A stretch of DNA of 64,000 nt from Syntrophobacteraceae bacterium (GCA_025453975.1 JALOPI010000007.1:1-64000), one strand, 5' to 3'; shown: positions 1-64,000, counted from the first letter of the stretch. A program made the numbers and translations. Notes: generated by a model from the letters alone, not told the origin.

Positions 1-798
1 CCGGACCCGGTCGATACTCCGACGGATGACCTGAAGCGGCTCCGTGATGATCTCCAGGGTACCGTAGTCCTTGTGGGGCAGGACCTTCATGACCAGGAGC
101 TGGCCGCTGGGGGTGAAAAAGTAGTTCTCTGGATGGACGTCGGAATTCAGCGAGAACAGCGGCTCCGAAGGCGGTTTGCCCCGGGAGGCCTGGTGCATGG
201 CCCCGGTGAATCGGTGGAGCCCCTCCAGGAGCCGTGTCACGCCTTGAGACGAGGCGCTGGACACGGCATCACTCGATTCCCTCAGAAGGCCGGTCCCCAG
301 CCGAAGGGTAGACTCAAGGCTCAGGTCGGTCTGCCATTGCCGGAGCAATCGTGCATTGGCCGAGACGAGCCGTGTCAGGCTTTCCACCGTGTCCAGGGGG
401 ACATGGAGGAGAGCGCCGTCTCCCAGCTCGTCCATCGTCAATCGATAATGGACCGCCCGGATCTGATCGGGGAATCGCCGCAGCTCTTCAGCCAGCCTTT
501 CGGCGAACCGGATGGCTCCCTCCTTGCCCGCGTCGGTCCCTCCCGTTTCAATGACCACATACAGAAACTCCTGGTCCCCAAAGTTCTTCAGGTGCTCCAG
601 GTAGGTTTTCTGAAAGGGGACCTCGGGCGAGACCAGGTGGTCCTGGTTGCCGTTCAGTCGAAGGTGCTTGTGGGCATAGACTCCCGAGATCAGAGCCAGC
701 AGCAGGGAAAGGGCGATGAGAAGACCGGGCCTCGCGGCCACCAGCCGCCAGACGCCGTGGAGGAGCGCCTCCTGCAATCGATGGTGAAGGGTGCTCAT
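1..798 (-). CDS. MMPL/RND-family transporter, HpnN-like (N-terminal part; runs off left edge)
   Basis: Reverse-strand reading from ATG at 798: MSTLHHRLQEALLHGVWRLVAARPGLLIALSLLLALISGVYAHKHLRLNGNQDHLVSPEVPFQKTYLEHLKNFGDQEFLYVVIE, i.e. TM1 followed by a periplasmic loop typical of MMPL/HpnN; open to position 1; ATGA overlap with the upstream gene. Confidence 0.75.
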   Translation of the reverse strand, partial: MSTLHHRLQEALLHGVWRLVAARPGLLIALSLLLALISGVYAHKHLRLNGNQDHLVSPEVPFQKTYLEHLKNFGDQEFLYVVIETGGTDAGKEGAIRFAERLAEELRRFPDQIRAVHYRLTMDELGDGALLHVPLDTVESLTRLVSANARLLRQWQTDLSLESTLRLGTGLLRESSDAVSSASSQGVTRLLEGLHRFTGAMHQASRGKPPSEPLFSLNSDVHPENYFFTPSGQLLVMKVLPHKDYGTLEIITEPLQVIRRSIDRVR

Positions 799-2171
799 GC
801 GCTTCTGGCTGTGCGGATGGCCAGGTTCTTGGCGGTGGTCCAGGCGGACCCTGGAAACCGGTGAGCCTCGGCCAGAACCGCATCGAGGGAAGAGAGGAAA
901 TAGTCCGCTTCGGCCCGCCCTATGACCAGGGGAGGGAGGATCTTGATGGTGTCGAGGCCGTGGCCGGCTACCTGTGTCAGGATGTTGTGCTTTTCCATGA
1001 GGGGCATGGTGATCATCTGGCAGAAGAGATCTTCGTTCATGGAATGGAGCAGCTTCCAGCCTGTCTTGAGCGCCAGGGACCGGGGCTCGCCGAACTGGAT
1101 CCCGATCATGAGCCCCATGCCCCGCACCTCCCGGATGAGCTCGTACCTCTCAGCCAGCCCCCGCAGTTCAGCCAGCAGGTAATCGCCCATTTCCCCGGCC
1201 CGCCGCACCAGACTCTCCCTTTCGAGGACGTGGAGTGTCGCCAGGCCGGCGGCCATGGCGAGATCGTTCTGCCCAAACGTGCTGGAGTGGGCAAAGCACC
1301 GGTCCATGGAGTCGAACACGCGGGAGTGAATCCAGCGCCTGGCCAGGATCGCCCCGACGGGAACCAATCCCCCGGACAGCGCCTTGGAGACGACCATGAT
1401 ATCCGGAGAGACCCCCCAGTGGCTCACGGCAAACATGCGGCCCGTGCGGCCGAGCCCCGTCTGGACCTCATCGGCGATGAGGCAGGACCCATATCGATCG
1501 CACAGGCTCCGGGCGCCGGGAAAGTAGTCGTCATCCGGGGTGAAGACCCCCTTGCCCTGCACCGGCTCCAGAATGAAAGCCGCCACGTCCCGGCTCTTCA
1601 GCTCCTTCTCCAGGGCCTCCAGGTCGTTGAAGGGCACCGGCGTGCAGTCGGGAAGCAGCGGCTCGTTGCGCGCCCGGAAATCCGCATTGCCGTTGACCGA
1701 AAGGGCGCCAAGGGTGAGCCCGTGGAAAGCCCTCTCGCAGTAGACGATGCGGCTCCGTCCCGTGGCCTGCCTCGCGAATTTGAGGGCTCCTTCAACACCC
1801 TCGGCCCCCGAGTTGGTGAAAAAGACCGATTCCAGACCTTCCGGGGCAATGGAGACGAGAGCTTCGGCCAGCAGACCGGCGATGCACCCCGCATCCATCT
1901 GTACCATGCTGGGGGGGTCGCTCTCGAGGATTTCCCGCAGCACCTGCAGCACCACCGGGTGATTGCGGCCGATGTTGAAGACCCCGAATCCAGCCAGAAA
2001 GTCCAGAACCTTTTCGCCACGCTCATCCACCAGCCAGGCGCCTTTACCCGACCTGTAATTTCGCTGGAAGCCGATGACCTCGAGGACCCGCACGAACTGC
2101 GGGTTGATGCATCTCGAATGCAGCTCGTAGGTTTCGGAAAGGCGTTTCTGGACCAGGGAAACGATATCCAT
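795..2171 (-). CDS. class III (PLP-dependent) aminotransferase
   Basis: ORF from internal ATG 2171 (MDIVSLVQKRLSETYELHSRCINPQFVRV...); GVFNIGRNHP, FFTNSGAEGVEGALKFAR, IADEVQTGLGRTGRMFA, SKALSGGLVPVGA motifs. Confidence 0.9.
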   Translation of the reverse strand: MDIVSLVQKRLSETYELHSRCINPQFVRVLEVIGFQRNYRSGKGAWLVDERGEKVLDFLAGFGVFNIGRNHPVVLQVLREILESDPPSMVQMDAGCIAGLLAEALVSIAPEGLESVFFTNSGAEGVEGALKFARQATGRSRIVYCERAFHGLTLGALSVNGNADFRARNEPLLPDCTPVPFNDLEALEKELKSRDVAAFILEPVQGKGVFTPDDDYFPGARSLCDRYGSCLIADEVQTGLGRTGRMFAVSHWGVSPDIMVVSKALSGGLVPVGAILARRWIHSRVFDSMDRCFAHSSTFGQNDLAMAAGLATLHVLERESLVRRAGEMGDYLLAELRGLAERYELIREVRGMGLMIGIQFGEPRSLALKTGWKLLHSMNEDLFCQMITMPLMEKHNILTQVAGHGLDTIKILPPLVIGRAEADYFLSSLDAVLAEAHRFPGSAWTTAKNLAIRTARSA

Positions 2172-2513
2172 GAAGGCCCCCCACAGGGCTAGGCTGAATC
2201 GGCGAGAATGGGGCGACGGGGTGGAGTGCGGGCTCCAACGGCCGCGAGCCCACGCTGGGCCTCGACACTTGCATTTCAGTATCAAAATAACCCAGTTTCC
2301 ATTCCTCATCAAAAGAAAACGGCTTTCCGCTCCACCCTCCAGCACCTCTTGAGCGGCCCACGGAGCCGCGTGCCGTCCCCGGCAAGGTCTGACTATCGTC
2401 TTGACAAGGCTGTGCGCCGCGCCTCCCGCCCGAGCACGCTCCTTGCTCTCCATGCCTTGCACCCGCGGCTTGCGGTTGATTCTGAAAGTGATCTCGTGAA
2501 AGAAAGGCGTGAA

Positions 2514-3068
2514 ATGGCGATTCCCTCAACTCCACCGGGAGGCAGGGCCACCCTCTCCAGGGCCTTCATGCGTCATTACGCGCAATCTCGACCCACGCGG
2601 AGCCGCCGGCCTCGGGCCGCTTTCGCCGCGCTCCTCTGCCTCACTGGAGCTCTGTGGGGTCCGGTCGAGGCTAACCTGAGTGTCGGAACCTGCGCCCTCC
2701 CGGTCCAGCCCAACGGTCATCGGGTCACCGTGACCGCCTACACCAACATTCCCTCGTGCACGGACAGCACACCAGACGAAACGGCGTCCATGCTGCGCAT
2801 CCGGCCCGGGCACCATGGGAGGATCATTGCCCTGAGCCGGGATCTGGCCAGGGGATACCGCTTTGGAGACCGTTTTCATTTGATCGTCGGCGGCAAGACG
2901 CACGTGGTGGAGTTTCAAGACCTGATGGCCAGGAGGCACACCAACCGCATCGACCTGCTTCTGCCCAGCAAGCGGAAATGCCAGGAATTCGGGGTTTCCA
3001 GCGGGGTTCTCCTCCCCATCGGGCGGGCGTCACGGGCAGGGCCGGGAGACCGTCGCGGCAGGAGCTGA
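2514..3068 (+). CDS. 3D (Asp-Asp-Asp) domain-containing exported protein
   Basis: Hydrophobic leader then VTVTAYTNIPSCTDSTPDETASM...GRIIALSRDLARG...RHTNRIDLLLPSKRKCQEFG, characteristic of 3D-domain proteins. Confidence 0.65.
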   Translation: MAIPSTPPGGRATLSRAFMRHYAQSRPTRSRRPRAAFAALLCLTGALWGPVEANLSVGTCALPVQPNGHRVTVTAYTNIPSCTDSTPDETASMLRIRPGHHGRIIALSRDLARGYRFGDRFHLIVGGKTHVVEFQDLMARRHTNRIDLLLPSKRKCQEFGVSSGVLLPIGRASRAGPGDRRGRS

Positions 3069-3152
3069 TCGGTTCGTGAAATATCGATATCGTGATGGGA
3101 TGTAATGGAATCCCCGAGACCCTGACGCGACTCCCGGGGCTCAGGCGCCCCG

Positions 3153-3500
3153 TCATTCCTTGGTGCCGCCGCCGCAGTGGAGGTACTTGATCTCGGTCAT
3201 GGTGAGGTCTTCGATGCCCAGGGCTTTTTTCTCCCAGTCCATGATGCGATGGGAGACGACCACCAGAGCCCCGATGATCTCGGAAACCGCGTTGCGGTCT
3301 TTCTTGCCCAGATCCATCTCGGCGGCCACTCTCGACAGGAAATGGAGCATATCGCTCAGGGTTGACGCACAGTTGTAAGCTTCCTCCGGCCGCTCGATGG
3401 GACGCCCGACCGACAGCACCTCCGCCAGACTGTTGATGAGCAGGTCGGTTACCTTAGCCTCTTCGTCCACCCTGATGTTCTTGACTTTTTCCGACTGCAT
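3153..3500 (-). CDS. hypothetical protein
   Basis: ORF from ATG 3500 (MQSEKVKNIRVDEEAKVTDLLINSLAEVLSVGRP...). Confidence 0.6.
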   Translation of the reverse strand: MQSEKVKNIRVDEEAKVTDLLINSLAEVLSVGRPIERPEEAYNCASTLSDMLHFLSRVAAEMDLGKKDRNAVSEIIGALVVVSHRIMDWEKKALGIEDLTMTEIKYLHCGGGTKE

Positions 3501-3711
3501 GCCCGTCCTCCGATAGCCAGTCTCATCGCCCCCGGAGCTCTTCGTCGAAGTCACACTGGTCCTTGATGACGGTTGGGGGGCGCACAAGCAAACCTTTGAC
3601 TAATTCGGAGGACGTACCGCGATGGATTAGGCCTTTTCGGACATATCCGAAGACGCGCTCCCCAGGGGCAGGCCCCGTCCCTTGGACCATTGGGGCCGAC
3701 GGCTCCCGGCT

Positions 3712-4629
3712 CTAGGCATCGTCACGGACCGGCACGTCGAGATTCCGGCGATTCTTCTCGTCCAGATAGCGCCCGAGGATGGCCAGATGGGCCTTCTCTT
3801 CATCCCCGATCCTTCGGAGTGCCTGCCGGGCCTGTGGATTGGGGCTCGCTTCGGCCATGCGCAGGTAAAGGTCCAGGGCCTGGATCTCGATCATCATGGC
3901 GATGTCGATGTATCCAGCCACCGAGACCAGATAGGGCCGGTTCCGCTCCATGAATTCATCGATATCGAGACCTCCCTCCATGAGACTGCCGGCCGGGACC
4001 TCGGATCCCGCGAGCGCCAATGCTTCCGGGACGGTGGGATCCCCCGTCATCTCCTCCAGCAGGCCGGTCAGGGCGCGCTTGTGGCTTTCCTCGGCCTTGA
4101 TGAGGTGAGTCAGAAGCTCCCCCAGGCCGGGGTCGGTGGTGGCGTCTTTCATGCGCTGGTGGAACTGGCGGAGCCCCTCCTCCATGGCGTAGGCCACCGC
4201 AATGACATCCCTCGGCCCCTCGTCTCCCCTCACGAAGCGAAGGTGCATCTCCGTGGGGCCGGAGGCGGTTCCCTGCTCCCAGGCCTGGATCCCCCCCTGG
4301 AGATTGAAAACCTCCTCGAATCCCTGGTTCAGGAGAAACTGGGCCGCCGTGCGGCTTCGACCACCAGCTGCACAATAGACGATGGTGGGACGACGGGAGT
4401 CCATCTCACCCAGCGCATCCATCAACCGGGGAAGGGGAACCAGCCGGGCGCCCGGCAGATGAGCTTCCTCGTATTCCGTGGGCTGCCTCACATCGAGGAG
4501 GGTGTAGGTTCCCTCCAGGTGGCTTCGCATGTATTCGTCGAGCTCTTCGGGAAACATCGTCTTGAGCGCGTCCGACAGTTTGGATCCCATCATGACGTTC
4601 ACCTTCTCAAAGGCCACGGGCACGGTCAT
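3712..4629 (-). CDS. rhodanese-like domain fused to rubrerythrin/ferritin-like domain
   Basis: N-term rhodanese (TLLDVRQPTEYEEAHLPGARLVPLP, IVYCAAGGRSRTAAQFLLNQGF) followed by a helical ferritin-like region (AEESHKRAL..., EIQALDLYLRMAE..., EEKAHLAILGRYLDEKN). Confidence 0.85.
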   Translation of the reverse strand: MTVPVAFEKVNVMMGSKLSDALKTMFPEELDEYMRSHLEGTYTLLDVRQPTEYEEAHLPGARLVPLPRLMDALGEMDSRRPTIVYCAAGGRSRTAAQFLLNQGFEEVFNLQGGIQAWEQGTASGPTEMHLRFVRGDEGPRDVIAVAYAMEEGLRQFHQRMKDATTDPGLGELLTHLIKAEESHKRALTGLLEEMTGDPTVPEALALAGSEVPAGSLMEGGLDIDEFMERNRPYLVSVAGYIDIAMMIEIQALDLYLRMAEASPNPQARQALRRIGDEEKAHLAILGRYLDEKNRRNLDVPVRDDA

Positions 4630-4714
4630 GGGGCCAGGCTCCTTCCCCGGTGGACGTCACCTTGCGGGGATCCCATGGCGCATGGCCCGATCAGTCCCGC
4701 GGAAATAGGCAGGG

Positions 4715-5461
4715 TCAGCGTAATTCGAGCCCATCCAGGAATGCCAGTACATTCTGGCCGAGCACGCCGTGGTTGTAGCCGCCTTCCAGGATGCCGAAGC
4801 ATCCCGCCCCCATGCGGTCGGCTGCCTGGCGCACCAGCCGCCCCATGGCCTGGTAGTCCTCCGTCAGCAGCAGACCGCCCCAGTCCAGCACGTGGTTGTC
4901 GAAGCCGGCGGAGACCCCGATGATATCAGCCCGAGCCGCCAGCAGATGGCGCTCCACCTCCTTGAGGTAGATCTCCCGGTGGTCGGAATCCGGATTGTGG
5001 ATGGCCACATATCCCTTCTCTTTCAGGATGGACACGGTGCCGTCCCCGTAGTGGAGGTCGAAATCCAGCACATAGGCCGTCTGGATCTGTCCCGTACGGC
5101 GCAGATGCTCCAAAGCCACGGCCATGTTGTTGAAATAGCAGAATCCCCAGCTGCTGTCGGCGGACGCGTGATGGCCCGGGGGTCTGACCAGGGCAAATCC
5201 CGGCTCCCTCAGGCCGATCTCCGCCGCCATCATGGCAGCCCCCGCGGCCAGGGCCGAAATCCGGTACACGCCCTCGCGCTCGACTCGGTGCATGTGACGA
5301 GGCGTGTGAACCGCCTCAATGTCATCCCAGCCCGCGGGCAGAGGCTCCTCAAACTGAGTCCTCGCACCGATGGCCGCCAGTATCGGCTCCAGTCTTCCGG
5401 GTGCCGCCGCGGGATCGTTGGTGTAGACCTCCAGAAAATCGGGGTGGGTGATCACTTTCAT
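4715..5461 (-). CDS. histone deacetylase-like (AcuC/AphA superfamily) amidohydrolase
   Basis: LVRPPGHHASADSSWGFCYFNNMAVA, VLDFDLHYGDGT, GVSAGFDNH, ILEGGYN motifs. Confidence 0.9.
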   Translation of the reverse strand: MKVITHPDFLEVYTNDPAAAPGRLEPILAAIGARTQFEEPLPAGWDDIEAVHTPRHMHRVEREGVYRISALAAGAAMMAAEIGLREPGFALVRPPGHHASADSSWGFCYFNNMAVALEHLRRTGQIQTAYVLDFDLHYGDGTVSILKEKGYVAIHNPDSDHREIYLKEVERHLLAARADIIGVSAGFDNHVLDWGGLLLTEDYQAMGRLVRQAADRMGAGCFGILEGGYNHGVLGQNVLAFLDGLELR

Positions 5462-5660
5462 GGGACGGTTCTCCTTGATTTGAGTCCCAAGGCCACTCTC
5501 ATCGGAGTATCACCTTCCGGCCGGTTTGGGTTAAAATCAGCGCATCGGGAAGCTCCGCCACGAGGGAAGCGAAGAAGAGCACGCTTTAAATAAGCATGGA
5601 TCCGGGCGGATTCAATGCGCGGCAAAACCAGCCGCCCGCGGCGGGAAACGGAGCGCGTCG

Positions 5661-5999
5661 ATGCCACAACATCTTCAGGAAGATGGGAAAGAGAGCCCCA
5701 TGGATGCCATCGATCTCAGAAATACCCTGGAAGCAATCGGCAGGCAGGCGCAGCACTTGATCTCCCTGCCCGAGGATCACCGAATCGTCGCCTACAAGAC
5801 CTTGGACCCTCTCTTCCTCAAGGTGGAGGCTCACCTCAGGGGCCGGCCCCCAGGCAGGGCGACGGAGCTGCTCGACGAGATCAAGCTCAATGCGATCATT
5901 CTGGCTCGCCTGGACGACCCTCCGGCCGATCCCGATGAGGTCTATGCCGGGAGGGTTGGCGCCCTTGTCGAGGAGCTCGGTGCCATCCTTTGTCCATGA
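5661..5999 (+). CDS. hypothetical protein
   Basis: 112-aa ORF; possible internal start at MDAIDLRNTLEAIGRQ. Confidence 0.5.
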   Translation: MPQHLQEDGKESPMDAIDLRNTLEAIGRQAQHLISLPEDHRIVAYKTLDPLFLKVEAHLRGRPPGRATELLDEIKLNAIILARLDDPPADPDEVYAGRVGALVEELGAILCP

Positions 6000-6067
6000 G
6001 GCAGTGGGGCCGTTTGGTGAGAACACCGCCCGCCCGCTGCCAGGGCGCGCCGTGCCGCTCACCCAGC

Positions 6068-7285
6068 CTAAAGCATTTCGAGGAGGTGCTCCCGAAGGAT
6101 GTGGTCGGCGATGGCCAGGGATGACGTGGCGGCCGGCGATGGAGCGTTCAGGACGTGCACCGAGGGGCCGCTCCTCACCACCAGGAAGTCGTCCAGAAGG
6201 GTTCCGTCCCTTTTGAGTGCCTGAGCCCGGACACCGGCGCCCCCCGGCAGCAGGTCGTCACGCTGCACGGCGGGGACGAGCTTCTGGAGCGCCTTGTGGA
6301 AAAGGCTCTTGGAATAGGATCTTCGGATCTCGTCGATCCCCGGTCTCCAGTACCGGGCCGCGAGGCGCCAGAAGCCCGGGTAGCTCAGGCTTTCGAGGGA
6401 GTCCCTAAGCGAGATCGTGCTCCGGGTGTACCCCTCCCGATCCCATGCCAGAACGGCGTTGGGTCCCGCCTCGACTTTTCCGTCGACCATACGGGTGAAG
6501 TGAACCCCCAGGAACGGAAACCTCGGGTCGGGAACCGGATAGATGAGCGTTTGGACGAGCCCGGCCCGTTCCTGGCGGATTTCGTAGTACTCGCCTCGGA
6601 AAGGCACGATGCGGCATGGCGGCTCAAGGCCGGCGAGGCGGGCGATGCGATCGGCATGGAGGCCGGCGCAGTTCACCAGGCAGGGCGTCTGAAGCGTTCC
6701 CCGGTTCGTGCGGACCTGGATGATATCACCGTTGCCGTGGATGGCGGCGACTCGATGCCCGGGGAGCAAGGTTCCGCCCGAGGCTTCGATGATCCGGGCA
6801 TAAGTCCGCGCGACCCGCTGGAAATCCACGATGCCCGTCGTGGGGACGTGGATGCCCTGGATACAGCTCACATGAGGCTCGAAGCGGCGTACTTCGGCAG
6901 GCGAAAGGATGTGCAGACCCTCGATGCCGTTGACCGTGCCCCGTCGATGGAGCTCCTCGAGAAAAGGAATCTCCGACGGCTCGCAAGCCACCACCACCTT
7001 GCCGCACTGCTGGAAGGGAACGCCCTGCTCCCGGCAAAGCTCCATCAGTCGATTGGCGCCGTCGATGCAAAGGCGGGCTTTCAGAGATCCCGGCCGGTAG
7101 TAGATGCCCGAGTGGATGACACCGCTGTTGTGCCCCGTCTGATGGGTGCCGAAGGCGGCTTCCTTCTCCAGGACGGCGACCCGGCGCCGGCCTCCGGCCT
7201 GGACCAGCCTCATGGCCACGGCCAGGCCCACGATCCCTCCGCCCACCACCACGACATCATGGACACGACTTCCCAACATTCCCAT
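6068..7285 (-). CDS. lhgO: L-2-hydroxyglutarate oxidase
   Basis: FAD-dependent oxidoreductase: VVVVGGGIVGLAVAMRLVQAGG, GTHQTGHNSGVIHSGIYYRPGSLKARLC, VPFRGEYYEIR. Confidence 0.9.
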   Translation of the reverse strand: MGMLGSRVHDVVVVGGGIVGLAVAMRLVQAGGRRRVAVLEKEAAFGTHQTGHNSGVIHSGIYYRPGSLKARLCIDGANRLMELCREQGVPFQQCGKVVVACEPSEIPFLEELHRRGTVNGIEGLHILSPAEVRRFEPHVSCIQGIHVPTTGIVDFQRVARTYARIIEASGGTLLPGHRVAAIHGNGDIIQVRTNRGTLQTPCLVNCAGLHADRIARLAGLEPPCRIVPFRGEYYEIRQERAGLVQTLIYPVPDPRFPFLGVHFTRMVDGKVEAGPNAVLAWDREGYTRSTISLRDSLESLSYPGFWRLAARYWRPGIDEIRRSYSKSLFHKALQKLVPAVQRDDLLPGGAGVRAQALKRDGTLLDDFLVVRSGPSVHVLNAPSPAATSSLAIADHILREHLLEML

Positions 7286-7378
7286 GGAACATCATCTCCT
7301 TTCGCATCTTCCAGTTTGGCCCATTTTTCGGCCTCGCCCGCCCGGTTTCGCACGGATCATCTCCCGGACGATCTCGCT

Positions 7379-7852
7379 TCAAGGCGCCAGGTAAAAGCCG
7401 AGCACCTTGCGCATCTTCTCCTCGAGGAAATGGAATTCGGTGCCGACGGTGAACCGCCGGATGCTCTTCACGACCACCTGCGCCCGGATCAGGGTCTGAT
7501 CCCCGTCGTCGAGTCTGAAATCCACCCGGATGAGCTCCCCGACCGCGAGGCCGGGATCCCTGGAAAACTTCAGGGAGAGGCCACCCCGGGACAGGTCGCT
7601 GATGATGACGTCCAGGACCAGCAGCTCCGGGCCGGCCTTCCGGGCGGCTCTTCCCAGCAGGCCGGTGGGCTTCCGATAATGGGCCCGCCGCTCGAAAACG
7701 ACGCTGAACCGCATCCCGCAGCCGCACCTGGCCTGAACGGAAATTCCAGGCTCCTGGATCCTTTCCACGGCCAAGGTCAGGGACCGATCACATTGGGGAC
7801 AGGCCACCTCCACGAACCCCTCGTTCCCGATGAGCACTCTGCGAATCTTCAT
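7379..7852 (-). CDS. PilZ domain-containing protein
   Basis: VFERRAHYRKPTGLLGRA... SDLSRGGLSLKF... GELIRVDFRLDDG, typical PilZ RxxxR and D/NxSxxG motifs. Confidence 0.75.
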   Translation of the reverse strand: MKIRRVLIGNEGFVEVACPQCDRSLTLAVERIQEPGISVQARCGCGMRFSVVFERRAHYRKPTGLLGRAARKAGPELLVLDVIISDLSRGGLSLKFSRDPGLAVGELIRVDFRLDDGDQTLIRAQVVVKSIRRFTVGTEFHFLEEKMRKVLGFYLAP

Positions 7853-8096
7853 GGGCCGGAATCCCAGCCGGTGGCCTCATCACTCATGGCAATCAGCGTC
7901 CACCAGGAGGCTGTCCGAGAATACCTCGTTGTCATTTCAAACGGAGCGCGGCGGAGAGCGAAATCCCGGGGCATCCGGCGAACACGAAAATCGAGATTTC
8001 TCGCTGGCGCTCATCATGACAATTCCTGGAGAGCATCTCCTCGGCACATGGAGAGGGCTCATGGCGGAGGCCAGGCTGCCGTGCGGACAGGGCTCG

Positions 8097-8137
8097 GCGG
8101 CGCGTCAAAGCGCGGCCGCTGGAAGGAATAGTTGGGC
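8097..8137 (-). other. truncated attC-like site (R''-L'' half plus terminal hairpin)
   Basis: Minus strand GCCCAACTATTCCTTCCAGCGGCCGCGCTTTGACGCGCCGC: R''-like GCCCAAC (fits RYYYAAC), AGCGG arm, stem CGCGGCCGC/GCGGCGCG with one extrahelical base; sequence then departs and the GTTRRRY R' side is absent. Sits just 3' of the 8169-9221 minus-strand gene. Confidence 0.45.
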
Positions 8138-8168
8138 GACAGATTGGAGCCACTGTCTTGCACTGCCC

Positions 8169-9221
8169 TCAATGTGGTGCCAGGAATGTGAACGGCTGGG
8201 CCGCCTTGAAGCCACCCGTTTGGTCTCCCGCCAAGTCGGGATTGCCATGCATCGTGAGCTTCCGGACGCCGGAACTTGGGCTGAAATCGACCTCCTTCAG
8301 CTTGACCCACACCAGGCTGGGGCTGAAGGTATCCTCGAAGAAGTAAACGAGATTCTTGTGATCCGCCACCGTCCGCCAGATGGTGGACGAAATGTTCGGC
8401 CTGCCTGGCGTGCTGATCCCGCGCGGCACGCTGACGTTGCGCATGACACTGAGCACGGCCGCAACGGCCTCGCGCGGGTCGGCGGATTGCTGCGTCGCGT
8501 TGATGTAGAAACTGGCGCGAGCGAAGCGGTCGGCGGCACGGTTCGTCCCCGGGAGCATGACCGTTCCGCCGATCTGCTTCCAGTACTCGTTGAGCGCGAG
8601 CTGTGCCTCGAAGCGCGGCTCGTTGGTCATCACCTGAAACTGGCGGCCGTGGTGGATGAACAGCTTGCCGTCGATGTACTCAAAGATGGCGGAGTCTCCA
8701 GAGGTGTCCGAAATCGACATATGGACCTCGCCTTCGACTCCGTTTGGCGCCACAACGCTGACGGGGCGGAAGCTCTGCTTGCGCATCCACGCGACGGTCT
8801 CTTGGACGGTGGCGAAGTTGTCGAGGAGGTACTGTGTCCATGCCGCAATGGACAACTGGGGACGCGAGTCCCCCTTGGCGGGGGGGTATCCGGTGGGCAC
8901 CAGGAACAGCAGGTTGGCGACGAGCCCCTTCTCGTTCATGCCGTCAGCGGTACCCAGCTCGTACACCGACACGATGACGCTACCGTACTTGCTGCTCCAT
9001 TTGAGGCCCTTGTCGGGCATCCCGCCGTCCCGATTCATTCCCCGGGGGAAGATCCACATGTTGGTCTGCATGTTCTCAAGCCAGTCCATGCTTCGGCCGG
9101 TGACGGTCTGTCCCTCCAGTCCGAAATAGACTGCGCGGCTACACGCGGATGCAGGGTGGATGGGCAACACGGCGAAGAACGCCAGAAGCAATGCGGTCGA
9201 CAGCTGCTTAAACAGATTCAA
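8169..9221 (-). CDS. exported choloylglycine hydrolase / linear amide C-N hydrolase (Ntn hydrolase)
   Basis: Signal peptide then ASACSRAVYFGLEGQTVTGRSMDW (N-terminal nucleophile Cys), DGMNEKGLVANLLFL, FQVMTNEPRFEAQL. Confidence 0.85.
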   Translation of the reverse strand: MNLFKQLSTALLLAFFAVLPIHPASACSRAVYFGLEGQTVTGRSMDWLENMQTNMWIFPRGMNRDGGMPDKGLKWSSKYGSVIVSVYELGTADGMNEKGLVANLLFLVPTGYPPAKGDSRPQLSIAAWTQYLLDNFATVQETVAWMRKQSFRPVSVVAPNGVEGEVHMSISDTSGDSAIFEYIDGKLFIHHGRQFQVMTNEPRFEAQLALNEYWKQIGGTVMLPGTNRAADRFARASFYINATQQSADPREAVAAVLSVMRNVSVPRGISTPGRPNISSTIWRTVADHKNLVYFFEDTFSPSLVWVKLKEVDFSPSSGVRKLTMHGNPDLAGDQTGGFKAAQPFTFLAPH

Positions 9222-9422
9222 GCGCGACCTCCTTTGGGGATAGGCTGGGATTGTCGCTCATCCTGCAAAATGAACCTGGAGCTCCGCCCGACACGCGGGG
9301 TCACATTTGCCAGGGATAATCGAAAGTACCGTGTCAGCGCGTCCCTCGGGGGACAACGCAAAAACTGCATCCAGGACAGCTTCACCCGTGCGCGGGGAGC
9401 AGAGACCTCCATCAAGGGGGAC

Positions 9423-9734
9423 ATGATCGAAAAGGATACAATATTGCCCGACCAGGGGGCAAGGAAGATCGTTGCCCTGACCGATGTGTGGGCACAGCAC
9501 CTGTCCTGGGTGAAAGACCACAAGAAGAGCTTCGATACCGGTCTTGCCTATTGCAAAAAACGTTTGGAGCCCCGCTACGGGCGCAAAGCCCTCGATGACA
9601 TCACCCCTCTCGATATCGAGGGGATGAAGTCGGAGATGAAAAAGAACCTGCGCTCCAGCGGGGGAGCCTTATGCGGCAGGCACCATCAAGCGTCAGATCT
9701 TCCTCCTGGGCGCCTCTTCAACTTGGCGCGATAG
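9423..9734 (+). pseudogene. phage-type tyrosine integrase N-terminal remnant (frameshifted)
   Basis: DVWAQHLSWVKDHKKSFDTGLAYCKKRLEPRYGRKALDDITPLDIEGMKSEMKK resembles an integrase SAM-like core-binding domain; the continuation YAAGTIKRQIFLLG is in another frame, then GRLFNLAR returns to the first frame; no catalytic domain. Confidence 0.65.
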
Positions 9735-9941
9735 TGGAGCATTTACGATGGGGCTAACCTGTCTGTCACGCCAGATGCCGACGAAGGCCTCCTCAGCCAG
9801 TTGGATTTTTGGACACTGCGCTTTCGCACGCCTTCGCTTGTAGCGTTTTCGAAGAAACTGGATGAATTCCAGAACCTCCTGCCGAGCCTCCGGGAGCAGA
9901 TCGGCAATCTCACGCCACACCTTTTCCCGATTCATTTCCAT
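9693..9941 (-). CDS. VapB/DUF2281-like antitoxin-type protein, possibly truncated
   Basis: MEMNREKVWREIADLLPEARQEVLEFIQFLRKR...AEEAFVGIWRDR; no toxin partner seen; the C-terminus is antisense to the integrase remnant. Confidence 0.45.
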   Translation of the reverse strand: MEMNREKVWREIADLLPEARQEVLEFIQFLRKRYKRRRAKAQCPKIQLAEEAFVGIWRDRQVSPIVNAPLSRQVEEAPRRKI

Positions 9942-10139
9942 GCTCCCCTGTTGTCTCCTTCGTGAAAAAGCGAGGACGGTTGAGTGCTGGGTTGGCCGAC
10001 CGTAACTCAAAAGGAACTAAACGGCCCTGGATTGTGACTTTGGAGGTCAGAGCCTACTCACCCTATCGGCCGCGAGCAGCGGCTCACAAAAAGTTTCAGA
10101 CCGAGGCTGCACACGATCTGCCAAAGTGGGTGCCGCCAA

Positions 10140-11351
10140 CTACTCCGAGTAAGGGGGTGAGCCGGACACCGGCGCGGCGTCGGCCAGGATGAAGAGCAGC
10201 ACGTTGCCGGGCTCGGACGTGGCATCGCTGCGCAGGCTACCGATAAGGCCGTTGACAGGGCTGGTGTATTCCGACACGACTTCGCCGAAAGCGTTGCGCT
10301 GGATGGCCACCTTTTGTCCTGACGTGACCTTCGCATTCAGTTTGACCAACAATTCGATGAATCCACCGTGGGTGGTCAGCACGGGAACCGCATTCTTCCC
10401 GATGTAGACGTTGGCATCGACCGCGGTGCGTCCGATCGCCCCTGGAACCATGCCGTAGTGCTTGAAAACGTTCATCGTGCCTTCGACGAAGATCGGAATC
10501 ATGTCGAGATCCAGCCGCCGCGCCACACCCACCTCGGGCGTAAAACAGGGAATTCCCGCATCGATGTAGGCGTTGTGCAGCACACCAGGGTAGACCGGGT
10601 TGTCCCAGATCGCCGGAACAGGGTAGAGCATCATCATGGTCTTCACGTCCGGGATGCGCATGTCACCGATATGAAAGGCGGCTGCGTCCAGGCCGGTGGT
10701 GCCCGTATGGAAATCGATGGCCAGATCGGTATTGGGCTTGAGCAGCCGGTTGAACACCAGCCCGGCCTGGCGGCTGACGGCGCTGAAGCCGTTTTCGTTG
10801 CCCGGCCATTCGCGGTTCATGTCGATCAACTCGATGCCGCGCCCGGAACTCGGCCAGCGGCGCTGCATGCTTTCCATGGCAGGGCGTGCAATGTCCAGCA
10901 CCGCCATGACGGTGCCCGACATTTCCGCCGAGTTCAACCGGCCCATGACAGTCTGTACGGTGTGCACCGAACTCATCTCGTCACCGTGCACGCCGCTCGA
11001 CAGGGTGATGCGCTTGCCGGGCTTGGCCCCCTTAGCCACGATCACCGACACGTACCAGTACTGTCCAGTGGACATCTGCACACCCTGAAAGTACAGCAGG
11101 TGTTTCTGGCCCGGCTCCAGGTCATTGGTGTTCAAGGAGCTCACCACTTTCTTTCCATTAATCACATCCCCGGTGTAGACGGTGCTAATCTTGGCCGGGG
11201 TAGCAGGGGTGCTATTTTGGGCTTGTGCCATGCCGATACCCGTCAGTGCAAACGCGGTGATCAGCAGCGACTGCATGAAATTGCGGCGCCTACGGGCACC
11301 CAGAGGTTCTTTCAAAATCAGTGGCTCCTGGTTCAAGGTGTGAAACTTCAA
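10140..11351 (-). CDS. succinylglutamate desuccinylase/aspartoacylase (M14-like) family exported protein
   Basis: Leader peptide then KRITLSSGVHGDEMSSVHTVQ, MNREWPGNENG, AIDFHTGTTGLDAAAFHIGDMR, CFTPEVGVARRLD. Confidence 0.85.
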   Translation of the reverse strand: MKFHTLNQEPLILKEPLGARRRRNFMQSLLITAFALTGIGMAQAQNSTPATPAKISTVYTGDVINGKKVVSSLNTNDLEPGQKHLLYFQGVQMSTGQYWYVSVIVAKGAKPGKRITLSSGVHGDEMSSVHTVQTVMGRLNSAEMSGTVMAVLDIARPAMESMQRRWPSSGRGIELIDMNREWPGNENGFSAVSRQAGLVFNRLLKPNTDLAIDFHTGTTGLDAAAFHIGDMRIPDVKTMMMLYPVPAIWDNPVYPGVLHNAYIDAGIPCFTPEVGVARRLDLDMIPIFVEGTMNVFKHYGMVPGAIGRTAVDANVYIGKNAVPVLTTHGGFIELLVKLNAKVTSGQKVAIQRNAFGEVVSEYTSPVNGLIGSLRSDATSEPGNVLLFILADAAPVSGSPPYSE

Positions 11352-11441
11352 AGTCTAATGGCCCACAATTCAGCCACGTCAGCGGATCGAGCGCTGGCAA
11401 AACCCGGTCGGTGCCAGCTGAAGCTGCTGCCCCGCCTCGGT

Positions 11442-11542
11442 GGCCAACACCCAAGCTAAGCCGCCACCAAGCGCAGCAGTCACGCTTGGGACTCCCCAAG
11501 ACGCTCATGGGGTTGGTGGTCGGCTTGAGCGCCTGGTTGTGC
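11442..11542 (-). other. attC-like recombination site
   Basis: Minus strand starts GCACAAC and ends GTTGGCC; arms GCTCAAGCCGACCACCAA and TTGGTGGCGGCTTAGC pair with two extrahelical bases; internal CTTGGG/CCCAAG hairpin. Matches the imperfect palindrome layout of integron attC sites. Confidence 0.6.
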
Positions 11543-11782
11543 GGTTCCAGCCGCCTTGCACCTTGCGTAAATGAACTCAGGATCAAGATCAACTCCACAG
11601 TCCCATTCAATCGTGTCGAATGCTACTCGAACCCGCTTGAAAGCATCCTGATTCTTGATCCGCCGGAAAACGCCAAAGTCCAGATACTCCTTCATGTCCA
11701 GGATGCCGCGTTCGCCGTTGTCGAAGACAATGGAAAGCACATAGTCGCTACGGGCTGTAACTTCTTTCACTGAGGGATACAT
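11480..11782 (-). CDS. DUF2442 domain-containing protein
   Basis: MYPSVKEVTARSDYVLSIVFDNGERGILDMKEYLDFGVFRRIKNQDAFKRVRVAFDTIEWDCGVDLDPEFIYAR; 3' end reads into the attC-like element. Confidence 0.8.
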   Translation of the reverse strand: MYPSVKEVTARSDYVLSIVFDNGERGILDMKEYLDFGVFRRIKNQDAFKRVRVAFDTIEWDCGVDLDPEFIYARCKAAGTAQPGAQADHQPHERLGESQA

Positions 11783-11793
11783 TACCTTGCTCC

Positions 11794-12060
11794 TCATTGG
11801 AGAGGTTGAATCTTGAATGGCTCTTCCGCATTCATCACCAACCTCCAGTTGGCCATCAACTCTTCCTGATGCAGTTCCGCCCATGCCAGGACAAGCTTCG
11901 TCTGTTTCCCGGGAAGGTCGCCTTCCATGACTTCGCAGGTACGAATATCCACAGTGGCCTTGTGCTCGCCATAGTAGGCATGGAAATGGGGCGGTGGGTG
12001 CTCACCCGGAGCGAAGTACATCCGTATGATGATCCCGTAGAACATCGAAATGGTCGGCAT
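11794..12060 (-). CDS. DUF4160 domain-containing protein
   Basis: MPTISMFYGIIIRMYFAPGEHPPPHFHAYYGEHKATVDIRTCEVMEGDLP, typical DUF4160 PPHFHAxYG motif. Confidence 0.85.
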   Translation of the reverse strand: MPTISMFYGIIIRMYFAPGEHPPPHFHAYYGEHKATVDIRTCEVMEGDLPGKQTKLVLAWAELHQEELMANWRLVMNAEEPFKIQPLQ

Positions 12061-12112
12061 GGACATCTCCTCTCCAAGCGACCATGAACCCGTGAGGGTG
12101 ATTGGACGTGCT

Positions 12113-12170
12113 GCACAACGGCGCAAATAAGCGCGTGGCGAAGCCATCCGCTTCATTTGCCGGGTATTAC
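12113..12170 (-). other. degenerate attC-like site upstream of the DUF4160/DUF2442 unit
   Basis: Minus strand ends CGCTTATTTGCGCCGTTGTGC (L'-R'-like); left arm GGCAAATGAAGCG pairs with CGCTTATTTGCGCC with extrahelical bases; the R'' side (GTAATAC) is degenerate. Confidence 0.4.
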
Positions 12171-12730
12171 GCGGATCCGCATAACAGATGTCGGGAAACG
12201 TTCAGGTTCGTAGTGAGGAGTGTACAACAATGAACCTTGGTGTCAACCTTGGACTTGTCATGTGTTCATGGTCGGGAGAGCTCATAACTGAAAGTGACAA
12301 TTCGCCCGAACCTGGCTCCAAATCAGCTTTACCCGCGGTCAGCAATTCTTGCCATGAGGTGGACTCCGGATCGGCCGATCGGCCACCGCCGTCCTCCCTG
12401 CGCGCCCGACAGGAAGCCCCAAGGCTCGCTCCCTGTCCTCCTCCAGGAAAAGTCCCCTCTTCCTCCCATTCTTCTGTAATTTCATCAGTCCGGAGTCCGG
12501 CGTCGGGAAGGTCGAGGATTTCAGGCGATGGAGGGTTGCGACTGACCAAACCATGGCCAACAGTTTAGTCCTTCAAAGTGGTCGATTGGGGGTCTTCTCG
12601 CACGGACCGGGTTATGGGGTGTTTTTTGGGGGGGGCATTGAAGGGGGGGCCATCTGGCGCGGCGAGGAGGTGAGGCTCGGGGTGCTTCCTGGCGGGCCTC
12701 GGCGCGCATCCGTGCACGCACTGTGGGCGT

Positions 12731-12766
12731 AAAACAAAAGGGTTACAGCGTTCCCACTGTAACCCC
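12731..12766 (-). terminator. intrinsic terminator downstream of tRNA-Trp
   Basis: Perfect 9-bp stem GGGTTACAG/CTGTAACCC with 8-nt loop, followed on the minus strand by TTTTGTTTTA. Confidence 0.8.
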
Positions 12767-12776
12767 TTGATATTCC

Positions 12777-12853
12777 TGGCAGGCCAGGAGGGATTCGAAC
12801 CCCCATCCCTCGGATTTGGAGTCCGATGCTCTAACCGTTAGAGCTACTGGCCT
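12777..12853 (-). tRNA. tRNA-Trp (anticodon CCA), 3' CCA encoded
   Basis: Minus strand AGGCCAGTAGCTCTAACGGTTAGAGCATCGGACTCCAAATCCGAGGGATGGGGGTTCGAATCCCTCCTGGCCTGCCA; AGGCCAG/CTGGCCT acceptor pairing, CTCCAAA anticodon loop, GGTTCGAATCC T-arm. Confidence 0.95.
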
Positions 12854-13221
12854 GCACGCACGAGGACCTTATATAGCGATTTCCCCTCGCCGTGTAAAGG
12901 CAAAACTCATGGAGAGCCGCGGTGGGCAGGGGGACGCCTGGTGCTCCCGGGGAAGCCTCGCCGCAACATTGTGCTCACGGGGCGGGGAGGAAAGATCCGG
13001 CGCCCGAGGCTGCGGGAGCGTCCTGAAGGAAGAGGCTTCCGCTCATGCGCTTTTGACCGTCCGCAAGCACAGAAAGTGCTCCGAGGGTGGCAAAGGTGGC
13101 ATAAAATCTGAAAATGCTTATCTTAAATGTTGTATTTACGGCATGGATGTCTTATGCTGAGTATATACTTCTAGTTATCTATGAAGGGTCATCGAGTTCC
13201 CTGGAGCTGAAAGGACGGGCT

Positions 13222-13485
13222 ATGAAAATCCGATATTGCAGGAAATACGAAAAGTACGTGAGTCAGCAGCACTGCGAATTCTTCAACGAAGGGAAAGGCT
13301 GCGAGTATTACAGCGCCGCGAGCTGGACCAGCATCAAGGATCTCCTGCGGGATGAAAACCGGCCCAAATGGGAGGTCGAAGCGGTGATCAAGCCTTTCAT
13401 GTGCAATCTTCTGGGACGTGAATACCTCAACCAGCTGACTCGCATGAAACGCTCCCGGAGACGCTCCGCCGCCACGCGCTGGTGA
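13222..13485 (+). CDS. small hypothetical protein, Cys-containing
   Basis: MKIRYCRKYEKYVSQQHCEFFNEGKGCEYYSAASWTSIKDLLRDENRPKWEVEAVIKPF. Confidence 0.55.
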   Translation: MKIRYCRKYEKYVSQQHCEFFNEGKGCEYYSAASWTSIKDLLRDENRPKWEVEAVIKPFMCNLLGREYLNQLTRMKRSRRRSAATRW

Positions 13486-13964
13486 TTCCCGCTCCGCTGC
13501 ACATCCATGCATCCCCTCGCGTCAGAACCATCGGTCACGCCTCTCAACGATCGCCATTGAAGGGTGGCTCCCGCCTCGCGCTCCAACGCATCTTCATCGA
13601 CGTCGCGGTCGGCATCCAGTGGTCGCGCGCAATCAATGGTCCCGCGGGCTGGCCCCGGGTTAAACGGGCCAATGGCCGGCGCCGGACCGGACCCATGGGT
13701 CCACCCTGATGAGCGGCAAGCCTGCTCGTCCGTCGGGCCGCCACGGGTCTGGCCGTGGGGCTCCTCCCGTGAATCAATCCATCTTGTCCATCTGCCCATC
13801 TGTTCATCACGGTGGTTGACTCGGCAAACCCCCGTGCGGTAAAAAACGCTTTGGTCCTTGTCAATACATGGATCTGCCTTGGGGCTCCACGGGAGCTTTG
13901 AGGCGGGGACCACGGGCGATGGGGAGGGGGAAATCATCAGGGGCGCACACAGGGTGGGCATGGA

Positions 13965-15407
13965 ATGTTCAAAAAGCTGCTGGTTGCCAATCGAGGCGAG
14001 ATCGCCATTCGCGTCATCCGTTCCGCTCAGGAGCTGGGGATCAAGACCGTTGCCATCTATGAAGAGACCGACAAGACCGCCATGCACATCATGCGGGCGG
14101 ACGAGGCGGTCTGTGTGGGGACCGGTCCACGCAAGGACTACCTGAGCATCGAGCGGATCATCCAGGCCGCACTGCGGACCAAGGCCGAGGCCATCCATCC
14201 CGGGTACGGCTTCCTGGCCGAAAACCCCAGCTTCTCGAAGCAATGCACCGAAGCGGGTCTGGTTTTCATCGGACCCACGCCTCAGGTCATCAGCGACATG
14301 GGTGACAAGGTCATTGCCCGTAAGGTCATGACGGAGGCAGGCATTCCCAGCATTCCGGGAAGCGGGATCCTGGACCCCGGCGAAAATGGGGAGAAGCAGG
14401 CCGTCGCCTTTGCCGAGAAATACGGTTTTCCCATCATGGTGAAAGCCGTGGCTGGAGGCGGTGGGCGCGGCATCCGGGCTACCCAGGGCATGGACGAGCT
14501 CCTGAAAGGCCTCCGCCTGGCCCGCTCCGAGGCGAGGATGGCCTTCGGGCGTGACGAGATCTATCTCGAGAAGGGGCTGGAGCGCCCGCGCCACGTGGAA
14601 GTCCAGATTCTGGCGGACCATTTCGGTCACTACGTTCACCTGGGCACCCGGAACTGTTCCATCCAGCGGCGCCATCAGAAGCTGGTGGAGATCGCCCCGG
14701 CTTTTCTGCCGCCCCTGGTCAACGAGCGCATCTGCCAGGAAGCCGTGCGGGCCGCGAGGGCCAGTAATTACATCAATGCCGGCACGGTGGAGTTCCTTCT
14801 CGACGCCGATGACAATTATTATTTTCTGGAGGTGAACACCCGCATCCAGGTGGAGCACACCGTGACGGAGATGATCACGGGCATAGACATCGTGCGGGAG
14901 CAGATCCGCATCGCCGCCGGCGAGCCCATCTCGTTCTCTCAGCAGGACGTTCAGCTGCGGGGGACCGCCATCGAGATCCGGATCACCGCCGAGGACCCCA
15001 AGAACAACTTCATGGCCAGCCCGGGGCTCATCGAGGTCTACCAGTCGCCGGGCGGTCATGGGACGCGCCTCGACGGAGCCATATACCAGGGGTACGAGAT
15101 TCCGCGCTATTACGACTCCATGCTGGTGAAGCTCACCGTTTACGGGTTCACCTGGCTGGAGGCCGTGGATCGGCTGCGCCGAACGTTGAACGGGTTCATC
15201 CTGACGGGTATCAAGACAACGGTTCCCTATTACAAGCAGATCGTCAACGATCCCGACTTCATCGCGCAGCGTTTTGACACTTCCTACATCGAGACGCATC
15301 CCCATCTGCTGGAATATCACGAAGAGGCCGCGGAAATGGAGAAGCTGGCACGGCTCATCGCGGAGATCAATGCGCACGGCTACAATCCTTATGCTGAATC
15401 CATCTGA
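13965..15407 (+). CDS. biotin carboxylase (pyruvate/acetyl-CoA carboxylase subunit A)
   Basis: MFKKLLVANRGEIAIRVIRSAQELGIKTVAIY, HPGYGFLAENPSF, KAVAGGGGRGIR, RDCS-like GTRNCSIQRRHQKLVEIAPA, FLEVNTRIQVEHTVTEMITGIDIV. Confidence 0.95.
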   Translation: MFKKLLVANRGEIAIRVIRSAQELGIKTVAIYEETDKTAMHIMRADEAVCVGTGPRKDYLSIERIIQAALRTKAEAIHPGYGFLAENPSFSKQCTEAGLVFIGPTPQVISDMGDKVIARKVMTEAGIPSIPGSGILDPGENGEKQAVAFAEKYGFPIMVKAVAGGGGRGIRATQGMDELLKGLRLARSEARMAFGRDEIYLEKGLERPRHVEVQILADHFGHYVHLGTRNCSIQRRHQKLVEIAPAFLPPLVNERICQEAVRAARASNYINAGTVEFLLDADDNYYFLEVNTRIQVEHTVTEMITGIDIVREQIRIAAGEPISFSQQDVQLRGTAIEIRITAEDPKNNFMASPGLIEVYQSPGGHGTRLDGAIYQGYEIPRYYDSMLVKLTVYGFTWLEAVDRLRRTLNGFILTGIKTTVPYYKQIVNDPDFIAQRFDTSYIETHPHLLEYHEEAAEMEKLARLIAEINAHGYNPYAESI

Positions 15408-15495
15408 CCTCCCAGGCCGGGAGGCGGCTCCATGGCCGCACCTGCGTGAAGGTCGTGCAGCCGCCCTCCAGGCCTGATCCGAAGGAGAGCTGCCC

Positions 15496-17148
15496 ATGAA
15501 TGCCCTGGAACGCCCCACCCCCCAGTCCACGAGCAGGGAAATCCTGGATTTTGTCCGGAACAGTCCGGGGTATTTTCTGACCAACAACGAGCGGGACGTT
15601 TCCCAGTCGGATTTCAACGGCCGGATCATGCCCCAGACGACCCTGCGGGTGGCCCCCTACCGGGACGAGATCGGTTATTTCGCTTTCGAGATCACGGGTG
15701 GGGCCGTGGTCCACGTCGATCTCATGCGCAAGCAGATCAGCCCCTTCGAGAAGCTGCGGCTGGTCCGGGAGGCCATGCCCCGCACGCTGCTCCAGGCGGT
15801 CTGCCGCGGGAGGAATCTCTTCGGCTACCGCCCCTATCCCGACAACGTGATCCGGCTGACGGTCCGCCTGTTCTCCCGTTACATCGACGTGTGGCGAGTC
15901 TACGACTTCCTGAACCATGTGCCCAACCTCACGACGGTGGCGGAGGAGGTTCAGCGGGCCGGCAAGGTGCTCATGCCCTGTATTTGCTTCAGCACCGGCG
16001 CGGGCCACACGGACGATTTCTATGTCCGCAAGGTGGGGGAGATTCTCCAGTCCCTGGGGGAGAACATCATCCTGGGGATCAAGAATCATTCCGCCGTCGG
16101 CTCCCCCCGAAGGATCGCCTCGCTGGTCCGGGCCATAAGGGATCGTTTCCCCGATCTTCTCCTGGAATACCACGGTCACAACACCGACGGGAACGACCTG
16201 GGGCGGATGGTTGCCGCGGCCCTCGAGGGGGTGAAGATCATCGAGGTGTCCGACCATGGCTTCGGGGGCATTTACAGCCAGGCCCCGGCCCTCAGCTTCA
16301 TTCAGATTCTCCACGACTACGGCGTGGAGTCTCCAGGCTTGAAGATCCAGCCCCTGGTGGACACCTCCGACATTCTGAGGCGCGAGCGAAGGCTTTATGA
16401 GCGGTTTGAAAGCCCTTACCGCGGGTTCGATCCGACGGTGAAGCGCCACAAGCTGACGGGGGGCGCCGCCAGCATGGCCTTCGAGCAGGCGGAGAAAGCC
16501 GGCCTCCTGGAGCGGGTCCACGAGGTGTTCACGGAGCTGGTGCAGGTGAACCGGGAGCTTGGGAACATCTGGTCCGTCACCCCGGGGAGCCAGATCCTCT
16601 GGACCACCGCGGTCAACAACGTGCTCCACGGACGCTACGAGAAGCCTTCCGACGATCTGAAGCGGCTGCTCCTCGGCCGATACGGCCCGTTCCCCTTCTA
16701 TGAGCCCCAGGAGTGGATCTACCAGAAGGTGCTCGAGAGCCAGCGGACCGACGGCAAGCCCTGGCACGAGATCCTCTCCGATGAGGCCGGGATCCAGCAG
16801 CTGCCCGACGAGGATCTCGACGCCAGGAGAGCCTACCTGGAGGGTGAGCTCAGGCGCTCCGTTTCGGAGGAGGAGCTTTGCCTCTACCTTCAATTCCCCC
16901 GGGATGCCCTGGAGTATTTCCGGTTCGAGGACCGGTTCGGCAAGACCTGGCTCCTGCCTCCCGACGTCTGGTTCAACCGGAAGGGTTTCGCGGACGGAGC
17001 CCGCATCACCTTCCCCGACTACGAGGGGAAGACGCATCACATCGACGTGGTCTCCACGCGGAGGTCCGGCGACATGGTTCACACATCGCTCCTGGTGGAC
17101 TACCGGTTCCAGACCATCACGACGCCGGCGCGCTCCAAGGCGTCCTGA
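15496..17148 (+). CDS. pyruvate carboxylase carboxyltransferase-like subunit lacking a biotinyl domain
   Basis: Carboxyltransferase TIM-barrel features (NNERDVSQSDF; LGIKNHSAVGSPRRIASLVRAIRDRF; EYHGHNTDGNDLGRMVAAALEGVKIIEVS; GGAASMAFEQAEKAGLLERVHEVFTELVQVNRELGNIWSVTPGSQIL); no AMKM biotinylation motif at the C-terminus. Confidence 0.75.
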   Translation: MNALERPTPQSTSREILDFVRNSPGYFLTNNERDVSQSDFNGRIMPQTTLRVAPYRDEIGYFAFEITGGAVVHVDLMRKQISPFEKLRLVREAMPRTLLQAVCRGRNLFGYRPYPDNVIRLTVRLFSRYIDVWRVYDFLNHVPNLTTVAEEVQRAGKVLMPCICFSTGAGHTDDFYVRKVGEILQSLGENIILGIKNHSAVGSPRRIASLVRAIRDRFPDLLLEYHGHNTDGNDLGRMVAAALEGVKIIEVSDHGFGGIYSQAPALSFIQILHDYGVESPGLKIQPLVDTSDILRRERRLYERFESPYRGFDPTVKRHKLTGGAASMAFEQAEKAGLLERVHEVFTELVQVNRELGNIWSVTPGSQILWTTAVNNVLHGRYEKPSDDLKRLLLGRYGPFPFYEPQEWIYQKVLESQRTDGKPWHEILSDEAGIQQLPDEDLDARRAYLEGELRRSVSEEELCLYLQFPRDALEYFRFEDRFGKTWLLPPDVWFNRKGFADGARITFPDYEGKTHHIDVVSTRRSGDMVHTSLLVDYRFQTITTPARSKAS

Positions 17149-17274
17149 CATCTCGGCTCCTCGGGTGCCGCTCCTGCCCGAAAGCCGCGTCCATCGGCGG
17201 GGGATGCGGCATGTGGAGCGTCCGCCCCATCATCGAGGCTCGGGGGAGGGGCTGCGGAGCGCGGAAACGGGGGG

Positions 17275-18180
17275 ATGACGGGCGGATGGGCCATGGAGGA
17301 TGAATGGGTCGACCGGTTTCTGGAGCACCTTCTGCTGGAGCGGGGCCTGAGCGAGAATACCCTCGTCGCCTATGCGGCGGATCTCCGCGAGGCGAGCCGC
17401 CATCTGGCCGCGCGGGGGCGGACTGGCTGGGGTGGGGTGAGCCGGGAGGACCTCCAGGGCTGTTTTGACCGGGAAGAGCAGGAGCTGGCTCCCCGGAGTC
17501 GAGCACGCAAGCTGGCGGCCATCCGATCTTTTTTCAAGTATCTGGCGGCGAGGGGCCTGGTCTCCGAGAACCCGGGCTTGCGGCTGCGGTCTCCCAGCCT
17601 GAATCCCAAGCTGCCCCGGGTACTTGGTGCTTCCGAGGTCGATGCCCTGCTGGGACAGCCGGATGTGCGGGAGCCCCTCGGCCTTCGGGACAAGGCCATG
17701 TTTGAGCTCATGTACGCCACGGGGCTTCGCGTGAGTGAGCTGACGGGGCTTCATCTCGGCCAGGTGCACCTGGACCCCGGCTACCTGGTGGTGCTGGGCA
17801 AGGGCGACAAGGAGCGGCTGACCCCCATGGGCGAGTATGCGGCGGATGCACTGAGGGCCTATCTCGAGTGGGGGCGTCCCCGTTTGCTCGGGAGAGCCGG
17901 GCCGTCCCAGGTTTTCCTCAACCATCGGGGCTGTCCCCTGACCCGCCAGGGGTTCTGGAAAATCATCAAGCAGTATGCGGTGCGGGCTGGGATCCGTCAG
18001 AATCTGACCCCCCACATGCTGCGCCATTCCTTCGCGACGCACCTGCTCGAAAACGGGGCGGACCTCCGCACGGTCCAGTCCCTGCTCGGCCATGTGGATA
18101 TCTCCACCACCCAGATCTACACCCATGTGGCGCGGGCCCGCCTGAAGGAGATCCACCGGAAGTACCACCCCCGGCCTTGA
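17275..18180 (+). CDS. site-specific tyrosine recombinase XerC/XerD
   Basis: MYATGLRVSELTGL, GKGDKERLTPMG, TPHMLRHSFATHLLENGADLRTVQSLLGHVDISTTQIYTHV. Confidence 0.93.
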   Translation: MTGGWAMEDEWVDRFLEHLLLERGLSENTLVAYAADLREASRHLAARGRTGWGGVSREDLQGCFDREEQELAPRSRARKLAAIRSFFKYLAARGLVSENPGLRLRSPSLNPKLPRVLGASEVDALLGQPDVREPLGLRDKAMFELMYATGLRVSELTGLHLGQVHLDPGYLVVLGKGDKERLTPMGEYAADALRAYLEWGRPRLLGRAGPSQVFLNHRGCPLTRQGFWKIIKQYAVRAGIRQNLTPHMLRHSFATHLLENGADLRTVQSLLGHVDISTTQIYTHVARARLKEIHRKYHPRP

Positions 18181-18257
18181 GCTGCGGGGCCCGCCGCGAG
18201 CGGCGACGCCTCCCATGCTCCCTGCGCTCTGCCTCTGGATTCAGGATTCTCGAGACC

Positions 18258-20936
18258 ATGGAAGTGATCACGACCCACATCAACGCCGACTTCGATGCCA
18301 TGGCTTCCATGATTGCCGCCAAGAAGCTGTACCCGGAGGCTCTCCTGGTGTTCTCGGGCTCCCAGGAAAAGACGCTGCGCAACTTCTTCGTGAAATCCAC
18401 GATGTATCTCTACGACTTCAAGCGGCTCCGGGATCTGGACCTCGATCAGGTGACGCGGCTCATCCTGGTGGACACGCGGCAGTGGTCGCGCATCGGCCGT
18501 TTCGACGAGATCGCCCGCAAGCCCGGCGTGGAGATCCACGTTTACGATCATCATCCCGACTCCGAGGACGACATACGGCCGAGCCGGCTCGTCTACAAGC
18601 CTGTCGGGGCCTGTGTGACGCTTCTGACGGAGATCATCCGCGAGCGGGGCATCGAGATCACGGCGGAGGATGCCACCATCCTGAGCCTGGGCTTGTATGA
18701 GGACACGGGATCCTTCACCTTCAGCTCGACGACGGCGGAGGACTTCGAAGCGGCGGCGTTCCTCAAGCGCAAGGGCGCGGACCTGAATTTCGTGGCCGAC
18801 ATGGTCACGCCGGAGATGACTCCCGAGCAGGTCACGCTCCTCAACGACATGATCCATTCGGCCCGGACCTACAGCATCCATGGCGTCGACGTGTGCGTGG
18901 CGACGGTCTCCGTGGACCGCTACGTGGGGGATTTTGCCGTCCTGGTGCACAAATTCAAGGATATCCACAATCTGGATGTGGTGTTCGCCCTGGCCCGCAT
19001 GGACGACCGGGTCTACCTGGTGGCGCGGAGTCGCATCCCGGAGGTCAACGCCGGTGCCGTTGCCTCGGAGTTTGGCGGGGGAGGGCATGCCACGGCGGCC
19101 TCGGCCTCCATCCGCGACCTGACGCTGATCCAGGTGGAGGATCGGCTCATCGAGCTTCTGCGGACCACCATCAAGCCGTTTCCCTCCGCGGCGCACCTCA
19201 TGACGAGCCCCGTCATCTCCGTGGATGCCAGCACCCCCATCGGGGAGGCGGCGCAGATCATGGTGCGCTACAACATCAACTCCATGCCGGTGACCGAGGA
19301 CGGCAACATCATCGGGCTCACCAACCGCCAGTTTCTGGAGAAGGCTGTGTTTCACGGGCTGGAGCACCAGGGGCTGAGGGAGTTCCTGAATCCCGATTTT
19401 GGGACGGTGGGGCCGAATGCCAATCTCCTGGAGATCCAGACCTACCTGGTGGAGCATCAGCAGCGCATCCTGCCCGTCGTGGAGGAAGGGAAGGCCATCG
19501 GGGTCATCACCCGTCGGGACCTTCTCAACTTCATGGTGACCGACCGTTCGGCGACGCCGCAGCCCCTGGAGGGCCGCGGCAGCGAATCGCCGTCGCACTG
19601 GCCCAAGAGGAAGAGCATTGCGGGGGTGCTGGGGGATCAGCTTCACGGGGACATCATCCAGATCCTCAGGGATGTGGGGCAGCTCGCCCGGGATCTCCAG
19701 TTCAAGGCCTACGCCGTGGGAGGCTTCGTGCGGGACCTGCTGCTCCGGCGGGCCAACCTCGATATCGACATCGTGGTGGAAGGGGACGGCATCGAGTTCG
19801 CCAAGGCCTTTGCGGCCATTCGCGACGTGAAGGTCCGGTCCCACAAGAAGTTCAACACGGCGGTGCTGATCTTCCCGGACGGCCTGCGGGTGGACGTGGC
19901 CACGGCCCGTTACGAATACTACCAGTACCCGGCGGCGCTGCCGGTGGTCGAATTCGGCTCCCTCAAGATGGATCTCTACCGGCGGGATTTCACCATCAAT
20001 ACGCTGGCCGTCGATTTGAGTCCGGAGAATTTCGGGCAGCTGATCGATTTCTTCGGGGGGCAGCGGGACATCAAGGAAAAGGCCATCCGCGTCCTCCACA
20101 ATCTCAGCCTCGTCGAGGACCCGACCCGCATCCTGCGGGCCATCCGCTTCGAGCAGCGGTTCGGCTTCCGCATCGGCAAGCAGACGGCCAGTCTCATTCG
20201 AAGCGCCGTCCGCATGGGGCTCATCGAGAAGCTCGGCGGCTATCGCCTGTTCCACGAGATCCAGCTCATCCTGAAGGAGGACGACCCCTTGCCCGCCGTA
20301 CGGCGCATGGCCGAGCTGGGCGTTCTGTCCGTCCTTTCCGACGCCGTCCGTCTCGAGGCGCGCCTCGAAGCGGTGTTTGGGCGCTTGAAGGAGAGCATGC
20401 TGTGGTACGGGCTGAGCTTCCTGGAGGAGCCCCTGGAAAGGTGGTGGGCCTATTTCCTGGCGCTCTTCGTGGGATTGCCCGCCGAGGAGCTCTCCAATGT
20501 CGCCACCAGGCTGGATCTGAACGACGCTCTCCGGGGTCGCCTGCTGTGGGGCACCCGGCAGGTCGATCAGGTGCTGTGGGGGTTTTTCCAGTTGCCCGAA
20601 TACCGGCCCAGTGATATCTATCGGGCACTTCAGCCCTTCCGGCCGGAGGAGCTGTTGTACATGATGGCCAAGACTCAGCGGGATGAGGTGAGGAGGGCGA
20701 TCAGCCACTATTTTCACCGGTACCGTCATGTCACGACGGACCTGCGGGGTCGGGACCTCAAGGACATGGGAATACCGCCGGGCTCCGTCTACCGGGAGAT
20801 CCTGGACGATTTGCTGGATGCACGGCTCAACGGTGAGATCAAGAATCGACAGGAAGAGCTGGCCAGGGTCCATACGCGCTACGGACAGGTCATGGTGGAG
20901 AGCGGGGCATCGGTGCTGCCCGTGCCGGCCGCCTGA
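18258..20936 (+). CDS. multidomain DHH phosphoesterase / CBS / CCA-adding polyA polymerase-type nucleotidyltransferase
   Basis: DHH part (THINADFDAMAS, VDTRQWSRIG, YDHHPD), two CBS repeats (LMTSPVISVDASTPIGEAAQIMVRYNINSMPV), class II NTase (YAVGGFVRDLLLRRANLDIDIVVEGDG, RRDFTINTLAVDL, EDPTRILRAIRFEQRFGF). Confidence 0.92.
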   Translation: MEVITTHINADFDAMASMIAAKKLYPEALLVFSGSQEKTLRNFFVKSTMYLYDFKRLRDLDLDQVTRLILVDTRQWSRIGRFDEIARKPGVEIHVYDHHPDSEDDIRPSRLVYKPVGACVTLLTEIIRERGIEITAEDATILSLGLYEDTGSFTFSSTTAEDFEAAAFLKRKGADLNFVADMVTPEMTPEQVTLLNDMIHSARTYSIHGVDVCVATVSVDRYVGDFAVLVHKFKDIHNLDVVFALARMDDRVYLVARSRIPEVNAGAVASEFGGGGHATAASASIRDLTLIQVEDRLIELLRTTIKPFPSAAHLMTSPVISVDASTPIGEAAQIMVRYNINSMPVTEDGNIIGLTNRQFLEKAVFHGLEHQGLREFLNPDFGTVGPNANLLEIQTYLVEHQQRILPVVEEGKAIGVITRRDLLNFMVTDRSATPQPLEGRGSESPSHWPKRKSIAGVLGDQLHGDIIQILRDVGQLARDLQFKAYAVGGFVRDLLLRRANLDIDIVVEGDGIEFAKAFAAIRDVKVRSHKKFNTAVLIFPDGLRVDVATARYEYYQYPAALPVVEFGSLKMDLYRRDFTINTLAVDLSPENFGQLIDFFGGQRDIKEKAIRVLHNLSLVEDPTRILRAIRFEQRFGFRIGKQTASLIRSAVRMGLIEKLGGYRLFHEIQLILKEDDPLPAVRRMAELGVLSVLSDAVRLEARLEAVFGRLKESMLWYGLSFLEEPLERWWAYFLALFVGLPAEELSNVATRLDLNDALRGRLLWGTRQVDQVLWGFFQLPEYRPSDIYRALQPFRPEELLYMMAKTQRDEVRRAISHYFHRYRHVTTDLRGRDLKDMGIPPGSVYREILDDLLDARLNGEIKNRQEELARVHTRYGQVMVESGASVLPVPAA

Positions 20937-21033
20937 TGCCTCGGGGTGGATGGGGGCCATGGGGTCCAGAGGGGCGGGACCGGCGGGGCTTACGCCGGTG
21001 ATGTGCAGCGCTTATCGGAAATCCTGACACTCC

Positions 21034-21705
21034 GTGGAAACGATTGGGAACACCATAGCCAGGGCGGCGCTTTACGCTGTCCCCCTTCTGCTTGCCGTCA
21101 TCGCCCACGAGGTGGCCCACGGGTGGGTGGCCGAAAAGCGAGGGGACCCCACCGCGCGGCGGCTGGGACGGATCACCCTGAACCCACTGGTGCACATCGA
21201 TCCGGTGGGCACCCTCATCCTCCCGGCGGTCCTCCTTCTCCTGAACGCCCCGTTCCTCTTCGGCTGGGCCCGGCCCGTGCCGGTGCAGACCGCCCATCTG
21301 CGGAATGGCCGGCAGGACATGGCTCTGGTGGCCGCGGCGGGACCGATGACCAATTTCCTGCTGGCAGCTCTCAGTGCCGGCGTCTTCCGGCTGCTGGACG
21401 CTGGAGGCCCTTGGGGACCGGGTCCCTGGGAATCCACCATCGGATGGGTCGTCGAGCCCCTCCGTCGCATGGCCGAGATCTCGGTGGAATTCAACCTGGT
21501 GCTCATGGTCATCAATCTCCTGCCCATCCCGCCGCTGGACGGAGGCCGGGTGCTGGCGGGCCTGGTGCCTTCGGGGATGGCGCGGGCCCTGGACCGCCTT
21601 GAAGGCTACGGGATGCTGATTGTGCTCATCCTCATCGGGACCCAGATGTGGGGTTACATCGTATCGCCCGTATTGAGACTGTTCATGTACTTCTTCCTCG
21701 GATGA
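21034..21705 (+). CDS. site-2 protease family (M50) metalloprotease
   Basis: AVIAHEVAHGWVAEKRGDPTARRLGRITLNPLVHIDPVGT; NLLPIPPLDGGRVL; GTG start. Confidence 0.92.
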   Translation: METIGNTIARAALYAVPLLLAVIAHEVAHGWVAEKRGDPTARRLGRITLNPLVHIDPVGTLILPAVLLLLNAPFLFGWARPVPVQTAHLRNGRQDMALVAAAGPMTNFLLAALSAGVFRLLDAGGPWGPGPWESTIGWVVEPLRRMAEISVEFNLVLMVINLLPIPPLDGGRVLAGLVPSGMARALDRLEGYGMLIVLILIGTQMWGYIVSPVLRLFMYFFLG

Positions 21706-21745
21706 AGATCAGGGGAGGCCGAGAAGCCCACAGGAGGCTCACTGG

Positions 21746-22747
21746 ATGGTGGAACGCAAGCGAGTGTTGAGTGGAATGCGCCCGACGGGTCGCCTGCATC
21801 TGGGCAATCTGCACGGGGCTTTGGACAACTGGGTTCAGCTTCAGCGGCATTATGACTGCTTTTACTTCGTGGCGGACTGGCACGCCCTCACCACGGATTA
21901 CGCCTCGCCGGGGCAGATCGAGGCCAGCACCTGGGAGATGGTGCTGGATTGGCTGAGCGTGGGGCTGGATCCGGCCCGGTCCACCCTCTTCGTCCAGTCC
22001 TCCGTCACGGAGCATGCCGAGCTTTACCTTTTGCTGGGGATGATCACTCCCCTGCCCTGGCTGGAGAGGAACCCGACCTACAAGGAGCAGCAGCAGCAGC
22101 TGACGCAGAAGGACCTGGCGACCTACGGGTTCCTGGGCTACCCGGTTCTTCAGGCGGCGGACATCATCATCTACAAGGCCCACGGCGTTCCCGTGGGCAA
22201 GGATCAGCTCCCCCACGTGGAGATGACCCGTGAGATCGCCCGGCGCTTCAACTTCATGTACGAGAAGGAGGTTTTCCCCGTCCCGGATCCCCTTCTGACG
22301 GAGGTTCCCGTGCTGCCGGGAACCGATGGCCGAAAGATGAGCAAGAGCTACGGGAACTGCATTTACATCACGGAGCCCGAGGATGTCATCCGGGACAAGG
22401 TGGCCCGGATGATGACGGACCCCCACCGGGTCCGCCGCAATGACCCCGGGGACCCCGAGCTGTCGCCGGTTTTCGCTTACCACAAGATCTACTCTTCCCC
22501 TTCCGAGATCGAGGAGGTGGCTCGAGGGTGCCGGACGGCGTCCATAGGGTGCGTGGACTGCAAGAAGATTCTGACCCGCAATATCCTGAGGGTGCTGGCT
22601 CCCATCCGGGAGAAAAGGCTCGATCTCGAGGGCCGGATGGACTGGGTGCGGGAGCAGATGCGGCTGGGGACCGATGCGGCCAGGCGGCAGGCTCGGGAGA
22701 CCATGGCCGACGTTCGGGAGGCCATCGGCCTGGGGAAGCCCCTCTGA
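21746..22747 (+). CDS. trpS: tryptophanyl-tRNA synthetase
   Basis: SGMRPTGRLHLGNLHGAL (HIGH-like), YPVLQAADIIIYKAHGVPVGKDQLPHVEMTREIARRFN, GRKMSKSYGN (KMSKS). Confidence 0.96.
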   Translation: MVERKRVLSGMRPTGRLHLGNLHGALDNWVQLQRHYDCFYFVADWHALTTDYASPGQIEASTWEMVLDWLSVGLDPARSTLFVQSSVTEHAELYLLLGMITPLPWLERNPTYKEQQQQLTQKDLATYGFLGYPVLQAADIIIYKAHGVPVGKDQLPHVEMTREIARRFNFMYEKEVFPVPDPLLTEVPVLPGTDGRKMSKSYGNCIYITEPEDVIRDKVARMMTDPHRVRRNDPGDPELSPVFAYHKIYSSPSEIEEVARGCRTASIGCVDCKKILTRNILRVLAPIREKRLDLEGRMDWVREQMRLGTDAARRQARETMADVREAIGLGKPL

Positions 22748-22800
22748 AAGCCCGGTTCGGTTTTCGTTGAGATTCGCTCTTGCCCGCTTGGAATGAGCCC

Positions 22801-23547
22801 ATGGAAGGTGTCCGACTGCAGAAGGTGCTGGCCCAGGCCGGAGTCGCCTCGCGCCGGGCGGCCGAAGCGATGATCAGCCAGGGAAGGGTGCGGGTCAACG
22901 GGCTCACCATCACCGAGCTCGGCCGGCGTGTGGATCCGGAATCCGACCACATCGAGGTGGATGGGGATCGCATCTCCGTCGACCAGCCCCGGGTCTACTG
23001 GCTGTTTTACAAGCCTGCAGGCTGCGTGACGACGGTCAGGGATCCCCAGGGACGGAGGACCGTCCTGGACGGGACTCCCGAGATCACGGAGCGGGTCTTC
23101 CCCGTGGGGCGCCTGGACTACGACGCCGAGGGTCTCCTGGTGCTGACCAACGACGGGGACCTGGCCCATCAGCTTCAGCATCCCCGCTACGGGGTCCAGA
23201 AGGTGTACGAGGTCAAGGTCAAGGGGCAGCCGGGTCCGGATGTCCTGCGGCAGCTGGCTCGGGGTGTCCGCCTGGAAGAGGGCGTCACGGCTCCCGCCCG
23301 GGTCAGGCTCCTGCGGAGGCTGACCGATGCCGCGTGGCTCGAGATCGTGCTTCACCAGGGGTGGTATCGACAGATCAAGCGGATGTGCGGGACCATGGGA
23401 TTTCCGGTGCTGAAGATCAGAAGGGTTGCCTACGGTCCCCTCGGGCTGGGGGGAATGAAGCCCGGAGAGGTGAGACGCCTGACGCCCCGGGAGGTCAGGG
23501 ACCTGTATGAGGATGCTCAGCGGAAGAATCCGCAGGGGAGGCCTTGA
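22801..23547 (+). CDS. RNA pseudouridine synthase (RsuA/RluB family)
   Basis: MEGVRLQKVLAQAGVASRRAAEAMISQGRVRVNG (S4), PVGRLDYDAEGLLVLTNDGDLAHQLQHP, GWYRQIKRMCGTMGFPVLKIRRVAYGPL. Confidence 0.95.
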   Translation: MEGVRLQKVLAQAGVASRRAAEAMISQGRVRVNGLTITELGRRVDPESDHIEVDGDRISVDQPRVYWLFYKPAGCVTTVRDPQGRRTVLDGTPEITERVFPVGRLDYDAEGLLVLTNDGDLAHQLQHPRYGVQKVYEVKVKGQPGPDVLRQLARGVRLEEGVTAPARVRLLRRLTDAAWLEIVLHQGWYRQIKRMCGTMGFPVLKIRRVAYGPLGLGGMKPGEVRRLTPREVRDLYEDAQRKNPQGRP

Positions 23548-25430
23548 TGAGCACCAGGAGACGAGGCGGGTACCCATACAGCCTGGACGAGGCCGTCACG
23601 GCGCCCACGCCCCGGAAGTCCCCGGCCGGGAAGGAGCGGGGAGGGCGCCTGCGGTGGGTGGCCCTGGGTCTGTTGGTTGTGGGGGCCCTGGCGGCAGTGG
23701 GGCTCGGGGTGAGCATCCTGGGGTGGGGGAGCCAGATCTTTCCCGCGCGGCTCATCGCCCTGCGGCTCCAGCTGAACGGCAAGGAAGTCATCCTGATGCC
23801 CGACTCCCAGGTCGTGTTGAATCCCAGGGATTCCTTGCTCATCGATGCGATTCAGACCGATGGATGGCTGGCCTGGGGAACCAAGATCGTGGCCACGGAG
23901 CTGGATCCGCGCCTGCTGGGAGCGAAGCCGGTCACCATCCGGGAAATCTGGCCCAATGCGGACTTCGAGACACCCAAGGTCCTGGAGATGGAGGTCCAAT
24001 CCTGGGGAAAGCCCATCGGTAAGGTGTCCCTCCTGGTTCAGCTGGATGCCAAGGACTGGCTCCAGAAGGCCGGGGCTGTGGGGGATGACGAGGGCAAGAT
24101 CGGATATCTCGAGAAGGCCCTGCGGGAGAGCCCCGGCAACATCCTGGTCAAGACCCAGCTGGCGGGCCTTTATTTCGAAGCCAGGAAGTACGGTGAGGCC
24201 GCCCGGCTCTACGAGGAGATCGACCAGTCCGGGAAGTCCAAGCCGATCCTGGAAAAGCTCGTGGCCATCTACCAGATCCAGAAGAATGTCGACCGGGCAC
24301 TGGCGGTGCACCTCGATCTACTGAAGCTTTCCGAGGACCCCGAGGTGTTCAAGGATTTGCTCCAGTACGGTCAGAAGCACAAGCCCAAGGAGGAGTGGGC
24401 CCGCTTCCTCGAGAGGAATCAGCAGGAGATCCCCAAGTCCTTCCAGAGCTCGGTTCTGCTGGTATTGGCGGATCTCAACACCCAGACCCGCAACTGGCGC
24501 AAAGCAGCCGATTCCTACGAGAAGGTCATTCGCTCCGGGGTCAAGGACCCGGACGTCCTCTACAACCTTGCCGTCACCTACCAGCAGGGCAACGACATCG
24601 ACAAGGCCATTCAGGCCATGGAGCGGTACCTGCAGCGAAACCCATCGGACCTCAGGAGCTGGATGCAGCTGGCTGAGATGCAGGAGAAGAAGGGAGCCAC
24701 GGCGGCCGCTCGCGTGAGCTACGAGGCGGTGCTCCAGAAAAGCCCCAACCACAAGGAGGCCCTGGTGCGGCTGGTGGCTCTGCTGGAGAAGTCCAACGAC
24801 AAGGAAGGGCTTCAGAAGACCTACGAGAAGCTGGCGGAGCTTCAGCCCAAGAACAAGACGGTGCTCTACAACCTGGCCGTCCTCCATTATGAGGCCAAGC
24901 GATGGCCCAAGGCCACGGAATCCTTTGAAGCCCTGGCTGCGCTGGATCCCAAGGATGTGGAGGTGAGGAAGTATCTTCTGGACCTCTACCGCAAGCAGAA
25001 GAACGACGAAGGGGTCAACCGGACGACGGAGGCCCTGGCGCAGCTCGATCCCGGCAATCCCGCCTATCATGACACCATTTTTGCGAAATTTAAGGAAAAG
25101 AAGGACTACAAGGGTTTGGTGGCCTACTTCCGGCAGGCCCTGGAGCGCAAGCCCGATTCCGTCGCGCTGCACAGCTACGTGCTCTATGGGCTGGTGCAGC
25201 AGGGTGACAACAAGGGAGCCCTCAAGGAGCTGGAAGAGCTCATTCGCCTGCAGCCCAAGGAGAAGAAGTACTACCGTCAGGCCGCCAGCCTGTATGAATC
25301 GTCCGGGAGCCATGCCGAGGCCCTGAAGAAGCTGGACCAGCTGCTGAAGATGGATCCCAGGGACAAGGAGGTCAAGGAGGATTACATGCGGGTGCGGATG
25401 CTGGTCCTGTCCAAGAAGAAGCCGGAGTGA
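23547..25430 (+). CDS. TPR-repeat protein with N-terminal TM segment
   Basis: One TM segment then repeated tetratricopeptide motifs (DVLYNLAVTYQQGNDIDKAIQAMERYLQRNP etc.); start overlaps the upstream stop. Confidence 0.8.
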   Translation: MSTRRRGGYPYSLDEAVTAPTPRKSPAGKERGGRLRWVALGLLVVGALAAVGLGVSILGWGSQIFPARLIALRLQLNGKEVILMPDSQVVLNPRDSLLIDAIQTDGWLAWGTKIVATELDPRLLGAKPVTIREIWPNADFETPKVLEMEVQSWGKPIGKVSLLVQLDAKDWLQKAGAVGDDEGKIGYLEKALRESPGNILVKTQLAGLYFEARKYGEAARLYEEIDQSGKSKPILEKLVAIYQIQKNVDRALAVHLDLLKLSEDPEVFKDLLQYGQKHKPKEEWARFLERNQQEIPKSFQSSVLLVLADLNTQTRNWRKAADSYEKVIRSGVKDPDVLYNLAVTYQQGNDIDKAIQAMERYLQRNPSDLRSWMQLAEMQEKKGATAAARVSYEAVLQKSPNHKEALVRLVALLEKSNDKEGLQKTYEKLAELQPKNKTVLYNLAVLHYEAKRWPKATESFEALAALDPKDVEVRKYLLDLYRKQKNDEGVNRTTEALAQLDPGNPAYHDTIFAKFKEKKDYKGLVAYFRQALERKPDSVALHSYVLYGLVQQGDNKGALKELEELIRLQPKEKKYYRQAASLYESSGSHAEALKKLDQLLKMDPRDKEVKEDYMRVRMLVLSKKKPE

Positions 25431-25877
25431 TGCCCCCCGCGCCGGTCGTCCCGAGATTCCCCGCGCCACTCCTCCATTGACCTGGTCCCGGAGCCCGCTT
25501 GGCCATGGCAGGCCGTCGCTGGCGGGGCTTGCCCCCACCTGCGACGAGGCGGGATGAGCCATTCCCGCACAGGCTCTCCGTGATGAGGGATTGGGATTCG
25601 CGCTCTTCACCTCACCGGCGCGGGATGGCGTGGTGCTTCGAGGCGGGCCCGTCGCCCGAAGCGGTTTGTGGCTTCCGGGTAACGACCGATGAGCCCGGGG
25701 CATCCCGGCAGAGCGCTGCGAAGCCTCCTCCTTCCCTCGGGAATGATCTCCCCTCCATGTGATATTTCATCCCTTTGACACCATATCGTAACACGGAAAT
25801 TGCATGCTCCGGACGCCTTTGGGGAGACTGGGCCCTGGTGACCTGCTTTCCAGATCGGTCCCACCGAGCCTGGCGCC

Positions 25878-25909
25878 GGGCTCGGGCACGAGGTATCGAG
25901 CCCGAGCCC
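25878..25909. repeat. perfect 10-bp inverted repeat upstream of phnM-like gene
   Basis: GGGCTCGGGC - 12-nt loop - GCCCGAGCCC. Confidence 0.6.
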
Positions 25910-25997
25910 AGACTCGCTTGCGAAAACACGATGGCGGCTCGTTCCGAGGCTACCCGGCCCGGGGATGGCCTGCCGATCCAGATAAGGGAAAACAGCG

Positions 25998-27161
25998 ATG
26001 AGCGGCGAGAAGTGTCTGTTGGGCGGACCGGTCTTTGACGGCGAGCGCCTCTGGGAGCGGGGGACGGTTCTTTTCTCCGATGGTGTCGTCCTCGAGGTGA
26101 GGGAGGGGAGGCGACCTCGCCGGGGAGCCGAGGTGATCGACGCTGGGGGCAAGTGGGTGATTCCAGGTCTCGTGGACCTCCACTCGGACGCCGTGGAGCG
26201 ATGTATCGAGATGCGGCCTGGAGTGCATTTCGACTGGGAATTCGCCCTTCATGTCCTGGACCGGAGGCTGGCCGCCTGCGGCATCACGACGTTCTGTCAT
26301 GCCCTGACATTTTCCGACAACGATTTCGGTCTGCGAAACGGAGCCGCCGCCGAGGGGCTCGCTCACCTCATCACGGCCTTCGACGGAAGCCCCCTCCGGC
26401 GGGTGAGACATCGGGTCCATGCGCGCTACGAGATCACCTGTCCCCGCGTGGCCCCCGTCGTCGAGGCACTCGTGGAGAGCCGGGCCGTGCATCTTTTTTC
26501 CCTCACGGATCACACTCCGGGCCAGGGGCAGTTCAAGACCCTGGACGCCTATCTCGACTATCAGACGGAAACCTACGGGGTGACGCGGGACGAAGCCCTT
26601 GCGGCAGCGGCCTCCAAGCAGCTGCGGAAGTCCGCGGGGCTCGGGCACGTGAAAGTGATATGCGACCGGGTGAGATCGGCGGGCCTTCCCATCCTGAGCC
26701 ATGACGACGATGGCGCGGAAAAAGTCCGTCTGGCCAGGAAGCTGGGAGTCCGGGGCTGTGAGTTCCCCGTCAACATGAGCGCCATCGCGGCGGCCAGGGA
26801 AAACGGGATGAGCGTGCTCATGGGGGCTCCCAACCTCATGCGGGACGCTTCCTCCAACGGTCACCTCAGGGCTTCCGAGGCCATCCTGAGCGGCTGCTGT
26901 GACGGCCTGGTGAGTGACTACTATCCCGAATGCCTCCTGCAGGCCCCCTTCCTGGCCCATCGCCGCCACGGCCTGCCCCTGGAGGAAGCTTTGAGGCTCG
27001 TCACCAGCCATTCCGGAGAGATTCTCCGCGCCACCGATTCCTGTGGGCGACTCGAGCCGGGATGTCCGGCGGACATCCTGGTGATCGACCCCGGGGACAG
27101 CTGGGTGCGGGTTCACCAGACCTGGGTTTCGGGACGGCTGGTCTTCAGCGACGGGCTTTGA
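25998..27161 (+). CDS. phnM: PhnM-like alpha-D-ribose 1-methylphosphonate 5-triphosphate diphosphatase
   Basis: VIPGLVDLHSDAVERCIEMRPGVHFDWEFAL, GITTFCHALTF, SLTDHTPGQGQFK, SHDDDGAEKVRLARKLGVRGCEFPVN, GLVSDYYPECLLQAPF. Confidence 0.88.
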   Translation: MSGEKCLLGGPVFDGERLWERGTVLFSDGVVLEVREGRRPRRGAEVIDAGGKWVIPGLVDLHSDAVERCIEMRPGVHFDWEFALHVLDRRLAACGITTFCHALTFSDNDFGLRNGAAAEGLAHLITAFDGSPLRRVRHRVHARYEITCPRVAPVVEALVESRAVHLFSLTDHTPGQGQFKTLDAYLDYQTETYGVTRDEALAAAASKQLRKSAGLGHVKVICDRVRSAGLPILSHDDDGAEKVRLARKLGVRGCEFPVNMSAIAAARENGMSVLMGAPNLMRDASSNGHLRASEAILSGCCDGLVSDYYPECLLQAPFLAHRRHGLPLEEALRLVTSHSGEILRATDSCGRLEPGCPADILVIDPGDSWVRVHQTWVSGRLVFSDGL

Positions 27162-27461
27162 TGCGACATCCACGAGAGAGTGGTTTCCGCCGGTCCCTTT
27201 CGGGGAATTTCTGGTCTCATTCCCACCCAATCCACATCATGAGCGTCGGGGCGACGGAAGGTTTGCCTTGTATGAAGACCCGCGGATTTGATATGTGTCC
27301 TCATCGGGCCGAGCCGAGGCTCCGCCCGGACGCGCACGGGCTTCCCCGGAGTCAGGGCCGCGGCCGAGGAGGCTGCCCGCGGCGGCCCAATGCCCCCTGG
27401 CCACGATCCCGGCCCCGACGACCCGAGCCCGAATGATCATCCACTCAACCCAGGAGAGCGC

Positions 27462-28016
27462 ATGTCACTCTGGAAGAAGCTTTTTGGCGGCAAGGAAGAG
27501 GAGCCGGCCATCGATCCCCTGGCGGATCTGGTGCTGGACAGGATGGCTCCCGGCTTCCTGGTGGACCACGACGGTCGAACATTCGAGGTGGTGGCGAGGC
27601 ATCACCACGATACGGGGGATGGGCTCCGCACGGACGAATGGGAGCTGCGCGGCGAGGGTGAGATGCTCTATCTCAACCGGGTGGAGGCCGACGGCGTTTA
27701 CTGGACGCTCACGCGGAAGGTCCCGCTGGGTATGATCGACGACAGGCTCAAGAAGCACATCCAGCAGCACGGGGATCCGCCTGAATCCATCGAATTCGAA
27801 GGGGTCGCCTATTTCATGCAGAGCTATGGCGGGGCCCAATTTTACCGGAACGGGCGTGGTCCCGCCCAGCCGTTCCTCTACTGGGACTACGAGGACGACC
27901 CCCGGGAGCGGGTGCTGACCATCGAGCAGTGGGGAGATATCGAATTTCAGGCCTATCCGGGGCATTATGTCGAGGAATATCAGTTCACCAATATCCTTCC
28001 GGGGGCCAGGCGATAG
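27462..28016 (+). CDS. DUF4178 domain-containing protein
   Basis: MSLWKKLFGGK..., RTFEVVARHHHD..., DEWELRGEGEMLYLNRVEADGVYWTLTRKV..., FLYWDYEDDPRERVLTIEQWGDIEFQAYPGHYVEEYQFTNILPG. Confidence 0.7.
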   Translation: MSLWKKLFGGKEEEPAIDPLADLVLDRMAPGFLVDHDGRTFEVVARHHHDTGDGLRTDEWELRGEGEMLYLNRVEADGVYWTLTRKVPLGMIDDRLKKHIQQHGDPPESIEFEGVAYFMQSYGGAQFYRNGRGPAQPFLYWDYEDDPRERVLTIEQWGDIEFQAYPGHYVEEYQFTNILPGARR

Positions 28017-28047
28017 AGTCTCTTCGCCGGCTTCGAGGAGTGAGAGG

Positions 28048-28863
28048 ATGCATTCCATCATCACGCGCCTGCTGGTCGTCGGACTGCTGGCTTCGGCACT
28101 CGCCGGGTGCGGGGATGGGGTCGGCGGCTCGCCCGTGGACTCCATGCGACGCAGCCTGGACCGGTACGCGGAATACAGCGTCATTCTCAATGACATGGAT
28201 TCCAAGGGGCTCTTCTTCCACGACTATTTCCATCGCTATCGGATCGTCTACGCGGAGAACGGTGCCAAGGGCGGGGACGGTTCAAAGCCCAATTTTGCCC
28301 AGAAGATGACCGAATGGGTCAAGGTGGATGAAAGCCTCTACAGGAAGTACCAGGATGCCCTGGGGATGGTGATCCTGGCCAAGAAGCCCGATGGCTCCAT
28401 CGACGCGGTCCCGCAGCCCCCCTTGTTCTCCTACATCGGGGATCCGCGATTTGGAAAGTGGGAGACCGACGGCAGCGGGAATCAGAGCTGGGCATGGCTG
28501 GCCACGGGCATGGTGCTCTCGAGTCTCATCGACGAGGTCGGTGATGCCTTCGAGACCCGTCGCCGCGTGGATTACCGCCGCTGGAATGATTATAAAGGCT
28601 CGCGGAGCAGCGGCACTCCCTACTACGGGAAAGATTCCCAGGGGAGACCCCAGTTCGGGACCCAGGGAACCGTCACGCGGAAGTCCAGCCCCGGCTTTTT
28701 CGAGCGGCAGCAGACCAGGATGTCCGAGCGCAAGGACACTTTCGCCCAGAAAGTCGAGTCCAGGATGGGCCGCTCGCGACCCTCTTCATCGTCGTCGGGC
28801 GGATCGTTCTCGAGCAGCCGGAGCGTATCCTCCTCGCGGGGGGGGAGCAGGGGCAGAAGGTAG
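28048..28863 (+). CDS. putative lipoprotein with Ser-rich C-terminus
   Basis: MHSIITRLLVVGLLASALAGCGDGVGG lipobox; low-complexity Ser/Arg tail. Confidence 0.7.
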   Translation: MHSIITRLLVVGLLASALAGCGDGVGGSPVDSMRRSLDRYAEYSVILNDMDSKGLFFHDYFHRYRIVYAENGAKGGDGSKPNFAQKMTEWVKVDESLYRKYQDALGMVILAKKPDGSIDAVPQPPLFSYIGDPRFGKWETDGSGNQSWAWLATGMVLSSLIDEVGDAFETRRRVDYRRWNDYKGSRSSGTPYYGKDSQGRPQFGTQGTVTRKSSPGFFERQQTRMSERKDTFAQKVESRMGRSRPSSSSSGGSFSSSRSVSSSRGGSRGRR

Positions 28864-28881
28864 GGAGACAGGAGATCAAGC

Positions 28882-29727
28882 ATGTTCATGGGCACAATCG
28901 TTCTTGGCGCCGTATACCTGTTGTCGGCTTTTGTCCTCTTTGCCATCGGCAAGGTGGTCTTCGATCTGACCCACCGGAGCTTCGGCTTCAAGGAGCAGCT
29001 GGTGGAGCGGGACAACCTGGCCTTCGCCCTGACGGTCGGCGGGTACATCCTGGGCTTGACCATCGCCCTGGGCGGGGCCATGTCCGGGCCTTTCATCTCC
29101 CTGGCCGTCAACGCCATCGACATATTCCTTTACGGGGTCATCGCCATCGTGCTGCTGAATGCGTCGGTCTGGATCAACGACTGGCTGATTCTGAACCGGT
29201 TCAGCGGGGAAAAGGAGATCATCCAGGACCAGAACTGCGGGGTGGGAGCCATCGAGGCGGCCAACACCGTGGCCGTGGGGCTCGTCATTCACGGGACCCT
29301 GGCGGCGGGGGGGCATCTCCTCGAAGTCCTGGTCTTCTGGGCCCTCGGGCAGGTGACGCTCGTTGTCTCGGCCAGGATCTACCACTGGATGGCCCCTTTC
29401 GATGTGCACGATGCCCTGGAGAAGGACAACGTCGCGGTGGGGGTGGCCTTCGCCGGGATGCTTCTGGGCATTGGAAACATCGTGCGCTTCGCGGCTCAAG
29501 GTGCTTTCGTCTCCTGGACCCAGAACCTGGGTTTCTTTGCCAGTGTTGCCCTTTTCGGTCTCGTGGCGCTTCCCGCCGCGAGGTTCGCCGCGGACCGGCT
29601 GCTGCTGCCCGGAGGGCGGCTGACCCATGAGCTGGTGCATCAGGAGAGGCCGAATGTCGGGGCGGGAGTCATGGAGGCCGTGGTCTATGTGGCCATGTCC
29701 TTTCTGATCGGCTGGTCCATCAAATGA
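28882..29727 (+). CDS. DUF350 (YjfL-like) membrane protein
   Basis: Two repeated multi-TM units (DNLAFALTVGGYILGLTIALGG...; DNVAVGVAFAGMLLGIGNIVR...) typical of DUF350. Confidence 0.85.
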   Translation: MFMGTIVLGAVYLLSAFVLFAIGKVVFDLTHRSFGFKEQLVERDNLAFALTVGGYILGLTIALGGAMSGPFISLAVNAIDIFLYGVIAIVLLNASVWINDWLILNRFSGEKEIIQDQNCGVGAIEAANTVAVGLVIHGTLAAGGHLLEVLVFWALGQVTLVVSARIYHWMAPFDVHDALEKDNVAVGVAFAGMLLGIGNIVRFAAQGAFVSWTQNLGFFASVALFGLVALPAARFAADRLLLPGGRLTHELVHQERPNVGAGVMEAVVYVAMSFLIGWSIK

Positions 29728-29811
29728 GCGTGAGCTCCCATCGTGGAGAATGGGCCAGGAGCTTGCCGGGAAATGGGAATTCCCAGTGAACGAGAGAAGG
29801 AGGAACGACCA

Positions 29812-30213
29812 ATGTCCGATTGTTTGGAGAAGCTGAAGGGTTATTTGAGCGACCTGGATATCGCCATCGTCGAAGAGGATTCGGAGGAGGATCTGCTCAT
29901 CGTGGACGACCAGGACAGCGGTGTCACCAATCTGATCCTCGACTGCGAGGATCCCATCCTCATCGTCGAGCAGCTCATCATGCCCGTTCCCGAAGGGGCT
30001 GGAGCGCCATTCTTCCGACGACTGCTCCAGATGAACGCCACCCTGGTCCACGGGGCCTTCCTGCTGGACGAGGATGGAAGGCATGTGTTCTATCGTGACA
30101 CGCTTCAGCTGGAGAACATGGACAAGAACGAGCTGGAAGCCTCCATCCGTGCGCTGGCCCTCGCTCTGGCGGAGCACGGCGATGAACTGCTCGAAATGAG
30201 CAAGCAGGCATAA
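29812..30213 (+). CDS. YbjN/Tir-chaperone-like (possibly DUF2170) protein
   Basis: LLQMNATLVHGAFLLDEDGRHVFYRDTLQLENMDKNELEASIRALALALAEHGDELL; located directly before pspA. Confidence 0.6.
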   Translation: MSDCLEKLKGYLSDLDIAIVEEDSEEDLLIVDDQDSGVTNLILDCEDPILIVEQLIMPVPEGAGAPFFRRLLQMNATLVHGAFLLDEDGRHVFYRDTLQLENMDKNELEASIRALALALAEHGDELLEMSKQA

Positions 30214-30223
30214 GGAGAGAAAA

Positions 30224-30937
30224 ATGGCAGGTATTTTCAATCGACTGTTCAAGATCGGCCAGGCGGAGGCCCATTCCATCGTGGACAAGCTCGAGGATCC
30301 CATCAAGCTGACCGAGCAGGGCATCAAGGATCTCAAGCGGGACCTTGGCGAGGCCATGCACAGTCTGGCGGAGATCAAGGGGCTGGCCATCAGGCTGAAG
30401 AAGCAGGCCGACGATGCCGGCAAGCTCGCTCAGGACATGGAGCGAAAAGCCATGCTTCTGCTCCAGAGGGGCCAGTCCGGGGAGATGGACCCGGCCCAGG
30501 CCGAGCAGCTGGCCATGGAGGTCATCAACGAGAAGGAATCCGCGGATCGCCGCGCAGCCCAGTTGTTCCAGGACTACCAGAGCCAGAGCGCCATGTCGCA
30601 GCAGCTGCAGAACAAGGTGGACGAGCTGCGCAAAACCATCTCGACTTACGAGAATGAGCTCATCACCCTGAGGGCCCGGGCCAAGACGGCCAGCTCCATG
30701 CGCAAGGTCAACCAGCAGCTGGCCAAGATCGATTCGTCCAGCACCATCAACATGCTGGAGAAAATGAAGCAGAAGGTCAGCGAGGAGGAATCCCTGGCCA
30801 CGGCCTACGGCGAGGTGGCGGCGGGGACGACGACACTGGAAGCCCGGGTCAACCAGGCGCTTTCGAGTCGTAGCGCCGACAGCCAGCGCTCCCTTGAAGA
30901 TCTGAAGCGCAAGATGGGACTACTGCCTCCGGCCTAG
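30224..30937 (+). CDS. PspA/IM30 family protein
   Basis: MAGIFNRLFKIGQAEAHSIVDKLEDPIKLTEQGIKDLKRDLGEAMHSLAEIKG and extended coiled coil. Confidence 0.92.
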   Translation: MAGIFNRLFKIGQAEAHSIVDKLEDPIKLTEQGIKDLKRDLGEAMHSLAEIKGLAIRLKKQADDAGKLAQDMERKAMLLLQRGQSGEMDPAQAEQLAMEVINEKESADRRAAQLFQDYQSQSAMSQQLQNKVDELRKTISTYENELITLRARAKTASSMRKVNQQLAKIDSSSTINMLEKMKQKVSEEESLATAYGEVAAGTTTLEARVNQALSSRSADSQRSLEDLKRKMGLLPPA

Positions 30938-31147
30938 GAAATTGTGCGAAGCCGTCTTTTCGAGCGATAGCGAAAAAAGTTGAATTGCGTGCGCCGGAAT
31001 TTCCGTAACCGCCCTCGGTGACCATCTCGTCAGCGGGAGCCACCTTTGCCTCGATGCGTGGAAGGGGTGGCTCCCGAGGCGAGCCATCTCCATTCACGGA
31101 TCCTCAACGATTCTTCCCATGGGCGCAATGTAACGAGAGAGGAGATC

Positions 31148-33037
31148 ATGAGTCGATACGGACCTGACTGCTGGGGGAATCTTGTCGGAGCGGTGCTGGT
31201 GGTCGTGGTCCTCCTCGCCAATGGCTGCGCCACCCCGGTGGGTGTGCGCCGCATGGACCCCCAGGAGGTCCAGCAGTCGCTGACGGCCAATGTGCTCTCC
31301 AGCGACACCCTGAGCGCCCCGACCACGCAGATCCTGAACCGTGCCGGCCTGAAAGAGAAGTTCCGAAACGACCCCGAGGAGGTGCTGGCCGCCCTGCACC
31401 GGGGACTCCCCACGGCCGGCGAATCGGACCGGCTCTTTGCGTTGGCCGAGCTGTCCTTCGCCCACGCTTCCCGGAATGATGCGAGACCGTATTTCCTGGC
31501 GTCGGCCCTCTATGCTTATGCGTTCCTGTTCCCCGAGGATCGGGAGGCCCTTCCAGGCAGGACCGACCCGCGCATACGCCTGGCCCTGGATCTTTACAAC
31601 CGGGGGCTGGCCCAGGCTTTCACCAATGAGTCCGACAAGCACGTCAAGGTCCAGGCCGCGACTTATCCCCTGCCCTTCGGCCAGATCGCCGTTGACGTCA
31701 GCCCGGAGGATTTTCGATACGGCGACTATCGGCTGGTGAATTTCGTCCAGGCCGCCGAGCTGGACGTGCGGGGGCTACGCAACCGCTACCGCTGGTCGGG
31801 GATTGGCGCGCCCCTGGCCGCCTCGCTCCAGGAGGCAGATTCCAGCGGCGCTTCGGTGAAGTACAAGATCCCTCCCAATCTCAAGGTCGCGGTGACGGCC
31901 CTCCTGGTCCCGGATAACATTGGGGAAATCCTCAAGAGCGGGCAGCTTCGCGCACGGCTGGACCTCTTCACCACGGGCGAGGCCACCTCGGTTTTCATCG
32001 AGGGACAGGCCGTTCCCCTGGAGTATGAGCTGAGCTCGGCCCTGGCCTACACGGTGGAGGGATCCCAGGCCTACCGGTTCGAGCTCAAGGGGCTCTTTTC
32101 GGGGGACTTCACGATCTTCAAGGACCGGTCGCGCTTCGAGGACGGTCTCTTCTTCATGGAGCCCTACCGGCCCGGCTGCATACCCGTGGTTCTCGTCCAC
32201 GGGACGGCTTCGAGCCCGGTTCGGTGGGCTGAGATGCTGAACGAGCTCCAGAACGATCCGAACCTGTGGGGACGCTACCAGTTCTGGCTGTTCACCTACA
32301 ATACGGGCAACCCCATTCTTTACTCGGCGGGAATCCTGGCCGAAGGGCTCCGGAAGATCGTGGCCGAGCTGGATCCCGAGGGGAAGGACCCCGCCCTGGG
32401 CAAAATGGTGGTCATCGGCCACAGTCAGGGGGGGCTTCTGACCAAGCTCACGGCGGTCAGCTCGGGCATGTGCTTCTGGGACAGGGTTGTCTCCAAGCCC
32501 ATCGATGAGCTGCAGGTTTCTCCCGAGACCAAGCGGATCCTTCTGAGGAGCATGTGCTATGAGCCGGTCCCCTCGGTGAAGCGCGTGGTGTTCATCGCCA
32601 CTCCCCATGGAGGAAGCTTCGTCGCCGGGGGATGGATCGGGAAGCTGGTGGGCAAGTTCATCACCCTGCCGTTTCAGCTCTTGAAGCCGCTTCAGGAGGT
32701 GCTTGCCGTGGTGGGTCAGGGGGTGGCCGGGGTCCAATCCCTCAAGGACATCCCGCGGAGCACGGACAACATGGATCCCAAAAGTCCCTTCATCAAGACC
32801 CTGGCATCGATTTCCATCGCCGAGGGGATCCAGGCCCATTCCATCATCGCCGTCAGGAACCCCGAGGATCCCCGGGAGAAATGGACGGACGGGGTCGTGG
32901 ACTTCAGCAGCGCCCAGATCGACGGCGTGGCGTCGGAGCTGGTGGTCCACTCGAGCCATTCCGCGCAGGACCATCCGGAGACCATCGAGGAGGTGCGGCG
33001 CATTCTCATGGAGCACCTGAAGGAAAGAGGACGCTGA
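31148..33037 (+). CDS. lipoprotein with alpha/beta-hydrolase (lipase-like) domain
   Basis: Lipobox LLANGCAT; IPVVLVHGTASSPVRWAEM; MVVIGHSQGGLLTKL; VVFIATPHGGSFVA. Confidence 0.85.
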   Translation: MSRYGPDCWGNLVGAVLVVVVLLANGCATPVGVRRMDPQEVQQSLTANVLSSDTLSAPTTQILNRAGLKEKFRNDPEEVLAALHRGLPTAGESDRLFALAELSFAHASRNDARPYFLASALYAYAFLFPEDREALPGRTDPRIRLALDLYNRGLAQAFTNESDKHVKVQAATYPLPFGQIAVDVSPEDFRYGDYRLVNFVQAAELDVRGLRNRYRWSGIGAPLAASLQEADSSGASVKYKIPPNLKVAVTALLVPDNIGEILKSGQLRARLDLFTTGEATSVFIEGQAVPLEYELSSALAYTVEGSQAYRFELKGLFSGDFTIFKDRSRFEDGLFFMEPYRPGCIPVVLVHGTASSPVRWAEMLNELQNDPNLWGRYQFWLFTYNTGNPILYSAGILAEGLRKIVAELDPEGKDPALGKMVVIGHSQGGLLTKLTAVSSGMCFWDRVVSKPIDELQVSPETKRILLRSMCYEPVPSVKRVVFIATPHGGSFVAGGWIGKLVGKFITLPFQLLKPLQEVLAVVGQGVAGVQSLKDIPRSTDNMDPKSPFIKTLASISIAEGIQAHSIIAVRNPEDPREKWTDGVVDFSSAQIDGVASELVVHSSHSAQDHPETIEEVRRILMEHLKERGR

Positions 33038-33042
33038 AGACC

Positions 33043-34056
33043 ATGCGCAGGACCGTCCGCATCCTGTTTGGAATTCTGACCGGAGCTGTTGTGTTCTGCA
33101 TGGCGGTCTGGGCATCCCTGGCCGTCTACTATTCCGACCTGCCGGGCGAAGGCCTGAGGATGTCCCTCGCTGTCGGGCTCTCCGTCGCGACGCTCCTGGC
33201 TTTTGTCCTCCTGCCTCGCCGTGGCCGAGCCCTGGTGGGTTTTTTGGTGGCGTGGGGACTGCTGGTGGCCTGGTGGAGCACCATCCAGCCGTCCAACGCC
33301 AGGGACTGGCAGGAGGATGTGGCCGTCCTGCCCTACGCCACCGTCGAGGGGGACCGGGTCACGCTCCACAATATCCGCAACTTCACTTACCGGAGTGAGA
33401 CGGACTTCGATGCCCACTACTACGACAAGACAGTAGACCTGGGGCAGCTCAGCTCCGTCGACCTTGTCACCGTCTACTGGATGGGGGATGCCATCGCCCA
33501 CGTCATGATGAGCTTCGCCTTCGGGGAGGACGATCACGTCATCTTTTCCATCGAGGCCCGGAAGGAGAAGAGCGAGGGCTACTCGTCCGTCAAGGGGTTC
33601 TTCAAGCAATACGAGCTGACCTATGTGGTGGGAGACGAGCGAGACCTGATCCGCCTGCGGACGGACTACCGCAATCCACGGGAGGACGTCTACCTGTATG
33701 TCACCCGCATCCCTCCCGAAAACCGGCGGCGCCTGTTCATGGAATATGTGGCCGCCATCAACGGACTCAAGGATAAGGCGGAATTTTACAACACCCTCAC
33801 GACGAACTGCACCACCAACGTCGTCCGTCACTTCCGGGCTTTCGGAGGGATCGTCCGCTACAACTGGAGAATCCTCCTTTCGGGTTACGCCCCCGAGTAT
33901 GCCTACGAGATCGGCGGGCTCGACACCAGCCTGCCCTTCCAAGAGCTTCGCAAGCGGAGCTACATCAATCCCATCGCCCTTTCCGTGGGCGATGACCCGA
34001 TGTTCTCGCGAAAGATCCGTGAAGGCCTGCCCCGGCCCGCGCCGGCCCGACCCTGA
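33043..34056 (+). CDS. DUF4105 membrane protein
   Basis: TM segments then ARDWQEDVAVLPYATVEGDRVTLHNIRNFTYRSETDFDAHYYDKTVDLGQL..., AHVMMSFAFGEDDHVIFSIEARKEK, YNTLTTNCTTNVVRH. Confidence 0.85.
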   Translation: MRRTVRILFGILTGAVVFCMAVWASLAVYYSDLPGEGLRMSLAVGLSVATLLAFVLLPRRGRALVGFLVAWGLLVAWWSTIQPSNARDWQEDVAVLPYATVEGDRVTLHNIRNFTYRSETDFDAHYYDKTVDLGQLSSVDLVTVYWMGDAIAHVMMSFAFGEDDHVIFSIEARKEKSEGYSSVKGFFKQYELTYVVGDERDLIRLRTDYRNPREDVYLYVTRIPPENRRRLFMEYVAAINGLKDKAEFYNTLTTNCTTNVVRHFRAFGGIVRYNWRILLSGYAPEYAYEIGGLDTSLPFQELRKRSYINPIALSVGDDPMFSRKIREGLPRPAPARP

Positions 34057-34286
34057 ATCCAGCCTGAAAGTCACCCTATCGTCCCCCGTCCGGGAGAGAA
34101 GTCGCGGTCCCGGCCCTCCCCAGCCATGAGAAGCCTCCTGGCGGATCCTCCACCGCCTTGACCCTCCGTCGAGGCCCGTCGGGTCTGTCGAGGGGCTTCA
34201 CCTTCAAAATGTCGTCGAATTGAAACCATCCCGTCACGTTGGGGCTTTATACCGGTGAGCGAGCCATCGGATCGGGAGGGTAGCTC

Positions 34287-34979
34287 ATGCGGAACCTCAG
34301 TCTCACGGCGAGCATCATCGAGGATATTTTCAGGCACGCGCAGCCCTTGGGGCACCACGAAGAGGCCGCCAGCCTCAACCTCGGATTCGGATTTCTCTAC
34401 TACGGGCTTGTGCGGGCTCTGCGCCCCCGCCACGTAGTGGTCATTGGCTCGGGATTCGGGTTCAGCGTGGTCTGCCTGGCCCTCGGGCTCAAGGATAACG
34501 GTCGCGGCGCTCTGAGCTTCGTCGATCCGTCCTATTCCCTGCTGAAAAATGGCCCCCTCAAGACCGTTGGAGGGCACAGCCGCTGGGACGATCCTCAAAA
34601 AGTCCACGAGCATTTCAGCCGGTTCGGTGTATCCGAGATCGTCAACCATCACAGGTGGACCAGCGAGCGGTTTTTTCAGGAGTACTCTCAACTGGGCCTC
34701 CAGGCCATCGACATGGGCTTCATCGACGGCAACCATTCCTTCGGGGACGTCCGGCACGACTTCATGGGGATGCTGAGTCACACCCGTAAAAACTCCTATC
34801 TGCTGCTTCACGATACCCACATCTATATCCGGGAGATTTTGCGGCACGCCGGGGTCAAGCGCTGGCTCAACATCATCAGGAAGCACGAGGAGTTCTTCGA
34901 GGTGGTGAATTTTCCCTTTTCCTCGGGAGTGGCCCTGGTCCGGGTCCTGCGGGATGAGAAATGGCGGTACGTGGAATGA
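34287..34979 (+). CDS. class I SAM-dependent methyltransferase-like protein
   Basis: HVVVIGSGFGFSVVCLALGL, DMGFIDGNHSFGDVRHDFMGML, LLLHDTHIY. Confidence 0.7.
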   Translation: MRNLSLTASIIEDIFRHAQPLGHHEEAASLNLGFGFLYYGLVRALRPRHVVVIGSGFGFSVVCLALGLKDNGRGALSFVDPSYSLLKNGPLKTVGGHSRWDDPQKVHEHFSRFGVSEIVNHHRWTSERFFQEYSQLGLQAIDMGFIDGNHSFGDVRHDFMGMLSHTRKNSYLLLHDTHIYIREILRHAGVKRWLNIIRKHEEFFEVVNFPFSSGVALVRVLRDEKWRYVE

Positions 34980-35662
34980 TCTGGGGGGCCCTCGGCCTTT
35001 TACCGCTGCTGGTCCTCGTCTTTTTATTCTGGCGATATGTCTGGTTTTTCAGGAATCCGGCACGCCATCCTCCGGCTGGAGAGTCCCTCCTGAGCCCCGC
35101 CGACGGAACGGTTGTCTATGTCAAGCGCTTCCAGGCGGGCGAGGAGGTGCTCAGCATCAAGTCAGGGGTGGCGGCCCGGCTCGATGAGATCGCCCCCAGC
35201 GATTTGACGGGAGCCCGGCTCCTCATCGGTGTCTTCATGAGCCCCTTCGACGTTCACTACAACCGTGCTCCCATCGCCGGCAGGGTGGAGTGGGTGCGGC
35301 ATCACCCCGCCCGGGGGCGGAATGCCCACATGACCTCCATGCATTGGAGGACGCTGCTGGGAATCCAGCCCTTCCACCGTGAAAGTCCCCACGTATTTCA
35401 GAACGAGCGGACCGTGACCAAATTCCACGGCCTCTTGGGACATCATCCCATCGACTGCTTCGTGATCCAGATCGCCGGGGGAAGCGTGCGGGGCATCGAC
35501 AGCTATTTTCAGGAAGGGGCGATGGTTTCCCGGGGTGAGATCTTCGGCATCATTCGCGTCGGGTCCCAGGTGGATGTTCTGGTCCCGGCTCTGGGCTCCA
35601 TGCGGGTCCGGGTAAAGGCGGGAGACAGGGTGAGGGCCGGTGAGACCATCCTCATCGATTGA
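34976..35662 (+). CDS. phosphatidylserine decarboxylase-related protein (short type)
   Basis: LLSPADGTVVYV, IGVFMSPFDVHYNRAPIAGRVE, NERTVTKFHG, IIRVGSQVDVLVP; ATGA overlap with the methyltransferase stop. Confidence 0.8.
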   Translation: MIWGALGLLPLLVLVFLFWRYVWFFRNPARHPPAGESLLSPADGTVVYVKRFQAGEEVLSIKSGVAARLDEIAPSDLTGARLLIGVFMSPFDVHYNRAPIAGRVEWVRHHPARGRNAHMTSMHWRTLLGIQPFHRESPHVFQNERTVTKFHGLLGHHPIDCFVIQIAGGSVRGIDSYFQEGAMVSRGEIFGIIRVGSQVDVLVPALGSMRVRVKAGDRVRAGETILID

Positions 35663-35977
35663 TGTGAATTTCGGAAAAGGTCGGGCTTGGGAGGCAGGAA
35701 TGTGGAGAACCGCCGAGGTGTGCCGTCGGGGTCATCGTCGCGCCGACATCGTCGTGGAGCCCGAGGAGCGGGGTCAGTGGCGAGCCGTTCTCCTCGCTGG
35801 ATTTGAAGGAGTTCGCGCGGGCGATGGATCCGCGCCGTCCGGTACGGGCCAGGACCGATCCAGGAAACATGGCGGGGCCGGGCTCCGTCCACCGGCCTGA
35901 CCCTCCGCGGCGACCCGAGGGGCTCATTCTTCCATGGGGTGGCGATCATTCAGGAGCAGTACCCAGAAGGAGACATC

Positions 35978-38440
35978 ATGATGGAAACGGAAGCCCGAAT
36001 CGACCTCCACGTTCACTCCAGGCATTCCAGGCGTCCCAGCCAATGGGTTCTCAAGAAGCTGGGATGCCCGGAAAGCTTCACCGAGCCGGTCCATCTCTAC
36101 CGCCTCGCCCGGAAGAGGGGCATGACCCATGTGACCATCACGGATCACAACAGCATCACGGGAGCCCTCGAGATCGCGCACCTTCCCGACACCTTCGTGA
36201 GCGAAGAGGTCACGACCTACTTTCCCGAGGATCAATGCAAGGTCCACGTGCTCGTTCATGACATCGACGAGGCCACGCACGACGATATCCAGGCCATCCG
36301 GGAGAATGTGTACGACCTGACCGCATATCTGCGCCAGCGGGATATCTGCCACGTGCTGGCTCATCCGCTTTACTCCGTCAACGACCGTCTGACCGTCGAG
36401 CACTTCGAGAAGCTGCTCCTGCTCTTCAGGAATTTCGAGCTGAACGGTGCCCGGGATGCGGAGCAGAACCACGCCTTGAGAATCATCCTGTCCTCCCTGA
36501 CGCCCCGACTCATGAGCGAGCTGACCGACAGGCACGGCCTGGAGCCCGCTTTCACGGAGCCCTGGCGCAAGAATCTCACCGCCGGGTCCGACGACCACAG
36601 CTCTCTCACCATCGCCGGAGCCTACACGCGGATCGAGGGGGCTCAAACGGTGCAAGAGCTTCTGGCGGCCGTGGAAGACCATCGGGCCGAGCCCATGGGA
36701 AAGGCTTCGACGCCGCAGACCCTGGCCCACAATCTTTATGGAATCGCGTATCAGTTCTACAGGAACAGGATGGGGCTGGACAGGTACATCTCCCGGGAGC
36801 CTTTCCTCCGGTTCCTCGACCGCTTTCTCCAGTCCAACCGGGAGGAGGAGAGCTTCCTTTCCAGGATCACCCTGATGTGGAGCCATCGCAAGCGCCCCCG
36901 GAACAAGCCGTCCATGTCCAGGAACGTCCTGGAGCTGCTCAAGGCCGAGACACAGGCTCTGATCCAGAAGGATCCCGAGCTGATGAGCATCGTCGAGAGC
37001 AGGGACACGGACCTGCGACATCTGGAGAAGAAGTGGTTCCGATTCGTGAACCAGCTCTCGAACCGCTCGCTGCTCCATTTCTCCAATCACCTCCTCGACC
37101 ACCTGAGCGGAGCCAATGTTCTCAACATCTTTCAGTCGCTGGGCTCGGCGGGTGGGCTGTACACCCTCCTGGCGCCTTACTTCGTGTCTTTTTCGATCTT
37201 CAGCAGCCAGCGGCGGTTCAGCCGCGAAGCCCTGCACCGTTTCACCGGGGGGCAGGGGAGCGAGATCGCGCCGAGCCGCATCAAGGTGGCGCACTTCACC
37301 GACACGTTCTACGAGGTCAACGGGGTGGCCAGGACCCTCCAGCAGCAGGTCCGCATGGCTCTCAGGACCAACAAGAATCTCACGGTCATCACCTGCGGCG
37401 CCGAGAGGCAGCATCCGTGCTCGGCGGTCCACAACTTCCGGCCCATCGGGGTTTACGAGCTTCCCGAGTACCCCGAGCAGAAGCTGCATTTTCCGCCATT
37501 TCTCGAGATGCTCAACACCTGCTACGAGGAGGGGTTCACCCACATTCATTCGGCCACGCCCGGCCCCATCGGGATCGCCGCCCTGGCCATCGCCCGCATC
37601 CTGAAGCTTCCCTTTTACGGCACCTATCATACGGCCCTGCCGCAGTACGCCCAGTACCTCACCAACGACACGGCCATCGAGGACCTGGTGTGGAAATACA
37701 CCATCTGGTACTACGATCAGATGGATCTGATCTTCGTGCCGTCCAACAGCACGGCCGCCGAGCTGGTGCAAAAGGGCATATCGCCGCGGAAGATCCAGCT
37801 CTTCCCCCGCGGCATCGACATCCAGCGATTTCACCCTTCCAAAAGGAACGGCTTTCTCCAGGACCGTTACGGCATCCGCTCGGAAGCCAGACTCCTCTAT
37901 GTAGGCAGGATCTCCAGGGAAAAGAACCTTCAGCATCTGGAGCGAGTCTTCCATCAGCTCACCCAGACTCATCCCGGGGCGCACCTCGTCCTGGTGGGAG
38001 ACGGCCCCTATCTTGGCGAGATGCGGGAGAGGATGAAGGGCCTTCCCTGCACCTTCACCGGCTACCTCGAGGGAGAGGACCTGGCGTCGGTCTACGCCTC
38101 CTCGGATCTCTTCCTGTTTCCGAGCACGACGGACACCTTCGGCAACGTGGTCCTGGAAGCCCAGGCTTCGGGGATTCCCGTCGTCGTGACGAATCTCGGA
38201 GGTCCTCGGGAGAACCTGATCCCCGGCGAAACCGGACTCATCGTGGATCACGGGGATCCTGAAGCCTTTTTGAGCGCCATTCGGGCCCTCCTGGATGATC
38301 CGGTCCGAATGAAGCGCATGGGCCAGGCCGCCAGAAGGTACATGGAGGATCGCTCCTTCGAGAGCGCCTTCAACGAGACCTGGAGGCTCTACCGGCCGGA
38401 AAATCGGGAGGCGGGGTCGAGCCTGGGCTGGGCGGTGTGA
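35978..38440 (+). CDS. PHP-domain / GT4 glycosyltransferase fusion
   Basis: N-term PHP (IDLHVHSRHSRRPS, VTITDHNSITG, LAHPLYSVND, AGSDDHSS); C-term GT4 (HFTDTFYEVNGVARTLQQQ, YGTYHTALPQYAQYLT, LLYVGRISREKNLQHL, PSTTDTFGNVVLEAQASGIPVVVTNLGGPREN). Confidence 0.9.
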   Translation: MMETEARIDLHVHSRHSRRPSQWVLKKLGCPESFTEPVHLYRLARKRGMTHVTITDHNSITGALEIAHLPDTFVSEEVTTYFPEDQCKVHVLVHDIDEATHDDIQAIRENVYDLTAYLRQRDICHVLAHPLYSVNDRLTVEHFEKLLLLFRNFELNGARDAEQNHALRIILSSLTPRLMSELTDRHGLEPAFTEPWRKNLTAGSDDHSSLTIAGAYTRIEGAQTVQELLAAVEDHRAEPMGKASTPQTLAHNLYGIAYQFYRNRMGLDRYISREPFLRFLDRFLQSNREEESFLSRITLMWSHRKRPRNKPSMSRNVLELLKAETQALIQKDPELMSIVESRDTDLRHLEKKWFRFVNQLSNRSLLHFSNHLLDHLSGANVLNIFQSLGSAGGLYTLLAPYFVSFSIFSSQRRFSREALHRFTGGQGSEIAPSRIKVAHFTDTFYEVNGVARTLQQQVRMALRTNKNLTVITCGAERQHPCSAVHNFRPIGVYELPEYPEQKLHFPPFLEMLNTCYEEGFTHIHSATPGPIGIAALAIARILKLPFYGTYHTALPQYAQYLTNDTAIEDLVWKYTIWYYDQMDLIFVPSNSTAAELVQKGISPRKIQLFPRGIDIQRFHPSKRNGFLQDRYGIRSEARLLYVGRISREKNLQHLERVFHQLTQTHPGAHLVLVGDGPYLGEMRERMKGLPCTFTGYLEGEDLASVYASSDLFLFPSTTDTFGNVVLEAQASGIPVVVTNLGGPRENLIPGETGLIVDHGDPEAFLSAIRALLDDPVRMKRMGQAARRYMEDRSFESAFNETWRLYRPENREAGSSLGWAV

Positions 38441-38490
38441 AAGGAGCGAGAGGTAGTCAACATCCCCATTCATGAAAGGAGTAGACAATC

Positions 38491-38880
38491 ATGGACAAGG
38501 AAATGCTGAAGTACTTCTCCGGAGCTTTGAATCGCCAGCTCATGGAGGCTCTCCCCGAAGCCACCGGCATGCTTCCGGGACTGCTGGAGGCGGTGGGTCA
38601 CCGCGAGCCCATGGACGAGGTGGACTTCGCTTCCATGCATTCCAGCCGGGAGCTCGGCATCCGCATCCATCGCCATCATCACATGAGGGTCCGCGAGATC
38701 CTGGCCGCCATCCATCGTCTTTCGGAGGGAGAGTACGGGATCTGCGTGGAGTGTGGGGACGAGATCGCCGTCGACCGCCTCAAGGCTCAGCCGGTGACGA
38801 CGGTCTGCCTGTCCTGCCGGAGACACCTGGAGGTGGTCTCCCGAAGAGGCTCTCATCGGAAGAGACGGGCCGCATCATGA
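38491..38880 (+). CDS. TraR/DksA-type zinc finger protein
   Basis: AIHRLSEGEYGICVECGDEIAVDRLKAQPVTTVCLSCRR. Confidence 0.9.
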   Translation: MDKEMLKYFSGALNRQLMEALPEATGMLPGLLEAVGHREPMDEVDFASMHSSRELGIRIHRHHHMRVREILAAIHRLSEGEYGICVECGDEIAVDRLKAQPVTTVCLSCRRHLEVVSRRGSHRKRRAAS

Positions 38881-38923
38881 CGGTTGCGGCCGATCTCCGG
38901 GAAAATGATTGGTTTTTAGGTTT

Positions 38924-38942
38924 TTGTCATCATTCTGTAACA
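38924..38942 (+). promoter_or_regulatory. Pho box upstream of pstS
   Basis: TTGTCAT-CATT-CTGTAAC-A: two 7-bp direct repeats 11 bp apart matching CTGTCAT(4)CTGTCAC; ~100 bp upstream of the pstS start. Confidence 0.65.
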
Positions 38943-39043
38943 TTCCTTGCCTACATTACTCGGTGTATGGAGTGGGAAGTGACGGCGCAAGCATGATCAC
39001 AGGCGTATTCACCCAAAGAGCAGAACGGTCAAGGAGTCAAAAG

Positions 39044-40030
39044 ATGCTGAAGAAGGTGCTCGGTAGGAGAGGTCTTGCTGGAATGGCGGTGATGGCCGCG
39101 GCGCTCCTGGCTGCCACGACGGCCCCTGCGGTGGAGCTGGATCCCAAGCTGCCGGACTACAAGCCCGTGAGCGGCGTTTCGGGCAACATCAAGTCCATCG
39201 GCTCGGACACTCTCAACAATCTCATGAGCCTCTGGTCCGAGGGCTTCCGGTCCCAGTATCCCAGCGTGAAGATCGAGATCGAGGGGAAGGGCTCGTCCAC
39301 GGCCCCGCCGGCCCTCATCGAGGGAACGGCTCAGTTCGGTCCCATGTCCCGCGAGATGAAGGCCAAGGAAATCGAGACCTTCGAGCAGAAGTTCGGCTAC
39401 AAGCCGGCTCACATCCGCACGGCCGTGGATTCCCTGGCCGTGTTCGTGCACAAGGACAACCCCATCAAATGCCTCACCCTGCAGCAGCTGGACGCCATTT
39501 TCTCCAAGACCCGCAAGGGCGGAGCCGCCAAGGATGCCGTGACCTGGGGAGACCTGGGGCTCAAGGGGGAATGGGCCGACAAGCCCATCTCCCTGTACGG
39601 ACGTAACTCGGCTTCGGGAACTTATGGTTATTTCAAGGAAGTGGCTCTATTCGGGGGGGACTACAAGGACACCGTCAAGGAGCAGCCGGGCTCCTCGGCC
39701 GTGGTTCAGGGCATCGCCTCGGACAAATATGGCATGGGCTATTCCGGAGTGGGCTACAAGACGGCCGATGTGCGCATCGTGCCCCTGGCCGTGAAGGAAG
39801 GCGCCTGCTTCGATGCCACGGCGGAGAATGCCTACAGCGGCGATTATCCCCTGGCCAGATTCCTTTACGTCTACCTGAACAAGAAGCCTGGCGAAGCCTT
39901 GGATCCGCTGCGAGGCGAGCTCATCAAGTACATCTTCTCCAGGCAGGGCCAGCAGGTGGTCATCAAGGACGGCTTCTATCCCGTGTCGAAGGCCATGGCG
40001 GACGAGGACATGAAGGCGCTGGGCATGTAG
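39044..40030 (+). CDS. pstS: phosphate ABC transporter substrate-binding protein
   Basis: Signal peptide; IKSIGSDTLNNLMSLWSEGF, EIEGKGSSTAPPALIEGTAQFGPMSREM, YGRNSASGTYGYFKE. Confidence 0.93.
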   Translation: MLKKVLGRRGLAGMAVMAAALLAATTAPAVELDPKLPDYKPVSGVSGNIKSIGSDTLNNLMSLWSEGFRSQYPSVKIEIEGKGSSTAPPALIEGTAQFGPMSREMKAKEIETFEQKFGYKPAHIRTAVDSLAVFVHKDNPIKCLTLQQLDAIFSKTRKGGAAKDAVTWGDLGLKGEWADKPISLYGRNSASGTYGYFKEVALFGGDYKDTVKEQPGSSAVVQGIASDKYGMGYSGVGYKTADVRIVPLAVKEGACFDATAENAYSGDYPLARFLYVYLNKKPGEALDPLRGELIKYIFSRQGQQVVIKDGFYPVSKAMADEDMKALGM

Positions 40031-40139
40031 ACACCGGTGCATTCTCATTGATTGGACTGGGCAGCGATGGGCGGAGCTCGGGGTTACTCCCGGGCCTCGC
40101 CCGGCCTGCTTCCATGAACAACCCACGATGAAGTGACGC

Positions 40140-42788
40140 ATGAGCCCTGATCCCACAAGCCCTGACTCCCCTCCCGCCGGTGCTCCGGCCGGATCCACCG
40201 TATACGAGCCGGTGCTCCGCCGGACCAAGGAGGCCCGCCGTTCGGTGCTGATCGCCGACCGGGTGGCCGACTGGACCATCACCGTTGGCGGGATCCTCGT
40301 TATCATCGCCGTGTTCGGGATTCTCGTTTTCCTCGTGGAGGAAGTCCTGCCCCTGTTCAGCCGCGGTACCGTGACGGGTCAGGCCAGCTACCGCGTGGCC
40401 GAGCTGGATGATCGCATCGCCGCGGTGACCATGGATGAGCACCACTCGCTGGCCGTCCTGGTGGATGTTCATGGGGGCACACGGGCCTTTCATGCCTCCA
40501 CGGGTGTCCCCATGAGGGTGGGCGGCTTTGATTTCGGAGACCGGAAAGTGACCGCGGTGGCACTGGCCCAGGACCGGGAGAATGTGGCTTTCGGAATGGA
40601 AGATGGAACGGTGCGCTTCGGTCGGCTGAAGATCCAGACGGACATATTGCCGGCCGAGAGCCTTCCCCAGGGGCTCACCGTGCTGGATGAGCGCGACTTC
40701 ACCGATGGAGCGGCGGTCTATTCCAGGATCCCTGGAAACCAGGTTCGCAAAGTCACTCTCGAAGCGAGGCTCGAGGCGGAAGGTGGCGTGGAGCCGAGCG
40801 GGGCTCCCATCCTGGCTCTGGACTATCGCCTCGGGGGCCTGGCCGAGCGTCCCACCCGGGCCTTCGTGACCGTGAGCCGGGGGGGGGAGATCGACCTGAG
40901 CCTGGCGGAGTCCCGGCTCAACATGCTGACGCGGCAGACTACCGTCACGGTCACACGGTCGAAGCTGCCCCCTCTGCCCCGTGGGTTCGTGCCCTCCCAC
41001 GTGCTCATGACCCAGAAGGCGGATCAGGTTTACGTCGCCGACGAGGGCGGGCGCGTGGTCCGCTACAATACCCAGAGCCTGAGCCAGCCGTCCCTCGCCG
41101 AGGATGCGGACCTGCTCCCCACGGACGTCCGGTTGACGACCCTGGGGTTCCTGGCCGGGGAGAATTCCCTGGTGGTGGGTGGTTCCGACGGCTCCGTGAA
41201 CATCTTCTTCCGGCTGGCCCGGGAAGGGAGCCCCACGGAAGACGGCTTCACGATGGTGCGCGCCCGCGAGCTCCAGAAGCATGCCACGGCGGTCCTGAAT
41301 TTCCAGCCCACCCAGCGAGACAAGACCTTCCTCACCGTTGATGCGACGGGGGACATTCGGGTGCGCCACGGTACTTCCGAGAGCACCCTGCTGGACATCG
41401 ACGCCGGGGTGGAGCCCTTTGCCGCCCTGGCGTTCGCGCCCCGGGGGGACGGCATTCTGGGCCTCCGGCGGAATGGGGAAGTCACCCTGTGGAGGCTTTC
41501 GATTCCGCATCCGGAAACCTCACTCCACACGCTCTTCGGCAAGGTCTGGTACGAAGGGTATCCCGAGCCTGCCTACACCTGGCAGTCCTCGGCGGCCACC
41601 GACGAATTCGAGCCAAAACTTTCCCTCGTCCCACTGATCTTCGGGACGGTGAAAGCCACGGTGTACTCCCTGATCTTCGCCATCCCCATCGCCCTGCTGG
41701 GGGCCATTTACACCTCGGAGTTCATGCACCACAGAGTGCGGTCCATGGTCAAGCCGCTCATGGAGATGATGGCCTCGCTTCCCTCGGTGGTCCTGGGCTT
41801 CGTGGCTGCCCTGGTGCTGGCGCCTGTGGTGGAGACCTGGATCGCGGCGGTGCTGCTGTGTTTTTTCGCCTTCCCCCTCTGCCTCGTCCTGTCCGCGTAC
41901 GTGTGGCAGTTTCTGCCCGGAAGCATCGCTCTGCGGCTCGAGGGCATACCCAAGTTCCTGCTGGTCCTCCTCATGGCCGGCGCCGGTGTATGGGTTTCCT
42001 ACCGGCTGGGGCCCGCCTTCGAGAGGATTTTCTTTTCGGGCCATTTCACACTCTGGGTGAACGGCAGCCTGGGGGGAGCGGAGCCTTTCCTGTTTCTGAT
42101 CCTGCTGCCCCTGCTTTTCCTGCTGGTGAGCATGGGCTGCTCGCGGCTGTACGGCAGCCGCCTCAAACAGAAGCTGCGCCGGGCGACGCCGTTCATGGGG
42201 GCGCTCGTTTCCTTCATCCACTGGGTGGGGCAGGGGCTGGCCACCGTATCCCTGGCCTTCGCCCTGGCCAGTCTCATGGGGAGGCTTGGCTTCGACGTCC
42301 GGGGAACGTTCATCGACACCTATGTGCAGCGCAACACCCTGGTGGTGGGATTTGCCATGGGATTCGCCGTGATTCCCATCATCTATACCCTGGCCGAGGA
42401 CGCCTTGAACGCCGTCCCCGAGCACCTGCGGGCCGCGAGCCTCGGGTGCGGAGCGACCCCATGGCAGACGGCCGTCTGGGTGGTCCTCCCCACGGCGGTG
42501 AGCGGGGTCTTTTCAGCCGTCATGATCGGCATGGGCCGTGCCGTGGGGGAGACCATGATCGTCGTCATGGCCACTGGAAATACGCCCATCATCGACTGGA
42601 ACCTGTTCAACGGCCTCAGGGCCCTTTCGGCGAACATCGCCGTGGAGCTGCCCGAAGCCGTTAAGGACGGGACGCTTTACCGGGTGCTCTTTCTGACGGC
42701 CTTGATCCTGTTTGCCATGACCTTCGTCATCAACACCCTGGCGGAGATCATCCGCCAGCGATTCAGGAAGCGCGCCCTTCAGTTGTAG
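40140..42788 (+). CDS. pstC: phosphate ABC transporter permease PstC with long extracytoplasmic insertion
   Basis: TM1 then ~400-residue repeat-like insertion, then permease core (PLIFGTVKATVYSLIFAIPIALLGAIYTSEFM; RAASLGCGATPWQTAVWVVLPTAVSGVFSAVMIGMGRAVGETMIVVMATG). Confidence 0.9.
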   Translation: MSPDPTSPDSPPAGAPAGSTVYEPVLRRTKEARRSVLIADRVADWTITVGGILVIIAVFGILVFLVEEVLPLFSRGTVTGQASYRVAELDDRIAAVTMDEHHSLAVLVDVHGGTRAFHASTGVPMRVGGFDFGDRKVTAVALAQDRENVAFGMEDGTVRFGRLKIQTDILPAESLPQGLTVLDERDFTDGAAVYSRIPGNQVRKVTLEARLEAEGGVEPSGAPILALDYRLGGLAERPTRAFVTVSRGGEIDLSLAESRLNMLTRQTTVTVTRSKLPPLPRGFVPSHVLMTQKADQVYVADEGGRVVRYNTQSLSQPSLAEDADLLPTDVRLTTLGFLAGENSLVVGGSDGSVNIFFRLAREGSPTEDGFTMVRARELQKHATAVLNFQPTQRDKTFLTVDATGDIRVRHGTSESTLLDIDAGVEPFAALAFAPRGDGILGLRRNGEVTLWRLSIPHPETSLHTLFGKVWYEGYPEPAYTWQSSAATDEFEPKLSLVPLIFGTVKATVYSLIFAIPIALLGAIYTSEFMHHRVRSMVKPLMEMMASLPSVVLGFVAALVLAPVVETWIAAVLLCFFAFPLCLVLSAYVWQFLPGSIALRLEGIPKFLLVLLMAGAGVWVSYRLGPAFERIFFSGHFTLWVNGSLGGAEPFLFLILLPLLFLLVSMGCSRLYGSRLKQKLRRATPFMGALVSFIHWVGQGLATVSLAFALASLMGRLGFDVRGTFIDTYVQRNTLVVGFAMGFAVIPIIYTLAEDALNAVPEHLRAASLGCGATPWQTAVWVVLPTAVSGVFSAVMIGMGRAVGETMIVVMATGNTPIIDWNLFNGLRALSANIAVELPEAVKDGTLYRVLFLTALILFAMTFVINTLAEIIRQRFRKRALQL

Positions 42789-42885
42789 GGAGCCGGCCGC
42801 CACGGTTCCTGAAGTCGATGACCGGGGGAGTGTGGCTCTCCCGGCGCGGTCCCATGTACTTCTGCGATGTGGAAGGGTAACGCCC

Positions 42886-44655
42886 ATGAACAGGAATCTT
42901 GAAGTCACGTCCATCGCCATGAGCTTGAGCTCCGTCGAAGCCCTGGCTCCGGCAAAAACCGCGGTGCAGGCCCGCCGGGCCGCCCGCTCGGACCTGACGG
43001 CCAGGGGAGAGCCCTTCCTCTGGGGGTTTGGTGGCGCCCTGGCCCTGGGGCTCATGATGGTCTTCGGCTTCCTCGTTCTCATCCTCTGGAACGGGCTGGT
43101 CACGTTTTATCCCAAGCCCATCAAGGTCTTGACCCTGAGGGACGGATCGAGGATCGCCGGGGAGCCGGTCCGGTCCGAGTACTTCCGCCCTTCGCCCCAG
43201 CAGCTTCAGGCCATGGATGATCGGGCTCGGGAGATGGTGGCCGCCGAAGACGGCATGGCCCGGAGAACCCTGTATCGCACCGGCAATTTTGATCTCTACA
43301 ACGAGGATTTCAAATGGGTGCCGGACTACAATGTGGCCAAAGTCTCCACACCTTCCAACATCTATTTCATCGAGCGCATGGAGTGGGGGCCCTTCGTCGG
43401 GATCATTCAGTCCCTGGATCTGGGTGGCGAGGTCCAGTCCGGGGCGGTGCTGGATGACCGGACCCTGGACGATGCGGTGAGGCAGGCCGCGCTGCGGCGG
43501 GACCGCATCCGAACGATCGAGCGCGAGGACATCGGGGCCGTGAACCATCGGATGAACGGTGAGCGGCTGGCGCTGCGGAGACTGGGGATCAGGAAGGGTG
43601 AAGGGAGCGAGGCTTTCCAGGAGGCCTCCCGGGCTTACAGCCTCCGGACCGCCGAGCTTCAGGCCCAGTACAACCTGCTCAGCGAAGAGGCCCGCTCCGT
43701 CAAGGAGGAAGACGCGCGCTTCAAGGTGACCCTGGTCGATGTTCAGGGGAGGCAGAAGGATCTGCCCCTCTCGCAGATCGTTCGGCTCTACCCCGCCAAC
43801 GGGCTGTCGATGCCGGAGAAGCTCGGAGTGTTCTTCTCCCGGTGGAGGGAGTTTCTCACGGAGGAGCCCAGGGAGGCCAACACCGAGGGGGGAGTCCTGC
43901 CCGCCATATTCGGGACCTTCGCCATGACGATCCTCATGGCCATCGCCGTGGCGCCCTTCGGGGTCATGACGGCCCTCTATCTCCGCGAGTACGCCAGGCA
44001 GGGGAAGCTGGTCTCCGTCGTCCGGATCTGCGTCAACAACCTGGCGGGCGTGCCGTCCATCGTCTACGGGGTCTTTGGGCTGGGCTTTTTCGCCTACATC
44101 TGCGGAGGGAGCATCGACCGGATCTTCTACCCCGAACGGCTGCCCAACCCGACTTTTGGCACCGGCGGGCTGCTCTGGAGCTCCCTCACCCTGGCACTCC
44201 TCACCGTGCCGGTGGTCATCGTGGCGACGGAAGAGGCCCTGGCCGCCGTACCTCAGTCCATGCGCGAGGGCTCTCTCGCCTGTGGGGCTTCCAAGTGGCA
44301 GACCATCAAGCACATCATCCTGCCGCGAGCCATGCCGGGCATCATGACGGGTCTCATCCTGGCCATGGCGAGGGGGGCTGGGGAAGTGGCACCCCTCATG
44401 CTGGTGGGCGTTGTGAAGATCGCCCCCGAGCTTCCCATCGATCAGTTCTTCCCGTTCATCCATCTCGAGAGGAGCTTCATGCACCTCGGTTTTCACATAT
44501 TCGACGTGGGGTTTCAGTCCCGCAACTCCGAGGCCGGAAAGCCCATGGTTTTCGTCACGACGCTGCTGCTCATCTCCCTGGTCGCCATGATGAACGCCAT
44601 GGCCATCGTGATTCGCAACCGGCTCAAACGGAAGTTCATGGTCGGGCATTTCTGA
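42886..44655 (+). CDS. pstA: phosphate ABC transporter permease PstA
   Basis: LPAIFGTFAMTILMAIAVAPFGVMTALYLREYA; AGVPSIVYGVFGLGFF; REGSLACGASKWQTIKHIILPRAMPGIMTGLILAMARGAGEVAPLMLVG. Confidence 0.92.
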   Translation: MNRNLEVTSIAMSLSSVEALAPAKTAVQARRAARSDLTARGEPFLWGFGGALALGLMMVFGFLVLILWNGLVTFYPKPIKVLTLRDGSRIAGEPVRSEYFRPSPQQLQAMDDRAREMVAAEDGMARRTLYRTGNFDLYNEDFKWVPDYNVAKVSTPSNIYFIERMEWGPFVGIIQSLDLGGEVQSGAVLDDRTLDDAVRQAALRRDRIRTIEREDIGAVNHRMNGERLALRRLGIRKGEGSEAFQEASRAYSLRTAELQAQYNLLSEEARSVKEEDARFKVTLVDVQGRQKDLPLSQIVRLYPANGLSMPEKLGVFFSRWREFLTEEPREANTEGGVLPAIFGTFAMTILMAIAVAPFGVMTALYLREYARQGKLVSVVRICVNNLAGVPSIVYGVFGLGFFAYICGGSIDRIFYPERLPNPTFGTGGLLWSSLTLALLTVPVVIVATEEALAAVPQSMREGSLACGASKWQTIKHIILPRAMPGIMTGLILAMARGAGEVAPLMLVGVVKIAPELPIDQFFPFIHLERSFMHLGFHIFDVGFQSRNSEAGKPMVFVTTLLLISLVAMMNAMAIVIRNRLKRKFMVGHF

Positions 44656-44758
44656 GGGCCGGCGGCATAGTCGGCGTGTGTCTCGTTGCTCCCGCCGGGG
44701 GGGATGCCCAGAACTCCCCCCCGGATTTGCGAGCTTATCGATCAGGTAGGAGTCTTGC

Positions 44759-45607
44759 GTGGCTACTGCGACCATTCCCTTGAAATCGCCTGGGGCGAGC
44801 CTTTCAACCGGGCAGCCGGGCGAAACGGTGTACCATGTGAAGCCTGGCACCGGTGGGACGCTCATCGAGGTGAAGGGCTTCAACCTCTATTACGGCACCA
44901 AGCAGGCCCTCTTCGACATCGACATGGATATCGAGCAGGGCCTGGTGACGGCTCTCATCGGTCCCTCGGGCTGCGGCAAATCCACCCTGCTCCGATCCCT
45001 CAACCGCATGAACGATCTCATCGACGGGCTGAAGACCACTGGCCGCATCGTCATCGATGGAACGGACATCTACGCGCCCAACATCGATGTCATCGGGCTT
45101 CGAAAGCGCATGGGGATGGTCTTCCAGAAGCCCAACCCGTTCCCCATGACCATTGCCGACAATGTCACCTATCCCCTCAAGGTGGATGGTGTCCATGACC
45201 GGACCGTCCTGAACGAGACCACCGAGAGGGCCCTCAAGGGGGCCGCCCTCTGGGAGGAAGTGAAAGACCGCCTCAAGGACAATGCCCTGGGCCTTTCGGG
45301 CGGCCAGCAACAGCGGTTGTGCATCGCCCGGGCCATCGCGGCGGACCCCGACGTGCTCCTCATGGACGAGCCATGCTCGGCCCTGGACCCCATCGCAACG
45401 GCCAAGATCGAGGAGCTGATCTACCAGCTGCGGGGTCATTACAGCATCATCATCGTGACCCACAACATGCAGCAGGCGGCCCGCGTTTCCGATAACACGG
45501 CGTTCATGTACCTGGGGAAGCTCATCGAGTATGGAGAGACGACAAGCATTTTCACCAACCCCCTGGTGCCCAAGACCGAGGATTATGTGACGGGCCGATT
45601 CGGTTGA
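44759..45607 (+). CDS. pstB: phosphate ABC transporter ATP-binding protein
   Basis: [72 protein letters not shown] start. Confidence 0.96.
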
Positions 45608-45765
45608 TCGTTGATGACGTGCTTCACGCGGCGGATGTGGGGGCTTGGAGCGTGATTCCCGCCCCAACCGGTTGTGGGGGTCGACTCAGGCCGGCGGTCC
45701 ACCGTTTCCTCGATGCCGACGGTTGCGCGCTGCGGGCAGGGGGGATGGTGGCGGAGAGGTGACGG

Positions 45766-46464
45766 ATGGTGACGGAGCATACGGTTCGGTCTTTTTCCAA
45801 TGAGCTCAAGGCCCTGGATCAGTCCATCCAGGAGATGGGACGCCTTGTCATCTCCCAGATCGGCGATGCCATGAAAGCCATCGTAGACCTGGATCTGGAA
45901 AGGGCCAGCGCGGTCATCCAGAGGGACAGGAGCGTGGATGACCTGGAGCGCGCCGTGGACCAGATGACGGTGAGGCTCCTGGCCTTGAGGCAGCCCGTGG
46001 CATTGGATCTGAGAGTCATCATGGCCGCGCTGAGGGTGTCCATCGATCTGGAGCGCATTGCGGACTACGCTGCCAACATCGCCAAACGGGTCCGGGACCT
46101 GAAACAGGCTCCCATGGCGAAGCCCATGGCGGAGATCGTGCGCATGGGGGACCACGCCCGCGCCATGCTGGACGATGTTCTGCGGGCCTACCTGACGCGA
46201 GACGCGGAGCTGGCCTTGCAGGTCTGGGGGCGTGACGATGAGATCGACCGCATTTACACCGGCCTCCTGTACACCCTTCGGGACTCCATGGCCGCTGACC
46301 AGCAGGCGGTCACCCCCTGCTCCCATCTGCTGCTGGTGGCCAAGTGCATGGAGCGCATGGGAGACCACATCACCAACATCGCCGAGCACATCCAGTTTCT
46401 GGTCCGAGGAGTCTCGCAGCGCCAGATGGGCGGGCCGGCCGGCGCCTCGAGCGAGGGAGAATGA
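45766..46464 (+). CDS. phoU: phosphate signalling protein PhoU
   Basis: DRSVDDLERAVDQMTVRLLALRQPVALDLRVIMAALRVSIDLERIADYAANIAKRV; CMERMGDHITNIAEHIQFLVRG. Confidence 0.95.
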   Translation: MVTEHTVRSFSNELKALDQSIQEMGRLVISQIGDAMKAIVDLDLERASAVIQRDRSVDDLERAVDQMTVRLLALRQPVALDLRVIMAALRVSIDLERIADYAANIAKRVRDLKQAPMAKPMAEIVRMGDHARAMLDDVLRAYLTRDAELALQVWGRDDEIDRIYTGLLYTLRDSMAADQQAVTPCSHLLLVAKCMERMGDHITNIAEHIQFLVRGVSQRQMGGPAGASSEGE

Positions 46465-46468
46465 ACCC

Positions 46469-46930
46469 GTGGCGAAGCTGAAGGTCTTGTTCATCTGCAT
46501 CCACAACAGTGCCCGCAGTCTCATGGCTGAAAGCAGTCTCAAGCGGTGGGGCGGGGATCGCTTCGAGGTGAGCAGCGCTGGGCTCTCGCCGGGTCCGGCC
46601 AATCCGCTGGTGGTGGAGGTCATGAAGGACTGGGGGGTCGACCTGTCCCACGGCCGGGGGCGGAGTGTGTTCGAGCTCTACAAGTCCGGGAAGCTCTACG
46701 ATTATGTGATCTCCGTGTGCGACGAGACCGCGGCGGAGCGCTGTCCCGTCTTTCCGGGAATCACCCAGAGGCTGCACTGGAGCTTCGAGGATCCCTCCAC
46801 TTTCGAAGGCACGCTGGATGAGAAGCTGGAAAGGACGCGCCGCCTGCGTGACCGGATCTCCCGGCGAGTCCAGGAGTGGGTGGAAGAGATGAGGTCCTCC
46901 GGCGGCATCGGTGAGCCCATGAAGGAATAG
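46469..46930 (+). CDS. arsC: arsenate reductase / low-molecular-weight phosphatase family (ArsC-like)
   Basis: KVLFICIHNSARSLMAESSLKRWGGDRFEVSSAGLSPG, VISVCDETAAERCPVFPG; GTG start 5 bp after phoU. Confidence 0.85.
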   Translation: MAKLKVLFICIHNSARSLMAESSLKRWGGDRFEVSSAGLSPGPANPLVVEVMKDWGVDLSHGRGRSVFELYKSGKLYDYVISVCDETAAERCPVFPGITQRLHWSFEDPSTFEGTLDEKLERTRRLRDRISRRVQEWVEEMRSSGGIGEPMKE

Positions 46931-47175
46931 CTTCTTCCGTTCCCTTCCTGCCCACTACCTCGGTTTGGCTCCCCGAAGCCGCCCCTCCCCCGGTTTTACC
47001 CATGGCCCCCGACCACGCCCGTGATTGCGCCGAGTACACCTCGTCCCTCACGACGGCTCCCATTTCGGGCCCCGTCCACGGACAGGCCAGCTCCCAAACC
47101 CTTTTGTGCTTGATCCCTTCTTTTGCCCTATGCCATAAATGATACAACCACGTGGGAGAGGCCTCGGGTGTGTGA

Positions 47176-47961
47176 GTGTACACGGGCCTGCAAGGGCTTT
47201 TGGGTTATTTTTTCACGATCCGGCGGGCCCTCCAGGCTCGCGAGGATGCGGAGGATGGAGCTTTGAGCGTACTGGGCGAAGGTTTTGCCGAGGCCCTGCG
47301 GCTGCTCGTCACCCTGGACCCGGAGGTCGTCGGCATCACCCTCCGCACCATCCAGGTCTCGGGGCTGGCCACCTTCGTCAGCGTGCTCCTCGGCATCCCC
47401 TTGGGCACGGCCCTGGCCCTGACCCGGTTTTTTGGACGGGGCTTCGTCGTCAGCCTGGTCAACTTCGGCATGGGGCTGCCGCCGGTGGTGGTGGGGCTTG
47501 CCACCTGGCTCTGCCTGACGCGCTACGGCCCCCTGGGGATGCTGGGCATCCTGTACACCCCGTCAGCGATGATCGTCGCCCAGACGATCATCGCCACTCC
47601 CATCGTGGCCGGCTTCACGCTGGCGGCCATCCAGTCGGTGAATCCCAAGCTCAGGCTCCAGATCCTGTCCCTCGGGGCCACCCGGCTCCAGTACCTGCTG
47701 CTCCTGCTCTGGGAGGCGAGACTCGGCATCCTCGCGGCGGTCATAGCAGGGTTCGGCGGGGTGATCAGCGAGGTCGGGGCGTCCATGATGGTGGGCGGGA
47801 ACGTGCGGGGCTACACGCGCGTGCTGACGACGGCTACCGTCCTCGAGGTGTCCAAGGGCCGGTTCGAGCTGGCGACGGCACTCAGCATCATCCTTTTGCT
47901 CCTCACCTTCTGCATCGTGGCGGGGCTGAGCTACCTCCAGCAGCGGCGGAGGGAGGCATGA
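47176..47961 (+). CDS. tupB: tungstate-type ABC transporter permease
   Basis: TLRTIQVSGLATFVSVLLGIPLGTALAL, GLPPVVVGLATWLCLTRYGPLGMLG, YTPSAMIVAQTIIATPIVAGFT, EVGASMMVGGNVRGYTRVLTTATVLEVSKGRFELATAL. Confidence 0.85.
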   Translation: MYTGLQGLLGYFFTIRRALQAREDAEDGALSVLGEGFAEALRLLVTLDPEVVGITLRTIQVSGLATFVSVLLGIPLGTALALTRFFGRGFVVSLVNFGMGLPPVVVGLATWLCLTRYGPLGMLGILYTPSAMIVAQTIIATPIVAGFTLAAIQSVNPKLRLQILSLGATRLQYLLLLLWEARLGILAAVIAGFGGVISEVGASMMVGGNVRGYTRVLTTATVLEVSKGRFELATALSIILLLLTFCIVAGLSYLQQRRREA

Positions 47962-48686
47962 TCCAGGGCGAGACCATGGTGGGCGTCGAGGATCTGCGGC
48001 TGGAGCTGGGGGGGCGCCAGATCTACCACATCGACCGGCTGGCCATCCGCAGGGCTGAGGTCCTGGCGCTGGTGGGGCCCAACGGGGCGGGGAAATCGAG
48101 CCTTCTCCTCACCCTGGCACTGCTCCAGAAGCCCACGTCGGGCACCGTCGAGATCGACGGGGAGGCGGCCCGCAACGGGAACGCGCTGGGGCTCAGGAGG
48201 AAAATGGCCGTTGTGTTCCAGCAGGCGCTGCTCCTGGACATGACGGTGCGACAGAACCTTCTGGCGGCCCTGAGGATCAGGGGCATCCCCCGGCGAGAGG
48301 CGCTGGAGCGCGTGGCGTACTGGCTGGATCGGTTCGGCATCTCGTCCCTGGCTCAGCGGCCCGCCCGGGTGCTTTCCGGGGGAGAAGCCCAGCGGGCCAG
48401 CCTGGCCCGGGCCTTTGCGCTGGAGCCCAGGGTCCTGCTCCTGGACGAGCCTTTTGCCGCCCTGGACTACCCGACCCGAAAGGCCCTTCTGAATGACCTG
48501 GGCGGGCTGCTGTCGGAAATGAGCATGACGGCCCTCTTCGTCACCCACGACTATACCGAGATCCCGTATCTGGCCGAGCGCGTGGCCGTGCTGCATCAGG
48601 GGAGGATTGTCAAGGACGGGAGTCTGAGGGAGGTTTTCGGAGAGGATATGCTCAAGCGCAGCCTGTGGGCTCCCTGGGAGACCTGA
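47958..48686 (+). CDS. tupC: tungstate-type ABC transporter ATP-binding protein
   Basis: ALVGPNGAGKSSLLLTLALLQ, VLSGGEAQRASLARAFALEPRVLLLDEPFAALD; ATGA overlap with tupB. Confidence 0.85.
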   Translation: MIQGETMVGVEDLRLELGGRQIYHIDRLAIRRAEVLALVGPNGAGKSSLLLTLALLQKPTSGTVEIDGEAARNGNALGLRRKMAVVFQQALLLDMTVRQNLLAALRIRGIPRREALERVAYWLDRFGISSLAQRPARVLSGGEAQRASLARAFALEPRVLLLDEPFAALDYPTRKALLNDLGGLLSEMSMTALFVTHDYTEIPYLAERVAVLHQGRIVKDGSLREVFGEDMLKRSLWAPWET

Positions 48687-48930
48687 TTCCGACCCAGCCT
48701 CCACGGAAGGACGCCGTCGCCAAATCGTCAAGAAAACTTCACCACGCCGTAACACCCGGCCCCGCCGGGCTCGCTATGATGAAGCCAGAGATCATCGGGA
48801 ATCGCCTCTTCATCGGCTCTTCGCCTTGACGACAGCGGACGGGCCCGCGGGAACCCTCTCTCCCACGGGCTTCTCCGCACTCCTTTCCGGACCCCCCATC
48901 GCCGCAAGGCTTCCCGGCAGGGTCTGACGA

Positions 48931-50046
48931 TCATCCAGCGCAGTCCAGCTCCACAAGGATTCCCTCCTCTCCCTCGGCGGGATAGCGGGCGTCATAGTCT
49001 CGACCTGCCGCAAGCGCGGCGTTTTCCCAGGGAATGGTGTGCTCGTTCCGGTAGTTGAACCAGAGGGTGGGCTTCCGGACGGACCACTGGATGACGGCTT
49101 CCATGGCGGCCAGGTCGGGGTGGTCGTGGATGTCGCCATTGGTGCTGACGAGGAAGTGCTCGGCGTCCACCAGGCCCAGCAGCTCCTTGGAAATGTTGGC
49201 GCGGCTCCCGTGGTGGGACATCTTGAAGGCATCGACCTTGAGCCGTTTTTCCCCCGGCGGGATGAGGCGCTTGATGGAGTCGCAGAGGACCCGCGTGTGG
49301 GCGTCGGCGAGAAAGAGGCAGCTTCGGCCTTCGAACGCGGCGAGAAAGGCGATGCTGCTGCCGTTGGCCTTGGAGGAGTCGGGCTTGAGCTGTTTCTGCA
49401 GGGCGGCGCTGAAGTCGTCGGGGCCTCCCAGGAGCCCTTCCTCGGGGTGGTATCGGGTGGCGTTCGCCAGCTGGTCCCAGGCGGCGTCCAGGTCTCCGGG
49501 GTCCAGGCCGAACTTCTGGACGTCCTTTTCCCACTTGCCGGCCATGCTCTTGAGCCGGTTGGCATCCGGCGACAGGAGAGTGATCTTCATGCCCTCCTCG
49601 AGAACCACTTCGGGGAGGGGCTCGCCGGGGGTCACCACCACCGCGTTACGGTCGAAGGCCCGGTTCCACTCGTCGAAGGCCCTGCGGCGGAGGAGGGCGC
49701 TCAGGAAATCCCCTTCCCGCCCTCCCAGGTCCCTCGATTCCTCCATGTGCCGCCAGCCGTTGAACCAGATGTCCGCGGGCTCGATGGGCCACCGGCTGCG
49801 CTTTTCCGCGAAGAGCCGGATGAGGCCCTCGATGTGGTCCGTGTCCACGTGGCTCACCACCACCAGCTCCAGCCCCCGCTCCCCGTCAGGCAGGGCATTC
49901 AGCCGATCGACGATCCGGGGGTAGGCGGCGATGGGGCCACCGTCGATGAGGATCCGCCGGGTGGTGGCACCGCGCCCGTACTCCACCAGGAGGGCGTCGC
50001 CGTGGCGGGCCGGGAGCATATGGATTCGGAAAAATGCGTCGGACAT
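48931..50046 (-). CDS. MBL-fold metallohydrolase, ComEC/Rec2-like
   Basis: LIDGGPIAAYPRIVDRL, LVVVSHVDTDHIEGL (HxDxDH), CLFLADAHTRVLCDSIKRLI, KMSHHGSRANISKELL; start overlaps the upstream CHAT gene stop (TGATG). Confidence 0.85.
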   Translation of the reverse strand: MSDAFFRIHMLPARHGDALLVEYGRGATTRRILIDGGPIAAYPRIVDRLNALPDGERGLELVVVSHVDTDHIEGLIRLFAEKRSRWPIEPADIWFNGWRHMEESRDLGGREGDFLSALLRRRAFDEWNRAFDRNAVVVTPGEPLPEVVLEEGMKITLLSPDANRLKSMAGKWEKDVQKFGLDPGDLDAAWDQLANATRYHPEEGLLGGPDDFSAALQKQLKPDSSKANGSSIAFLAAFEGRSCLFLADAHTRVLCDSIKRLIPPGEKRLKVDAFKMSHHGSRANISKELLGLVDAEHFLVSTNGDIHDHPDLAAMEAVIQWSVRKPTLWFNYRNEHTIPWENAALAAGRDYDARYPAEGEEGILVELDCAG

Positions 50047-52946
50047 CAAGACTCCTTTCCGTTGAGCTTCCAGTCGGCATCGCCGAAGGCCACCACGCAG
50101 AGCGCCATGAGCAGCCCGTCCTGGAGTGCCTTCCGCTTGATGGAGCGCATCACCTCCCCGAGCCGCTCCGGATTTTCACCATCCCCCTCGGTCCGGAGCC
50201 CCTCGACGATCTGTTGGGCGACCCGCGCCGCGTGCCCGCCGAAGACGGTGGCGATGGTGCCGATGACAATGGCCGCGCCTTTTCTGCGGAAGACCGCCAC
50301 GTGGCTCCCGTAGTCCATGGCCGTGCCGACCGTGTCGCAGCCCAGAAGGGCGGCGACGGGGCTGATGGAGGAGCCCTCGGGGCGGACATGGGATTCCTTG
50401 ATCTGAATGCTCTTGATGGTCTTGCCCCCGATCTCGAGGGTAGCCTTGGCCCCATGGCCGTCGGTGTGCGGCAGGGCGACGATCAGGCTCGGGCTCCACT
50501 GCTGGACCAGCTCGGCCCACTGGGTCCAGTCGCTGGCCCGCTGGGGCGCGCGGCCCGTGCGCGATTCCAGGGCGGCCAGCACCGGCGCCAGGAGCTCATC
50601 CTCCACCCGCTTGCTTGCGGCCACCACGGCTGTGCCGCCGAGGAGCAGCTCGGCCCGGCCGGCGGCGCATTCGGACTGCAGAAAGACCTCGCGCCCTTCC
50701 CGGGCGAGCTCTGGGGTGTAAACGTGGCGCTCGATCACCTTGCTCACGCCCCAGAAGCCCAGGGGGCAGACGGTCTTGCCGCTCAGGGTGTCGCAGCTTT
50801 CCGAGCATTTCCCTTCCCGCGCCTCCGCCATCCAGCGGGGGCAGATGGCGGCGTCGTCGTCGGGGGTCTCGTGCTCGTAGATGAGCTCGAACGGCACCAG
50901 CGCGTCGCTCCGTGTGCTGACCACCTGGATGTACTCCATGGCGGCGATTTCGGGACGGTTGGTCGGAGCCATGAGCTGATCTTCCACGAGGGAGCCGTGG
51001 AGCTGGCGGCCCAGCTGAGCGAGCTCCACGAGGAGAGCGCGGTTCTTGGGGGAATCGAGGCTTCCGCTGTAATCCTTGACGGATTTGGCGACGCGGCTGA
51101 GGGCGTCGTTGATCTCCGAGGTGATGGCGCTGCAGTCCGAGATGTCCGCGATCCAGGCATGGCGGTCTGAGATGGCCTGGAGGCGGGGACGCTGGTCCGC
51201 GGCGTGGTTGACGACCATCGCGAGGTCGAACCGCCGCCGCTGATCCAGGTCGCCGATGTTGGCCCGCACCAGGACGAGGTCCGCCAGCTCGATGGAGGCG
51301 TCGGCGGCAATGGCATCTTCGTCCTGAACGACGGCGGCCTTGAGGACGGCCGTCTGCAGGACTCGCCCCCGGTGCAGCACCGTGATCCTCCCTTCGAAGC
51401 GGTGGTGCCTGCCAGGGACGAAGCGGAATTCACACTCGGTGCTGGGGCCGTCCCTTCGGAGCCGGATGAGCCTGCGCTGGGGCTGGCTCAGATGGTGAGG
51501 CTCGGTGAGAACGACGGTGAGGCGCCAGGTGTCCAGCTCCCCGGGGAGCAGCTCCTCGGGGAAAGCCTCGGGAAGCGACGTCCAGGTCTCGTCCGGCGGG
51601 CCGATGCGCACGCGGGCCAGGGTAGGGAGTCCGCGAATGTAAGCCCTCGTTTCAGGCTGGTATCTTCCGCTTCTCCTGATGAGGGACTGCTGCTGCAGGA
51701 AGCGGCGTGCCCTCTGCCGCCGAGCTTCCTCCGGAACCTCCGCGCGCCTGATGGCCCTGCTGATTTTGGCCATGCCCGTGGCCCCGCTGCTCTCGGCAAG
51801 AAAAGTCACGTCCTTCTGGTGACGGGTGAAGGTCTCGAGCGCCGCCGCCGCCAGGGGGTGATGGGGAAGGTCCCCGGCCGGCATGGTCAGCCGGTCGAAA
51901 GTGTCCGGCTCCAGGGGGAGCTTTGTGCCTTTGGGCAGATCCGCCAGTCGACCCCGGATGGTGTCCAGAAGGAGGCTGACTCGAAAATCCCGGATCTCGG
52001 GGCTCAGGAAGACGACGGTGCCCGCCTCGTCCGAGGGCGAAAAAGCCCTGGAAACGCAGACATCCACCGGCAGGTCGTGGGAAAGGCATTCCACGAAGGC
52101 GTTCAGGCTCCACGCCCACGATGCGTCCGACAGGCCGGGATGCAGGAAGACGAAACCGTTGGCCCGGCTTTCGGCTGCCGCCGCGGCCAGCCGCTGGGGC
52201 CAGGCCGGATGCCCGTCATCCAGGTCGCCGCGCACGATGATGCCGATGCATTTCCGGGCGCCCGGAAGATCGACGAGGGTCTGGAGCAGCCGCCGGATTC
52301 CCCCGTCGAAAACCAGGATGTCGCAGTCGACGTTGTCCCGGTCGATGGCCACGGTCTCGGCGAGGTCGTTGGCCGGCCAGAAAGCGAGACCTTCCCTGAG
52401 AGCCTTCTCGGCTCCGTTCCCCGGGAAATAGCCAATGCGCAGGGGCCAGGTCCAGGGGCTGGGGGGCAGGGGAGCCTCGAACTGGATGTAAAGGGATTTG
52501 CCGGAGGGGCTGGCCTCCGTCAGGACCCGGAGCCAGGGGGTCACGGGATCCCGGACGGGGTATCGCGTGACCGCGATCCGTGGGGCCAGCTCGGGGGGAA
52601 TGTTGAGCTGTCTCCAGGCATGAGCCACCACGATGGGCTCGATTTCGGCCAGGGGAAAGGAGTTGGCCCCCACGTGCAGCACCTGGTCGGGCGAGGGGAA
52701 GTGCCAGTCCACCGTTTCCTGCTGGTGGATGGTTTTCCCCGCGACCTCCGCCAGCAGCCGATGGAGGTCGGCCTCGCCGGGGGAGGGGAAGCCGGTTGAG
52801 CCCTCCACCGGGCCGGGAGTGATCTTCACTCCAGCCGTTGGCGACGCGGAAATCCGGGCCAGGAGACCCAGCCCAAGGAATGCATCGGCGAAATCCCTGT
52901 CGCCGATCCCCAGTCCCCACCGCTGCCAGAAATCGAATCCCTGCAT
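50046..52946 (-). CDS. CHAT (caspase-like) domain protein, 966 aa
   Basis: C-term His block SPSLIVALPHTDGHGAKATLEIGGK and Cys block VAALLGCDTVGTAMDYGSHVAVFRRKGAAIVIGT; Cys cluster AICPRW...GKCSESCDTLSGKTVCPLGFWG; N-term has a second degenerate alpha/beta region (VDCDILVFDGG...GFVFLHPGLSDASWAWSLNAFVECLSHDLPVDVCVSRA). Confidence 0.75.
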   Translation of the reverse strand: MQGFDFWQRWGLGIGDRDFADAFLGLGLLARISASPTAGVKITPGPVEGSTGFPSPGEADLHRLLAEVAGKTIHQQETVDWHFPSPDQVLHVGANSFPLAEIEPIVVAHAWRQLNIPPELAPRIAVTRYPVRDPVTPWLRVLTEASPSGKSLYIQFEAPLPPSPWTWPLRIGYFPGNGAEKALREGLAFWPANDLAETVAIDRDNVDCDILVFDGGIRRLLQTLVDLPGARKCIGIIVRGDLDDGHPAWPQRLAAAAAESRANGFVFLHPGLSDASWAWSLNAFVECLSHDLPVDVCVSRAFSPSDEAGTVVFLSPEIRDFRVSLLLDTIRGRLADLPKGTKLPLEPDTFDRLTMPAGDLPHHPLAAAALETFTRHQKDVTFLAESSGATGMAKISRAIRRAEVPEEARRQRARRFLQQQSLIRRSGRYQPETRAYIRGLPTLARVRIGPPDETWTSLPEAFPEELLPGELDTWRLTVVLTEPHHLSQPQRRLIRLRRDGPSTECEFRFVPGRHHRFEGRITVLHRGRVLQTAVLKAAVVQDEDAIAADASIELADLVLVRANIGDLDQRRRFDLAMVVNHAADQRPRLQAISDRHAWIADISDCSAITSEINDALSRVAKSVKDYSGSLDSPKNRALLVELAQLGRQLHGSLVEDQLMAPTNRPEIAAMEYIQVVSTRSDALVPFELIYEHETPDDDAAICPRWMAEAREGKCSESCDTLSGKTVCPLGFWGVSKVIERHVYTPELAREGREVFLQSECAAGRAELLLGGTAVVAASKRVEDELLAPVLAALESRTGRAPQRASDWTQWAELVQQWSPSLIVALPHTDGHGAKATLEIGGKTIKSIQIKESHVRPEGSSISPVAALLGCDTVGTAMDYGSHVAVFRRKGAAIVIGTIATVFGGHAARVAQQIVEGLRTEGDGENPERLGEVMRSIKRKALQDGLLMALCVVAFGDADWKLNGKES

Positions 52947-53259
52947 GGATGCCTCCTGTCTGAATGGAATCCCAGGCGGGCCGACCCGGCCTCGGGCGCT
53001 TCATGCTGCACGTTACGGACTGAGGCACACCAATTCTGCGTGGAGAGGACGAGAGGACGCTGGTCCATCGCCGTGACCCGCCCGGGGCCGGCGAAAGCCT
53101 GGCTCGTTGGTCGAATGAATGGCACAAAACCAGCCGACTTGCAAGGACCTGCCGAGGGATGTTTTCTGGTGGGCCGTCACCGTTCGACGGAACGGGGATT
53201 CTGGGGCGATCCCCCGGCCTGGGCCGAAGTACGACGGGGCTCTCGGCGGGCCTTGAGGA

Positions 53260-54312
53260 TCAGATGCGATCTTCCTTGACGTGGAAGGAGATGCTCGATC
53301 CGGTTACGGTGCTGCGCCCCGTGTAGAGGAATATCGACACCCACAGGCCCTGGAGCACGAGGAGGAGGCCGGGGCTCCACAGCGCCTTGAGCCCCTGGAT
53401 GATGCTCGGCGGCATGACATCCGCCTCGGGAAGGACCCACCGAGCCAGGAAAGCATAAACAATGGAGAGGATGGCCATGATCTGGTAGGCCGATACGGGC
53501 TGCTCGCCCCGGTAGTCCGCCCGCAGGAGCTCGGAGAAGGCTCGCCAGGCCTGGGTCACACCGGCCGCGAGGAGGAACGAGGCTCCAAAGAACGAGCTCA
53601 GGAAAAGGCCCATGGAGATCAGTCCCGTGGCGATGTATCCCACGGCCGTCAGGGCCTGGACGGGGATCACGGCCCGCCCGTCGAGCTGGCTGGCATAGGC
53701 GATTTTTTTGGTTTTTCCATGAAATACGAAGTGCCGATTGCCGAAAGTTCTGGCCCAGAATGGAGGGGATGATTCGAGAGACCGGCCGTAACAGCAGCCG
53801 AAGCTGATGCAGGCCAGGCGGCCGATGCCTTCGCCGAAGGCGTAGGAGACGGCGAGGGCGGAAAGCACCGCCAGGCTCGGCATGGGCTGGCTTCCAAGGA
53901 AGGCCAGGATGCCATTGAGGAGGACGATGGCCCAGGGGGCCATGACCATTCCCACGAAGGATGCCCCTCCGACGGTGAAGGTGTGGCGCTTGTTCTCCAC
54001 GATACGGGCGACCCAGCGGGAGGCTGGAACGCATAGCGCCAGCACTGCCGCCATCAGGGCGCAGGCGGCCAGTCGGGGGATGGCGATGGAGCCGGTCAGG
54101 ACCAGAAACAGGATGACGCCGAATGTGTAGGCCGAAGCGCTCAGGGCGCCGTACCAGGTGAGGTTGATGCCCTCCCAGGCGCCCCCCGCCCCCCTGGCCT
54201 GGGGAACGGCCGCCAGAAACTGCCACTCCTCATCCGGGAAATGCTGGAAAGCCCAGCGAAGCACCAGCCCGAGGGCCCCTCCCAGCAAACCGACGAAAAT
54301 CAGGTTGATCAC
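53260..54312 (-). CDS. multi-TM protein, prolipoprotein diacylglyceryl transferase (Lgt)-like
   Basis: Multiple TMs with VSYAFGEGIGRLACISFGCCYGRSLESSP; lacks a clear canonical GRxGNFxNxExxG signature; GTG start at 54312 (VINLIFVGLLGG). Confidence 0.55.
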   Translation of the reverse strand: MINLIFVGLLGGALGLVLRWAFQHFPDEEWQFLAAVPQARGAGGAWEGINLTWYGALSASAYTFGVILFLVLTGSIAIPRLAACALMAAVLALCVPASRWVARIVENKRHTFTVGGASFVGMVMAPWAIVLLNGILAFLGSQPMPSLAVLSALAVSYAFGEGIGRLACISFGCCYGRSLESSPPFWARTFGNRHFVFHGKTKKIAYASQLDGRAVIPVQALTAVGYIATGLISMGLFLSSFFGASFLLAAGVTQAWRAFSELLRADYRGEQPVSAYQIMAILSIVYAFLARWVLPEADVMPPSIIQGLKALWSPGLLLVLQGLWVSIFLYTGRSTVTGSSISFHVKEDRI

Positions 54313-54334
54313 GGTCCTTGTCTCCCTCCTCCCT

Positions 54335-55408
54335 TCATGATGGTCCCATGGGGTCCCTCGAGGCAGCTCGAAGCTCCGCCCCTCGGTCCAGCGCCATGCC
54401 GATGGTGGACCGGACCCTGAGGTCGGTCTCCACCAGCGGTCGTCCAAATCCCTCGGAGAAGCGGCTCGAGGCCCCGGGTCTCCGCATGTTCTCCAGGAGG
54501 TCCATGGAGAATCGCACCCGATGGGGCTGGAAGAGCAGAACATCCGTGCTGCTGCCCGGGCGATAGAGGCTTTTGGGCCTCCCCCGCTTCAGGAGCATAC
54601 CCTTCCGGACGGACCTGGGGTCGTCGTAGCCCTCGTCGCTGTAGCACTGGACGATGTCTCCGATCATGAGGGCCACGATCTCGATCATGGCCACGAGCCC
54701 CGCACGGGTTCCGCCGTCGACGTCGGTATCCAGGATGGTGACCACGCGCTTGTTCTTGGAGTAGGGAGTCACGGCGGCCACGACGGCCCCTGGGTTGCAC
54801 GAGTGGTATGCTCCGGGGATTTCATAGATGTCCACGACTCGGCCGGTCACGGGAGCGTGGTTGTAGTGGTACTTGTCCGGTGTCAGGCGGAAGACCGCGT
54901 AGTCGCCCCGGGCGAACGCGTCCAGCCAGCGGGTCTTGTCCAGGCCGAGGAGCTCCGTGAAGTGAAAGAACTTCTCCTTCAGCACCAGGCACGAGGTATC
55001 CCGAAAGGACCCCAGGAGGGCTCGGGCGTCCGCCGGTGACACGACGGCACGCGGATCGCTCTCCATGGGGCGGCACTCCCAGTAGCGGATTCTTCGCTCG
55101 AACACATCCCGAAGGGTCCGCATGTCTTCGGGGGGATCCAGGGCTTCGGACCAGTCGATGCCCAGATTGCGCTGAAGGTCGGGGTCGTGTCGCCAGCCTG
55201 CCCGCAGGGTCAGGTCGAAGCTCACGAATCCCAGGAGCTTGGAGATCCTGGGGCTCGTCAGGATGTCGAAGAGCCGTCCCGGCTTCTCCCGGTTCGTCGA
55301 GTAGATCTGGTTCAGGAGCCGGTCGGCGATGAGCTTCTCGGTGCGGGCCCTACCGGTTTGCCGTTCGACATACTGGTGCTCCATCAGGGGGGGATGCCGG
55401 AATCTCAT
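54335..55408 (-). CDS. phosphatidylserine decarboxylase family protein
   Basis: FRLTPDKYHYNHAPVTGRVVDIYEIPGAYHSCNP, VTILDTDVDGGT..GLVAMIEIVALMIGDIVQCYS, pyruvoyl-type PGSSTDVLLFQ. Confidence 0.85.
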   Translation of the reverse strand: MRFRHPPLMEHQYVERQTGRARTEKLIADRLLNQIYSTNREKPGRLFDILTSPRISKLLGFVSFDLTLRAGWRHDPDLQRNLGIDWSEALDPPEDMRTLRDVFERRIRYWECRPMESDPRAVVSPADARALLGSFRDTSCLVLKEKFFHFTELLGLDKTRWLDAFARGDYAVFRLTPDKYHYNHAPVTGRVVDIYEIPGAYHSCNPGAVVAAVTPYSKNKRVVTILDTDVDGGTRAGLVAMIEIVALMIGDIVQCYSDEGYDDPRSVRKGMLLKRGRPKSLYRPGSSTDVLLFQPHRVRFSMDLLENMRRPGASSRFSEGFGRPLVETDLRVRSTIGMALDRGAELRAASRDPMGPS

Positions 55409-57818
55409 GGTAGGTCGAGCTCTCCTTTTCCAGGTCGCGGGCCACGGTGATGAGCACCAGATCGATGAGCTTGAGGATCTCATCGCTGGTGAGGCTTTCA
55501 TCCGCTGCGCGCTTCCTGATCCGACTCAGGAATTCCGTGGCGGGGACTTCCCCGCAGACGTCAGCGAAAAGGGGCCGGTACGCCTCCTCGTCCAGGTCGT
55601 AGGCCCCGTCCATGGCCTTCAGGTCTTCTTCGAGAACCACCATGGCTTCCGCCGTGTGCCGCTTCCGGAGGGTGCCCCGGTAGTAGCGCTCGGCCGCCGC
55701 GTTGAATTCCCTGGCCCTGGCCCGCATGGGGGATCGGGCCCCCAGCTCCTCGAGGATGCCCCGCTCCAGCTTTCCGCCCGCGCCGGCTTCTCCCGGGTGG
55801 CTCAGCCTCTCCAGCAGATCCTGGAGGGTGGATCCCAGGTCGAGGAGTCCGACGAGGTCGTCGGCTTCGCGCAGGAGGAGCTGGGCCAGGGCCTTTCGAT
55901 ATTCGGCGTGGTAGACCCTCAGGTACCCCGGATAGCGCCGGCTGAGCCGGACGCGGTCAGTGCCCTGGATGACCTGTCTCAGGAAGCGGTTTCCCGTGTC
56001 CTGCCGCACATAGAACGTGGGGATGCCGATGGCGCCGCCGAAGAAGATCTGTCGCCTTTCGCTCTCCACGCTGGGGTCATCGGGGATGTCGCCGAGGCTG
56101 ACCCGCCCCTCGGCGATGAGCTTGAGGGCGAATCCGGTCACCAGGACCTGGAGGCTGGCCCCATGGCCCAGGTCGTCCAGGAGGGAATGGAACAGGCTGT
56201 AATACCTCCCTTCGAAGCCGCTGAACCCCACCTGGTGCTGCTCGCGAAGGCGGTAGAGCATGTAGAGCGCCATGCGGGAGTCGAAAACCCCCAGCTCGGT
56301 CAGCTCGGCCTTGAGGCGATCCCCGTTGCCAAGACGCCCGTCCAGGGCGGGGCTGCCCTCGGTGCTCATGAGGGCCACGAAATAGTCGATGAGCCGGAAG
56401 TCGGGCACCAGGTCGCCCTTGAGGTTGAGGACCCACGCCAGGGCCCGGTCCAGCCACTCGGGGCCGAATGGGGTCACGGCGCAGCCGAGAACGCGCAGGC
56501 TCGCCTTCTTTTTCCAGCGTCTCCAGATCATGCGCAGGTGGGTGTAGTCCAGCTCGTGAGGGAGGAATCCCAGGGCCTTTTCCGGATGGAAATCGCTGAA
56601 GTCCATGCGGTAGGGGGCGGCGCTGTAGGAGCCCACGAAAAGCGGGAGAAAGTGCTCCACCACCTTGATGATCAGGTCGCCGAGGGTCTTTTCGTCAGCC
56701 CGTGTGAATCCGGAGGAGCCGTCCTGGAGAGCCAGGGTCAGCTTGCGGCTGCCCAGGCTCAGGTGGGTGCCGTTGTTGGCCAGGCTGATGTTGGAGAGGT
56801 TGGGGAGCACCACCAGATTGCGGGTGATGATCCCCGCCTCGCGCAGCTTGGCGATGGCGTTGAGCTGGCTCCGGCTCAGGACCTGGTGGCACAGGCCCAT
56901 GTACCGGTGCTTCTCTTCCCCTCGGTCCCACCCCGACAGGCAGGGGCTCATGAATAGCTCCCGGTAGAAGGCGTCGGAGATGGAGTCGTTGAGCTCCTTC
57001 TGGCGTATGGGCGGATGCGGCGCGAAGTAGACCAGGACTTCCTGGCCGTTGGAGCGCAGCTCGAAGCGCTCGTTGGCGTACTGGACCAGGAGCTGGGTCA
57101 GGAGAAACCGTTTGGAGGTCTCCCGGGCGATGGCCCGTCCCATCCCGCGATGCGGGTGGAGTCCCACGGGGTGAAAGGAATAGGTTTCGGGCGAGGTGTT
57201 GTCGTTCAGGAAGTGAGCCATCAGGCGTAGCCCGACCTCGCGCATCCGGGGCGGCAGGTCTTCCTGGGCGCCGACGGCGTCGGCCAGGGACAGCTTGAGG
57301 AGGTAGCTGATGGGGATCCTCAGGATGTGCTCGCCGTCTTCGTGGAGAAGAAACCGGTCCAGGTCCGATCGCTGACCCATCTGGGGATCGCGCTTGTCGG
57401 CCAGCAGATCGGTGTCCAGGACCTGCCGGGCCAGGGGGGTGAGCAGCCGGAGCGGAAATCGCACCCAGCTGTTTTCCCAGACTTTTTCCCTGTTCTGGCT
57501 CAGGGTGCGCTCGAGATGGCTGACGACCTGACGGGAGGTGTCGCCGGCCGAGGCTCTTCGCATGAGGTGGGAGAACGTGCTGGAGCCAGCGATGGTCAAG
57601 GGCAGGTCCACGGTGTCCCGCTCTCCCCGGACGGCTACCTGGAGCTCGTTCTCCGTCCCGGCGGTGACGTCGTTCAGTGAGAAGGGCAGCGATTCCGAGA
57701 GGCGGTGGGACGGGGTGTGGCCGATTCCGAGCTTCTGGAGGATGGACTGGATGGACGGGGTGGCCTTGCGAGCCGCACCCCAGCTCCTCTCCCATTCCGA
57801 TCTTTTATGGCGGATCAT
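55350..57818 (-). CDS. large protein of unknown function (822 aa)
   Basis: Long ORF (MIRHKRSEWERSWGAARKATPSIQSILQKLG...) with normal protein composition; 3' end overlaps the PSD-like gene by ~59 bp. Confidence 0.8.
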   Translation of the reverse strand: MIRHKRSEWERSWGAARKATPSIQSILQKLGIGHTPSHRLSESLPFSLNDVTAGTENELQVAVRGERDTVDLPLTIAGSSTFSHLMRRASAGDTSRQVVSHLERTLSQNREKVWENSWVRFPLRLLTPLARQVLDTDLLADKRDPQMGQRSDLDRFLLHEDGEHILRIPISYLLKLSLADAVGAQEDLPPRMREVGLRLMAHFLNDNTSPETYSFHPVGLHPHRGMGRAIARETSKRFLLTQLLVQYANERFELRSNGQEVLVYFAPHPPIRQKELNDSISDAFYRELFMSPCLSGWDRGEEKHRYMGLCHQVLSRSQLNAIAKLREAGIITRNLVVLPNLSNISLANNGTHLSLGSRKLTLALQDGSSGFTRADEKTLGDLIIKVVEHFLPLFVGSYSAAPYRMDFSDFHPEKALGFLPHELDYTHLRMIWRRWKKKASLRVLGCAVTPFGPEWLDRALAWVLNLKGDLVPDFRLIDYFVALMSTEGSPALDGRLGNGDRLKAELTELGVFDSRMALYMLYRLREQHQVGFSGFEGRYYSLFHSLLDDLGHGASLQVLVTGFALKLIAEGRVSLGDIPDDPSVESERRQIFFGGAIGIPTFYVRQDTGNRFLRQVIQGTDRVRLSRRYPGYLRVYHAEYRKALAQLLLREADDLVGLLDLGSTLQDLLERLSHPGEAGAGGKLERGILEELGARSPMRARAREFNAAAERYYRGTLRKRHTAEAMVVLEEDLKAMDGAYDLDEEAYRPLFADVCGEVPATEFLSRIRKRAADESLTSDEILKLIDLVLITVARDLEKESSTYHEIPASPPDGAPVCRTANR

Positions 57819-57915
57819 GAAGGCCTCATGGCGGCTCAGCCGTGAATGCCCTCCGGCGGCGGCGACGGAGGCGGGTGAAAGAGATTATGGGGGCCGACGC
57901 CGTCGGGTCGGCAGC

Positions 57916-57951
57916 TTCCGCGTGAAGGTTACCTTCGCCATGAAGCTTACC
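57916..57951. repeat. 18-bp tandem direct repeat (2 copies)
   Basis: TTCCGCGTGAAGGTTACC / TTCGCCATGAAGCTTACC, 14/18 identical, in the divergent intergenic region. Confidence 0.7.
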
Positions 57952-57970
57952 GCGGCGGGATGCTCCCAAT

Positions 57971-58003
57971 GTGACGATGGAGTGACGATTGAGTGAAGAT
58001 TCC
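57971..58003. promoter_or_regulatory. three 11-bp tandem repeats, Pho-box-like architecture
   Basis: GTGACGATGGA-GTGACGATTGA-GTGAAGATTCC; on the minus strand CTTCACT-CAAT-CGTCACT-CCAT-CGTCACA (7-bp units, 4-bp spacers). Confidence 0.5.
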
Positions 58004-58281
58004 GCCGCTGACTGCCAACCGGCCGTGGCTCGAATCGGGCGGGACGCGGGGTCCACGCGGGGGGAAGATCCGCGGTGCTCTCCCGTGAGCCTCCCGCGGC
58101 GGCCCCATGGGCCTTGACACCCGGCGCCAAATCCAATAATCCATAAAACGAGCTCAATTCACACCGGGATGCGAGTGGCGGTCGGCATGGCTCCGGCAGC
58201 TCTCCAATCCTTCCTTCCCAGCATGGAAGCAGCCCGGCCTTGGCCGGATGCGACCGGATTTCCAATGGAGATCGCCTCCAG

Positions 58282-61251
58282 ATGAATCGGCGCACTTTTC
58301 TCAAGATTGTCGGCTCGGGGAGTATATCGTGCGCGGCCGCCTGCACTCCCGACCCCTATGGGGGCTCCCGTCCGGACAAGACCCTGCATTCCGCCGTGAA
58401 CGCTCCCGAGGACATGGTGACCGGCGCGCCGACCTGGTATGCGACGACCTGCCGCGAATGTCCCGCGGGCTGCGGCGTGCTGGCCAAGAATCGCGAGGGC
58501 CGGGTCATCAAGCTCGAGGGCAATCCGCTCCATCCCATCAACGAGGGAAAACTGTGCATGAGGGGTCAGGCCGCCCTGCACGGCGTCTACCACCCGGACC
58601 GGCTCAAGACGCCCCTCCTGAGGGAAGGCAAGACCTGGCGGCCCTTGAGCTTTCCCGAGGCCCAGGCGATCCTCGACGCCAGGGTGGCGGAAGCCGCCCG
58701 AAAGAAACCCGGCGGCGTTCGAATGCTCACGGAGGTGGTGGGTGCAGCGCAGCTGAAGCTCTTCACCGACGCCCTGGCGATCTGGAATTCCCCGGCGCCC
58801 GTGGTGTTCGAGCCTTTCGCCCACGAGACCCTCAAGGCGGCCAGCGATGCCGTATTCGGAGTGAATGGGCTTCCATCCTACAGGATCCAGGATGCGGATC
58901 TCCTGGTCTCCTTCGGAGCCGATTTTCTGGAGACCTGGCTGTCACCCGTCGAATACGCCCGTCGCTTCAAGGCCATGCATGCCTTGAGCGGGAGCGGGGC
59001 CAAGGGGCTGTTCTTCTGTGTCGCGCCCTTCCAGTCCCTCACGGCAGCCAATGCCGACCGCTGGCTGGCCTGTCACCCGGGGAGCGAAACGTTGCTGGCC
59101 CTGGGCCTGGTGCACAAGGCCCTTCGAACGGGCCGCGGGGTGGGGCTGCCCCAGGCATGGCTCCAGGAGCTGGACGCTGTTTCGGCTCCCTTCACCAGGG
59201 AAGTGGTGGTGGACCGTGCGGGGGTCTCCCGCTCGGACTATGAGAATCTGGCTCACGCCCTGATGCGCGCCGAGCGTCCCCTGGCGCTCGGCACGGGAGC
59301 CGCGGCCTCGGGCTCACACGGCGCACAGACCGACCTGGCCGTCAACTGTCTGAATCGGCTCCTGGATCCGACCCTGGCCCGGATCGATTTGGACCGGCGG
59401 CATCGGGTGGAGCTGGCCGCGCCGAGATCCGGGGTGACGGCCTTTTTCGAGTCCCTTGAGGAAAAGCCGGCCGACGTGCTGCTCCTCCACAATGTCAACC
59501 CGGTCCACGCCATGCCGGGCGTTGGCGCCGTGGAGGCGGTGCTCGGGAGCCGGGCCACCTTCGTGGTCTCCTTCAGTGCTTTCATGGATGAGACGGCCGA
59601 GCAGGCAGACCTGGTCTTCCCCGTTCGTTCATGGCTCGAATCCTGGGACGAGTATGCCGGCAAGGGTGGCCTGGTGTCGACTCTGCAGCCGGCGATGGGT
59701 AAGCTCACCGACGCCCCCCATGTGGGCGATGTTCTCCTGGCCGCGGTCCACGGAAAGGGGCTGAAGGAGGGCGAATCGAAGGCTTTCCTGGTCTCGCGCC
59801 TCGTGGCCGAGGGAGCGGTCCGGGACGAGATGCGCTGGCTCCAGACCCTCCAGCACGGCGGCAGTTTCCAGGGGGATGGGGCTCTGACTCCGTCCGGCGC
59901 GGGGCTTCCCCAGCCGGATCCCTCACGCCTGGAATCGCTGAGGAGAGTCCTCGAGGCCGACCGCGGGGGATTCACCTTCATCGCGGCGCCTTCCATACGA
60001 TTTTACGACGGGCGCGGCGCCAACCGCCCGTGGCTCTGCGAGGTGCCCGACCCATTGACCCGCGTGGCCTGGCAGACGCCCGTCCTGGCGAATCCCGAAA
60101 CCCTGAGCGCCGAGGGGCTCAAGGCGGGGGACCGGGTGCGGATTGTGCTCGGCCAGGCCCGGATCGAAGCCCCCGTGTACGACGCTCCCGGAGTCAAGGC
60201 AGGTGTCCTGGTCATGAGCATCGGCCAGGGGCACTCGGCCTACGGCCGCTACGCCCGGGGGCAGGGGGTGAATCCCCTCGCCCTCCTTCCCGGCGAGATC
60301 GACCCGGCCAGCGGCGCGCCGACTCGGGTCGTCCCGGGAGTCGGGCTCAAGCCGACGGGGCAGGCGGACGTCCTGGCCCGCACCGACGGGTCCCGCATTC
60401 CCCATGACCGCAAGATCGTCCTGTCGGTTTCCGCGGCCAGGCTGGAGGAGCTGAGGCAGCCACGACCGGCGGGGCTCACCATGTGGGACTTTCCCCTGAC
60501 GCTGCCCCTTCCCGAGGGCTACGATCCCAAGCGGGATTTCTACCCGCCCCACGACCACGACCAGTACCGCTGGGCCATGACGGTGGACCTGGACCGGTGC
60601 ATCGGCTGCGGTGCCTGCGCCGTGGCCTGTTACGCCGAGAACAGCATCGGCATCGTGGGCGAGGAGCGGATACGGCAGGGCCGCGAGATGGCCTGGCTCA
60701 GCGTGGAGCGCTACCTGGACCCCGACGACGCCACGCGGGTGACTTTCCTCCCCCTCATGTGCCAGCACTGCGACAACGCCCCCTGTGAATCGGTCTGCCC
60801 GGTCTACGCGCCCCATCACAACAAGGAGGGCATGAACAACCAGATCTACAACCGGTGCATCGGGACGCGGTTCTGCTCCCAGAACTGTCCCTACAAGGTT
60901 CGCCGGTTCAACTGGTTTTCCTGGGAGTGGCCCGAGCCCATGGAGATGCAGCTGAACCCCAATGTGACCGTGCGGTCCAAGGGGGTCATGGAGAAGTGCT
61001 CCTTCTGCGTGCAGCGCATCAAGGAGGCTCACGGCTGGGCCAAGAACGAAAAGCGGAGCATCCGCGACGGGGAGGTCATGCCGGCCTGCGTGCAGACCTG
61101 CCCGACGGGGGCCCTGACGTTCGGGAATCTCATGGATGGGGAGAGTCGTGTACGGAAGCTGGCGGACGATCCCAGGGCCTACCAGATCATGGGGTACCTG
61201 AACACCAAGCCCGCCGTGATCTATCTGCGGAAGGTGGTCCAGGAGGTCTGA
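58282..61251 (+). CDS. actB: alternative complex III subunit B (molybdopterin oxidoreductase-like fused to Fe-S protein)
   Basis: TAT-like MNRRTFLKIVGSGSISCAAAC; TTCRECPAGCGVLAKNREGRVIKLEGNPLHPINEGKLCMRGQ; C-term ferredoxin module DRCIGCGACAVACYAEN..CQHCDNAPCESVCPV..GTRFCSQNCPYKVRRFNW. Confidence 0.88.
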   Translation: MNRRTFLKIVGSGSISCAAACTPDPYGGSRPDKTLHSAVNAPEDMVTGAPTWYATTCRECPAGCGVLAKNREGRVIKLEGNPLHPINEGKLCMRGQAALHGVYHPDRLKTPLLREGKTWRPLSFPEAQAILDARVAEAARKKPGGVRMLTEVVGAAQLKLFTDALAIWNSPAPVVFEPFAHETLKAASDAVFGVNGLPSYRIQDADLLVSFGADFLETWLSPVEYARRFKAMHALSGSGAKGLFFCVAPFQSLTAANADRWLACHPGSETLLALGLVHKALRTGRGVGLPQAWLQELDAVSAPFTREVVVDRAGVSRSDYENLAHALMRAERPLALGTGAAASGSHGAQTDLAVNCLNRLLDPTLARIDLDRRHRVELAAPRSGVTAFFESLEEKPADVLLLHNVNPVHAMPGVGAVEAVLGSRATFVVSFSAFMDETAEQADLVFPVRSWLESWDEYAGKGGLVSTLQPAMGKLTDAPHVGDVLLAAVHGKGLKEGESKAFLVSRLVAEGAVRDEMRWLQTLQHGGSFQGDGALTPSGAGLPQPDPSRLESLRRVLEADRGGFTFIAAPSIRFYDGRGANRPWLCEVPDPLTRVAWQTPVLANPETLSAEGLKAGDRVRIVLGQARIEAPVYDAPGVKAGVLVMSIGQGHSAYGRYARGQGVNPLALLPGEIDPASGAPTRVVPGVGLKPTGQADVLARTDGSRIPHDRKIVLSVSAARLEELRQPRPAGLTMWDFPLTLPLPEGYDPKRDFYPPHDHDQYRWAMTVDLDRCIGCGACAVACYAENSIGIVGEERIRQGREMAWLSVERYLDPDDATRVTFLPLMCQHCDNAPCESVCPVYAPHHNKEGMNNQIYNRCIGTRFCSQNCPYKVRRFNWFSWEWPEPMEMQLNPNVTVRSKGVMEKCSFCVQRIKEAHGWAKNEKRSIRDGEVMPACVQTCPTGALTFGNLMDGESRVRKLADDPRAYQIMGYLNTKPAVIYLRKVVQEV

Positions 61252-61287
61252 TGGATCGCGGGAAACGTTTTCCACGGGGGACGCGCG

Positions 61288-62625
61288 GTGTGCGCGGAGA
61301 AGAATGACATGTCGCAGCTGACTTTCGGCGAGATCGATCGAACCGTCCTCGATACCCTCGAGCCCCCCGGGCGGGCCTATTGGGCGACCCTGGGGCTCCT
61401 CATGGTCGGGGTCCTCATCGGAGCCTCCTGCTGGGCCTATCAGATCGCCGTGGGCATCGGGGTGGGCGGTCAGAACGTGCCGGTGGCCTGGGGGACGTAC
61501 CTCATCAACTTCGTCTTCTGGGTCGGGATCGCCCATTCGGGGACGCTCATTTCGGCCATCCTGCACCTGCTTCGGGCGGGATGGCGCAACCCCATCGCCC
61601 GGGCCGCCGAGACCATGACGGTTTTTGCCGTCTGCATCGCGGGTCTTTTCCCCTTCATCCACCTGGGCCGGGTCTGGGTGGTCTACTACATGCTGCCCAT
61701 ACCGACCCAGCGGACCTTGTGGCCCAACTTCCAGTCTCCTCTGCTTTTCGATGTGGTGGCCATCAGCACCTACCTGACGGTGAGCGCGCTGTTCTGGTAC
61801 ACGGGGCTGCTTCCGGACCTGGCGCGGGTGCGGGACGGCGCCGAGGGCCCGCGCAAGCGGGTGTTCACGGTCCTGTCCCTGGGGTGGACGGGGGCTCACG
61901 AGCAGTGGCGCCACTACACGCGGATCTACCTGTTCTTCGCGGCCCTCGCCACGCCTCTGGTGGTTTCGGTGCACAGCGTCGTCTCCTGGGACTTCGCCCT
62001 GGGCGTCGTGCCCGGCTGGCACACCACCATCTTCGCCCCCTATTTCGTGGCCGGCGCCATTCATTCGGGCCTGGCCATGGTGCTGACCCTCATGATCCCC
62101 CTGCGCCGGATCTTCCGCTACGAGCGGATCATCACCCTGCATGTTCTGGAGAGCGTCGCCAAGACCATCATCTTCACGGGGCTCATCGTGGGATTCGCCT
62201 ACGGCACCGAGTACTTCATCGCCTGGTACAGCCGCAACGTGGTGGAGATGGAGACCTTCCGCTGGAGGGCGACGGGGGACTACGCCTATGGCTTCTGGAT
62301 CATGGTGAGCTGCAACGTCCTGGCTCCGGTTCTCTTCTTCTTCAAAAGGATCCGGACTTCACTGCCCTGGCTTTTCGGCGTTTCCATCGTCGTGAACATC
62401 GGCATGTGGTTCGAGCGGTTCGTCATCATCATCGGGAGCGTGGCCCACGACTTCCTGCCCCATGCGTGGGGACTCTATGCGCCGACCTGGGTGGAATTCG
62501 GCATCATGGTGGGGAGCTTTTCCCTGTTTTTTGTCCTGTTTCTGCTCTTCTGCAAGCATCTGCCCTCCGTTTCCATGACGGAAATGAAGGAGACTCTGAC
62601 CGAGGGTGGGGGACATGGCCACTGA
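61288..62625 (+). CDS. actC: alternative complex III NrfD/PsrC-like membrane subunit
   Basis: NrfD-like TM protein: WAYQIAVGIGVGGQNVPVAWGTYLINFVFWVGIAHSGTLISAILHLLRAGWR. Confidence 0.9.
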   Translation: MCAEKNDMSQLTFGEIDRTVLDTLEPPGRAYWATLGLLMVGVLIGASCWAYQIAVGIGVGGQNVPVAWGTYLINFVFWVGIAHSGTLISAILHLLRAGWRNPIARAAETMTVFAVCIAGLFPFIHLGRVWVVYYMLPIPTQRTLWPNFQSPLLFDVVAISTYLTVSALFWYTGLLPDLARVRDGAEGPRKRVFTVLSLGWTGAHEQWRHYTRIYLFFAALATPLVVSVHSVVSWDFALGVVPGWHTTIFAPYFVAGAIHSGLAMVLTLMIPLRRIFRYERIITLHVLESVAKTIIFTGLIVGFAYGTEYFIAWYSRNVVEMETFRWRATGDYAYGFWIMVSCNVLAPVLFFFKRIRTSLPWLFGVSIVVNIGMWFERFVIIIGSVAHDFLPHAWGLYAPTWVEFGIMVGSFSLFFVLFLLFCKHLPSVSMTEMKETLTEGGGHGH

Positions 62626-63133
62626 AACGTACGTGATGGGGGTTTTCCAAAGGGAAAGCGAGGCCGTGGCCGCCGTGAGGGATTTGAGGGTATCATCCTC
62701 CTGGCCGGTGCTGAGAGTTCACAGCCCCATTCCCAGCCACGCGCTTGCCGAGGTCATGCAGGTCAGGAAGAGCAGGGCCGGATGGTACACGCTGGTCGGG
62801 GGAATCATCGGGTTTTTCAGCGGTTTTTCACTGGCCATCTTCACCGCCACACGCTGGAATCTGATCGTCGGCGGGAAGCCCGTTGTGGCGCTGGTGCCCT
62901 TCGTCATCGTGGGATTTGAGTTCACCATTCTATTTGCGATCTTCGGCAACCTCATCGGATTCCTGCACCAGTCGCGACTGCCGCGGCTCCAGAATCTGGA
63001 GACGTACGATCCCCGCTGTTCGGGGGAGCATTTCGGCGTGCTGGCCTCCTGCGTGCCCGACGATCGGGAGCGGCTGGCGGCATTTTTCCGGGAAAAGGGA
63101 GGGGATGCGCGCGTTATGGATGGCCCTGTCTGA
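62615..63133 (+). CDS. actD: DUF3341 (ActD-like) membrane protein
   Basis: YVMGVFQRESEAVAAVRDLR..., SRAGWYTLVGGIIGFFSGFSLAIFTA.., FEFTILFAIFGNLIGFL. Confidence 0.85.
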   Translation: MATETYVMGVFQRESEAVAAVRDLRVSSSWPVLRVHSPIPSHALAEVMQVRKSRAGWYTLVGGIIGFFSGFSLAIFTATRWNLIVGGKPVVALVPFVIVGFEFTILFAIFGNLIGFLHQSRLPRLQNLETYDPRCSGEHFGVLASCVPDDRERLAAFFREKGGDARVMDGPV

Positions 63134-63152
63134 AGGGGGTTGAGTCGCTCCC

Positions 63153-64000
63153 GTGCTGCCCGATGCCAGCAACCTGAACCGTTTCTATTCCGAGACGACC
63201 GTCATGCCCAAGAAGATACCCTGTTGGATGCTGTTTGCGCTCCTCACCGTCGTCGGCTTCGCCGCCTTCCTTTACGGCGCTACCAGCGAGGGGGCGGGCC
63301 GGGCCTGGCAGGCCTATCTCATCAACTTCCTCCTCTGGTCGGCCGTGGCTCAGGGGGGGCTGCTGTTTTCGGTGGTCATGACGACGGTCGGGGCCCGCTG
63401 GGCGGGTCCCCTGGAAGGGCTCTCCCAGGCATTCGCCGGCTTCTTTCCGGTCTCGCTGCTGCTCTTTCTGCTCCTCTTCCTGGGGGGCTCCCATGTCTTT
63501 CCCTGGATGCACGATCACCACCTGCACGGCAAGGAGATCTGGCTCAACGTGCCCTTCCTCTTCACGCGGGACAGTCTCGGCCTCGGGGCTCTGTATCTTC
63601 TGGGCGCCGCATACGTCTACCACGCGCTGCTCCTGAAGCTGGGCCCGGAGCCGGGAGGCGGGGGACCGCTTCGATCGTTCTTCAACCGCCTCCGGGGGGA
63701 TGGACCGCTGGATCGCGAACGCATCGCAGGGCGCATGAAGGCCATCGGCATTGGCTACATCCTGGCTTTCGCCCTGGTCCTGAGCCTCATCGGCTACGAC
63801 CTGGTCATGGCCGCCGACCCCCACTGGGTGTCGACGCTGTTCGGGCCGTACACTTTCGTGAAGGCCTTCTACGTGGGGCTTGCGGGACTCATCATTTTCG
63901 CGTCGGTCATGCACCTTCAGCCGGACAGCGGGTTTCGACTGGCCGAGTCCCAGTTTCACGACGTGGGGAAGCTCTTCTTCGCCTTCTGCCTGGTCTGGGC
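63153..64000 (+). CDS. actF: alternative complex III ActF-like membrane subunit (runs off right edge)
   Basis: GTG start; MPKKIPCWMLFALLTVVGFAAFLYGATSEGAGRAWQAYLINFLLWSAVAQGGLLFSVVMTTVGARWAGPLEGLSQAFAGFFPVSLLLFLLLFLGG...; open to 64000. Confidence 0.78.
   Translation, partial: MLPDASNLNRFYSETTVMPKKIPCWMLFALLTVVGFAAFLYGATSEGAGRAWQAYLINFLLWSAVAQGGLLFSVVMTTVGARWAGPLEGLSQAFAGFFPVSLLLFLLLFLGGSHVFPWMHDHHLHGKEIWLNVPFLFTRDSLGLGALYLLGAAYVYHALLLKLGPEPGGGGPLRSFFNRLRGDGPLDRERIAGRMKAIGIGYILAFALVLSLIGYDLVMAADPHWVSTLFGPYTFVKAFYVGLAGLIIFASVMHLQPDSGFRLAESQFHDVGKLFFAFCLVW

Follow-up and report, generated by a model that had tools for sequence, protein, structure and literature searches.

Two adjoining genes lie on the minus strand at positions 48931 to 52946 of the window, the 64,000-nucleotide stretch of Syntrophobacteraceae DNA analysed here. 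The first (50046–52946) encodes P0001, a 966-amino-acid protein that 43 homologues, AlphaFold and Foldseek place as a predicted CHAT-family protease. ORF calling puts the second at 50049–48931; translation most probably begins at the ATG at position 50046, which gives a predicted MBL-fold pro-nuclease of 371 amino acids (48931–50046), assigned by family HMMs, AlphaFold and a PDB match. At the TGATG junction the MBL start overlaps the CHAT stop codon by 1 nt, as the initial annotation had described, and AAGGAG stands just 5′ of the ATG. A consensus promoter scan at the locus found none and was uninformative.

P0001 had been called CHAT-like on the strength of a His block and a Cys block, and both are genuine conserved positions, not chance matches. 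The motif LPHTDGHG holds the predicted catalytic His827 (50466–50468), conserved in 43 of 43 homologues, and LLGCDT holds the predicted catalytic Cys870 (50337–50339), conserved in 42 of 43, with both codons verified; the exception is L018, in which Arg replaces Cys870. Structure models were built without plasmid-derived alignment rows. That of P0001 (pLDDT 85.4, pTM 0.82) matched separase (E = 1.7e-8), Csx29 (3.7e-8) and TPR-CHAT (7e-7) in Foldseek, with further matches to SAVED-CHAT filaments and gingipain. The C terminus is thus predicted from the model to adopt a separase/TPR-CHAT fold, that of a CHAT/caspase-clan protease. Because the Pfam CHAT model (PF12770) misses P0001, for which Pfam and NCBIfam give no usable match, the CHAT label rests on predicted structure and homologues; PF12770 matches 4 of 36 P0001 relatives (best E = 3.2e-6), and P0001 is a divergent CHAT branch. 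Pfam found neither Peptidase_C14 nor the trypsin family in P0001 at E ≤ 10, HH comparison with a caspase set gave no match (E = 0.39), and a sequence profile had no credible match in the PDB. The BovA HMM aligns with P0001 at 1.2e-4 over only 86 residues within the CHAT domain, and matches 11 of the 36 relatives (best 9e-10).

Three further regions precede the catalytic part. The N-terminal region (residues ~1–402; 51741–52946), α/β by model secondary structure, is the most divergent, its ~400 residues being the least conserved of the protein in the alignment. A search of it for a known trigger domain found none; two relatives match HEAT repeats and another matches an Mrr_N domain, which fits what would be expected of a sensor, and we regard the region as a candidate for that role. 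Strand runs in the model mark an all-β region (residues ~416–601; 51144–51701) that is probably a β-sandwich. Ahead of the catalytic part, homologue alignment identifies a Cys cluster, C702...C718...C727 (50766–50843), of which C702 and C727 are each present in 42 of 43 homologues, C718 in 41 of 43 and C714 in about two thirds; this pattern could reflect a zinc-binding insert.

The second protein belongs with MBL families known from defence systems. Its matches to PADLOC models are LmuA of Lamassu (6e-67), Avs1a of AVAST type 1 (3e-53) and RTasMBL of DRT (3e-37), and all 38 CHAT-paired MBLs match these families. Pfam gives a weak Lactamase_B match and TIGR00361 (ComEC) an E value of 0.024; against the NCBIfam Avs1a equivalog the protein scores 232 bits versus a cut-off of 420, which marks it as a relative of Avs1a and not an Avs1a. 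The best PDB match of its AlphaFold model (pLDDT 87.3) is the ComEC MBL domain (9ic4, E = 1.8e-12), and Foldseek also returns phosphodiesterases, for example the phosphorylcholine esterase Pce. The metal site is intact. In the HVDTDH motif (residues 66–71; 49834–49851), an instance of HxDxDH, D68, D70 and H71 are invariant among the 38 CHAT-paired MBLs and H66 is present in at least 90%; the metal ligand Asp248 (49303–49305) is invariant, as are H278, H279 and S281 of the HHGS motif (residues 278–281; 49204–49215). The label 'ComEC-like' stands for the fold, but the protein is better described as a predicted gated nuclease of the Avs1a/LmuA/CanC type.

Such gating is documented for relatives. 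HamM is a pro-DNase opened by cuts after Ile118 and Ile218 (Tuck et al. 2025, PMC12799240); according to the same report, Avs1a acts likewise at Ile134/Ile234, canu employs a caspase and has conserved glycines in both MBL loops, and HamM, Avs1a and CanC all have two gating loops and are activated by, or dependent on, a partner protease. In the window's MBL model, residues 104–107 and 203–225 are the only segments with a pLDDT below 50, and an LGG lies in each, exactly at 107 and 206. These LGG columns align with the ISA/ISA of Avs1a (positions 136 and 237 in L095, 134 and 235 in L096), and Leu107 and Leu206 occupy the columns in which the published relatives are cut after Ile. Measured against within-loop shuffles (n = 2000), LG occurs in loop 1 of 39 of the 42 CHAT-paired MBLs (shuffle mean 14.4, maximum 24) and in loop 2 of all 42 (mean 20.1, maximum 29), counts that related rows inflate. 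From pLDDT, LG conservation and the Avs1a alignment we predict gating loops at residues 98–112 (49711–49755) and 178–223 (49378–49515), with protease cut sites after Leu107 (SRDL/GGREG) and Leu206 (EGLL/GGPDD); the Leu sites are placed by homology. By analogy, the two loops appear to hold the DNase inactive.

The pairing of the two genes is real and widespread. Eighty loci were collected with the MBL as bait, the 80 best MBL relatives, a sample biased to the window's own MBL type whose class proportions are no census: a CHAT gene of the P0001 type immediately precedes the MBL on the same strand in 37, a C14 caspase and/or CanB partner (canu-type) in 17, a CHAT domain and MBL share one open frame in 7 (two confirmed by Pfam), a CHAT-related gene lies downstream in 3, and the partner is other or unclear in 16. 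In the 37, which range from Bacteroidota to Actinomycetota, the genes mostly overlap or lie no more than 25 nt apart. Searches begun from the CHAT protein lead back to the MBL, which adjoins all 5 strong matches on plasmids (Cupriavidus, Sinorhizobium and Azospirillum) and is present in 4 of 4 genomes with a match in a 399-genome Burkholderiales sample. The initial annotation had named three findings that would refute it, and on each the outcome is in its favour: a CHAT-type fold in the predicted structure, conserved catalytic residues, and co-conservation of the pair across phyla. In the window's phylum the CHAT profile matches 4 of 395 genomes, and the two non-pair cases there are distant relatives. 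No MBL neighbour was found beside protease relatives in genome G221 (L105), on a Streptomyces plasmid (L097) or in Calothrix (L098), and therefore the protease can work without the MBL; the association is strong, not absolute.

The setting of the pair is variable. A genome of the same genus, G803, is collinear with the window at 36833–46896 and 53236–57875, and has an unrelated gene at the spot where the window holds the pair and an ABC transporter; the CHAT protein was not found anywhere in G803, so the pair is present in one of two genomes of the genus. Plasmid copies lie among IS elements and HNH and Vsr nucleases. Patchy presence at a variable spot, together with these copies, fits a mobile conflict system. 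No other recognised defence genes stand alongside the window's pair, and there is no Cas7-11/gRAMP effector among the adjoining genes. Three genes upstream (LGT-like, PS-decarboxylase and 822-aa) were considered as partners and rejected, being collinear host genes kept in pair-less relatives. A search of viral contigs and phage records with P0001 found nothing; the MBL profile found 12 distant relatives in viral contigs, none adjoining a relative of CHAT, caspase, CanB or lipase.

A third gene often joins the module. Of the 42 CHAT–MBL loci, 20 have a phospholipase gene close by, either a patatin (PF01734) or a Tle1-like one (PF09994), in most cases next to CHAT on its upstream side. The same holds for 8 of the 23 canu loci, 3 of the 7 fusions and 2 of the 3 loci with CHAT downstream. 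The use of one slot by two unrelated lipase families suggests a second effector. Lipases go unmentioned in the main text of PMC12799240. The window has no phospholipase gene, which is therefore not needed for the basic module.

The residue before the predicted cut (P1) varies between systems. It is Phe, Leu, Met or Tyr in canu-type MBLs, in which loop 1 and loop 2 carry the same P1 residue in 18 of 23 (permutation mean 11.4, p = 0.00055), a count inflated by related rows. In a single campylobacterial clade, three loci (L042, L051 and L077) have Arg or Lys before the Gly of loop 1, and two of them, L042 and L077, have a C14 caspase-domain neighbour. Metacaspases cut after Arg or Lys, and in our reading of the sequence these neighbours may be metacaspase-like. 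In an MBL tree built with the loops masked, the partner changes 21 times over six labels, and CHAT-type rows nest within canu clades on starred branches (for example, L074 with L033). An independent-contrast test of partner against P1 ran in the right direction (2.5 with, 0.1 against for loop 1) and, with only 3 pairs on supported branches, was not significant. Judged from these alignments, the P1 residue appears to track the partner protease.

Among known systems the closest is canu (CanABC, caspase–nuclease), in which, as here, the gated MBL pro-nuclease is a separate protein encoded immediately after a clan CD cysteine protease, and both MBL loops contain a conserved glycine (PMC12799240). 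Canu-type MBLs are ~32–36% identical to that of the window. The canu protease, however, is a C14 caspase, whereas that of the window is a divergent CHAT with a Cys-cluster insert, and the P1 residue in canu is mostly Phe, in contrast to Leu in both loops here. Canu also comprises three genes including canB, whereas the window has two: no gene at all lies between protease and MBL, and HH comparison gave no support for a CanB hidden inside P0001 (E = 0.17). By analogy the pair would work like canu, but by its defining parts it is not canu.

Hachiman (HamM/HamAB) and AVAST (Avs1a/Avs1b) share a homologous gated MBL whose cut-site columns coincide with those of the window (ISA versus LGG). In both, a trypsin-like protease is joined to a known sensor (HamA or Avs STAND), whereas the protease of the window is a CHAT protein with no recognised sensor domain, and their gene order is reversed relative to the window, in which the MBL lies downstream. 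Craspase (Cas7-11/gRAMP with TPR-CHAT/Csx29) has the same CHAT protease fold, but the window's protease differs in its β-rich region and Cys cluster and has no adjoining CRISPR effector; the Craspase substrate is Csx30, whereas the predicted substrate here is the nuclease encoded next door. SAVED-CHAT of CBASS and BovA of Borvo also have a CHAT protease domain; we know of no gated MBL nuclease that is paired with either. The nuclease domain of ComEC/Rec2 has the MBL fold and the HxDxDH...HHGS motifs, but the window's MBL is stand-alone, with two regulatory insertions and no membrane channel. The CHAT–MBL pair would extend the known protease-activated MBL nuclease systems with another type of protease, although CHAT may be among the 'other diverse' protease partners already listed for PMC12799240.

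We consider it likely that the locus is a two-gene, abortive-type module against invaders, in which the CHAT protease senses the invader and opens the gated MBL DNase by cleaving its loops. The pair probably serves as a self-destruct switch against viruses, akin to the canu system described in 2025 yet separate from it. The N-terminal part of P0001 would sense or regulate and its C-terminal cysteine protease (His827/Cys870) would execute; two flexible loops would cover the MBL active site until, on sensing of an invader, P0001 cuts after Leu107 and Leu206, and the opened nuclease would then degrade DNA, stopping or killing the infected cell. The 'sensor/effector pair' of the initial annotation keeps its coupling and changes its roles: the large protein would be both sensor and activating protease, with the MBL as DNase effector. 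By analogy with the experimentally tested homologues of PMC12799240, we infer gating, cleavage and DNase activity, and a defence role for which the case is now much stronger. The seven single-frame loci count for this explanation; the MBL-less protease relatives, the Arg of L018 and the lack of recognised defence neighbours count against it.

The same pairing could be functional with no zymogen cascade: the CHAT protein would cut proteins of the phage or the host, and the MBL would work on its own, perhaps as a phosphodiesterase whose substrate is a signal nucleotide or a lipid. MBL phosphodiesterases such as Pce are among the Foldseek matches, some genomes have the protease family but not the MBL, and the frequent phospholipase genes hint that lipid chemistry may matter. 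This account nevertheless seems unlikely to us: the ComEC nuclease domain is the best fold match, the nearest relatives that have been tested are DNases switched on by a protease (PMC12799240), and the paired LGG loop sites are left with no role.

Less probable still is a host module for programmed cell death or stress, such as a DNA-damage response, directed at neither phage nor plasmid. Roles in cell-death pathways have often been suggested for caspase-family proteins of bacteria, no phage record carries the pair and no trigger domain is recognised; against this stand its patchiness in phylum and genus, its variable spot within a collinear region, the company that plasmid copies keep and the ties of the MBL families to defence. 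That an unrelated protease-like ORF and a housekeeping MBL hydrolase are neighbours by chance, a thought invited by Pfam alone being nearly signal-free for the large protein, has a negligible probability, already refuted by co-conservation: the same gene lies directly upstream of nearly half of the MBL relatives, in many phyla, and CHAT-first searches reach the MBL in every matching Burkholderiales genome.

With the gated DNase as the preferred reading, a broader and more speculative proposal, which we hold only tentatively, is that the gated MBL nucleases are a single modular cassette with a protease code, in which both loops carry the same pre-cut residue and the partner protease dictates which: Leu with CHAT; Phe, Leu, Met or Tyr with a caspase; Ile with a trypsin-like protease; and probably Arg or Lys with a metacaspase-like one. 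CHAT-type cassettes would add a phospholipase, a membrane-attacking second effector under the same protease switch. If this is true, a third kind of protease, the CHAT kin of separase and Craspase, has been coupled to this pro-nuclease, and sequence alone would reveal the coupling, since a pair of short matching sites in the nuclease would name the specificity of the protease. For uncharacterised caspase-like proteases of bacteria, it would become possible to predict substrate, cut site and partner, and the co-evolution of immune proteases with their pro-enzymes would have a simple test.

The CHAT–MBL pair lies within a strain-variable segment of the window (46931–53235), which is flanked by a phosphate-transport operon and an LGT-like/PS-decarboxylase cluster and is replaced in a collinear genome of the same genus (G803) by an unrelated 615-aa gene. 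An 822-aa protein (55350–57818 in the window) had no match in Pfam, NCBIfam or PADLOC; in several genomes of the family it is conserved, at 58–78% identity, beside an LGT-like protein and a PS decarboxylase.

At seven loci (L031, L032, L034, L059, L063, L068 and L084), the MBL nuclease lies in one open frame of 1,049–1,214 aa together with a CHAT domain, and in L053 one chain combines MBL, CHAT and TPR-S. Gated MBLs also adjoin C14 caspase-domain genes (L042:1113–2952 and L077:6992–8917); in both, Arg or Lys precedes the Gly of the first gating loop, as metacaspase-like specificity would predict. At two loci (L056:8107–11958 and L049:8050–11457), the gene immediately downstream of the CHAT–MBL pair encodes a canonical CHAT protein that also carries an nSTAND1/AAA ATPase domain; it may be the upstream protease that initiates a cascade. 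The window's own genome encodes a second, canonical CHAT protein (PF12770, E 4e-57), separately on a different contig (G000:C107:28805–29602; L001).

Phospholipase genes often adjoin both the CHAT–MBL module (20 of 42 loci) and the CanABC (canu) module (8 of 23). Because these enzymes belong to two unrelated families, patatin (L018, L019, L021, L023–L027, L058, L067, L086 and L089) and Tle1-like (L044, L075 and L092), their recurrence suggests that the phospholipase is a second, membrane-directed effector.
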